In this document: positions 1 to 64,000 of the stretch, piece by piece
Numbering within the stretch: position 1 is the first letter of the stretch
Layout of the letters: each line of letters starts with the position of its first letter
Source: Wuchereria bancrofti
Taxonomy: Eukaryota > Nematoda > Chromadorea > Rhabditida > Onchocercidae
Assembly (NCBI GenBank): GCA_005281725.1
Contig: SSBO01000009.1
Location: 7,316,303 to 7,380,302 of the forward strand
Direction: 5' to 3'
DNA: 64,000 bases
Position numbers and translations under genes: made by a program
The notes under the pieces: model-generated
The model's database searches: none
What the model saw: only the letters and a program-made list of their open reading frames with translations
What the model was told of the DNA's origin: nothing

Positions 1-1571
1 TAATAGTAAAAATTTAAATAAATAAAATTATTATAATTTTGTTTATGTCCAATTAACCAAGTTTATTTGGGCCTGGATTTTGTGGGAGAACTCTAATTGT
101 TTGAAATTTAAGATATCATAGGTAGGTTTTTTCTTGTGGTAGCAAAAAGAACGCTTATTAACAGATCCAGGTTACATTATTTTAATATTAGATAAAGGAT
201 CAACTTGATATATGCAGGATATCTGATCTAGAATTTGAATTCTTCATATCTTTACTGCTGATCCAATCTTCAAGCTGTATCACATTTCATTAGCTATCCG
301 AAAATTATTTTTTAAAGAAAAGTAAACTAACGTAGAGAAACGTATCTTCATAATACTCCGACATATATAAATATCTCTAACTTCACTCTGTCACTTTTTT
401 CTTTGAAACTTTGACGCTATTCTCTTCATACTTTTTACAAGCGGTTTCAATAATGGGATTTAGAGTTATTTGAATAATTTAATTTAGGCTTTTAATTTTT
501 TCCATATGAATATCGTAACATTAAGGAGAAAAGAGTTTGAAAACAAAATATAAATAGTTCAAACTTTTTAGTTGTTCGAGATTGAAATCACTGAAGTATC
601 CAAGATTTTTTACATTTGTTAATTTGCATAACTTAGGATATTTTTATGTTGCAGGACATTCTTTTTCTTCTTCCAAATAGATACTAACAAACAAAAATGA
701 ATGCACTTTTCAAGATTTCATAGCTTACTTATTTTCAGCTATTTTAGACAAACAATTTGTTTAAGGCGCACTGCTGCAGTTGCATCGATTTATTCTAGGC
801 CCATTCTTAGCTTCTCTCATCCATTGTCCTCAGCCTAATCCTTATTTATGCACTCTACTACTTCTGTAATTTATGCAATTCCTTCCCTCTTTATAATAAT
901 AATAACACATCATCATCATTTCAAAAACTCCTTCTCTCCTCTCTCATTCAGCTGTGTCCCACATGTTATGGCATAAGTGGTCGATCGAATGATTCAAATG
1001 CAATAACAATTTATTCTTTAAAATCATTCCTCATTTTACAACTACTTTTAACAAAAAGCCTTTTTTACAATAAAGTAGGAAAGTAAATTATACAAAATGG
1101 AGAGTTAAGCACTATTTAATTATTTCTTGCTATTATTGACACTTCAAACTTTATTTGTACTTCGCTCATTTCTGCTTATATTACAAAAAAGATTTGCTGC
1201 AATAATGGAGTATTAAGTTGATGCTTAACTAAATAATTACTATTATGCTTGCACAGTGCAACTGTATTTGTTGTATCTTTGAAGCGAATACTGTTGCAGC
1301 TGAATCATTGGATACTTTTGTCATTCTTCCTATCACTACTACATGCTATCGATATCACTGTTAATATTCTCATCACTAGTAAACACTGTATGTAAACAAA
1401 GAAGTATGTATTAGAATGACCGGAAACAATACCATTCTCTGTAGTTTATGTCTTAATAGGACACAACTGTACAACAAAACGAAATTACTTTTATATATGT
1501 ATCAATCAGTGGCTTGATAAGAGTGATAAGAAAGATATATTACATTCCAGCAATGAGACTAAGTTGTAAAA

Positions 1572-1606
1572 CAAGTAGTAGGGCAAGTAGTAAATTGCAA
1601 GTAGTA
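1572..1606. repeat. three short direct repeats CAAGTAGTA
   Basis: Identical 9-bp copies at 1572-1580, 1584-1592 and 1598-1606, spaced by 3 and 5 bases. The repeat is small and local, and no function is evident. Confidence 0.6.
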
Positions 1607-4315
1607 GGGTGAGAGCAGCGCTAAAGCAGAAGCATAGCAACGCTTTTGAAATATAAGTAACCAATTAAGACAAAATTAGTATTCGTGAATGAAAAGTATT
1701 GCATATTTTTTTTTAACCCTTTGGCATACTGTCCTCAACCTTTGGTTTACAATGTCTAGGCATCAGTAGGCTCAAATAATTTCCAACAAATTCCGAATTG
1801 GAACTATTTGATATGTAATTTCAGTATGTTTTAAACGCTTTCTCTCTGATGTTTTAAACATCTTAAAAGCTCTTTATAAGACTATTTCTATTTACAAATC
1901 ACAATGAAAGAATGCTCAAAGAATTTCTAGTTTACAGCAATGATAGCCACATCTCACGACTAATTTATTTGTATTGCGAATGGAAATGCAACAAATATTT
2001 GTCAAAGAATTAATTTGATATCAAACATGCATGGCTTTTTAATTTCAATTTATTTTTCGGAGACATAAAAATCCCGATTTACCTTTTGGGAATATGGAAA
2101 TGGGTCTGTCCATTTCTAAAGAAAAATGAGTTTTGATTTTGATGAGTTAATATATTTTTGCTAACATTCATTTTACATTATTCCCAGTATTGTACTAAAC
2201 AATCAACTCAAAACGTGTAATTCCAAAACTTCAATACAAATTAGAAAAGTAAATCAAAACTTCAAGTCTCTTCAATTGAACATTTCTTGAACTTACGTTT
2301 GCACATTACGGATGTCTGCAAATGTTAGATTATTTAAGGAGATGGCTCAAGCCAAAGATGTACCAACCCTTCTTGTTAGCCTGTCTGTCCTTTAGTTAAC
2401 GATAATAGTCCCATCCCATATTTCTGGTCGATTGGACCATTTTTTAACATCAAAACCTAATTTCTAAGGAAATATCTACAGTCTTGTTTTGTCATCATAA
2501 AAACGCACAAAACATTCGATTAGAACAGATAAGCTTTTCATACCACAATGTTTATTGATAAGTCTATTCATTGCTTTGAACATCACTAAACAAATTATCG
2601 TCTTCCCCTGTCCCATACCGCTGTTATAAACTATTAAATGAGCACAATCTTTTGTCTCTTTTATTAAATAGGCCAAATCTATTAGTAACACAAAAATGAA
2701 TTGCATTTTCTCATTCTTACAAATGTACAACAATAATTTGCATAAATATTGTCGCACTATTAGAATTTGTTTTTCGAAGCTCCGGGAACTGTAAACAATT
2801 CAAGAACAAGAACAAGTATTATTTTTATCATTTTTTCCAGTTATTTCTCAGATTTTTCGATACTTAATTTTGATATGCTTTAACTGACTTCCACTGTACT
2901 AATTGTATTGTTACGGTATTTGTAGCAACGATTTCATGCAATATATTTCTAAACTTTAAAAAATGTCAGTGAGTTTCTGCTTGCTGTAAAATATATTCAC
3001 TGCTCTCAAATTTAGGCCTTAGAAATTGTTTAAAAAGTCACAAGAATTTTCCTGTGTAAGACGAAATTTGAAATAAAAAGTACTGTTGTGATGAATGAAT
3101 TGCATTGTATATCAACAATAAACTCTTCTTTTACATAAAAAGTTGTGGAATGTTTGATGGGAATGAGTCTTTCAATTCAAAAGTAGTATTTACTGCAATG
3201 ATATAAAAGAAATTTCCTGGCTGCTAACAGCAGGAAATTGCACTATATTGAAGAAATAACCGTGGTGTGATAGTAATTGGATGATATCACAGCCTAAGGC
3301 CTATTCCACGCTCTATGTAAATTGGTTGCAATGAGTCAGTCAATTTGTTATTGTCACATTAAGCTCAGACAATTTATATTCCTCCAGACAGCAAAGCTAT
3401 TTTAATGGCAGTCTATCTGTTTGTATAGTAAACAAGGAAATATGTCGGCTGTCTATCGATCGGTCGCTATTACTCACCTAACAACTCTACCGCCATAGAT
3501 CTGGGCATTCGGTCAAGATGGTCGGATAAAACGGCCAAAGCAGCAGCCAGCAGGGTGGAGCCGACGACTGTCACGACCTATGGCCAACCTTCCTTCCTCT
3601 CCAATATCTCGCTTCACTTTCTCTCTCTGTCCCTCCTCGATCACGACAGACAGACTTACACAGACGGCGATCCGTCGTAGCATCAACTGGGCCACTCATT
3701 CATTTCGCATTGTCATATTTTAAACAAAATTGAATCGATCCTACTCACTGATTTGCTACAGGTTAAGACCCGTGACCCTTCTGCTTGCCACATGTTTCGT
3801 CTTATCTTGCTAATGCAAGCTATTACAATATTACCGTTTCAAATTTTGAAAAAAAAAATCCCACTCGTTACTTTGGTGGAAGAAACAGTTAGAGAAATCC
3901 CCGATCCGCAGGTCTTCTCCGTTCTTATTACACTGTCGTAGTAGATACGATGATCCTCCTCTTATCTTTTATCATCACTGACAACCATTCGCTCTTAGAT
4001 AATCCAATAATTACTTCCCTTTCTCATTATTGCTTTCCATCATTATGACACCTGGGACAGTCATTTGCACCTCTGTCCCCTCACCCACTCCAAAAAAGGT
4101 TATTAAACTGAAACAGACTTCTCTCTTAGGTGAAATGAATCGTTCATTAGTTTAAATTTGTTTGGTTTTGGTTTATTTGATTCAAAATGGACAAAAAATA
4201 AAGACGAACCTCTTTTACGCTTATCCTACCGGATTATTTCACCTCTTTAGAAAATGTATCACAATTTAAAAACGCAATTTTTTTCTCAGTGTTGCAATTC
4301 ATAGCTCATATTCAT

Positions 4316-4347
4316 TTATAGACACAGATGTGAGTCTGTGTCTATAA
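4316..4347. repeat. perfect 13-bp inverted repeat (hairpin)
   Basis: The arms TTATAGACACAGA (4316-4328) and TCTGTGTCTATAA (4335-4347) are exact reverse complements around a 6-base loop TGTGAG. No transposase or flanking target duplication is visible. It could form a short RNA or DNA hairpin. Confidence 0.6.
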
Positions 4348-7300
4348 TTTTTTACGATTCTTCACATAGATCTCTAGCTATAGTGGTCAGCATAAATGAC
4401 TTGTTTATCTAAGTTTAACTTATGTTTCCGCTAAATGCAGCTATAATCAAATGCTCTTAGTCAAATTGCTACTTGAGACATTTGATTGATATTATGCCAC
4501 CAGTGTCTCGAGAAATCACTTTAATATTGACAACTTTTAACTAAGGATCAGTCAGAATGAAACAACAAGTCAATGTGATGAGTAAATAGTTTCTGTAATT
4601 CAATATTTGGAAAAATCTGTTTCGATTTACTCCTTTTCTCATGTATATTCATACATATTACTTGGTTAGAAATATTGATTGAAATATCTCAAATCTCATA
4701 TATTTGCGCAGGAAATTGCTTTTAAACAAATATTCTCTTCATTTTTCCTCCTTTTTACAATAATGTATTAATCTGGGAGACTATCCCGTTCTTTCTCCCA
4801 AACATTAACCATAGATTTGAATATTGTCATCGAACCACTCGAAAAAGGATGGAAAAAGCGCGGCTGTATTAATAGAAGAGATGACATTGTAGCAGTTGTC
4901 ACCAATTTAATGCCAGTATAATAACTGCCGTATAACAATCATTATGCTACGTTTATGATCACTGTTATGAGAATTCCACGACATTTCTACACTCTCAGTG
5001 CATTCCCTTAAAGTACGGTCATCCCAGTTGTTTTAATATTACATTTTATATTTTCTTGCGATTTATTTTCTTATTCATTATAAATACATTAGTATAAATG
5101 TTAGTATTGCAAGACATAATAATGCACCTTACTTGTAAGTGGGAAAGTATCTTAGGCCACAATGAATATTTATGAGGCAACTAAGAAAATTTTCCAAATT
5201 TTCGGCCTCAAATCCATTAATGAAGTGACACACTAAAGAACATCTCTTACCAGTTGATTAAAAAAAAAAAGAAAAACAGCGGAAGTGACCGTAATTCTCT
5301 CATGTTTCACTTATTTTCTTCTCTACTTCAGGTTGAAAATTATTCTGCAAATAGTTTCCCTGCATAATTTACGTTGCTTGTTTATTGTTTATCCATGATT
5401 ACTGCAGAATATATCAAATAATTAATTCTTTTTCACATTTTATTTTTCAATTTTCTCTTCTAATGTCCCTTTTTCTTTTTTTGGAATAAAAAATATGAAT
5501 TATTAGTTGTACTGCTACATTCAGCCTCTCCTTTATCTTTCTCGTCATATTCTCAAAAAAGAAAAAAAAGAAATAAGTGAAGATGAAGACTGATAAGGCT
5601 TGCAATTTGTCATTCCTTTGGTTTATATTTTGAGGAAGACATCTGGCCATTGTGTAGAAAGTGCTGTTGCTTGAATATAGGAATGGGCCTGAATCTACGA
5701 TAGGCATTTTCGATGTAGAGAAAGAAGAAAAAGGACGCAAATCTATATGCATAGAAATCCGATTGTGAATCATTTTACTATATTTATTTATCTCAATTAA
5801 ATTTATACTTGGTTATTGCTTCTAGTCTTTTTAATATTTAAAAGAGATTTTGTTTTTTGTTTTTTTTGGTTGTTAACAGTTACGGCTTTCCATATCGCCA
5901 CTTTAAGATTCCTCCCGTGGTCCAAATAGAATCATTTTTGCTTCAGGTATCACTGTAGTCCTGAATGTTAAGTGCACCATCCATATTATCCATTAATATA
6001 TTTTTAGTTGATATTGTCATTAATATCTACTTAGCTTTTATTTATTTATTTTTTTTTTTTGTTTTTTGGAGGCAAAAAATCTCAACAAACCAAATTCTAT
6101 AGTTTATTTATAATCATTGGTTTATTTGCCAGTTTCAACTACCAGTGTCATTTGTTTCTTTTCAGTTATTTAATTTTCATTTTGTAAATGAAAGTAATTG
6201 TTGTAAAGAGAAATTATTGTTGCAGGAGTCAATCATTTATTTATTTTACATTCGATAAACTTTTTCGAATTTCTGCAGTGATGAGATTTTTTTTAGTTGA
6301 ACTTTGCAGTTATTATTTGCGCTCGAATATTATCGCACGAAATGTCTCACTGAAAGCATTTTTCCAGATTTCAACAATCCTTTGCCATTTTGCAAGAGAT
6401 TAATCAAAAGTTAGCATTGGTCACTGGGAATTTATGTATTGTCAGAACCAGTGATAATAGAAATGACAGGAAGAGTGACACTATCCAGGACCATAGATCT
6501 TAGATATCCCTTTAAAGGTTAGGGATATGTATCAGAGAGCTACAAGTTATGTGCTTCTCATTAAAACCATTTGTCGATAACCTTTAAACAGGCCATAAAG
6601 TTTCAGGTCAAATCGATGACGAGGTCTACATAAAAGAAACTAGCTAGTAATAATTCTGAAAATAGTAATGTCTTATATTATTGAGATATGCAAAAAGTTA
6701 ATCAAGCTTGGAAATAGTTTAATGGCCCAGCAAATGATGATTTTATTTCATTCTTGGGTCAGTAGTAATGGAAACGACTCATGAAGAAATTTAGTGTCAC
6801 CAATGTTTCTTGTTTCTATTATCCTTGTCCATAATGGGAAGGAACTGCTTCAAATAATCATTGCAAACAATTATTAGAAAGTTTTTCGTTTCTTCTGTTT
6901 ACTTTGTGAAGACAAAACTATTTGATTTCTTTTCATTTATCATTAAGATTAAACCTTCGAAATGATTCATCGCAATTTTATCTTTCTACATATTATCTCG
7001 AAATATTTATAAAAAATGTGTTTAACAAAGTTAGAATCTTCACCGAATTAGCAAGATCTCTTGCACCAAGCTGGAATCCTTACCTTTAACCCCTTTTACC
7101 TTCCCCAGACTGCTCATAAAAACTTACTCGAGTCCTTGAATGTCCTTCCTTCGTCCAAGTGTTAGAAAGACCATTTCCATAAATTTTTTTTGTGATATTT
7201 GTTTTGCATTACCATACAATCCGTGTAATGCGTCTTTGTCTTGCCATCGGTAAATTCTTCAGCAACTGTCGATCCATCCATTACTATTAGAACAGATTGA

Positions 7301-7376
7301 TCGACCCTCGTCAATTGCCGCCGCTTTACAGTCAGTTAGGAAGCATCATATTGCAGCACATCAATCGATCCCTCAC

Positions 7377-7435
7377 GAAGTGGAATGCAGGATGCTGCTG
7401 CTGCTGATATGCACTGCAGCATGCCATGCCACTTC
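7377..7435 (+). ncRNA. candidate miRNA-like hairpin
   Basis: The arms 7377-7398 and 7416-7435 pair with about 18 base pairs, one two-base bulge and two mismatches, around a 17-base loop that contains GCTGCTGATAT. Arm lengths (22 and 20 nt) and overall size (59 nt) suit a pre-miRNA, and the local GC content is higher than in the surroundings. The 5' arm does not match a miRNA I can name. The loop contains GCT triplets, so a simple-repeat origin is possible. Confidence 0.3.
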
Positions 7436-10230
7436 ATCCTGTTGTGCAGTTGTCGTTTTAGCAACTTCTGCTCATCTTAGAAATAATTTTCCAATTCTGA
7501 AGTGTCACTGCTTAGTCTAAAACATTTTCTGCTTTCGTATTTGAGAATGCATTATCGTCCGATCTGCGATCAATTCAATACGGAAAATATATTCTGCATA
7601 TTTCTTTTTTTAATTTTCAGTTTCAGTTATTCTGCTCTCTTTGAATCATTTCTAGCTAACCATTCACTGACCCATCCATATAGAAAGTCATATCATCCCC
7701 CTGGTGACATTGCAATCCGATAGCATTTTAACTTCTTCCATACTTTAACATAAACGATGAGTCATCCTGACTCCTGATTGCATTGTTGCTTTTTTTGTGA
7801 GGTTTGCCGAAAGCATCCTTAACGCTTGGCCAGGTTCATCGATTTGGAGCAAATATATTGAGCAAAGTATTCTTGGCTGTTGCAAAACGTATACTTTTCT
7901 CTTCTCATTGCTGCTTTTTTTTACCACTGATTAAAAAAATGAAAATGCCATTTCACACTTTTAAAAAGTCAACATAACTTCACTTCTTTGATTGTTGGCT
8001 TTGATTTCAAGAACATCGCAGTTGAAGAATTTTTTCAAGAATCCTTTACCTTCCTTTTTGGCTTTTTTACGAATTATCATAATTCCAGTTTCGAATGGAT
8101 TTTTAATTAGAATCGTTTCATCGGTGATTGAATACCATTTTTGCCATTAACTAACTTTTGTAATTAACTATCGCTGTTAAATGTGTTGTGGTTATTGTTC
8201 CACTCATTATTTTGTATAAACACAGTGTCTATTGGATTCCAGCAGTTTTTCCCTGATTTTCAAAAAAAAGTTTAGATTAAACTTTTGACGGAATTGAGAA
8301 ATGCTTGCTGATAATGGATCATTTCTATTACCTCAACTATCACTCACTCTTCCCGTGATTTCTTATTCTTTCCTATATTTATGACATTTCCTTACATTTA
8401 CCTCCTCTTAACAATGAAGTGATAAAATTTCATTCCTCTTTCTGTAAATGCGACAAATTTGCATTTTGGTACTTCCTTTCATTGCTCATTTGTTGGTGAA
8501 AATTTTATTCTTTTTCGAATTTTCATTGTATAAAATCTAACAACATTACTTGTTACATTTGAAAAGACTTCAGGTTGAGCATTTTCATACCTAAGAATTT
8601 TTGCAAGAACAAAGGTCATGCGCAAATGTCCATTCTGTCGATAACTTGTAACATTTTCCCGTCACTTTTCGTCAGTCGTTCAGTGCAGTTAAATATTATT
8701 ACGAGATTATAAACTAGAGCGATGTCAACGATGACTCACAAATGTGATTTGTTGGTAGAGAACGAAGTTTTCATTATTTGTTGATGTTGTCGAAATTGTA
8801 TTACTTATTTCTTAATTTACATCACTTCAAAAAGATCTTAAAAGGAGAATGTCTCCGATTTATGACTTTGAACTAACACTTAAATTAGCATCGGAAATAT
8901 AGGATGTGTCACCTTTATGAATCCATAAAAAAGAACCTTAAAAGATTTATCAAATATGCATTGATGAATACTCTGATATAGCATCGACCGTTTAGTCTAT
9001 TTTTGTGCTGTTGCAGGTCTCATCCTGAAATGCAATCATCTTTTTGGGATAAAATTAGTCGCTTCCTTCATTTATTGGTGACATTAGGTATTCGGAAATC
9101 TGGCCAATGCAGTCTTCTATTATTTCCAACCTAATCCAGTTCCCTTCCAGAAATTCCACAATCATGTTCTCAGTGTTATACCTGAGTGATACGTCTATGG
9201 ATCTTCCCTTTCTCTTTCTCCCTCTCTCTCTCCTTTGTGTATCCTTTCTGTATACATATATATTTACAGTTGAATTATACAAACATCTCATTTATGTTAT
9301 AACGGAATGGGTTCAAATAAATAGACAGCTAACGTCTCGATTGGATGGCGTTTGTTGTAGAATCTTGTGGCATCAGTGACAGATGCGCCACGATGGCTAT
9401 GCGAACAAATCCGGTGGTGTCAATATTGAAAAGATTTGACATGCACATTTCAATAAAAGCAAAAGAATGTGAGTGTTGTACCTGTGTTCTTTAACCAAAA
9501 ATTTAGCATCTTTTCTACTCAAACATCTCATTAAATCTGTTGAATTGTTGAGATTCATCCACTAACGTCATGTTTACATCATTTTGCTAGCACTCTGATG
9601 GCACGGAAGATGAGTACGCGGAGTTCATCTCACTTTATTGTCACTCTATAGAATGATCAATTCTTCTACTAGTATTTCATGTGTCACATAATTTAACTCT
9701 CATTTAGAGTATACATTTACATTGAATGAATGAAACATTTCCAAAATTCGTTTATTTTTATACCGATATCAGTTTTTTTAATGCAAAATGAGAAAAATGC
9801 ATGTATATTGATCAATCTGTATGTAAGCCTCTAATGAATAAGTCCTCTATCAGGTGATATTATCAATGTGGATAACGGAGAAGGGGAGATGAGATTATCT
9901 GAAATTGCAGAGGACAGGTTAGTTTCCTTTTAAGCGGGAGAAGCGAAGTTATCCTAGTATATTCTATCGTTTCAGGTAGTTTTCTTATTATTGTAAACAA
10001 AGATAAGAGTTTCACGAGTTCCTGGCAGTGTTTTGATTTCGAAAACAGTAAGAGCACATCTTCGCATGGATGAGTTGAGGATACTTGCAAAGTCTCGCTC
10101 TATGGACAATTCTCATTTCGTAGCTTGTAGCATCGTTTGTCATGCATCATTTTTGAATCATCAACGTTGTGCGACGTATACTTTAATAAATTACGTATTA
10201 TTTCGTGTAAAGATAACCGTGTGAGAGGTA

Positions 10231-10241
10231 ATTTATAGGCG
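10231..10241 (+). promoter_or_regulatory. possible trans-splice acceptor before unc-70 start
   Basis: ATTTATAG at 10231-10238 lies three bases before the ATG at 10242. A short U-rich acceptor just ahead of the start codon with no usable upstream donor is the usual layout for SL1 trans-splicing in nematodes. It could equally be the 3' end of an ordinary intron in the 5' UTR. Confidence 0.35.
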
Positions 10242-13200
10242 ATGACGACCGATATAGCCGTGCGAGGCCACGATTATAATGGTCGGATCGAGGATTACGA
10301 GGAATACGACGAGAATTCTTCTGCCAGACTCTTCGAACGTTCGCGCATCAAAGCTCTTGCTGGTTTGTTTATTTCGTTATGTTCCCTGATGATAGAATAA
10401 TTTTGTGCGTAGTTTCCGGTCGCTAAAGTTGTTCTTTCAGATGAGCGTGAAAATGTTCAGAAGAAAACTTTTACCAAATGGGTTAATTCACATCTTTTGC
10501 CGGTGAATTGCAAAATACACGATTTATACATGGATATGCGTGACGGCAAGATGCTCATCAGACTTCTCGAGGTGCTCTCTGGCGAGCGCTTGGTAGCTTT
10601 TCCTTTTTTTTAGATAAAACTTATCAAATTTTAAAAAGTTGTTTTTAGTTTATTCCTCAAAAACATCATATAGGGAAAAGACATCCTGAAACGATAAGTA
10701 TGATTAATGGATTCTGGTCTGTTGCTCAGCAGTTTTTTTTACATTTAACTTTCTAGTTCCCCTTGCTTTTGCTTTAATGAATAGTTAGATTGTTTGGACG
10801 GAATAAATAACTTATTTAGTCACGTTTTCTTTTTCTTTCTGCTATCTCATAAGTTTTCTGAACAACTTTGAAGAGAAAAAGTTGAGTATTATATAGTGAG
10901 CATGCATTCTGGAACGTATATTTCCTTGTTATATAAAGGAGATGAAATATACCTAAACATATCATGCATATGTATATATTAGGTTTATGTGAAAGCGAAA
11001 TAATGTTTTGGATTACGAGACAATTTCTGTCGCTAGCGTTATCGTATTGATAACCGTCGCTTGCTGTCATTATTATTTATTCTATTCCTTCTTCCCATTC
11101 TTTCTTAAGCTAGAATATAATTCAGTAGGAAGAGATGAATTGGTGCACTCTAAAGAAAGAGGGACATTTGCTGTTCATTCTACTCACAGAGGATCATGAA
11201 GAGAAACCGAAAAGAAATCAGAGAAAAACATGATCAGAAACTGAAAAAGAATTTTATTGCAACCGACTTTATTCCAATGAGGGGATTTGAAAAAAAGAAA
11301 CTGAATAGAAATTAAAGTTGAAATTTGAAATAAAGGCGAGAAAAAGCGAACAATTTTTAACCAGCTTGATTTTCAAACAGTTCAACAGGGAAAGCTAGAA
11401 CAAAATATGAGCTGGAAACCAAAGCGAAAGTTTTAATTGTCATTAAAAGGTGACAACAAAAATAATTCGTAATATTTGTTAGTGCTTCCTTCAACAAGTT
11501 GAAGTAGCAGAAATTTGGAAATAAAATGACTTTTCTATTAAAATATTGGCGAAAGTTGATTTATAAACGGACCATAAAGTAAGCTGATTGTGTTCATCCT
11601 TTTTTATGAGCCGGAATGAATAAATATATCAAGTTTGTCCATCGTTGTCAAAGTAATCACCAAGCAGTTATTTAGATAGAAGATGCGAATAAGGAGTTTG
11701 AAGTTGAATATTGACAGGTTAATGTACAAAATTATAGCCATTTTTGGAATTGTTATTCAAATGTTGTTCAAATTTGTAATTTTTTGGTATAAATTGGGTG
11801 ATGCAGCATATTTGTCCATCAAGGAATTGCGAAGTTTTCCCCTTTTGGACTTTGCGACACCATTTTTTATTTCTTAAAATCATTCTTAAAAGAACGGAAA
11901 GCAGTTTGTTAGATTCATTGCTTTTGATATGAATGGAATTAATTTCAGCAATATAGGATAAAACTATGGAAATAGATTTCATTTGTAATTCATAGAGAAT
12001 TATGAAAACAGTAAAACCAATAGTAGAACAAGTAATTGAAGTAAAAGTTATGTAGATTCAGTAAATATGACTTCGGTCATTCGAGATGCTGTGTTGCTCA
12101 CACCTATTGATACTGTTTCTTTCACGAAGTGTCTTTTTTTACATCTTTGCAGATGCAAAAATTTAAGTTACGGTTATTGTGTATATGTGTGAAGAGTTTG
12201 GCTCCTCAGATTTTATATCTTAAACTATGTCATATAGTAGTATTATTTTGCATCAAGTCATTGGATTCTTAGACTTTTTTTTTGATAAAACACAATGCGC
12301 TTTTGAAAAACCAAAAAAATTTCAGCCAAAACCAACCCGTGGTAGAATGCGTATACATTGTCTTGAAAACGTGGACAAAGGGTTGCAGTTTTTGCGCGAC
12401 CAACATGTTCATCTGGAGAATCTTGGGTCACATGATGTTGTAGATGGCAACCCCCGACTAACATTAGGTCTTATCTGGACCATTATTTTGCGATTTCAGG
12501 TTTAATTCCTTTTTCTTTATAGGTTTTATCATATTATTTGGATCTGATAGTTATAGTTATTTGTGAAGATCTCTAGATGTCTTTATTTACGTGGAACACA
12601 ATAAATCAGTAAGAGATTTGGAATATGTAGTTTCACATCTTTACTGATGTCAAACTAATACGCATGGTATTGGATGGTAATTTGGTAAAAAAAAAAGATA
12701 AAAAATGATAAATTATTTAAAGCATTAAGCTTATTCTTCCTTACATTTGTTATTTCCCCTAAAAGATTAGATAGATGCATATCTGCAAAAGCTGATTGTC
12801 TTAAGACTCTTGTATTTTACTAAGCAAACCTTGTTTCAATTAATTAATAGGTTATATTGAAATAATTTCTTCTTTATTTATATTTCTTTTCCATTCTTAA
12901 CAATTTAAGCATTAAATTCATTTTTCAAGAAAAACAGATACTAACGATCTAATTATGCTCTTGTGATTAAATTTAGGTGAAAAAACATTTTTTTTAAAAT
13001 TTTTTTTTTAATTTTAGGTAATTTATGTATTACTGAGATATCTAAAATATTCAGTTCATTTGATTCTTAGTAATCAGTCAGGAAGCAATGTCTGCGAAAC
13101 ATTTTTTCCTTTTTAGATTTCAGATGATTATCCGATTATTTATTATTCTAGATTCAAGATATTACATTCGAAGATGCGGACAACCAAGAGACACGCAGTG

Positions 13201-16200
13201 CTAAGGAGGCTTTATTACTGTGGTGTCAAATGAAGACTGCTGGTTATCCGAATGTAAACGTTCGGAATTTCAGCACTTCATGGCGTGATGGCTTGGCATT
13301 CAATGCACTTATTCATAAGCATCGTCCCGATCTCATAGAATATGAAAAGTTGCAAAAATCCAATGCACTTTACAACCTAAGTAACGCATTCGAAATAGCT
13401 GAGCAACAACTTGGACTGATCAAATTCTTAGACCCTGAAGGTTGCTATAAATTTGTAATTTCCAAAATGTTTTAGATAAATGATTATTGATTAAATCTTT
13501 AGTACTGTTCTAACTTTCGTTTTTTTCAGTATTTCTGTTGTCATTTTCTTTTTTTGATATATCTTATAGCTGACCATTACAGATGTGAATATCGACATGC
13601 CTGATGAGAAATCAATCATCACTTATGTCGTGACGTACTATCATTATTTCAATAAAATGAAGCAAGAAACTATCCAGGGGAAAAGAATTGGAAAGGTGGT
13701 TTTTCTGCTGATCACTTAGTTTTGTAGGAACTTTAGCTTGTCTTGTTATGTTCTGGGCTAACTCTCAAAACTTATCGAGTGCAGTTCTTGATATCAGGTT
13801 GTGAATGAATTGGTGGAGAATGAAAAGCTGATAAATAATTATGAACGTTTATCGAGCGACTTACTGGAATGGATTCGACAGACTATTGAATCACTGAATG
13901 ATCGTCATTTTGTCAATTCGTTGAACGGTGTACAGAAACAGCTTGCTGAGTTTAACAATTATCGCACGCAAGAGAAACCGCCGAAGTAATGCGGAATTTT
14001 TCGAACACTTGTTACTACACTTTCTGCTGTTTAAGTCAAATTTGACAGAGATAATTATGGTATCTTTTTTCCAGATCTACCGTAACTCAATAGTGTTACT
14101 TCTGAAGGTTCTACCATCATTACCATCAAGCTGTTTTAACCACCGTTTAAATTTCAGGAATTTATTCTCATCTCGTTTGTACTTTTCTTCTAGGTTCAAT
14201 GAAAAAGGTGAATTAGAAGTACTTCTTTTCACTATTCGTAGTCGTATGCGTGCCAACAACCAAAGACCATATTTACCAAGGGATGGCAAACTAATCGCAG
14301 ACATCAATCGAGCTTGGGAGAATTTGGAAAGAGCAGAACATGAAAGGGAACTGGCATTGAAAGAGGAAATTATTAGGTAAATTTGATCCTTTGACCAGGT
14401 TTTATTTGGATGGACTAGAAACTCCTTTTCTATGAATGGCCACTTAAAAAGTGTTTTTCAAAAATTTTTAGTATGTTGAAAGCATACATTTATTTTACAG
14501 TTGTAATCATTGGAAAGAAGGATTTTTTAGGCAAGAAAAACTTGAGCAACTGGCAGCTCGATTTGACCGTAAGGCGAGCATGCGAGAAACATGGCTTAGC
14601 GAAAATCAGCGACTTGTTAGTCAGGATAACTTCGGCACTGATTTGGCTAGTGTAGAGGTAAGCAACTTATGGCAATAAAAAAATTTATTAAAGAAAGCTC
14701 ATAGCTTTGTTATCTGCATGGACTGTGTTTGTGGTGTTTCGAAACCTAAGATAGCAAGTATTTTAGAAAGTACGAGAAAGCATTATGGTTTTTTAAATTT
14801 TACTTTATCGACATTGTTGAAAAAGGGAACCATTTTTGCATTTTGATGCACGTTTTGAATGTAAGAACTATAATGCAAATATTGTTTTAGGCGGCAACAA
14901 AGAAACACGAAGCAATAGAGACAGACATTTATGCATATGAAGAACGTGTACAAGCGGTTGTCGCTGTTGCTGGTGAATTGGAAGCTGAAAATTATCATGA
15001 TATTGATCGAATCAATGACAGGTTATGTTTATTTCTAATATCGCCAAATTTCTTTTTTTTTTTTTTTCATATTGATATGCCGCTATATATAATATTGCGA
15101 TGCATTTTAACACAAACATCAGCTTCAGTTGGTGATTTAACACTGGCTTAGCTGTCTCCCAGTATTATCAACTTACTGACTGAAACTAAATTATCTCTGT
15201 ATCGAAGCTTTAATATTATGACTTTGCAGAAAAGAGAATGTGCTGCAATTGTGGAATTACCTTCTTGAATTATTGTTGGCACGTCGTGTTCGTTTGGAAC
15301 TTTCTATGGCAGTTCAGCGAATTTTCCATGAAATGGTCTATGTTTTGGATTGGTGTGATGAAATCAAGGTAATTGCCAATCTTTAGCTTTGGGATACATG
15401 TGATCCATTAACAAACTTTAAAAGTCTTTGCTTACAAGTCATTAACAGCACTGAAGTTCAAAATAAATGTTTCCAAACTTGACACTGAGTGAATGTTTAT
15501 GACTAAAAGTTCATGTTTGCATTTATATTAACAAAATTTAGGCTCGTCTTTTATCCGAAGACCTGGGTCAGCATCTTATGGATGTCGAAGATTTACTGCA
15601 GAAGCATTCACTTTTGGAATCAGATATCAATATCGTTGGCAATCGTGTTAAAAATGTGAATAGTCAAGCAGAAAAATTTACATTACCAAATGGTCCAGAT
15701 GGCAGTGGCTACAAACCAGTGGAACCGTCATTAGTTGAAGAGAGAATGCAAATTTTGTTGGATCGTTATGCAGAGCTAAACGAATTAGCAGTGGAACGCA
15801 AACGTCGTTTGGAGGATAATAAACGTTTATGCCAATTCTGGTGGGATGTTGATGAATTAGAACATAACTTAAAAGATATGGAACAAGTACTCACTTCACC
15901 AGATACTGGTCGTGACATGGTTTCCGTGTCATTGCTGCTCGCTAAACACAAAAATGCTGAACAATCACTTGATATAGTTGGTAAACGATTGGACGATCTC
16001 GAAAATGAAGGGCAACAGTTGCAGGAAGAGAAGATTCCAGGTTGGCCTTCATACTTCTTAAATTCGGGGTTTTATGGCGAATAACATCGTAGTTTTCATT
16101 TTCCAGTTCCATAATCATTGAATTTTTGTTGTACTCATTATAAATTTTTTGGATTTTTATTTTTCGACCATTTCTGAGATTGAGTGATAGCTGAATAGTT

Positions 16201-19200
16201 CTTGAAACTTGTATTCTGTATGTAAATGTTTTAATCTGAAATAATTTCATTATCATAAGACATTTAGTGAACAAACATCCTTTCATTCTTGTCTGATTTA
16301 TTTATCACATTGGATGAAAGCTTTCTACGCTTAATGGTCGCATAAAATTCATATATGTTCAACAACAGGAAAAGATTTTTTAGGTTAACTTCAGAAACAA
16401 GTTGATAGATAAAATAACACACGATCTTAGGAACATCTGTACTGCAGAAGAAATTAGTTTTATGTTTTCTGTAGAAGCAATAATAATACTTAAATTTGGT
16501 TTCTTTGTTAGCAGTTTCTGTTTTTTAAATTTGTTTTCACTTTCTACCCATACCTAAATGCTTCTCATTTGAAATTAGTCAAGTAAGTGTATGACAGTAA
16601 TTTTCTTCAAACTAAAAATGCGCACCTGTTAGCTTACGTTATTTCCCTCCTTTAAAGAATAGCGCAAATTTTTTTCATTACAATTATATTTAGGAAATAA
16701 AATAACAGTAACATATTTTTTTCTTTTCTACTGTCAAATTATTAATCATTTTCAGGTGCGGAAGCTATAAACAGTCGCTTGGCTACAATTCGCGATTACT
16801 TCAATAAGCTGAAAGAGTTGGCTGCAGAACGTCATGTACGACTTTCCGGAGGTGTCAATTACTATCAGTTCTTCAACGATGCTGACGACGTTGACGCATA
16901 TCTTGTTGACACTCTTCGTTTGGTGGGTAGTGAAGATGTTGGGAAAGATGAGGGTACCGTGCAATTACTTATCAAGAAGCATGACGATGTTAGCGATGAT
17001 TTACTTAAATTCGAAGAAAATATCAAACAGTTACATATGCAGGTGCGTTTTATGACTGCTTTTTTCATGCTGATAACGGGGAAAGTTACCTTGTGTGATA
17101 GTAATATACTACCTTAATAAACGTTAAGTTATACCAGTTCACACAAACGCAGTTTTTTTTTGCTATCCAATGGATGTACCGTTGTGATTTCATAGTATTA
17201 TTTCCATCATTCTAGGCAGAATCTTTACCGCCTGAGGCTCGTGAGCACCCAGACGTACGAAGACGTCTTGATATGACTGAAAGACGAAAAGCAGAATTGG
17301 AAGAACTTGCACGACTTAGAAAGCAACGTTTGCTGGATGCATTATCTTTATACAAATTGTTCAGTGATGCTGATATTATCGAAGCATGGATTGATGAAAA
17401 AGTACGTTTTGAATCTGAAAGGAAATTTTTATGGATTTTTAGTCTGACAACATGAAGCGACATCGCAGGAATTGGTTGTATGTCTTACAGGGTAAATTGT
17501 TAGCGACACTAGTACCAACTGATGATTTGGAAGAAGTCGAAATCATGAAACATCGTTTCGAAACCCTTGAAGCTGATATGAACAATCAGGCAGCTAAGGT
17601 TGCGACTGTAAACGAACTTGCACGTCAGCTTCTTCATGTTGATCATCCAAATTCTGATGAAATTTTGCAAAGGCAGAATAAGCTCAATGCGAGGTAAGCA
17701 AATTTAGTTACTTCATATCATTTTATTTTTAGTTTTGTGTTCAAGTACATTGAAATAATATTTCCATACTCCTACTATGGGGAATTTTCTTCGAAAATCT
17801 TATCAATCAGAATTCAGATGGGCACAACTGCGTGATATGGTTGATCAGAAAAGATCTGAACTTGATCAAGCACATCGTTTGGAAACATTCCGTATCGACT
17901 GCCAAGAAACAGTTTCCTGGATTGAAGACAAAACCCGGGTACTTGAAGATGCTGACGAACTTACTAATGATCTCACCGGTGTTATGAAACTTCAGCGCCG
18001 TTTGTCTATGATGGAGCGCGACCTCGGTGCTATTCAGGTAATAAATTTCCTCAATTCAGACCAAACTTAAAAATCATACATAAAATGATACACAGTGTTA
18101 TCACAAATCAAAAATTTCAAAAGCTTTTCCCAGTCTTTAGGAATTCCTGGTCAGTTCAACATTTCAGGCTAAACTAGATTCACTGCAAAAAGAAGCATCG
18201 GAAATTGAGAAGGAAAAACCTGCAGATGCAGCACAGATACGAGAAGATATCAAGCGAATACATATAGCTTGGGATGTACTCAACAGACGTGTGCGTGAGC
18301 ATGAGGCAAAACTTGATGAAGCTGGTGATTTGCAACGTTTCCTTCGTGACCTGGATCATTTTCAAGCTTGGTTAACTGCTACACAAAGACAAGTATAAGT
18401 CTTGGTCATCATATATTTCAGGGAATAAACATTTAATTAGTTTACGTCGTTTAAAGCAAAAATCATATAGTTTGATGTTAGAGTTTCAAAACATCTCAGT
18501 TGTATAAAATTATTATTAATTTTCTAGTAAACTTGCTGTGTATTTTAGGTTGCTTCAGAAGACGAACCACAATCTCTGGCTGATGCTGAACAATTGCTTA
18601 ATCAGCATGCAGCAATTCGGGAAGAAATTGATGGCTATGCAGAAGATTATGTTAAGGTGAGTTACAGTAATGTAAAAGGCCACTTTTTTTTCAACTTTTT
18701 TGTTTTTTAGATTACAGTTAACGGAGAGTCTTATTTAAGGGAATCCTAGACAATGTAGCAATAATTTCGTGATTTATTTTGGTTGTAGATGCGAGCGATG
18801 GGTGATCGAGTAACGCAAGATCAAACGGACCCACAGTATATGTTCTTACGTCAGCGCCTTGTTGGACTAGAAGAAGGTTGGGAAGAATTGCAACGAATGT
18901 GGGATAATCGGCAGCATCTCCTTAGCCAAGGACTTAATTTGCAGGCAAGTATTAATTTCGGTGATGATTTCAAGTTTTGTATAAAATCGTTGTTCAATTT
19001 CATCTTAGCTAGGGTATATGAATTAAAATGTTTTAGATGTTTCTCCGTGATGCAAAACAAGCTGAAGTTATGCTTTCACAACAAGAAAATTATTTATCAA
19101 AGGATGAAACACCGACTTCATTGGAACAGGCTGAAAATATGCTCAAGAGACATCAAGACTTTTTGACAACCATGGACGCTAACGACGAAAAAATTAAGGT

Positions 19201-22200
19201 GCGATTTATAATTAAAAAGTTTTTTCACGTTCGTTTGCTTCTCAGATCTGCTTCAAGTTTCAAATCGTTAAAAAAATTGTTTCATTGTTTTTTATTGTTT
19301 CATCGGTTATTGCATTTCAAAGTCATTTAGGCAGTTGTATCTTTTGGCGACCAGCTTTGCAGTGATGGCCATTATTCAGCTGATAAAATTCATAAGAAAG
19401 CTCGAAATATAGAAGAACGTCGCGAAGCCAATCGTGAAAAAGCTGGACAATCATTTAATAAACTTAAAGATTCCCTTGCATTGCAACAGTTCTTGTCGGA
19501 TTGTGAAGAACTGCGGGAATGGATCGAAGAAAAGATGATTCGTGCACAAGATGAAACTTACAGGTTGAGTGGCACTGATATTTTATAAAATTGGAAATTC
19601 GAGTTCATCTGAACTGGAAGCTGTAAAGACATCTACTTCTGCTTTTCACATTTCTATGTTACAGACCCTTTTTCTGTGGCTTTCAGAGATGCCAAAACAA
19701 TAACGTCGAAATTCATGCGCCATCAGGCATTCCAATCAGAGCTGCAATCGAATCGTGAACGACTCGTACAGCTTCGTCATGCAGCAGTTAGACTAGCTGA
19801 GGAAAAGCCTGAGTTTCTTGGCACTATAGATCCACAGATTGCTGATTTGTCAATACAGTGGGAGCAACTCGAGAAAACTACCGAAGAAAAAGGACAGAAG
19901 TTGTTCGATGCCAATCGACAACAGCTTTATGTACAAAGTATATCTGATATGAAGGTTGTTTTGTTTGTTTCTTATTTTTACCACATGGATAAGGTTGAAT
20001 AAATCAATAATTATTAGTCAGAGGCATAAATGTCTTGTATAATTGTGCAGATTATATAAAGTTTTTTCTATGTGTTTTTGACAGCCGTTTCATTTTAGGA
20101 CTGGGCCGAACAACTTCAACAACAAATGACAGTTGAAGATACAGGGCAGGATTTGACGACAGTTAATGTTGCCATGCAGAAGCAGCAGATGATTGAAAGT
20201 GAAATGGTGAAACGAGCCGCACAAATAGATTCACTGCAGGTTGTTTGAGATGTTTTGAATGTTTCATAAAGCTGTGTAAACACAATTAACTCGTTGCCTA
20301 AATTTCTGCACGGAACTTTCAAAAATCATACTTTAGCTGTAGAGTTTTCTGTTGAAGGAAGAGAAGAGATAATACAGTGATGCAATAAGTCTCGAAAATG
20401 GAAAAGTTTGATCACTTTGCTGTTTTGAGTGTTTCATTTATTCTTTTAGCAAATGGAACCACAGCTTGAAGAAATGCACCCAGAGGAAGTGGAAGCAATT
20501 AAAGCGCATCGTCTGGCCGTACAGGAACAACTACAACGATTACAAGCGCCGCTCGATGATCGACGTCGTCAGTTAGAACGCAAAAAGAGAGCCTACCAGT
20601 TTTTGCGTGATGTTGAAGATGAAAAATTATGGTGTGCAGGTAGAAATTTTTAATTTTCTTTCTAAAAGCTTTTAGACTTATTGAAAATTATGATTTACAA
20701 AATCAGTCTTTCCACAGATTTGAAAATCATTTCTTGATTTTTTGAAATATCAGAAACTATTTGCAGAGCGATTACCACTGACACAAGCGCGAGAGATTGG
20801 TGAAAATCTGTTCGACTGTAATCGTCTGCAGAAAAAAATGCAGTCATTGAAGCACGAAATTGATAACCACGAGCCATGGATCGAGAAAATCTGCCAAAAT
20901 GGTCGTGAAATGATTGATGAAGGCCATGAAAACAGATCAGAATTTCAGCAAAAAATTGATGAATTGATGAAAATTTGGCAGGTATTAGTTTCTTTCTTCC
21001 AGTAATTTTCATTTTTTTGACTAGAGTTCGCTCATCGAATTTGCTGAAGAAGGTTTAACTTCCTGTATTTTCTGTATTCCAGAACTTGAAAGATTCTTTG
21101 GATGCACGCAAAGAACATTTAGCAGAGAGCGAAAAGGCACACCAGTTCCTGTACGATTGCAATGAAGCAGAAGCATGGATGAGTGAACAAGAGCTGTATA
21201 TGATGCAGGTTTGTTAGTGACAGTTCTTCTACAATGCATAAAATTCGACTTTTGCGAACAGCAAATTCTATCATTTCTTTGTGATTCATAATTGTGCCAA
21301 ATTTTTGAAGGTTATTATAAAAATTATTTACTAAGACAAAAATAAACTTCTTGTAAGTGCTATTATTTCATCGATTAAATTTTGAATATATATAATAGTC
21401 CACAATCAAGTTACTACTGCAATGGGGAGGAACAAGCAGAGTTTAGCTACTATATGGAAATAATTTTTCACTATTTGCTCCTCTTGTACAGGATGAACGT
21501 GGTAAAGATGAATTCTCAACAGAAAATCAAATTAAAAACCATGAACGTTTACAACAAGACATCAATCAGTATGCAGATACTATTCGAAATCTGGCTACAC
21601 AGGCTCAGAAATTCGTTGATGAAAAACGTCCTTTGTGGTAATCATCTTGAATAGTCTAATTTCTAATTTAAAGAAATGGCGGCCTATAATTTTTGTATAA
21701 TGTTAGGAAAAATCATAGTTTTTATTGCTGTTATAGGGAGCATATCAATGTTCGGCAAGCTCAAATCGAAAAGTTATACGCAGGGTTGCAAGATTTGTGC
21801 AAAGAGAGGCGAAAACGTTTGGATGAGACATTACAGTTGTATGAGCTTCATCGAGAAATTGATGATTTATTACAGTGGATCGCGGACAAAGAAGTATTGT
21901 TTTTTATCCACTGTGGAAAGAGTTACATTTAGGTTCTCGAACTTCTGTTTCCAACTGAGTATGATTTACGTAGTGATTTGTGTATTCATTTTAGCTGGTC
22001 GCTGGTTCTCAAGAACCAGGACAAGACTACGAACATGTGCAAATGCTTATTGAACGATTCTTACAATTTGCTCGAGATACCGAGAATATTGGATTAGACC
22101 GGGTGGCAAATGCAAATGATGCATGTGATCAAGTATAATTTTTATACTTTTTTTTTACATTGCAAAAAAAAAAAGTCGAGCAAAATCAAATTGGACAAAA

Positions 22201-25200
22201 AATTCGAATCGGTTTTGGTTCTTGTTTTCTGAATACCGGCTTTTTTAGTGTTTTCTGTGGTTATTGTTAGAGTTTTTTCTTCTCAGTTGATCGCTACTGG
22301 ACATTCGGATGCTCCAACAGTTGCTCTATGGAAAGATAGCCTGAACGAAGCATGGGAAAATTTGCTTGAACTAATCGATACGCGAATGCAAATGCTGGAA
22401 GCATCGAGAATGCTTCACAAATTCTTCCATGATTGTCGTGATTGTTTATCTCGGATTCTGGAGAAAAACCATTCGATACCTGAAGATCTTGGTCGCGATT
22501 CATCTTCAGTTGGTGCACTGAAACGAAAACATCAAAATTTCCTTAAAGTTTGTTTCCTATTCGGTTTCAGCTACTTTTACATGTTGAATAAGTCATATCT
22601 TTCGTATTATTACTTCCTTTGTACCTTATTAAATATGGATGAGTAGATTATTAAATACGAAATAGTAAAAGTATAGATGGAACTTACTTGTAGGATATCG
22701 AGGCTATAGGTCAGCAAGTTGCGCAGATCGAGCGCGATGCATTGGAATTGCGTGATGCTTATGCTGGAGACCGAGCAATCGAGATAGGCGCACGTGAAGC
22801 AGAAGTGCACAAGGCATGGAGACAGCTACGTGCAGTATGTGATGCGCGTTCGATGAGACTAGGTGATACATCAGACCTGTTTCGATTCATGATCATGGTC
22901 CGAGATTTGTTGCTGTGGATGAATGAAGTTAAGCGAGAGATGACATCACAAGAAAGACCGAAGGTTTGTTGTATAAGAAAAATTTCTTTCGTAATTTACC
23001 TGGTTTCTAACTTTGACATTCGGCAATTCAAAAGAATATATGAATAAAGACACTTTATGGCTAAAAGGTTTCTTAATTTTAGGATGTATCTGGTGTTGAA
23101 TTATTGATGAATAATCACCAGAGCTTGAAGGCCGAAATTGATGCACGTGAAGAAAATTTTAACGCATGCATATCACTAGGTCGAGATCTTTTGAATCGTA
23201 AACATTACGCATCATCTGAAATTGAAAAGAAATTGATTAAGCTAACAACTGAACGGGCTGAAATGATGCGACGATGGGAGGATCGTTGGGAATATTTGCA
23301 GCTAAGTGAGTTTCTGATAATTCGGAATTTCGAAAGAACTACTAGTCAACTTACTGAGTGGCAATGAGGCAATGCCAATAATAAGTACTAGACTGATAAA
23401 AGTCATCATCTTATTAACAGTTGGATCCTTTTGCTAGTATTTGAGTAATTTTGCTAAAACGATAGTATTTATTTCATCTTTTAGTCCTGGAAGTATATCA
23501 GTTCGCAAGGGATGCGGCAGTAGCTGAAAGTTGGTTAATGGCTCAGGAACCATATCTTGTTTCGAAAGAATATGGGGTATTTATAGCCTTTTTATTTGAA
23601 GTAACTCTGTTCAATTTAAATGAATAGTTTGGACTGGTACACCAGATAAATTAGAAAGAATTATTGTACTGAAATGTAAAAGATAATATTTGACGATATT
23701 TTCAGCGGAATCTGGAAGAGACAATAAAGCTAATTAAAAAACATGAGGCTTTCGAGAAATCAGCTAATGCACAAGAGGAACGGTTCTTAGCATTGGAAAA
23801 ATTGACAACGGTACAATATTATTTTTTTAAATATTTTCCAGCAGTTGTTTTCAAATTTCTTATGTATGTTAGACACAGTTCTCAGTTTTGGTTTGAGATC
23901 AGCAGTTCATGGTTTAATTTGCATGACATAAGCTGAAATTATTAGTAAAATGACACCTGTTGCTGTTGTATGCTATTGATTTACAACACCAATGATGGAA
24001 ACGTACTGATTGTTTTATCGACCATCATGAAAGAAGGCGTAATTGGACGGTTTTGAATTTGATTCAAACAAATATAATATTAACAGTGATATAGATTGTG
24101 AAGGACCGTTTTATATTGTCAGTTCTATAGCTCCATCAGCCTGAAAATTCCACAAAATAATGAATGAAAAGATCTAATCCGAAAAAATATAATTGCCCTC
24201 ATTATTTCATTTTCTTTGTTAACAAAAATTTCCGATAACTTATTAGTTTGTACTAAAAATTTTTTTTCTTTTCTGTGTATTCAACTTTATTTAATATTTG
24301 GCAGTGGTTGGCTTGAAGTCACGATTATCGCTGATAATTATTGCGTTTTTTGAAATAGGCATTAATGTACGATTCCAGTTTGAATTAAAAGAGATGCAAA
24401 GGCGAGATATGGAGGAGGTGGAACGTCGTGCACTTAGTGGGCCGAGTGGCGATGCACGCCGTGGAACGCTACAGCGAACATCAACTGCAGCAGCAGGCGA
24501 ACGACCTGCAGAAACTGCATTACTAATGGAAAGAGGGCCTCAAACATCTGATGGCAAGTATAATATTGTTGTTAATTAGTTGTTTTACACTAAAAATTTC
24601 TTGGTCACCGCTTATTACGACAAAAGGTTTTCTAAATGTTAGTTCCATATTATTGTAAAAGTTCTATCCTAGCTAGTTATAATCGAAAGGGTGAGAATTT
24701 GGAATACGAGAAAGATGATTTCACGAATTTCTTATAACAAATGCTGCATGACTTGTTCATTAACTGTCGTTTTGAATTGTTTCTGACATAGCAATTTTTT
24801 TAAATTAGCATTTGTCTTCAAGAAGCATACGATATGCACATTTGCACGTATTATACAAGCTATTGCACGTCTCACTGTAGTGCATGTAGTTTGCATAGTT
24901 TTGCAGTGCACTTTGCAGATTTTGGTAACGAAAATTTGCACGATACAACTATGAGTAGCGGTGATAGTGGTACATTACTGCGAAAAACTAGACATATCGC
25001 TGGTATACTTTGAATATACAATTTGCTTGAGAGGCAAAGCACAAAATTTGTTAAGATGAAGTTCATATTTATCTAAAGAAAGGTGCTGTTATGTAGTTAA
25101 GTGGTATTACCTCCTTGATTTTCGGATATGCAACAACAGGACATGTTTGTTTTTGCACTTTTTATATTTTGTGGATCTAAAGAATTTGAAATTTTGTTGT

Positions 25201-26365
25201 AGTTTTTTTTTTTCACTGCATGTGTTATAATTTGCATTATTTAATAAATTTTTCCTTTCTGCTGTCTATGAACGTTTTAAATTCACAGCAGTGTGTTTCT
25301 GTCGTGTTAGGATAGTAGATGTAACAACAGTAATAATCGTAGTGTTGTGCTGCTTGCAGAACGTAGTAGTCGATTAATGGCATCAGAACCATCTGGTTGG
25401 CGATTGTCATTGTCAAGATCGGCTCGTTTTGATATACACGATTTACGGGGTAAGAAAGCAAGGAATGATTATTTCTCTCTTTAATAAACTGATAGTTGCA
25501 TGAATTTTCATTGTTTGTACTTCTTCGTTAGTGGTAGTGTTCTTGTATTCAAAACAACATAGTTTCGAAATTACCTTGTCACTTCTCTTGATCATCAGAA
25601 TGGGTGTGTCTCTTCAAATGCGCTCCTTATACAATCTCAACTGTTAAATTTTTTTAGTTTTACAGTATATTTATAGAAATGTGTTACTTTATGATAACTT
25701 CTGTTTTGTTCTAGGGGTTGATGTAGGCGGTGCTTTTGAAGGTGTGTTAATCAGGAAGCATACTTATGAATCCTTGGACCGCAAAGCATCAAGCAGGTCA
25801 GATTTTTGTGCAGTTTGGAGTTTTAAAGTTCTAGGTTTCTATTTAAATTTTGATTAGTTATTTGAGATCTTATCATTTTTCCAGGTCATGGGAAAAAGTT
25901 TATGCAGTATTACGCGGATCACAATTGGCATTTTTCAAGGATCAGAAGCACATGGAGGAAAATATATTGTTTCACGGGGAAGAACCGTTAAATTTGGAAA
26001 GCTGTTCAGTTAGTATCGCAGCGGAATATACGAAAAAGAAAAATGTTTTATCATTGAAATCCCCGACTGGAGCGGAGTATCTGTTGCAAACTGCCAGCGA
26101 TGTGAGCTTTGAAATTTTTTTTTTCGAATTTTTGAACTCTGGATGGAAATTGTCAGGTGAAATAAAGCATTACTATAATCAGTATGATAATCTCTCCGCA
26201 TTATTTTTAGTTGAAATAATTTTTCAGGAAGACATGGAACGATGGTTGCGACGACTACAGTTTGCTACAGGACAATCGCAGGAAGAAGTAGCTCGTTCGC
26301 AAACATTACCAGTTGAAGGGTCTACCAAAGCAAAAAAAGGCTTCTTTAGTCGGGGAAAGAAATGA
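10242..26365 (+). CDS. unc-70: conventional beta-spectrin, complete, 38 exons, about 2309 aa
   Basis: Spectrin beta subunit: pairs with alpha-spectrin to form the submembrane actin lattice. Two N-terminal CH domains bind actin (about residues 43-150 and 165-275). Some 17 triple-helical repeats follow (about 290-2070), each with the family's invariant tryptophans. A C-terminal PH domain (about 2165-2280, helix with MERWLRRL) binds phosphoinositides, and the protein ends in a lysine-rich tail. Length and the absence of an SH3 domain fit conventional beta-spectrin, not the giant beta-H (SMA-1). Exons: 10242-10362, 10441-10592, 12326-12499, 13152-13440, 13583-13695, 13798-13985, 14194-14376, 14531-14657, 14891-15021, 15230-15368, 15542-16040, 16756-17042, 17216-17401, 17491-17693, 17818-18037, 18168-18392, 18549-18656, 18789-18944, 19037-19198, 19331-19563, 19687-19954, 20099-20239, 20450-20639, 20767-20981, 21083-21208, 21492-21637, 21737-21893, 21995-22132, 22287-22547, 22694-22963, 23083-23305, 23485-23576, 23706-23810, 24379-24553, 25360-25449, 25715-25796, 25885-26101, 26228-26365. 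They sum to 6930 nt, an exact multiple of three. Introns 18 and 34 appear to be GC-AG. Confidence 0.95.
10441..13695 (+). other. unc-70: tandem CH (actin-binding) domain exons of unc-70
   Basis: Exons 2-5 encode the paired calponin-homology domains. CH1 shows the family landmarks [25 protein letters not shown] and [14 protein letters not shown]2 shows [23 protein letters not shown] and [11 protein letters not shown]. Intron 2 (10593-12325, 1733 bp) and intron 3 (12500-13151) are the largest in the front half; I see only AT-rich sequence in them. Confidence 0.9.
25715..26365 (+). other. unc-70: PH domain and C-terminus exons of unc-70
   Basis: Exons 36-38 encode a pleckstrin-homology domain. 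It begins with [11 protein letters not shown], continues through [19 protein letters not shown], and ends in the amphipathic helix with the conserved tryptophan (ERWLRRL). A short tail ending in FFSRGKK precedes the stop. This is the membrane-lipid-binding end found in long beta-spectrin isoforms. The linker exons 34-35 between repeat 17 and PH are rich in Arg, Glu and Ser and end with a conserved [15 protein letters not shown] segment. Confidence 0.9.
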
Positions 26366-26586
26366 TTGTTAGACGAAAATGGAGTACATATCTAGGATTT
26401 ACTTTAGCGAATTAAATGCCGAGGGATTCATGGTGTTGTAAGTTGTTTCATTTATGCAGAGTTGTTTTCGATTCGGAAGTTTTTATGGATTTTCCAAGAG
26501 TCAGGGATTTTTCAAGGATTTTAAGAGTCGACTTTAAATTTTTTATTAAGATTTTAAATGTATACTTCAAAAAATATTGTCTTGAC

Positions 26587-26592
26587 AATAAA
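26587..26592 (+). terminator. poly(A) signal AATAAA for unc-70
   Basis: Canonical hexamer about 220 bases after the spectrin stop codon. A second AATAAA at 27029-27034 could serve a longer 3' UTR. Confidence 0.5.
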
Positions 26593-29500
26593 TTAAAATA
26601 AGTTAAACAGGAAAGATGGAAAAGACTCTGTACTTTGCAGTGCTTTTGTGTAAGCACTTTTTTCATTTTCATTTTTGCCTGCTACATACTTTGTCATTTG
26701 AAATGTAAACAGAGTTTCATTTGGCGGTTCCTTGATGAGCTTATTATGTTTCCAAATCCTGGTTATTTCTTTTTTTCCAAAGAATTTTGTTAGCTAAGGA
26801 ATGAATTTTCCATTCCAATTACGATGAAACATGGTGATTTATGGTAATTCCTTCATGTGAAAGATTCCCTGATTGTAACAGCTTTACTGTTTCTTCTTCC
26901 TCCAATTCGGAATTTTTTTTTCATTTGAATATTATATTTTTGTGCTTTATACGTAACACTATAGCAGAAAAAATAAGCTTCCTTTTTTTGTATATCTGTA
27001 TTCTTGAGTTCAGAAAAGTTATGAACTGAATAAAGCTTTTGATTTATTTTGACGGTCTATAAAAATCATTTTCCTAGTATTCAAACACTTCAATCTTTTT
27101 CTCAAAATTATTGTTTAGAGGGATAGACTTTGGAAGAAACAAAGTTTGTTGAAAAAAAAATAAATTCATTTAGTTTTATAACGTAAGTTACTTTACTTAC
27201 TGACACCGTATTAAGAATCCGAAATGTTCACAAGAAATTTGCAAATGTATTCCCAGATGTATTTCTGAACTGAAATGTTATAACTGTCCTAGTCGAGACA
27301 ATACCGATGTGATCTATCCTACGCCTTGTCCGCTCTGTAATTTTAGCTGTTTTTTACTTCCTTCACAAATTAATTTTGTGTGTAATCTTAATCACATTTC
27401 TATTTTAGTACTGCCCTGGCGTTTAACGAATTTTGCGAATTTGGTTACCGGCAAATTGTTTATTTAATTCAGCGAAAAAATTCAATTTTTAGAGTTTCAA
27501 TTTAAGATAAAAAAGAAATGGGTTTTTCGCAAATCGCGCATCGTAAAATTCATAAGATGGGTTAGAAATTCGTTTTGCGCCATATTTATTTTTAGCTTTC
27601 GACTATAGTGTTTACTTCTTTGACTTTTAATGAAACAATAGTTTACTTTCTTTTCTGCTCTCCACGTGGAGTACGTCGTCTCATATTGAGCTGAGCGGAG
27701 TTGGAATGAATTAATTTGCAGATGGTATGAAATGTTCATGTATTGTTACTACTGTTGTATGCACTGCCAACATCTCTACTTTAGCATTTGCTATGTAAGT
27801 GGAATTTTCTAAAATTGTCTTCATGAATCGCATTTTATTGAATCCTTTCTACACTATCGCTTCTGCTTATCTGATTCTATCCTGAGCGGATAACATAACA
27901 AATGATGCACTACTTAGTAAGAATTTCTGGTGGAGAATTCATTGGCGCTTATCATGTTGTATCGGCTAGTATTTTAGTGACAGAGAAAATATATAAATTG
28001 AACTTGAATATGTGAATTGAAGTTAATTGATCGGTTGCTACTTATATTATTCTTTCTTTAAAGAGGAGAAAATTTTCATGAATTCTTTCAAGAAATTTCA
28101 TGGAATTCTTGCAGTATGTAAACACTCTCTAAACGCTTTTCATATATTTAAACCTTATTGAAACTTCTCGCGAAAATCTTTTGTTTTTCTTTTGTAGAAT
28201 GAATTGTTGCAACATTTTAATTTCTCGGTTCCTTTTGGAAATTAGGAATGTAGGATTGTTTTACTCCTATGCATTTGGAACAAGTTTTTTTCCTTTTTTG
28301 CAACTTTTAGGACCACGAATTAAGGATAAAAAAGAGTTGTTTGTTTTTTCTTTTTTTTCATGGTGAAATTGTCCCCTCACAATCATTAAATGTTATTGCC
28401 ATAATTTATATGCGGTGTTGGGGGTTTCAGATTGTCTTCGTTTTTTCTTTCAAATAAATCTGTTTTCTCGAAGTTTATTGTAGTTTGCACTGAAAGTAAG
28501 CAACGGTGGATGATTTTCTGTTTAATAGAAAGGGACTCAACATCCGATGGGCCGATCAGTGTGCCAGGACTGGAGGTCATATGATTGATTACTTGAGTTA
28601 TGGGAATTTTGTGAAATACTCGCGCTAGCGGCAGTCAGTGGCGTTCATTGCAAACAACGACCTTAATTGGCTTAATGTGAAGGATTTTCTTTAACGTTAT
28701 TCATTCCCAAGAATTCTCAGAATTCACTCTTCTATCCTTCATATTAACTTAACTGACCTCCCATAAAGGTACAGTTCTCCATCTGTAACAAGTGCTCGAC
28801 TAGATAAATGATGAATTGAATTGAATCGGAAGAATTCCTTTTCCATATGCTATGCATGAAATAACAGATTGATGAAATTGTTGAAATTCCCGAGTGTTTC
28901 CGACTTCTCATATGATTTACAGTTTAAATTCTATCCTTTGCTGTAATATTTTCAAGAAAATTAGAATTGAATATTTTGTTGTAATGTAGCAATTTAAAAG
29001 CTGTTCAGATTAATTAGTTCCATTATTTAATTCTCATCATATTCTGACATGAAAATTTTCTATATAAAAACTTTATCTCAAATTAACAGTATTGGTGGGA
29101 AGGCAAGAATAATATAATCAAATGAGCTATAATGGTTATAAGTCAATAGAAAAAGGTACATATTACACATCCCTTCTTTTTCATTTGTATGTTTCAAAAT
29201 GACTAAGTTTTTAGCTGCTTGCTTGTTCTTCTATTTGTCATCTGAGATCTGTTTTTTTATCTGATGTTAGTATATTATATTATGGAAAATCTATAGCTTT
29301 GGTTATAATATTATCTCATCGGATGTGCTTTTGTTTTAATATTTTATTTCTTCATCGTAGAAGTTTTAGGCACGATAAAATGTGATGTAGTTATTTTTGG
29401 TGGAATAGAGTTTATAATCGTAAGATATTTAGCAACAGCAGGGTATTTAATAAGGGTATTTACCGTAACCAAGAAAAAGCTGCTTTTTATTATCCGGCAG

Positions 29501-31959
29501 TAGAGATAATTGCTGCTGGTTCGAATCGCATTTCAGAGGGATATGGAATTAGAGCATAATCAATAAACTGGATGAAATAATAGTCCTGATATTTCCTAGA
29601 CATTTCTTATTAGAAAGAAGGTTTATAATGAAAGGATCTTAAATTTAACGAGGTAACTGACAAAGACTTAGCTACAATTTTTTATTCATTCTTTTATCGG
29701 TGTAGAAAATATTTATTTGTTATAACTCAGTCTTTTCTAAAATAAGTTAAATTTTCCAAATTTGAAAATAATTTCTATAAAAACGGCAGTTTTATAAGTT
29801 ATGAAGAAAACTTGATAATGTAAAAACAACTGCGAATGAAATTAATCCTACAGTGCAGTCTTTATTTTACACAGTTATCAGTGATTTTCCTAAGGAGTGG
29901 ATCCGTTTGTCATTCCTTCCAAGGACCTTTCTTCCCTTCTCATCGATCCAATTATTCACATATGTCCAAAATCTCCACAACTGTGCTGGTCATCGTTTTG
30001 CTCAATCTTGCAAAAACCTCTCTTAAAATCTTTTCCTTTTCTCCCAAGAGTTTTTTTACACATTTTATATTTAATACTCATCTCTTAATATATCACAAAA
30101 TAATTCCTATCAAATATATCATTGTCTGATCACAGATTCACCAACATTCCTCATTATTTACTTCAAAGTAATAACAGAGTAGTAAGATGCGTAAGCAAAG
30201 ATGTCGTACAATTAGTATTCCATGAATTTCGGGATTTCATTCCTATGAAAATTGATCTTTCACCTGCAGATTGTTTAGTTAGCACTTTTTCGTTCATTCA
30301 ATCTCTAAAATTTGTCACATTCGAAGATGAACGAAAAAAAATTTTACTTGAAGTACAATCATATTGTTATCTCACTACTTTTAATTTTTTAAATTGCTTT
30401 TTTCAGTTAAAAGTAGTTGCTTCACTTCTTACTTCTTTCAGTATTTCTTTTCTTTTACAGGAAAAAGTAAATTATTGATGCTTCTCTTTGTTTTTTTTCC
30501 GTCTATTGGACAGAAATCGTTTTCCGAAGATAAAATCAGGAAAATAGTATTGAGCAGTTGTTTTCAGCAAACAAAAAGTAATTCTATTCTTGTCCTTTCC
30601 TTCTGCTTTCCTAATAAACAATCACTGATTACAAATGCTTCACTTCTTAATCAATACTATTTCTCCACTCTTCTAATTACTATTTACTTATTTTTCTTCC
30701 ATTTCATAATTCTTTCTTCTCGATCACAGCAATTTGCATACTAGTTTGATAATTGATAGTTGCCGTCGTAGATGCATTTTTTCATGATGGTGATGACCTG
30801 CTATCTGAATTTAAGAAGTTGTTCTTTTAAACCAATGCTTATGTGTTGTTTTTTGCTTTAATTGAGCCTTTGAAGAATCATTACATTTGATTACATTTGA
30901 ATTGTGATCTAAAAAAATTGATAAGTAACGAGCAGTAATTTAGACTGGAGTGAGCGCATTCGTTCTTAATATGAAAGCCGCCAACTGCTATCTTACGTAC
31001 ATAGATGCACATCTTCAGTTGAAAATGTCCATCTATTGGCATATTAATCACTCAGTTGAAGGATGCGTCTTCAACATATACTTTCATTTTCCGCCTCTCA
31101 ATTGGCAAATTTCCGAAAAGATTTGGAGCTTGCTGATTGCATAAGTGATCATTCATTCCTCACATTTATGCATTCATATTTATAATTTTTTTAAAATTCA
31201 TTTCGCACCAATCATTAACCACGCTAGCGTCAACAGCCAATTATTATCATTGCTACGGGACAGTTGTCTTCATTCCATCAGACAAATTTCAAAATTCTTG
31301 ATTTCATGTAACTTTCTGATTCCTGTTGCTACTACCATCTTCAGTTCATTTGACTTTTACTCATTTGAGTAAACTTTCAACAACGAACACATATGAGTAA
31401 ATGCTAAGCCGTAAATTAAGGAATGAATTTAAAAAAGTATCGATAACGATATTTTTCATTGTTGGTAATTCATTTTAGGCAACTGTTTACTATATTTATG
31501 ATCGTTTAAATGAAAGGTCAAATGAACTGATGATGACAATGTTTGGTACATTAATTCACAAACTTTTGTTAGCAAATCAGATCAATGAAAAATTTTGAAT
31601 ATTCATTCAGTTTACGACATCAAGGAAATTATTAATCGATTTTTAAAGTTATTCATCTTTGTCTCCCCCTCTTCGTCGCTCTCTCTCCCTAGAATAGACT
31701 TAAGTTCGAATCAGTCAAAGAAATGTTTGAAAATATTTTAAAAAAAACAAAAAACAAAAATATTTTCTCAAATGTAGCTATTTTCATCGTTGACAGTTGT
31801 TGGTTGCGCTAAAAATAGCGGAATTGACTTGTCAAATGATATCGAGTAGGGATTAATTGTACAATAAGAATATTATGTGTACAATAAGGAGAATAAAAGC
31901 CAGGTGGTATTTTTTTCCACATAACTTTATAGTCTCATTAAATCACAATTGATTATTCT

Positions 31960-31979
31960 GATTGATTGATTGATTGATT
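31960..31979. repeat. GATT microsatellite, five units
   Basis: Five perfect consecutive GATT units. Confidence 0.9.
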
Positions 31980-34900
31980 TATAACACTGTTCATCTTAGC
32001 AGTAAAACTTGTTCTCCAAGTTCCGAAATTTTCAATTGCTTGCATTATTTTTATATATTTATTGTCACTGCAGTACGAAAGAACTTTTCTTTCCTAACTT
32101 CTCTCCTATTTATTGCTAAAAAATCAATATTTCGTTTATCTTAGTTGCTGTTTCTTTTTTTTAAAAAATAATTTTCATTCTATCCCAAGTTTATTCGCCA
32201 AGTGGTTTTTTCTAAAAATTAGGGGAGGTAAAGTCTAATTGTGCTCTTTTCTGCTAATGTTATCAATGTCATTTCCGTGCCTGTACACATACATATGTAG
32301 GTGTGTGTGTATGATTCATACAAGTTTTATGCACAGATGTTTGGCGCAGTTGAAAATTTCACTTCTTAATAGCCCATTCATTCGGTGCTGTATCGTTGGG
32401 CCCGAAGGCATCTGGACATCGTTTATTTGAAACGATGTGGTTTTTTTTTGGTGTCTTTGATCTCTTCAAAGTTAATAGTCCTACTCTTCATCTAGCGTAT
32501 CAGTCCCATCCCATATTGAAATGGCCATTTTTCTTTGGTCATATTTAGCTATTCATTGGTTCGGCTTCCATATGTATTTAAACTTTTATAATAATATAAA
32601 TACTTCATATTTCTTTCTTTTTTTCTTGTAACTTTAAATTAATTTACTAGCATTTGATGCATTTAGAGATAAGTACGTATGTTATAAAGGTACAATGTGT
32701 AATGGCAAACCTTACATATCGTTATATTTCTAGATAATATCGTCAGACCTCTTATCTTGATAGAGAATAAAAAATTTGCATTTCATTTTAGCCGCTAGAA
32801 AAGGAAATAAATTTTACATTTAGCAGTGCAAGCAAATCCATTTGAAAATTCAAATAGCATTTGACAAGAAAATTTCTCATTTGTTAGCCATTCTCGAAAT
32901 TTACCCTCTCTTCCTTAAATGTCCGAGATGTCAGTGGATTAAACAAATGACAAGAGTGAAAAATTTTGGGCGCAGTATAACTTAGCCACTTTTACTAGCC
33001 ATGGTTGTTTGTTGGCACCTCTTGCAAGCATAAAAAGTAAATTTCCATCGGTTCATTCCTATTTTCTTACATTTTCTCTGAATACTGTTTTGTCAATCAA
33101 TCGATCTCTCAAATTTTCATTCTTTTACTAACTTTCGAAATTTTACTCTCAACTCCAACAATAGATCTTTTTTCTCCAGTTCTTCGTCATTCCATGAGAA
33201 AATCAATTTAATTACTCAAACTGAGGAGACATCAATCGCTCCAATTAATTGTCACATTTTTTTTTTCTGTCGTACTAAGTACAACCTGGCGAATGATGAC
33301 AGATCTTCCGCATTCGTTGAGAATTACATACTTTATAACGTGATGCACACGCTATTATTTAAAAAAAAGGTTAATTTATTTACTTTTAGATTTTAAAGTC
33401 ATCTATACACTTTTCCTGAAGTTTTGTGCAATGTCACTGTTTAATGCTTAGCTAAATCGTTAAGAAAGGAATGATAGTACGAGAGACAAAAGAATGCACT
33501 AAATTTTCTATAAGGAACTGAAAGATCGGTTTAGTTCAGTGACAAGAGAGGAAGTTGATAGTGTCATATCACTACCTCATGTAACTGCATTACTTATCTC
33601 TTCTAGCAAATCACATCTTTAGAATTCTCATTTAAATCAAATTTAGGCTCATACAGTTTTGGCATTTTGCTAAGAGTAACGGCCACTCATGTCTTCTGTT
33701 TACTCTTTTATATTACTTATGCAGGTAGCATTCAGACACCGTGCGGAAACTGTCATTCGATAAAAAAGAAAGAACAAAAGGAATATTCCTTATTTTTACA
33801 CTCCCCTCATTTTTCATTTTATTTGTTAATTCTGTTAGAAATTGATTCATTAATTGATTATTTTCAAGACTATGAATTATTATGAACTACAAAATAATAG
33901 CTACCAGTTTTTTCCAATGTTTCTGAATTATTACACCTCAAAGTAATTTGAATTTTTAGATATTTTAAGCAATCAGTTGTCATTTTTATGAACACGTCAT
34001 TCATATTTCGATATACAAGTTTTTTTTCCTTCCTACTTTTCAAACCAGTTTCAGACTCGGAAGTGAGATAAACAAACCTAAATTTTGAATCATTTTATCA
34101 GAAATAATATACTACAGATTTTCAAACTGTGAAAAATTGCATCTAATAACTTATTCAATGTATATTTGAAAAATTTTTGATATTCATGAACTGTATGTGA
34201 CCTACTAAATTCATGGGGAGGTGAAATCTTTATTTATTCATATTTAACCAAACATTTTTTAAATGAAAATCATGCTTTGCTCATTATTAAATAATTAAGA
34301 ATCTTCTCTCAAAATAAAATAATTCGATAAAGAGAATTTTATCTTATTTAGAAATTAGAGCCTATTTTCTTCTTAACTTTAATTGTAAGCTTAACAAAAT
34401 TAATTTTAGATCACTAGGATAACTTTCGAAAAATCGTGTCGGTGTTTTGTTTTTGTCAAATATTGTTACTGTTTTGTGCTGTTCGTTGTTTTGTTCCAAC
34501 TAAATGATATTGTTTAAAAAAAAAAAGAGGTTTTTTGAAATTTATTGAGTCCAAGAGCTTTTCATTAATGGCCTCACGATGACCACTGGTCGAACGAGCT
34601 TAAGAGTTCATAGCAACTTTCTTGTACACTGAAGTAAACAAAAATTAAATTTTTAAAGCACTAATTATGAAAAGCATAATTGCCATTTTAGCAATCTTAA
34701 GTCTTAATACTTCTCCAAACAAACTGAATTGTAAGTTACAATTCTTAACTAATTAGACCACTGTGATTTGCACAATATAAATGACTGCATTACATTAAAA
34801 GAGATAATAATGTAAATGGTTTTTTGTCAAAAAAAATTGTCAGAAAATTAAAAAATTAATTTTATTGAAAGTTCTGAAATTAGACTAATTGACTATTAGA

Positions 34901-37201
34901 AATTTATTAAATTTTATCTATCATGAATGAGAGTGAATATCTTCCACTTCTTTACACTGTTATGATGAATACTACTTGCATTACAGTTTCTTCTCCAATT
35001 AAAAAAAAAAAAAACCACCTTGTCAAAAATTTACAAAATACCAATAACTACTTTGCATCCGATGCCCTCTTTACCACATAAAATTTTTAAAAAGTTGGTA
35101 CTGTTTTTTTCTCAATCTTTCCACTCTACGTTATCAATTTTTATTTATCTGTGATTTATTATTATTTTTTACACTATTTATTACAATCGAATCAGAAAGT
35201 GACAGGAGTTTCAATTTAATTGAGAAATTACATAAAAATGACATTCATAAAATGGAGATGTGGTATTAATTAATTCCTTTTGTTAAAATTTTAACTCTGA
35301 GTGTTTACAGTAAATTTAAATTATTTCCATGTTTTTCTGTATATTTTCTTAATCTTTAAAAATTTTTTCTCTATTCATTTAGCTTATTTTACTATCACAC
35401 TTCAACATCAAATTTTATCATCAACTTGACTAAAGCAATATTCAGAGACTATTAAATTTAACTATTTTGGATTTAAAAAAAACTGTTTTCTCCGCAATAT
35501 TTACTCAATTTCACTAAATCCGGTATTAATCAATTGCTTATAATGTTTTTTATTAGTTATTTATAATAAATTACTTATAATTTTGTTAATTACTTGTAAT
35601 ATTGATTCGTAAGTGATATCCATAACTGTTTGTTTGTGAATGATTGTTCATGGCTTATTAATAAATCCAACTTTTCTGTAATATTTCAAGAAAGAAACTA
35701 GCTTACTTGCTGTATGGATGATTCCAAAGATCAATAACATGCTTTTAAAAGAAGAGATCTGATAAAATTGCTTCAGGTTGACTTTACTTGCTTCGATTTA
35801 TCATGAAATTTCTAATCTTTCTCTCTCTGTCCTTTCTCGTAAGGCATGAATTTAAGAAAAGATAGAAAAAAGATACTTCGCTTTCAAACAAATCTTTCAT
35901 TGTAAAAATTTCCTTTCAGATGATAAGTTTTCATGAACTTTACCTTAAAAAAAAAAATTCAAATTTCAAATATATCTTACATTCAACTGATTGTTATTGA
36001 GGTACAAAATGCAGATTTTCTGGTGGAAAATTGTGTCATAACACTAGATGGCATACTTTTCCCTTCACTTTTTTACACTTTGAGGCGTTTCTGAAAGTAT
36101 GAAACTAAAAAAAAGTTAAAGATGGCTGCACTTTTTCAATTAAATTAATAAATATAAACAGACAAATTAAGGAATTCATTTATGAGGTCTAATAAACAGG
36201 TAAGGTAAATTAGTTATCGAATGCCAGTTTAAAAGTTAATAAGCCTAGAAAAGCCATTTTTATATTTGCAATGAACAATCCGATGATATCATTAAAGAAG
36301 TGGGATCAAGTAAATGAATTACAAATATTGGCCACAAGGGATAGTGTTAGTGGTACTAGACAATTGGCCATACTAAAGTACCCATAAACATATGAATGAA
36401 GAAAGGTCAGGCTTACGATGGTCACAAAGGCATATGGATAGTCCTATATTATAACACTACATAAGTCAAGAAGGCGCAGTTAGCACAATGTTCACAAACA
36501 TTCATAATCAAAAAAGTAAACATAGACGCCTCACAACTAATTTTTATTTTCTTTTCATTTTTTAATCTTGTTTTTGATATAATAGATGAATGAAGAAATG
36601 ATAGGAATGTATCACTCAAAAAAGTCTTGCCTTTATCAAATATCTGCAAAAAAATGCATTGGAAGAGTTAGAGATTAGAATATAAAGATATTTTCAGTGG
36701 GTGAGAATGTTTCTCGCGTGGAAAAAAATTTAATTTTTGATGAGTCATTTCCTTTCTTCCTTCATTGATTTTCTTACATTTTAATTCTATCTTTTGGGAA
36801 TAAGCGTTGAGACTTTACCTGAAATTAAAAAAACCCCATTGAAGCTTTCACACCGTATTTTATATTTTAATTTCGATGAAGAAATTATCAATTCGGATTT
36901 TATTCATTAATTACACTACCGATCCATTTTATTGGTAAATTGTCCAGCAACTGATGTTCACTCCCCGTAAGCCAAGCATGAAAGATGAGAACTTTAGATA
37001 TCACTACACTTCTGGCCATAATTACAGTTTCATCCTTTTTACGTCTTCGAAACGAAACTTACTTCCACTCGAGGGATCACTTTCGGGTAGGCAAGGATTA
37101 AATTTCAAATGTATGATCATATCCAACTATTTCAGAACTTGAAGAAAGGACGCTGATTCAAAAACTAGCGTTCCTCGGGTTTCACATAAAAACTCTCCCA
37201 C

Positions 37202-37260
37202 TTACGTCACTTACGTCAACCCCTCTTCATCAGTCCTACACCAGTCCACTTCTCACGTCA
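37202..37260. promoter_or_regulatory. cluster of CRE/ATF-like sites
   Basis: TTACGTCA occurs twice in tandem (37202-37209 and 37211-37218), and CACGTCA follows at 37254-37260. TTACGTCA is a known binding sequence of bZIP factors of the CREB/ATF class. It lies 1.6 kb before the RhoGAP start codon, so a promoter or enhancer role is an inference. Confidence 0.3.
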
Positions 37261-37475
37261 AATATCGTCCCAGTAAGTCCACATCACACGCACAGGACCA
37301 CGCAATACAGTAATTGGTCGACATATAGCTGTTATCTTTTGCTTTTTCAAATTTGCCTTCGCGGGATTTTTGAATTTTTTGTTTGAAAGTGGTTGGTAAT
37401 GCGTGTGGATTGCGCGTTGTTGTGACGTTCGAGATGATTGTTACCATCGTTTTGATTCGTTTTCTCGGGAATATA

Positions 37476-37510
37476 TTTAATGTAATAATTGAATTTTTAA
37501 TGTAATAATT
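37476..37510. repeat. 15-bp direct repeat
   Basis: TTTAATGTAATAATT occurs at 37476-37490 and again at 37496-37510. This is local slippage-type repetition in AT-rich DNA. Confidence 0.6.
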
Positions 37511-38814
37511 TTTAATGCATGAGACAACCGTGGACGTTAACTTATTGGATGAGTTGCACTGTTGGATTGTTGAATTAGTAAAATAAACTTTTTAGTCTTC
37601 GCAAAAGTTATTGTTTAATTCTTGTTAAATGTGATATTCTCGAAAGACTTGCTCTTCAGAGATAATGTTTAAACAATGCAATTTTTTGATAAATATTTGA
37701 TTTTGACTTCCAAAAGTTACTGTAACTCTCTGTTCTTTCTGTTATTAGTTCTTAACGTAATATATTGAAGAACGAAGACTACATATTCTTATAGGCTATC
37801 ATACTCATACAGTTATATGAGTATGGTACTACTAGAATGTCACTAGTTTATCAGTAAAGATTGATGTCAGTTTTAATTAATTTTTGACATCACTTTGATC
37901 TATCTAAAGCATAAGTGTTATATGTAACTTGTCCTGTCTGATGGTCACTGTAATTGACGTATTGCTTAGCACGTCTCATCACGTACCAGTTTATAAGTCA
38001 TTAGATGAGAAAGGAGGATAATTATAAGGCTGTAATTTACTCCACTCATTTTAATTCCTGTATTTAAAGTCTTTTTTTCGGGCTCTTGTCCTTGGAGACA
38101 CAACAATATACATGACTCATTTTATGCGATATTCTATTACTGCCACTGCTGTCGTTGAGATTGTTTTTGTATTTGATATTATGAAACGAAAAAGTGACAG
38201 CAGTTACAGAATGATGATATCAGAAATTAAAATGAAAGCATTAACCTCGCGTACACCAAATAGATATCTTGAACTGCTTCTAAGCGGCTGATTATTGTTT
38301 TTGATAAATAAATTTGCATATTTGAATGGCTTGAGCATTACTTATAAATGTCGAATGAATAATCTCTTCACATGATATTTTAAAAGGAGCACTAATGAGC
38401 ACTATAATTTATTCTGAATATTAAAAATTTGATTGTTACTGAAATATATGCGTACTGTAGTGTCCTTTTATTTAAGTGACATTCGTTCGTAGCAAGATGT
38501 TATAATTTTTGTTGGTTTTTATTTTAAACATTTTTGTTCAAATTAGATGCATAATTTTAAAACGTATACAATCCTTTATTGTGAAATTTGAACAATCAGG
38601 TAAACGGTCGTTCTTATTTCTAACTGCATTTTAAACTATTTAAACATTTTGATTTTCCTCCGATTATTTGTCTTCATTTTGAATATACCAATAACTGATT
38701 ACGTATGAAACTGAAAACTTTATTTCTGTTTAGGAAGGGTATATTTGTTAATCTTTCTCGAGTATTAAAATGTTACTTTTATAGTGTTCATGAATTGGAA
38801 AATTTACAAACAGT

Positions 38815-41800
38815 TTGTTATTAGAAACTATAGTGTTTGTGAGAAAGTTTGTTGACCTGGCGAGGTGCAAAAAAAGAGGAGCAACTGCGATCTGGGGAAA
38901 TCGTACTGCAGTTGTGCATATCACAGTTATGGACAAATATCTGGATGGTTTACGGAGTATGCGTTTATATCGCCAAGCTAATACATTGCCTACTACTTCC
39001 GGCCCACAGCAATTTACGTTAGTTCATTTCAAGTTTCTAAGTAAGATATTTCTGGAATGATATTAAATTAAAATTTATGAAATTAAAAGTTGGAGTTGTT
39101 AATAATTTAATTTTCGCTTCTTATTTTCATATATTTATGTATTAAGACTGGAAAATGTTGCAAGTTATACTATGGAATTAGACATTGGAGATAGGCGTGG
39201 ATTCAGTACTTTCACTTTACGCGGAGTCCCTGTGTATGTTAATTTTTATTCCTTTTTTTTTTTGGAACTGATTGATTTCAAGTTTGTCTTTTATTCTTCA
39301 CCGAATAATTCACTAAATTTTAAGTTTCCTCGTCGATGCATTCAATTTCCTTCGTCTTAACGGTCTCGACGCTAGTGGTATTTTTCGGAAAGAAGGGAAT
39401 ATTAGCCGACTTAAATCTTTTTCGGTATGTCCCATTTTCTAAATATTACAGGTTTTATATTAGAATGTACCACTGGTGGAATTAAATTATAATTTATCTA
39501 CTGTGGAAGATGGATGTTTTTCAGTTCATAATTTTTAGATGCAAACATTTTTTGGCAGCGTAGTTTTACCGGAAGATTGTACCACGCATGATGTTTGTTC
39601 ACTTATTAAACGATTTTTTCGAGAATTAAAGATACCTCTCTTTGCTCAGATGCAAAGACAATTGCTAGATGTAAGTTTGAAAAAAAAATACAAAATGAGT
39701 GTAAGAAACATTTGCCATGAAAATCTGCAGTTGTTTTCTGGCCATATCCGTAGTGTTCGTATATCTACTAAGCATTTATTGTATGCAGCAATAAGTTTCT
39801 ATCATTTTCTAAAAAGATTTCTGTGTTTTATAGGCTGCATCAATTTATGATGGAGCCCAACGTATCGACAAACTTTTGGAGGTTGTAAGAATGTTGCCTA
39901 CGGAACATCTAGCAACATTAACTTTTCTGATGCGACAACTTAAATATGTTGGCATTATTTGCTTCTTATTTTGAACAAAAAAGAAAATTTTTGAAATTAG
40001 TAGTAAGTTTTGTGATATGGCTGAATATTGGCAAATTCTAACTGAAATTTTGACTTGACGTTAGTGTTTTGGCCGAAAATGGATTGTAGTTGTAAGTTAT
40101 TTAAATTTTGACTTTTAATATTTCAGTTTCTCAGTAATTTGTTTCACGAAACAAAGAAATTCTGAACCCATTTTCATTGGGAGATTTCAGTTTGGAGATC
40201 GACATGAGGGTCATCAAATGACAGTTGAAAACATTGCACGCGTTTTTGCACCATCTCTTTTCCGAGACGATCCCCCACTTTCATCCAATAAAAGAAAAAG
40301 AGGATCTCAGGCATGTTCTTTTCCCTCCTTTCTCTCATTTCCTTGTGAATACCATTCAGAGAATGCCACATCTTAAGATACTATACTTTATTCCATTACT
40401 GACGATCGACTGATGTACAAAATCAGCCACACGTCTTCAGGAAGATTTGATTTCGAATGTACGAAATGAAAATGAGCTTCGCATTGCAATTATCGTTGAT
40501 CTGATTGATAATGCACATAAAATTGGTGTGCCACGTGACTACTACTTGGCATCACGTCGTCCTTCTGATGTTTCGCAGAAAATTTTTAAAGGAAAATTCA
40601 TGGGATACGTTGGGATGCGCAGTGTTTCTGCCAAGCCATCATCTAGGTTGGGTTATTTTTTTTTTTTAATTATTGGAAGAGAATGGTAGATGACATTTTT
40701 TTCTTATATATATTTCTAAACACTCTATTATATCGCATGAATGTCTGAATTTCTTTTTTTTTTTTTGAATTGGCATCTTTTTGAAGTTATTTTCTAAGTC
40801 GAAAATCTTCAGGAATACTGCATCAGTTAAGCAGAAAACTGAAACCCGAAAGGAAAAAAAGCTAGAGAAACAACCATCAGGGAAGTTTGCTGAACGGTAC
40901 AAGGTTGTTTTTGAAATATTGCATTGGTTAAGACTTAAGAATGCAACTTTTTAAAAAGTTATTTTTAAGAGCAAAATACCGCGCGAACGGCGTTCATCAT
41001 CTACAGTTCGTGACTTTTTCTCAAATATTTCAAATAAAGTTTTACGCCGTGGGCTGTCTCCAGTTACATCAACACGACGGCGTTGTTCAGCAGGCGATAT
41101 AACTGATGATGAATCTTTGAGAGGAAATATGAGTGAGTGCAACTTTATATGTTTTGAATTGGGAATTTGGCAATAAATATGTCCTCACATCAAAAAAATA
41201 TATATATTTCTGAGTTTTGATGAATTTAGAAATGTTTAGGCAGTCAGAATTAACTGTATGTAAATTTGCTTCTTCCTACATGATTTTTCTCTTCGTCTTA
41301 TACATGCTTTCAGCTGGACTGAATGATACGACGCCCAAATTTTGTGTTCGTAATTATGCTGACACTTGCGATGCTGCTCAACATGCTTCCAGAATGAGAT
41401 TTGAAAATACAGAATTACTGTCGGAAAGTAGCGACTTAAGCATGAATATAAAATCACCTTCATCGATTGTCTCTTCCCCTCAAAAGTTGGTTTTCAATGT
41501 GACTCGACTGCTTCATATGGATAACTTAAAAATCCATCAATGTACTATTACATTTCAGAATAGTTGGGAAACGTTCGCAGACGATTTTGGTGGAAGCTAA
41601 TGATTGTGCTCTATCGAGCAGAAAAGATGATGCGGTTTCAATTCCGACAAAAAGTTCAAGACATCGCTCACGTCGTGAATCACCACGCAAATCCAACACA
41701 AATTCACGAAGCAAAGCAATGGAGAAATACAAAGTTATCAAAGAACTGAAAGAAGCTAATATAATGCCTGCTTCACCCGCTTTTGAACCTATCGAAATGA

Positions 41801-44800
41801 CGACGTTAGTTAAATATATATTCTGCATATTCTTGAGCATCGTAGAGTTATCGATTACTTGTAAAATTTACGTCGAACGGTAAGTTTGATTCAACCTCAG
41901 GGAACACAAATAAATAAGGTCTTTTCTGATTTGAATTTGCTAATCTCCTTTGTTTTTACGATTTATCTGCTTTCATATATCATTTCATATAGACTACACT
42001 GATTTAAAAAAGCTCTGTGCATACTCGTTGACTTCTATCAAGACGTCACAGTGAAGCTACGTCATACACTATTGCATCACCTCCAAGAGATGATATTAAC
42101 AACAAAAAAAGCTAATAACATTTAAAAAGATACCAAAAACGTGCCAATAGGACCATCTTCCCTCTTTTCTTTCTTATCTTTCATGTTATCCAGTTTTTCT
42201 ATGCCTGCTTATTTGGGAATTACCTCACTAATTTTTTTATTCTGAATCAGGTTCCGATGAATGAAATCTTTCTAATTCTTGTAAAATCCGTTCGAATAAA
42301 ATTGTCAGAGTCTTACTTTTACTTCACGATACTATTTCAGTAAAAATATCGGTGAAGCATTTCTGAAGCATAAAAACTCGGATGAAAAATTGGCAGTATC
42401 AACAATTATCAAGCGAAATTCTTCCAAGAAACTACTTCAGTCAGTCAAGGTAGGCGGCAATAAATGCATTTCGAAATTTGAAGTTGCACGCAACGAAAAT
42501 TTGGAACTGTAGTACTATATATTTTTAAATGTTCTATACTTTAAGCTATATGTTTTTTCCATTTAGATTGCTGATTCAGCTCAATCATTCCTAGAAGGTT
42601 ATTCGACTGGCAGAGTTATAGATCGCATTCACCGTCGCCATACCGCACCCGTAAAAACTAGTACGCTTTTGAAACGTAATCAGCCAAACAGCGTGACTAC
42701 TGGTTTGAAAACTCCACAATCTCGCGCACGAGGTTTTCGTTTTTAATTTTCATTTCCAGTAGTTCATAGTTCCAATTATTTCTATAGTACTGTTTTAGAT
42801 TCCCATATATAATGTATCTTTTTTTTCGTGAAATTTCGTTGCAAATGGTTTTAATATGTCAGAATTTCAGAAAGATATTCGACAACGTTAAGTTTAAGGT
42901 TGAATGGAATGGATAAGGATTCGGAGCAAAGTAAGTTCCCTTTCAGTTAAATACAAGTTCATACTGTTTTACATTATCTTATGCTGAAGTTATTTCAGTT
43001 CTGGAAAAAAAAAAGCGTCGAAGTGAAAGTTTAAGCGGTGACTCAAATGGCAAAATTTCTGTTAACGATGGTGAGGATAAGATCACAGGAATCCAAGGGA
43101 CCCAAGCTTTTAGTGCAGAAGCACTTTTGGAACAGGTATTTGATGTTATATTGTTATTGCCTTTGTACGAATCATATTTAAATTTGCTCTTCCTTACATC
43201 CTTGTTTTAATAAATGACGTAGATTTTAGAAATGTATGGAGTCACGACAGCGACGAGCTAAACGACAGAAACGACGAGAAGTGAGTGATTCTGTGCAAAC
43301 AATATCAGTGCAATGTACTGCTGAATCGACTCCAATGACTTCACTTCTGGACGATGTAACGAATGAAATAAATCGTTTAGAAAGAGATCGTAAAGTTGCA
43401 AACAAGCTGCTTAGAGATGAGGGGAATTCACTGTTATCTTTGGACACCATGGGGGAAGGTCGCGATTTGGATTCAATCTCTACAAAAGGTTGCTTTTTGC
43501 ATACTTCAAGAAAGTTTTATATGGGATTTAGATTTTTGAATAGCTGCCGTAAGCCCCTCTACAAAGAATTAATTTTCATCTGTCTCTCTTAAATACAAGG
43601 GGTCTTTAATGGGCAATGCTGCTAATTTATGCAAAGACAATCAAAACTGCAAAGCTTATGCGAAATCCAGTCTTATTTTTAACTTAAAAAAGTTATCTCA
43701 AAAGTATGCAAAACATTTTTGCAATAGGAAACGAAAATAATTTACAGAAGATATACCTCCACCATCTCTTCCATCAGTTTCTTCACCAACGAATAACTCA
43801 TCTGTGTCTGCAATCTCTTCTGTAGTGAGAGAAAATCGTGCAAGACGATCTTCACCAGATTTTTCGAAACATTCACTTTATTCACCACCAGTCAACACCA
43901 GCGTCCAGTCTGCTACTTTATTTATTAATTCATCATCTACTATCACACCTGCTTTCAACAAGACGCTACATGTGGAACCACTGAAACATATATCGAATCA
44001 ACGAAATGTCGATTCAGTTCACGGTGGTGAGGATGCTCGAGGAGTAAGCTTTTCATTACATCATATTTCTTGTCTTTCTTAATTTGAATTGTTATTTGAA
44101 AAACTTCAAAAACGACTTTTTAAAATTCTAACGAAGTCTGTACAAGTATCATGGTTAAGTTAAGAAACATTTCCTCTTTGCTGTTTGAATATCATGTGCA
44201 GCGCGAGGAGAAAGCGTTAGCTAATTTTTTTTAATTGAAAGTGAGACTTAGAATGTCTGTTTGAAAGTAACTCCCGTTCTAGCAATTGCAGGTGATCAGA
44301 AATAGGGTATGTAGTAATACGAAGTTTGGTCCTTGTTATATGCTCCATGGTCACTCATGCTTTTTTTGTGTAATTGTTTTAATTTTTCACTTTAGAATAG
44401 CATAGAAGGCAATAATCGACCAAATGATTTCGAAGAGGATTTTTCAAAGTCTGATGCCATCAAAATGCAGCTTTTAAATGCAAGAAGTGAAGATGTAAGT
44501 CCGTCCATACATGCCTTTATTTCTGGACTTTGCACAAAGTGTAATCTAAATACAGCAGAAAATAAAGTAATGACATGATTTACTATTCTCCACTCGACAG
44601 AATCTTAACATAAATTGTGCAAAACTTGAATAATTTCAGGATATAGTAGCAGGTCCTGCGTATATGTCATCAGGATTACGACCCAGTGTCTTATCTATAA
44701 AATCCAATAATCGTGGTATGGTGAGACAACGCGTCAGTCATTTCGCTCGGTTGGGAACACAAAAAACTACTCCGGAACAGGCATGCTTTTTCATTTATAA

Positions 44801-45905
44801 GATTCATCAGTATCTTGACGTGTTCATTATTTTCCAAAGTGAGATTTCGACTTTCGTGCCCATTTTATTCGAAATAGAGTAGTTTATGTTGCAGGGTTTC
44901 AAAATAGGACGTCAGTGGCAAGATGGTAAATATGCATCCTCCTCTCTTCAGAAGCTTTCTGCTCCTCCTGCGTCACATGGTCTACAACCGATTGCTGGAG
45001 GGAATGTGTCTCCACCTTCGCGAGAGATTGTAATGAGGCGAGCTAAGAAATTTGAAGGTAAGATTTTACATCTAAATAGGCAGTATGCTTGTGAGTATGT
45101 ATCAGCACATCTGACAAAACTTTCACGAAACATATAATAAAATGCATTAATCACAGAATATTCGAAATTATTTCACTGTCTGTTTATTTGACACTCTAAT
45201 ATTTATCGTGTTATCGTTAATGTGATTTTTTTCATTTGATCATGCGTGCTATCTGTCAAGTCATTGGAATGTTCACGTTTTTTATAACCATTTCTAATGA
45301 AATGTTCATTTCGTCAAATGTTATTGGTGAGATTTGTGTTGCTGCTGATTAACCCAACGATATTGTTCCAATACTACTCAAACGTTTACGAACCCATTTG
45401 GAATGATTGCCAACAAAACTCCATATTCCCTTGTTTTCAGTTAATTAATCAGATTTATTATTTTGCAATGAGGAACGGCATTAAAGCAAATTTTTCATAA
45501 CAGATAGAGATTGCAGCATTAGCGACATCGGTCGGTATGGAAGTGTGCAAGAATTTTCGTCCTGCAACACGCAACAGACTCGCAAAAATCCAAAAGCAAA
45601 ACATTTCGAAGACACCTCGTCGTTTGAGTGGAGAAATGCGAGTTATGCGACGTTCTCAAGCTAGACTTGATAAATCTCTTGAGAAACTTGCAGTCAGTCT
45701 TAGTAATCGTCGTTTACTGGGAAGATCTCCAAGCCAGTTTGGCTGCAACAAGCTTCATTTATTAAACGGAAGCAGATCAGAAGAACGACAAAGAGTTGAA
45801 CGATCACTCGTTCGAACATCATGTCATGGTGACTTGGGATATGTGAACCCATCGATAATGCCATGTGCTACGAATTTGAAAATGATACTAGAAAGAGAAG
45901 AATAA
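38815..45905 (+). CDS. RhoGAP protein, ARHGAP11A/RGA-3-like, 21 exons, about 1150 aa
   Basis: Likely stimulates GTP hydrolysis by Rho at the cell cortex, the known role of the ARHGAP11A and nematode RGA-3/4 group. The RhoGAP domain covers about residues 85-255. It starts with LRGVPVFLVDAFNFL, carries the arginine-finger motif GIFRKEG (Arg118), then LIKRFFRELKIPLF and MTVENIARVFAPSLF. The remaining 900 residues are low-complexity, Ser/Arg/Lys-rich and probably disordered, with many potential phosphosites. Exons: 38815-39017, 39147-39233, 39325-39424, 39539-39670, 39834-39947, 40191-40310, 40441-40646, 40813-40896, 40972-41132, 41314-41485, 41559-41804, 42341-42449, 42567-42732, 42871-42930, 42999-43135, 43230-43488, 43748-44043, 44396-44494, 44640-44780, 44895-45057, 45508-45905; they sum to 3453 nt. 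The first ATG is a guess: a later in-frame ATG at 38929 is possible. Introns 6 and 19 are ambiguous and may be GC-AG. The assignment to ARHGAP11A over ARHGAP19 is tentative. Confidence 0.85.
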
Positions 45906-46387
45906 AACAGAGTTACACAATCAAACCTCATATGAAGTAAATGTGAGAGTTGCTTGTATAGGTCTGATTCTTTCTGTAGCATTTATTGTACACAAAACTT
46001 CTCTTTTTTAATTCGATGCTAACTTTAACAGCGAAAAATCTTTAGCTTTAAAAAAATCATCTTTAACAATTATGGGGTCGTTAATGTGTAAATCTTTGAA
46101 TTATTAATCATAAGAACGATATTGTGAAACCTTGCTGCTTTTATCATATATTCTTCATTTATGAACGATAATTATAAAATGTTTATGAGATTTTATTTCT
46201 CTCGTTTTAAATTTTCACCTCATACAATTTAAATACAATAAATATTTGATTAGTACACGCAAAATTTTCAAAATTCTTCAACGTGTTTTGGCGTACTGAT
46301 TCCTTCCGTTTATTTTTTTATTATTTATTTATTTTTCCTTTTGTTGAACGTATTTATCTTTGTTATTTTGTTAAATTCGTGAAACAG
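45906..46387. other. 3' flank of the RhoGAP gene
   Basis: AT-rich 3' UTR and flank. An AATAAA overlaps the stop codon itself (45901-45906) and is too early to be useful; a second at 46238-46243 is the better poly(A) candidate. Nothing else is seen. Confidence 0.5.
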
Positions 46388-46816
46388 CAAAGGTAGAGTA
46401 TCGAAAAAACGACATGTCAGGTATAAGGTAAGCATGTGTTACAAATTTTTATCAGTTTAAGAAATGAGTGATCAGAAATTTGGGGTTCTATATATGATTT
46501 ATATTAAAAAGTTTTGAAATTTCATTCCATTATGCACTGATGAAATATTTTTAAAGATTTTGCATGAATTTTTAGCAGTTAAATTAATCTGTAGATAATT
46601 CCAGAATTAACCGAAATAACGGAACATTCCTTGTCACCGAACGGGTCGCCACGACACCGTAGCATTCTTCATTCCTTGTCGATCTCATCATCCATTACTG
46701 CGCGATCTCCAATTATTTATGTTTCCACAACGAAACCACGACGGCCAAAAAATCCATTCATGGACGATACTGACACTACTACTGGCACTAGTTCAGCTTC
46801 ATCGAATAAGAAATGA
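46388..46816 (+). CDS. two coding-like exons of unclear parentage (partial)
   Basis: Exon 46388-46427 (acceptor GAAACAG, donor GTAAGC) joins in frame to exon 46595-46816, which ends in TGA. The reading is KGRVSKKRHVRYK followed by 73 Ser/Thr/Pro/Arg-rich residues ending SSASSNKK. The chain has no ATG and needs an upstream exon ending two bases into a codon. None of the last ten RhoGAP exons ends that way; of the earlier ones, exons 7, 8, 10 and 11 do. It may be an alternative 3' end of the RhoGAP gene, the end of another gene on this strand, or a chance frame. The Ser-rich basic style resembles the RhoGAP tail. Confidence 0.4.
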
Positions 46817-47758
46817 GGGATGGTAGACTCAGGCTGAAATGTTGAGATACCTGAAGTTTTTTTGTATAGTTGTTTTCTCGCTTATACTTGAAGTGATCTG
46901 TATTTAACAGTGTTTTGTTCCGTCCTATTTTTAATTAAACGTTGGTAACTAGTATCCTCTATCAAAACCCAAGAGTTTGTTCTCACTGTGCATTATCAAC
47001 GTTTCATTTGGTTCATTTCTTTTGTAATTTAAATTACGTAGTATACAAGAATATCCGGTACCGAGCCTGCTGTCCCAAAATATTAGTTGCTGACATTTTG
47101 GTTTAGTTTACATCTACACTAGCACTGCTTCACAAGAAATTAATTTTCCAACTGATGTAGGATTTCAGGTTTATTGGCACCTACCTCTCATCTAATTACT
47201 GCATAGCGCGTTAGTTTCCCAAATCTGTTGTCCTGCGCTCATTTGTTTCTCCTTGTTAAGTATTCCATTTATTTGTACATAATAAGGTGCAGTCTTTTGA
47301 TGCATTCTCATTTCCAGTAATTTCGCAATGTTGGAGAAGTGAATTAAAATTACTCTTCATCTAATCTTGCTTATAAAAGAATTGCTGCGAAAGTGCTTTG
47401 AAAGATGAAATCTAAATGATATGTCATCGGTTCTTCATGTTCTGCTCATCTTTCGCAAAATTACACATAATTTTCCGTGCTTACCAAAATTGGAAAAATG
47501 TAAGACTTTTCTACCAAAGTATTTAAAATGGCTGGAGTTCAACATTTAGTGGATAAGAATTTCCCTAAGAACAGTTCCAAGTGGTAACTTTAGGAAAGAC
47601 GTCAGCCATCACTGCGGAGATAAGTAGGAAGTTGCTCTTAACAATCAAATTCTGTTTCCTGCCACATTTACATGTACTTCCACTCATTATCACTGTGGTG
47701 AGAGAATAACTGTGACCCAACCTAGTGTTTTATTCAGCATTTAATAAAACAGATATAG
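46817..47758. other. convergent intergenic region
   Basis: Space between the plus-strand RhoGAP region and the minus-strand gene ending at 47759. It contains a minus-strand AATAAA (47729-47734) about 25 bases after that gene's stop. Otherwise I see nothing. Confidence 0.5.
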
Positions 47759-48754
47759 TTATGATGTCTGCATAGGCAATGAAGCCGAAGCCGAACCAAC
47801 TAGTTTGCTATCTTCTGCAGCTATTTGTGCTAGAAACGGAAGATTTTTTGTTTTGATTTCCTCGAGACTTTTTGGGCGCTGCCATGGTTTGATTTTATCT
47901 GTTGTTAATACACTTGTTGATCGTTTTTGTACCTAAAAGAAGGAGTCAAATTTAGCATTACTTCAGTATGAAGAAAATATTATCATAAAAGACTATTCCA
48001 ACACAAGAGGAAAGAAATTGCTTTCTCCGCAGTAAGCCTCCTACAAATACAACAGTTTTTAGTGCACACAGAGTAAAACAAAGTTTTGAGAAGCGTAACC
48101 ATCTTTCGTAAATGCGGAGTCACGAAACAATAAATATATAATATAAGTGAAGCTCAATTATAAGAAATGCAAATTAACAAATTTAGATACTTCAGCACAC
48201 TGCAAATATAATGAAATGTGTACTGTGAAATAATAGGCAGTGCAGACTGATGCAACATTTATTCCATCAACAGCTCCTTCAAAACGTTTCCAATACCATC
48301 CAATAAGTCCTAGCAAGACAGCAGTGCGATCCTGAAATTCATTTAGGATATTTTTTTATTTCACTCCTTTGTCTAACGACAATTGCATTTGCTTACACTA
48401 CCGAAAATAACTTTTTTTTTCTTTTTTTAAATTCCAAAGCTTTGTGATATTTGACTTGATATGACTTGAAAAACTCATACAAATGACTGCGGCAGCCTTT
48501 ATGCAGAAGGAGATGAATGTAGCAAAAAATGAAGAATGTGAAATTGCTTAATAAATGAACCAGCACTTATTCTGACAGGAGCAGATCATAATTTAATTTT
48601 CGCTGATAAGATAACTCACCCAAGTCATCATTTGTTCGCTGCATCTGATCTGATAGCACAGTTCCTTCGCATCTTTTCTATCTAATGAGTAATAAGTAAC
48701 ATAAGCTAGCGTACTCAACGGTCCAACAACAAAACTTGCCAGAAAAAATCGTCC
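47759..48754 (-). CDS. small probable membrane protein, unrecognised, 5' end undefined
   Basis: Three exons in the same phase: 48754-48620, 48331-48224 and 47932-47759, giving 138 residues and a stop. The first begins GRFFLASFVVGPLSTLAYV (hydrophobic, probable membrane segment). The second has LLGLIGWYW and INVASVCTAYYF (further hydrophobic stretches, the first followed by KRFEGAVDG). The last is a polar tail with KPWQRPKSLEEIK. At least one more upstream exon is needed. A short piece ending near 48810, reading SFGTTKS, would join in phase after a 56-bp intron starting GTAATG, but its own start is unclear. I do not recognise the family; size and style suggest a small organelle or ER membrane protein. 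Confidence 0.55.
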
Positions 48755-48879
48755 CTGTAAGTGGAATAAAATTCTTTCGAAGGAATTTACTGATATTGTC
48801 CCATCATTACCGATTTTGTAGTTCCAAATGACACATCTAGCAACACTTTTTTTTACAATCTTTGTATAGAACAGCAATA

Positions 48880-49838
48880 AATCTAAAAAAAAGAAAATTA
48901 AGAAACGTTCAAGAAACTAACCCAATTATTCACAGTACATGGGAATATAGTACATTTCATTATTCATTTTATTTATTATTACTCCGAAACGGTTTTTAAA
49001 CCCATACAAGGTTATTTGTGTATACCTGTATTTTTCGACACTTGCTTCTAATTATTTTAGCCGAATTATTGGTGGTTGTTTCAGGAGTCAAGTTTCTTAG
49101 AAGAAAGAGCCGGTATATTGGATGTGTTATGCAGCCACCTAAAAGGATGGTATCTTTAAAGAAAAAATTGAAAATGATAGAATTTGAAAAGAAAAACTAG
49201 AAAGACCTGAAATACAATGTCCAAAACAGTTTAATGCTGAGCATCGACACCTGAAAATCGTGACAAAATTTCCAGACAATATTCTAAACATACCAACAAA
49301 CGACAAAAATTCAGCGGCCTTAAAAGTCCCAAAAATTGTCAATTCAGTGTACGGAGATGGGACTGATGTCAAATTATCTACTGTCAATTCGGATCGATGA
49401 AACTGCGAAAAATTGAACCACCATGGTCCCAAACCAAACATTTAAAGCCAAGCAACGTGTCGACTCCTGAATTGCAAAAGCTTACATCCTACGCCACATT
49501 CCCAATGCTTGTCTTTCCGAAAAATCAGAAAAATTAGCGGAAATCTTAACATCTAATACAATATGATTTTGTAGAGAAGCAGGTCACCATGGACTAAAAA
49601 GTCCGGCAAAATATCTTAGAAAAGGCATTTTGACTCTAGAAGGCAACTCTAGAAGATAAGGCAACTTGAATTATGTCTACCACTTACGCAACTGGCAATT
49701 AAAAGACAATTGTTCAGTCTAGTAATTTGGAAAAAAAGGAGAATCTTTTTCATAAATTTCTTTTAAGGTTTCACAGAAAGCAGTATTTGGAAAGTTTTAG
49801 CAATAGACAAATGGAAAAACTACATGTTTCAGTTTAAA
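48880..49838. other. region between the membrane-protein gene and BMS1
   Basis: AT-rich sequence holding the BMS1 3' flank. A plus-strand open stretch near 49200-49400 lacks a start codon and splice partners, so I do not call it a gene. Confidence 0.4.
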
Positions 49839-49839
49839 T

Positions 49840-49845
49840 TTTATT
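49840..49845 (-). terminator. poly(A) signal AATAAA for BMS1
   Basis: TTTATT on the plus strand, i.e. AATAAA on the coding strand, about 95 bases after the BMS1 stop codon. Confidence 0.55.
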
Positions 49846-49938
49846 CAACCAAAAATAAGGTAGAACAACAAAAAACAATGGCTTAAAACACAAAAATCCA
49901 AAGAATTTCCTGCATTCAGAAGTTGCTAGAAAACATCC

Positions 49939-52900
49939 TTATTTACTATTGCTAACTGAATCCAGTGCTTTGCGCAACTTCACCTGTTCTCGCTTGGAAA
50001 ATGAACGGCAAATCTTCTTTTTTGTCTTTTTTATTCCATATTCTCGTTGTACTTCCAACGCTGCCATTTCCTGTAGAAATCTAAGTTAAATGAGAACTGA
50101 TGAGAAAAAGAAGAGTGAATTACCCAACTAATGTTTAAAAAATTACATTGTGCTGAAAAACAAGTGCACAGAATTGTTACTCAACAACGATCTTAACACT
50201 GGAAATAGTAGAATGAAAGAACACTAGCTGTACGATGATACATGTCTTTAGTAGGCATAGCGAATTTACCATAAACACATTCATTCCATCAGAAGTAAAG
50301 GCCGTCACAAAAACCACCATAATTTCTGTACTCTTAATTAAGGAAATTCCACAGAGTTGCATGGAAAACTTCTATACAACAAAAAACTTACTATGCGATG
50401 TTTTTTGACACGTTGTGCCGTTGCTTTTCTCTCTATCCTCACTTTTTCCATATGTACTGTATCTAGTATTTCCATGAATCGATTTATCTGAAGTACTATT
50501 ATAGACCAATTCATAATCATCTTGAAATTATTTTAGATAATATTTAGATAAAATAAAAATTGTTTAATAATACAAGATATAAAAATTTGTATAGGAAACA
50601 CGAGTTCACCCTGCTTTCATGCGGCTCTAATATAACTGCACTATGTTTCTCTACAAGCTTGTCACCCGTCTTCTTGATTTCTTTCGCGACTTTTGGTTTT
50701 AATCGATATGGTAGTTGTTTCTGGAGTGTTTTTGGAATAAGCAACGGTGCCGGATTAAACGGTCGTCTTTCCACTGGCTGCAAAAAGAAAATTGTTTTAA
50801 ATAATACAAGATAAAAATTGATAAGGAAAAGTGTTCTATCATAATAATGTTCACAAATTAAGAAAAATTGTCAAAAAAACTCTTGAAAACAAAGTCCTTA
50901 CTTTGTAAAATGAATCCATCTTTAGCGGCGGCTTCAAACCCATTTCAAAACGTAGGCGACCTACTGTTCGCATACCCTCCCATTCTTGATTCAATGGTAA
51001 TAAAAGATCTGTTATAGGAGTATAGAAATGAGGTACAGGCACAGATATCTGGAAACAAAATGTAATGCAATACTAATTCTTAAATTAGGAGATAAAAAAC
51101 GAAATCAGTATCATATGCTGTAATTTTTAAATCAATACTTGTTGAAGAAAAAGATAAAAGAATTATTCACCCAAGCGCGAAGGAAAACGATATCGCTCAT
51201 GAGAATTTTGTCCTCAAAAGTTCCCCGAAACGCACCAGCTGGCTCACGTAACGCTTTTTTGATTTGACCACGAATACCACTAACTGTGCGTATAATACCG
51301 CCTTCAAATTTTGCTACTTCCAAGACAGTGTTAAACATTCCCTGAAAGAGTCAAGCCATGCAATTATATCTCCGAAAACAGCATAGTTCAAGAAAGTTGC
51401 GTTTGAAGAAGTTGCAGCATAAACAAATGTAGTGAAATAATAAATACGGCGAATAAACAACTCAAAAAGAAACAGAGGAACCTTGACGAAAGCCGACTTC
51501 TTGAATATCCGATAAGGATGACCAATAAGCTTCAGTTTCTTCATCACTTGGAAGGCTTTATCTAGATTCAATACAACACCTGTTGCAGCAATCCTAAAGC
51601 CTTTCTGAAAGAAGATGAACATGATACTTATCGTAAAATATTCAGCTTTATTTTTATGAAATCATTTGCAATTTAAATAAATTCTGCGTTTAAAATATAA
51701 TCTCATGTGAGGACCACAAATTAAATTTTTTTAACCCATATACTAAAATCTCGTTATCATATGTGTTTAGTCCAACTCATATATTTATTATTTACAAACC
51801 ATATTTCTGCTTAACGATTGTACAGCAAGGAATCCTGTGTTCTGTGCTGTTATTGGTCCCCAAAAGACTGCCTGACAGAACATATGCTCTGGCGTGTATT
51901 TCAAGAAACGCTGTCTCATGTTATGGTCCTGTATCGAATATATGACCTGGAACCTCAAAATTATTTAAAGGTTACTCATATACAGTAAGATCTATTATCA
52001 AAAAAGAAAAAAGGAAAAATCGAGAAAAATTTTAGACTTCGAAACAATAATATTTCAAGACAATATTGTAAAATCTAAAACAATTTTACTTGAATTTTCT
52101 TCCATCAGAATATGTAATGTACAAAGTCTATGAAGAAACAAAGAGAAGAAACGACTAACAACAGTTTGAAATCGCCTCCAACCACATGATATAATAAGAG
52201 GATCTCGTGACTTCAACAACCGCTCATACCATCTGTGTTTCTTCACCCGCACCTGGAAATCAAATTTTCAGTATGAATATGAAGATTTGTGACTTACAAA
52301 AACTCATAATATAATAAAATGCAACAATAGAACCATTTACGAATAACATCCATGACAAAAGCAAAATGAAAGAAAATGTACTTGTACAGAACCAATATTC
52401 TGTTCACCGGTAAGAAGACCACCTATAATACATGGTCTGGTTGGATCGAAATGCTGTAAAAATTCTACATGTACATCTTCGAATTCTATTCGAACATATA
52501 ACCCCGGTCGGAAACCTTCTAACTGTAGCCGAGCTGTTTCATCCATCTCTTCGAAGGCTGACTTATTGAGCTGGAAGAAATTACTAATTTAATTTCTCAA
52601 TTGGTTTGAATCAAAAACTTGTTTAGTTCTACAGTAACAGAATAATCTTTAGTTTGCTAATTAACTACTTGACAATCGCAAATAGCTTCTGTTGATTTAA
52701 ACCAAATTAAATCCGAAAGTATTACATACTAAATACTAAAAAAATATAGCATACCTTCGACTGCTCTTCAAGCTCTTCTTTCAGTTGTACATAATGTTTG
52801 TTGGCTTCGTCATATTCAGCGTTGAAACGGCTTTTCAGCTTTTCTTTGTCAATTTTTCTTTTTTTAGCTGCTTCTTCGTCACTTCTCCCTGCTATTGCTG

Positions 52901-55900
52901 CAGGATCCATATTTTCTTCAGTTTCGTCAACATGGTCAATCTCATCTTTACTAGCTGTAAAAAGAAAATTGGAAAACTTGAAAACTTTTATTTTATCACC
53001 TGACACGATAGAAGAAACAACACTTGCCTTCGATAGAAGTGCCGTAATCTTTATCGTTTATACCAGAATCTCCTCTTTCACCAGAAATATGCTTTTCTGA
53101 AAAGAAAGTTGATTATCAAGTGACCCAGTAAGGCCAAAATCGATAGATCGAACAATAATGGCAGTGTTCTTCAGAACTGCTGCACAACTCAAACCTATTT
53201 CACTCTATTTCTATAATTTTACTTTATAACATTACCATCTTCTAATTGCATAGCAGCATCTTCGTCAGGATTCCAATTTCCCGTAACAAAGCAATCCGCA
53301 ATCGATGCACGAATCTAAATGAAACAAGACTCAATGCAATCACAAAAAGGACAAAAAACAATTTTCACTATGAAAATTCATGTTTCCTGACTTTTTAAAT
53401 AAACTTTTCATATATTAGTAAGAAATTATAAAAGCATTACTATTTTTACTACATTTAATGTTAAACATTTAATACGAAATAAACATTTAACGAAATAAAC
53501 ATGCATGAACAAACCTCAAAATCATCCCAATCACGTTGATTTAATAGCTGTTGAGATGTAATTGTTGACGATTTATGATAGAGAAAGCCATCCTCCTGTA
53601 AAAAATATATAGTAATAATGAATAAAATATCCACTGTACTTAAGCATGTCATTAGATTCCAACAGTAAAGTGATAAAATAAAAATTCCAATTTCTTGAAA
53701 CAATAACTTAAAAAGACTAACCAAGTTATCAATAGTTTTCTTGGATCGAGTCAAGACTTTAAAAAGGCCACCAAGTACTTGATCTTGTTCTTCTTCATTC
53801 TGGTCATGCAGGTCTAACGATAAGGAATGATTATTACCACATTACTCATCTTTCGCTCAATAACTAGAGTTTCACGTTAATTTCAAATATTTGTTTCAAA
53901 AAAAAAGAAAAAAAAAAACATCGCAATCTAATTTAATGTTATATTCTTAAAGCTTAACATTGGTCGTATTCTATGCGACAGACGGCTGTGTCAGCGTTTC
54001 TCATACAAAAACAACTAACAAAAGAAGGTATGGAAATATATTTCGGGACACCATGTATTTATCACTGTGGGAGAAAAACTCACCAGAATCAGAATATACA
54101 ACTTTAGCATAATTCAATCTCGTCGATTTTTTCTCGCTGTATAATAATTTTGCTCGCATACAAAGTTCAGACCAACGCTTAATGTCCTTTTCTTCAGTAC
54201 CTTTCTCATTTTTTTCATCCTCAGTTACATCACTTTCAAAGTCTAAATCGTCAAAGTCACTCGATTCTTCACCAATGCTTTCCATTTCGTCCTTCGTATA
54301 ACAATCTAATTACAGAAAACATCTGGTTAAAAAGTTAGTGGTTGCCATGAATTATCTTCCATTACTGGAAGATAATTTTTTCATAATTTTTTACACCATG
54401 TATTTATCACAGTGGAAGAAAAACTCACCAGAAAAAAAAATTTTTTTAAAGTTTATGAAATCTTTTGAGTTTCCTGAACAAATTAATTAAAATCTCTCAC
54501 CACCATCATCCATTTCACTTCCACTCTCGCTATGAGGTATAGTGACTTGGGAATTTGTAACCACTTTCAATGCTGTTTTATGCATCTTATCATCGATACT
54601 CTCTTTAACATTTTCCAATACTTCAACGAGTTCGTGTCGAGCTTTCTTATATGCATGTGAACCACCCCTTTCAATATAAATAGCATCCTGAAGCAAAACA
54701 CTGTTTGAAAAACAAGAGCTGTGCAGGAACCTATACAAATGAAAAAGAGAATTTCTGTTCTGAAGAGATACATCGAATTAATAGAAAGAGAACGAAATGA
54801 TAAATAGAAAATTTCCAGAAAGGCTCTGTAAACGTTAAAAATATTCGTTCCAAAACCAAATACCGAAACTCAAGAATTTCGTCAAATCGTAGCATCAGCG
54901 AGAATTTTAGTAAATTACCATTTAACATTATCTGTTAATGCATTTTCAAATTTTGCGCTTTCTGATTAACCATACAGCGACAAAAACAATCATCTATCAA
55001 ATTATCCCTTTCAAAGCCTGCCAAAAAACTTCGAGACTATTGGATAAAGATATTTAAATTCATCTAAATTAGGATATCCATGAATTATGGACAAAAAAAA
55101 AAAAAATGCGACAAAAAGTTACTTTGTCGTAAACGATACCACCAAGACCAGAAAACGGAGCATAAATAATACGCTCTTTTTCATTCAGTGAACGTTTCAT
55201 CTTTTCTTTTGATGGCAACGGACACGGATCCGGTAAAACTGTCACCTATAAGTAATTGAAATGTTTTATAATATCGTTGCCGGCTACTTCCAGGAAAAAA
55301 TAAGACTAAGTAAAAAAAAACAGTTAAATTACGAGACAATCCAAATATACATCTTTTATCGTTAAATCGCCTATTCCAGGAATATGCACAGCAGAACGAT
55401 TTTTGAGGAACGTCCCACGTACCCAACCATACAACGAAATCGTACGGTTGGCCAATGGCTTTTCGCGAAGTAACTTAAATGATTGAAATTATTAATTCTA
55501 AAATAATATGGTCTTATTTCGAAATAAACAATATGCTTAGTTAGCCAATATGTGCTTACACCAACAGAAAATAAACTGTTTTCTAATCGTTTTTGTCCAA
55601 TTTAACATGAAACATATATGTATAATCATAACTGTTAGCGAAACTTCAAAATTTGAATTGTCTTTATGAATCTAATATTCAGAATGCAGTATTCAGCCAA
55701 AATAACCAAAGAACTTTATTTTCCGCCCATGTTAATATACCTCTGGGTCGGTCAAATCTTCGTAACGATCACAATAAATATACGGATGACTAGTTCGCCA
55801 CAGTAAAGGACGAAACTTCGTGACAGATATGAAACGTGCAAGATTTCGGACTTCATTTTTTAAATATTGCTCATTGATCATTCCCGACAGGTAAAATAGT

Positions 55901-58240
55901 TTTGCACCCTGTAAAGATGATACACCACACTATCAATTCTGAGATAAGAATGAGCAGCAAGATAGAGATGAAATTGTAAAATAACTTATATGTTATACGT
56001 CCAGTATTACATATACTGAAAGTTATATATTGACTTCTCGGAAGAAACTTTTGTCAATCTTAGTTAGTCTCAGCTTTATTATTTTTTTGAGCACTTAGTT
56101 ACAGGTCTCATCCTCATCACGACTAAATTCCCGAAATTATGCTTATCCATTCAAAACTTTGCATAACAATGAGGTGTTCAGACCAATCATTAAAGTAATA
56201 ACATGTCCTTCAAAATAATAACCTGGTAAACTTCCGTCCAAAACCGATGCTTCAGCAATTTCTTGGTACGTTTCAATTTCTCCTTCTTTTTAATTACATC
56301 GAGATGACTAAGAACACCCATGACTCGAGGCATCCCATGTACTTGACATATGTTTAGAAATTCGAATGTCTCCATCTCAAATCCGTAAGAAGCATCCACC
56401 ATCAACAAAACCTATAGTTATTTAACAATGGGAATCAAAAGTGAAAAATCAATTTCCAAACAAACTTACTATATTACTTAGTACATTAACTTCTACACTT
56501 TTGTCATTTTATTGAAATGTGAGAACGATAACACTTTATCGTTCCAAAATATGAGACATAAGTTATTGAAACCTTGACAAGTCAACGAATGCTTAAAGAT
56601 ATCACTGTCTACTTTATAGCAGAAAGCCTTAGAACATCTGTATGGCTGTAGAATAATCACTGAATATATAGGCTTTAAAAGTTATTTTACAAGGATCATT
56701 ACTAGAAGATCTCGGTGACTAATGCTAAGCAAAATATTTTTCAGGTTTATACTTTGCAACCGTAATACTAATATAGTTGATGAAAAGGAAAAGAATTACA
56801 AGATCAACAACTTTCGCAATATCGATCATAGAGTTTAAATCATTATTCACTTCGACGAATGTTACTCGTCGAGTTTTGCCAGTAACAATTGTGATTGGTC
56901 CACGAATTTCAGTTATGGTATGTCTCACATAATGCTTTACTAAACATCGCAGCAACGTACTTTTTCCAACCTCAAGAAAAGAACCGATAGGATGAAAATA
57001 TCCAACCTAAGAGCATTCATTCGGATTACATACAATATAAAAGAAAACCAAACTGAGTAGTTCCAACTCGTGGCAGTATAGTGTTTTGAGTCATAACCAT
57101 GGATCCACTGATTAATTCTTAGTTATAAATTATGCTCACCTTTGAAGGACCAACGATTGCAACAATGACTGGAGGTGGCTCGACAGGAGTGCGATCGACT
57201 ACCGGTATATGTTTCTTCTTTTCATCCTTATCTGCTGCTCTGAAAAAGTACTAACAAACTCCAAAGATTTAGAACTATTCATCATAAACTGAGATTTGAA
57301 AGCAGTTCAAGCCTTTTCATACGAACAACTGGAACATTTATCACTTGAAAAGATTTCCATAATTTTAACAAAAGGAATACCTGCGAATAGCGCGACTTGC
57401 TTTAACAGCAGACTGAAACGTGAAAGCCTTTGCGTTAACTCCACTTCCTTTTTTAACAGCTTTTTTCTTCGCTTTTCCACCAACTTTGTGTACTAAATAG
57501 TTTCGTGTCACTAGTATTGAAAACAAATATTGAGAACAATCGAAACCAAAGTTTACTTTCATGAGGGCACTCCCCTAAATTTGTTATTTAGTATACAAGC
57601 AGTTTTCTGCTTCTGCTAACTCAATTCAGGAGACCATAGAAAATGCCACAGTTAATTTCAGTGGTGAGAAAGTTACTCTGCACTGTGACGGCAGAACCGA
57701 TTCAGGGGTTCATGCTTTAGGACAAGTTGCTCATTTCGATATGGAAAGGAAATTTGAGCTTTATGCAATAAGAAACGCCATAAATTATCACTTAAAATCA
57801 ATCCCTGTAGTTGTACTGAATGCAGAAACTGTAGATAACACATTTCACTCACAATTTTCAGCACTTAAAAAACTGATTGATTTTATATTATAGGGTTGTC
57901 TTCTTTACTGTACGTCACTATATATTTCATGCACTTAAAGAACTGATTGAATTACAGTTCTCTGATATGAATAACAGTTTTTCTAACGCCTTAAAACGCA
58001 AATCATAGCACCAGAATACACATCTTTAGTCACTTCAACAAACAATGAAAAGTTAAGCCAAACTCAGCAGTTACGGGAAAACTTTACAGTCAACTTACCA
58101 CACTTGCAAAAAGAAAATCTTGTCAACCTGTATAGCAGGTACACTATGAAATAGCTACCTTGTTCACGTAAAACTTTATCAAACATACTACCTCGATGGA
58201 CTTTGTGATCCGATTTGCCAGTATTTTCATCCACTGCCAT
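49939..58240 (-). CDS. BMS1: BMS1, GTPase of the small-subunit processome, complete, 24 exons, about 1076 aa
   Basis: Nucleolar GTPase that partners Rcl1 in early 18S pre-rRNA processing. The N-terminus starts [16 protein letters not shown] and is lysine-rich. The P-loop GPSKVGKS (residues 84-91) spans exons 3 and 4, followed by [13 protein letters not shown] and the SHLD motif. A middle AARP2-type domain ([20 protein letters not shown]) precedes a short acidic region. The C-terminal block carries family signatures such as [35 protein letters not shown] and [16 protein letters not shown]. Exons, 5' to 3': 58240-58192, 57492-57381, 57239-57140, 56970-56800, 56411-56223, 55908-55741, 55473-55351, 55245-55123, 54687-54501, 54305-54084, 53813-53722, 53595-53515, 53314-53236, 53096-53028, 52954-52755, 52570-52382, 52252-52160, 51946-51800, 51604-51482, 51341-51171, 51048-50902, 50777-50610, 50487-50392, 50070-49939; sum 3231 nt. 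It is about 200 residues shorter than the human protein, mostly in the acidic region. Intron 14 looks GC-AG; intron 1 holds bacterial DNA. Confidence 0.95.
53463..53500. repeat. short imperfect tandem repeat in BMS1 intron 12
   Basis: AAACATTTAATACGAAAT is followed directly by AAACATTTAACGAAAT and a partial third copy. This is AT-rich intronic slippage, with no function implied. Confidence 0.55.
54048..54088. repeat. 41-bp direct repeat, copy A, across BMS1 exon 10 donor
   Basis: Matches copy B at 54393-54433 in 39 of 41 positions. Copy A contains the last five bases of BMS1 exon 10 and its GTGAGT donor (minus strand), plus the start of intron 10. Confidence 0.85.
54351..54376. repeat. perfect 10-bp inverted repeat in BMS1 intron 9
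   Basis: ATTATCTTCC (54351-54360) and GGAAGATAAT (54367-54376) are exact reverse complements around a 6-base loop. It sits next to repeat copy B. Confidence 0.6.
54393..54433. repeat. 41-bp direct repeat, copy B, in BMS1 intron 9
   Basis: Second copy of the 54048-54088 sequence in the same orientation. It lies upstream of exon 10 in transcription order and preserves the exon-end-plus-donor context (TTCTG then GTGAGT), so it carries a decoy 5' splice site inside intron 9. Confidence 0.85.
57597..57893 (+). pseudogene. truA: Wolbachia-type truA fragment in BMS1 intron 1
   Basis: Open frame with no ATG that matches bacterial tRNA pseudouridine synthase A over 89 codons (57597-57863), then runs into a stop at 57891. 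Visible hallmarks are SIQETIEN, the active-site motif GRTDSGVHA (catalytic Asp codon at 57699-57701), LGQVAHFD, and FHSQFSA where full TruA continues with a KKR-type motif. This covers roughly residues 25-115 of a protein of about 250 aa; both ends are missing. The motif is of bacterial type (eukaryotic PUS enzymes have GRTDKGVSA), and the style fits Wolbachia, the filarial endosymbiont. It is antisense to BMS1 and spliced out with intron 1, so it cannot make an active enzyme. Confidence 0.85.
57861..57950 (+). repeat. 20-bp near-direct repeat at the truA junction
   Basis: GCACTTAAAAAACTGATTGA (57861-57880) recurs as GCACTTAAAGAACTGATTGA (57931-57950), with one mismatch. The first copy starts exactly where TruA similarity ends, and the second starts the next open segment. 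This suggests a join with filler DNA or local duplication during integration. Confidence 0.7.
57928..58154 (+). pseudogene. possible second bacterial-derived segment, frameshifted
   Basis: The open frame from 57928 ([18 protein letters not shown]) runs to a stop at 58006-58008. Shifting by one base at about 58005 opens a further 49 codons ([14 protein letters not shown] and on to NLYSRYTMK) up to a stop at 58152-58154. The composition looks like a broken bacterial gene next to the truA fragment. I do not recognise the protein. It could instead be plain intronic sequence with chance openness. Confidence 0.35.
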
Positions 58241-59587
58241 TACTTTACAACCTTACCGAAACAGGCTGGAAATAAGATTTATTAAAAATATCCTATCCCA
58301 TATGAACAGATATAATTGAATCAACTTTTGCTGCCGTCCTTAACAAACAAATCGACATGCCAATCCTTACACCTGCTGACATACGAATTGCGAAGGAAGC
58401 AATTATCAAGATCGGCTGAAATTTGATACATAAGTTCTGTTCACTTGAAATCCATTTTAGAATAGCCATGAAAGAATTCAGGATTCCTTCAGGAGTTTTA
58501 TACACATAACTAAGCTGTAACCCTCTAATAAAGAAATAAAAGCGCCTAGATCCAAACATAACATTTCCGGGAAAACATGAGTTGGAAAGTTTATCATGCA
58601 TAAATAACCTAAGCACAACGAGAAAAAACAATTCTTTACAACTTGAAATCAGCTCAAATTTCAGAAAAAGAAAAATCCATAGCGAGTAAAAGGAAAAGCC
58701 GGATTTCTACAAGAAATTAATGACAGGAAATTTTGAGAGTGACCAACTCAAGTTCAACAAAACTTCAAAAACTTTGAAACTAATATTGAGTTTTCGGAAT
58801 TTTAAAAATCAACAAATCCTGAAGAGTGAGTATATAAAATCAACTGATTTTTTTCGAAAGCTTATAGTATATATAATGACCTACAATAAAAAAGTTACTA
58901 GGAATCACCATTGGATGAACTTTTGTTTGGTACTAGGGGAATTGATGTATTTCCAAATTTGTAAGAACATAACAATTTTAACTGAGGCTCTCCTCAACTT
59001 CTCATTTCAACTATGTAGTAATCGGTCTATTCCATACCCAATAACAAAAATGAATTTTGACAATTCACAAATGGTTGTTTCTAGAACTTTTAATTTGTAC
59101 AAAGATAGAATAGAGTAATTAACAGGTCCAGTTCGATTTGAAAGGAACAAAAGCGAATCAACACAAAACGAAGAGAAAGGACTGCAGCGAAGCAGACTTT
59201 AAGTTCAACTTCATCAACAATTCACGCAATAAATACAAAAAAGTTTCAATCTCTATACCAACCCATACAAATCTTATCCGTAACGAACAAGTATATAATA
59301 AAATTTTCATTATAATAAATATACATGAAGCAGAATTCAAATGGTCTAAAACTGTAGCAGTAATATGAAGCAAGTGATACTGTTAATGTTGAATTATAGC
59401 AGATATGGTTTTTCAAAATATTAGGAAAGCCCAGACGAAAATAATAAAAAATATAAAACATCATCTTTTCTTCCGAATAATGTACAAAAAAGAGCCAAAG
59501 AAATCAAATGAGCGATATCAGCAACCATACTACACAGCGATATTTAAACATGATATAATAAATTAGTTTTTCACATAAAGTTTAACT
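58241..59587. other. region between BMS1 start and ankyrin-gene end
   Basis: Upstream flank of BMS1 and 3' flank of the ankyrin gene. Open frames on both strands (58293-58631 minus, 58720-59118 plus) match no family I know. A promoter for BMS1 probably lies near 58250-58600, but I see no specific element. Confidence 0.4.
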
Positions 59588-59593
59588 TTTATT
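59588..59593 (-). terminator. poly(A) signal AATAAA for the ankyrin gene
   Basis: TTTATT on the plus strand about 170 bases after the stop of the ankyrin-repeat gene. Confidence 0.4.
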
Positions 59594-59763
59594 TAAATAA
59601 ATCATTAGAAAAACTTCGGCATTAAAAACCTTCAGCACAAGAAACTCATTACTTATTACTAAACAAGCCATGTAAAAAAAAACAAACTATTAAGCACCTT
59701 AACTGTAAAAACGGAAAATACAACTATGTTCGAAAATACATGTAATTCTTATATATATAAACC

Positions 59764-62700
59764 TCAGTCCATTTTGGTCTTGTTGTTCGAGTGAGTTACA
59801 AAACCCCGCAGTTCATTATAATGATCCAAGTCTGGCGGACCACATGCAAAAGCCTGTACTGCAAGCGTAATGTGAGGAGCTTGAAAGCGTAGTTCTTCTA
59901 ATTCTACCATTAAGTGGAGTGTGTATGAATCTAAAAAATTGCAAATTTCAATTTGGAACCTCACATGCTTTGGAAAATAAAAAACAACATAAGTTTAAGA
60001 TGCAACTTACCGACTTCAATATTTTCCGGCAGTTTATAGACATAAAAATATCCATTATGAGGTTTTGCAAGGGCTGACTTGATACCAATACTCCATTTTG
60101 AGCAACTTAGTCTGAAACAGTTTCTAACTTGGAAATGGAGATGAAGATGATCTTCATAAGTTTTTTTTTCTAAATATTTGGGAGAATCTTTGAACTGAAA
60201 ACCAAAACTCTCAATGAAAACATAGTAAATTATACAAGTGAACAGTGTGAGTGAAAACAAACCAGTAAGAACTTACAGTGGTCTCGATGGAAGTAATTTA
60301 ACAACAAAGCCATTTACATTTTGCATCTTTGCACAAAATATCTGTGGATTAGAAGCATCTGCTATTCTATCTTCCCCTTTGTAGAACGTTGGTACAATGA
60401 AAAGTAACTTTAAAAAATTTATTAAACAAAAAAATTTGTTAAGATTTACTAAACACACAATGTAAAACAATTATTATTTACACATATGTATGCTTAATAT
60501 ACAGTAAGTTTGCTAATATTTAGCTCCAGAGACTTACCATTAACGGACATTTCTTCAGCTGTGGGTTAGCATTGCGTGTCTTCGAAATATTTATATGAAT
60601 TTTACGCTAAAAATGCACATATTAGATAAAACGATGAACTTTATACTAAAAAAAGTGTGCTGATCAGACGAAACAGTGAACTTAAATCCCTAAAGTGTCA
60701 TAAAGAATTTATAATGTAGCTATGACATACTATCTCGAAGGTTTCACTATGGTCCACCTAAGATTCCTTTTATATAAAACGATGCAGTAGAAAGTTCGAC
60801 TAAATAGAAGCGAATAAAAAGCTGAGCTGGAAAAAAAACCAATTTATTAACAAATGCTAAGATTATGGATTTCAAACAAAATTCACATTTTTGGTAGTGA
60901 AATTCCGGGATGCATCTCTTCCTGAATCGCATGCTTTTGATAATCTTGCAAAATGCAAATCAGAAATAGCATGTACGGGTGTCCAAACACCTCTCACATA
61001 CTTTCTGACCCACTGCATAAATATTTTTTCCAGTGCATTAACTCGCGCGTGCAGGTACTCACATATCTATAATGTCTAACTGCTCTCTTGACCTTCGATT
61101 CTTTAGTATCCTTATCACATCATAAAATTCCAGTAAGCAAAATTCAAACATATACTCACACATAATCTGCGAAATGAAACATACCGATGTAGTTGTTGGT
61201 GAACAGCCTGCAAGTTGTAGAGGTGTTGCCGAACGCTCTCTTAATGATATGTCTGCTCCATACCACAAAAGCAATTTCACCTGTAATGAAGCCACTTTTT
61301 ATCTCCCAACAGGATTTTCAACAAATACGAATTAATTCTCTCGTTATGAAACAGTTTAAAACAATTTTATTCCAACCCTTTAACTTTGTGTTATTTAACG
61401 ACAGAATTCAAGATAAAACTTCGAAAAAACTTCTAGAAAATTGTAACCTCACCCCATAAGACACAGGAAAAAATCACAAAATTGAGGTGATTAAGATGAA
61501 AAAAAATTTTTGTTATACTAAAACAAAACGTACCATTTCTAAATTATTCCTCATAATTGCGTAATGTATTGGTGCACGCCCAGAATGGTCGAAGAAATCT
61601 GGCCAGGCTCCTGAAGAACTGCAGTCAATATTTGAATAACCAAATAAAAATTTTATGAAATTACTGAGTCAATAAACATTTGGAATGAAGAAAATGATTC
61701 TTTCGATTTTAAGACAATTTATGTTTTTTTTTTTACAATTTATGAACCTACTCCTAAAAGCTTATATTTTAGAAAGTGAAGAACATTTTTTCTTTATTCT
61801 CTGCGCTACTTATATATCAACAAGTGTTTGTGCAGATTCATGTGAAAATGCATACCAAAATCCATCAAAGCTTGCATTTGACAAGGCTGCCCAGTACCAG
61901 CTGCCAAATGCAAAGCAGTTTTTCCTGTTCTTTTTGTAGATGTAGCAAGTAAAATTCTTCGACTTTTCCACGGTAACATACTCAAAATTATTTTAATCAA
62001 TCTGAAAAACATCAAAAAAGATCTGTAAAACCAATTCTATTTTTATGTGGTGAGATAAGTTAAAAAATCAAATTAGGGTTTTATCACAAAAACAGATAAA
62101 AATAAAATTGGTATTCCTTACTCTTGCAAGTGATAATCATTCCTTTACTGCCCACGTCAAGTAGTAAGATGCAGTAGAAAAAATTATTTATCATGCAATC
62201 GACTATGTTTCGCTTTGAAGCTACTAATTATTGAAGTTATTAAAATAGACTAGCCTCAACCGCTAAGAATTATGAAGAACAAATTATTTCATTCTGAACA
62301 GATCGTTAAGAAAATTGGAAAGTAATTAAAACCTGCAATAACCGTGGTTTCTCATACTACATGGACGGTCGGTATTTTTGGTTGGTGAAAGAAGATGCAA
62401 AATAGATGTATTCTCTGATTTATCAAAGAACGCACAGATAACATTCTGAAAAGCTAAATATTTATATTCTTTAATCCCATCGAAATGAAAATTTGTGACA
62501 CTTCAGTGTTTCACTAAAACACCAGTGAATAAAATAGTAACTACTCGTCCAATGACTGATTGCCACTAATTAAGTGATTCAAATATTACTAACGTTCATC
62601 ACATGCTCCTTCAAATGATGTCCAGACATACGTTTATAATAATCACAACCAGCATTCCTTTTCAAAATTTGCAAAATGCAGTTAAACATAATCATGAATT

Positions 62701-63889
62701 CTTCAACGTTACCATCAACAGCTGCGTTATAAAACTTTCGTATCCAATGAGTGAAACGCTGGGCAAACTGAAACTTAAAATTGTGTCTTGAAAATGCAAT
62801 TAAAGAATCTTGCAAAAAAGCACTTCAGGGTTCGTATTAAGTACAACTGATGATGCATATTCAAAATTGCCATATAAGTATTTGATTTCAGGAGGTTTTA
62901 TTTGGTAAGCATGACTTTATAAAATTCGAACAACTCGCCATCTTTAAAGACAGTGCTAGTGTCTTAGTCAAGTATATTGTGATGCAAGTAAGTAATTAAT
63001 ATCGAGGATTATTATTACTAAAAAAAGACTTCGTGACGAAGTTGGTTTCGCTATCCTTTGCGTATGAACGCCTTAAAACTGTGTAAATATTGAAAAAATC
63101 CAGCGTAATAGAAAAATGATTAAATCGTCAAAATATATATATGTATATATACTATGCCTTGAATATCAACCTACCCTATTGCTGGTGTCAGCCATATACA
63201 ATAAATTCGACGTCTCCATTCCATCGATGCTCATATCTTTTCTTACCATCCTGAAAACCTCGAATAGAACAACCAATCTTATCAAAAGTAAGAAACTTGG
63301 ATATGAAGCTTTTCTAAAATCAAGCAAATGAAGATAAAATCAAACCAGGCTCCCAGTTTTGGACAAGTACCCATAACACTATCATTCAGTACCTGAAATT
63401 ACTTCACGAAATTAAGGTATAATTTATGCGAAGTGAGGTAGTCTTGTTTTTCATTTAACAATTATGTATGTAAAAAAATGACTAAGTCGTCAAAATGTAA
63501 TAAAGAAAAATACTATGTATTTCAACAAAATAAATAATCATCTTACATCTCATATACAACATTCTGATACAGCATCACTAATGTATATAAACTGAAAAAC
63601 GCTTATTAAATTAGTAATAAACTAAAGCCAATATTTATAATAAGTGAGAGTAATGGTAACCGATCACTTCCAGTTCTCTTAACAAATCTGGAATAAAATT
63701 TGGTTTCCAAGACAAGTTTTTTAGAATACATGAGATTTATAAACTTCTCATGAAGTCGGTGAATTAAATAAAACATATCCAACAACCAACCTCTACTGTT
63801 CCACTTTTTGTACCTTCATTGACTGTGCATAAAAGGTTCCTTTCATTGGAAAACATTTCATTTTGATCAGATGGCATGTCTCGTTTGTC
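59764..63889 (-). CDS. ankyrin-repeat protein with unrecognised C-terminal half (5' end probably outside window)
   Basis: The visible exons give 532 residues and a stop. Ankyrin repeats occupy about residues 195-275: GKTALHLAAGTGQPCQMQALMDFG, then HSGRAPIHYAIMRNNLEMVKLLLWYGADI, then SATPLQLAG. A more divergent helical part before them (FYNAAVDGNVEEFMIMF) may be an extra repeat. After residue 276 comes a basic helix (VNALEKIFMQWVRKYVRG), then about 200 residues with probable beta strands (KMQNVNGFVVKLL, LHLHFQVRNCF, YTLHLMVELEELRFQ) that I cannot place. Exons: 63889-63791, 63392-63346, 63250-63175, 62767-62594, 62445-62333, 62001-61856, 61610-61534, 61280-61185, 61066-60887, 60757-60731, 60606-60538, 60407-60277, 60207-60011, 59930-59764; sum 1599 nt. 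The 27-base exon and the acceptors at 61066 and 60207 are weak but keep the frame. Ankyrin content suggests a binding adaptor; the partner is unknown. Confidence 0.7.
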
Positions 63890-64000
63890 CTGAAAAAACT
63901 TTTGGTGAGTCAAACGAATTTAAGTTCTAAGGTTAAAGTTGTTGAAATAATTTCCCTTTGCAAATGGATAGATCATATCATCTACGCATGCGAAGGACGG
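63890..64000. other. window end, probable intron and exon edge of the ankyrin gene
   Basis: On the minus strand a donor-like GTAGAT begins at about 63985, so the last 15 bases may be the end of another upstream exon. This is too short to judge. Confidence 0.3.

Follow-up and report, generated by a model that had tools for sequence, protein, structure and literature searches.

Nuclear Wolbachia insertions (nuwts) are a well-documented class of sequence in filarial worms, and the closest described cases come from the lymphatic filariae. According to the main text of PMC3849323, fragments of supergroup D Wolbachia genes are present in the nuclear genome of Brugia malayi, they are highly similar to wBm, and some of their junctions fall in introns or UTRs (549 reads, against 2343 at an even share). 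A survey of filarial nuwts in 22 species (PMC12693587) includes the Wuchereria bancrofti assembly GCA_005281725.1; as stated in its main text, nuwts of supergroup D occur frequently in Brugia and W. bancrofti, and the Wolbachia of Litomosoides brasiliensis and the symbiont of W. bancrofti both belong to supergroup D. The main text of this survey contains neither truA nor pseudouridine nor intron, and its supplementary tables may list the locus described here. In the main text of PMC3849323, supplements apart, pseudouridine and BMS1 are absent and the string 'trua' occurs by chance in a reference alone.

In this work we analysed 64,000 nucleotides of the same W. bancrofti assembly (contig SSBO01000009.1, positions 7,316,303 to 7,380,302, hereafter the window), in which a piece of a Wolbachia truA gene lies on the plus strand within the first intron of BMS1. 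We are highly confident that this insert is a nuwt, that is, a truA piece of about 250 bp from a supergroup D Wolbachia, which was caught in a break of the germ line within BMS1 intron 1, in a worm of the Wuchereria/Brugia clade and has been decaying since. It resembles the B. malayi nuwts (PMC3849323) in being a supergroup D gene fragment in a lymphatic filarial nuclear genome; in contrast to those described in that main text as highly similar to wBm, it is short and differs by about 10% from the nearest Wolbachia compared. An intron is a less usual but documented site for nuwts, since the intron and UTR junctions counted in B. malayi are below an even share. The insert is an ordinary nuwt of the known class, without sign of function; it adds one fossil to that class and illustrates how short a nuwt within an intron can be.

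The first-pass annotation had assigned 89 codons at 57597-57893 to TruA. The frame stands, as the stop-to-stop stretch 57579-57893 on the plus strand is open over 104 codons and holds the motif GRTDSGVHA, but clear truA homology is confined to 57612..57863. These positions align without a gap, over 84 codons, with codons 23-106 of the 245 of Wolbachia truA (tRNA pseudouridine 38-40 synthase). Upstream of 57611 the similarity ends, with the exception of an AAGCAG shared with truA three bases out of register, and 57597..57611 may thus be regarded as an uncertain left edge; downstream of 57863 it is lost within a few bases, so the tail of the frame as first noted (about nine codons) is not truA. 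When the whole window was compared by blastn with the regions around truA from 21 Wolbachia loci, 57611-57872 matched truA of wLbra, the Wolbachia of Li. brasiliensis, with 89% identity and an E value of 4e-95, in agreement with the Wolbachia affinity initially proposed. Over the 252 aligned bases the wLbra gene differs from the insert at 25 (90.1% identity), and the runner-up among the 37 Wolbachia genes compared reaches 86.5%; wLbra is the closest within this set, outside of which, as far as the identities show, truA of wWb and wBm lie. The stretch 57500-58260, used as a query, matched 37 of 41 Wolbachia genomes, once in each and in the truA stretch, and gave no match in the other four. A larger Wolbachia block across the intron was rejected, since the truA part alone of this query matches in the 37 genomes.

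At the protein level the fragment passes the cut-off of the TruA model PF01416 (E 1.9e-7), and it is recognized by TIGR00071 with an E value of 4.4e-16 and 59.3 bits, below the full-length cut-off of 142.85; a protein search with the fragment as query returned 9 matches, all of them lacking a source name. The GRTD motif, which we take to be catalytic in TruA, is retained. Most of the Wolbachia genes (29/37) read GRTDAGVHA, and at the position of the Ser of the insert one gene (L039) also has Ser and seven have Thr or Lys, so this Ser alone is no mark of decay. Compared with Wolbachia truA, the insert is truncated at both ends, has no start codon and resides in a nuclear contig of the worm. It lacks some two thirds of the gene, with the start and the C-terminal half among the missing parts; no ATG is found in frame upstream of the homology, the first one being the Met of DMERKF inside the fragment. 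Lacking a start and the C-terminal half of the protein, it is not a complete functional TruA.

The surroundings of the insert belong to BMS1, a ribosome-assembly gene, which runs on the minus strand. Its exon 1 (58192..58240, with the ATG at 58240 and donor GTAGTA), exon 2 (57381..57492, acceptor TTTAG, donor GTATTC) and exon 3 (57140..57239, acceptor TTTTTCAG, donor GTGAGC, ending in ...VGPSK) were delimited by their splice sites and by matches to BMS1 proteins, and they join in frame at GT/AG sites. The spliced N-terminus, made of exons 1-3 plus the first part of exon 4, is similar to PDB chains that bear the name BMS1, in 7mq9 (E 3.7e-39) and 5jpq (E 1.5e-33), presumably the human and the yeast protein, respectively. 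Farther along the gene, a Pfam scan of five stretches gave AARP2CN or RIBIOP_C in three and no domain match in two. Joining of exons 1 and 2 leaves an intron of 699 bp (57493..58191), in which the truA piece lies antisense, separated by 118 bp from exon 2 and by 328 bp from exon 1. The placement and the orientation given by the first-pass annotation were thereby confirmed, and host sequence with canonical splice sites flanks the insert on both sides.

The insert is carried by a contig of 12,704,880 bases in an assembly of 86.5 Mb and 108 contigs. When this assembly was searched with Wolbachia TruA, the fragment in the BMS1 intron was the sole result: the piece of codons 23-106 was found once, and no full-length truA was found. 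A eukaryotic nuclear gene as the best match, the finding named beforehand as speaking against a transfer, was not encountered in the host assembly. The worm's own PUS-family gene was rejected as the source on the same search and on the 89-90% DNA identity to Wolbachia truA. An assembly artefact, a scrap of the living Wolbachia misjoined into a worm contig, we consider highly improbable, because the searches of the assembly showed a single copy, located on a 12.7 Mb contig, and revealed no full-length truA, BMS1 exons are near on either side, and the insert carries five changes at columns that are invariant across 37 Wolbachia genes.

A tree built from the insert and 37 Wolbachia truA fragments places the former inside the Wolbachia diversity as the sister of wLbra, with support of 98/97. 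Since wLbra and the symbiont of W. bancrofti are both of supergroup D, the insert stems from the supergroup carried by the host today. The transfer of Wolbachia DNA into the nucleus, as suggested at first reading, is thus supported by the identity of 89-90%, by this nested position, by the divergence of the insert and by its boundaries in BMS1. Its terminal branch (0.097) is threefold that of wLbra (0.030). We counted 15 private changes on it; the number of insert-specific changes varies with the outgroup (16, 15, 17, 18, 18, 13, 12 and 16 with eight outgroups). Five of the 15 hit columns without variation among the 37 Wolbachia genes; for the Wolbachia tips taken together, 29 of 415 private changes fall in otherwise invariant columns (binomial 0.003), and for the insert 4.7 would be expected without constraint. 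By codon position the private changes of the insert are distributed 6:4:5, those of the summed Wolbachia tips 111:74:230. The excess at positions 1 and 2 (10/15 vs 185/415) is weak, with p 0.07, or p 0.02 against the pairwise share, and equally flat counts were obtained for three Wolbachia tips (L034 6:3:6, L031 6:3:4 and L041 6:4:5).

All 27 residues that do not vary among the 37 Wolbachia proteins are preserved in the insert, and about 3.3 changed residues would be expected from 15 neutral changes (95% range 1-7). Part of the insert branch may therefore predate the insertion, as older Wolbachia divergence under selection. The fragment looks relaxed, and the insertion may fall at any point of the branch. 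The insert could serve as a datable marker, its presence or absence in Brugia species and in W. bancrofti isolates giving the time of insertion.

The open frame had been ascribed to recent transfer or to chance, and of these two chance fares better: the probability that the frame stays open is 0.69, 0.64, 0.55 and 0.48 after 12, 15, 20 and 25 random changes, respectively, so no selection is needed for its openness under the 15 neutral changes, and recency agrees poorly with a distance of about 10% from the nearest relative. These figures bear also on the idea that the worm transcribes the antisense fragment or makes use of it, as a peptide or as an antisense RNA acting on BMS1. The open 104 codons, the unchanged invariant residues and the transcription of nuwts in B. 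malayi announced by the title of PMC3849323 speak for such a role; yet the frame has its first ATG inside the fragment, about one third of TruA is present, openness is expected by chance, and invariant nucleotide columns have changed at the neutral rate, all of which makes a functional or regulatory element scarcely credible. The insert is probably silent, and most likely it does nothing and is removed with the intron by splicing.

The two ends of the insert look different. No clear scar could be recognized in the alignment at the left junction. At the right junction the end of the insert, TTTTCAGCA, continues into CTTAAAAAACTGATTGATTT, and TTTCATGCACTTAAAGAACTGATTGAATT stands 70 bp farther on, so that a direct duplication of 23 bp is formed. 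Its first copy (57861..57883, plus strand) is joined to the insert end via GCA, and the second (57931..57953, plus strand) is taken as the host template; the two copies are identical at 21 of 23 sites. Among 300 random sequences with the neighbour frequencies of the intron the best repeat scored 19 and none was as good as 21/23. A degenerate pattern covering both copies occurred at 12 places of the assembly, two without mismatch, both of them here, and ten with 3 mismatches; no further site of the 23-mer turned up in the assembly at fewer than 3 mismatches. A dispersed worm repeat was rejected as its source, as all the ten other matches have 3 mismatches.

The duplication might be the templated-insertion scar of a break repair, and the insert would have been captured during end joining. 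According to this model, the insert end TTTTCAGCA would pair through a few bases with TTTCATGCA of the host, the paired end would be extended on the host flank, copying about 20 nt and thus creating the 23-bp duplication, and the extended end would finally be rejoined on the upstream side of the template, about 47 bp away from it; these steps resemble polymerase-theta-mediated end joining. Among the transposon-break deletions examined in germ cells of C. elegans (PMC4490562), 24% carried inserts copied from nearby, and none did without polq-1. The combination of microhomology with an insert copied from the flank is seen at the right junction and at the left there is none, thus the model is built on one junction. 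We offer only tentatively, as a possibility somewhat short of even, that the right junction keeps a polymerase-theta scar and exposes the capture of symbiont DNA in filarial germ-line breaks.

Alternatively, the nuwt would be real and the duplication unrelated to it, having arisen in the intron earlier or later than the insertion. Such independence would fit the two sites at which the copies differ and the left side without a matching scar, while it leaves to coincidence that one copy adjoins the last truA base with GCA common to both, and that the 23-mer is absent elsewhere in the assembly at fewer than 3 mismatches; we regard it as doubtful, though of real weight. If the scar reading is true, the pair of 23-mers with its 21 identical sites would be a rough insertion clock that is independent of the Wolbachia sequence, and the junction points to a route of symbiont DNA into worm chromosomes that can be tested.

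Other stretches with a likeness to Wolbachia or organelle DNA were also recorded. Positions 4001-64000 of the window were compared with three Wolbachia genomes, with no more than 40 candidates scored per search, and the following holds among the matches listed: 44001-64000 gave truA alone, 24001-44000 gave 29358-29488 and one match of 36 bp, and 4001-24000 gave none. The stretch 29358-29485 is 79% identical to a wLbra gene at the 5' end of the latter; by its sequence this gene looks like one for an NAD-dependent epimerase-type protein. With gaps at 13 of 138 alignment columns, the stretch is shorter and more decayed than the truA insert. The 36-bp match (41922-41957) has 92% identity to an AT-rich stretch of another Wolbachia genome (G009), the fetched piece of which has no frame above 100 codons, and may have arisen by chance.

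Elsewhere in the assembly, a COX1-like stretch on a large contig (C12:17728820-17729935, L044) is open over 406 codons in the invertebrate mitochondrial code. Among the best 120 of 7999 candidates scored, its nearest is a cluster with the label Brugia timori (95%, covering 98% of the query), and W. bancrofti proteins match with 96% over 36% and 68% over 97%. The stretch could be a mitochondrial copy that entered the nucleus recently, or else a join made in the assembly.

A search of the worm's own genome with the 6.3 kb wLbra truA region gave matches on two contigs, C1 (8,081,425-8,081,513) and C9 (8,267,929-8,267,985 and 8,268,048-8,268,123). The stretch on C1 (L054:1926-2014) is 84% identical, along 89 bp, with the edge of that region. 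The matches on C9 (L053:3871-4133) correspond to the 3' half of truA together with the sequence that follows it, with 70-85% identity and gaps, about 894 kb from the insert in the BMS1 intron. Judged from this alignment, the C9 stretch is a separate and far more decayed nuwt, and it provides a yardstick for older insertions.
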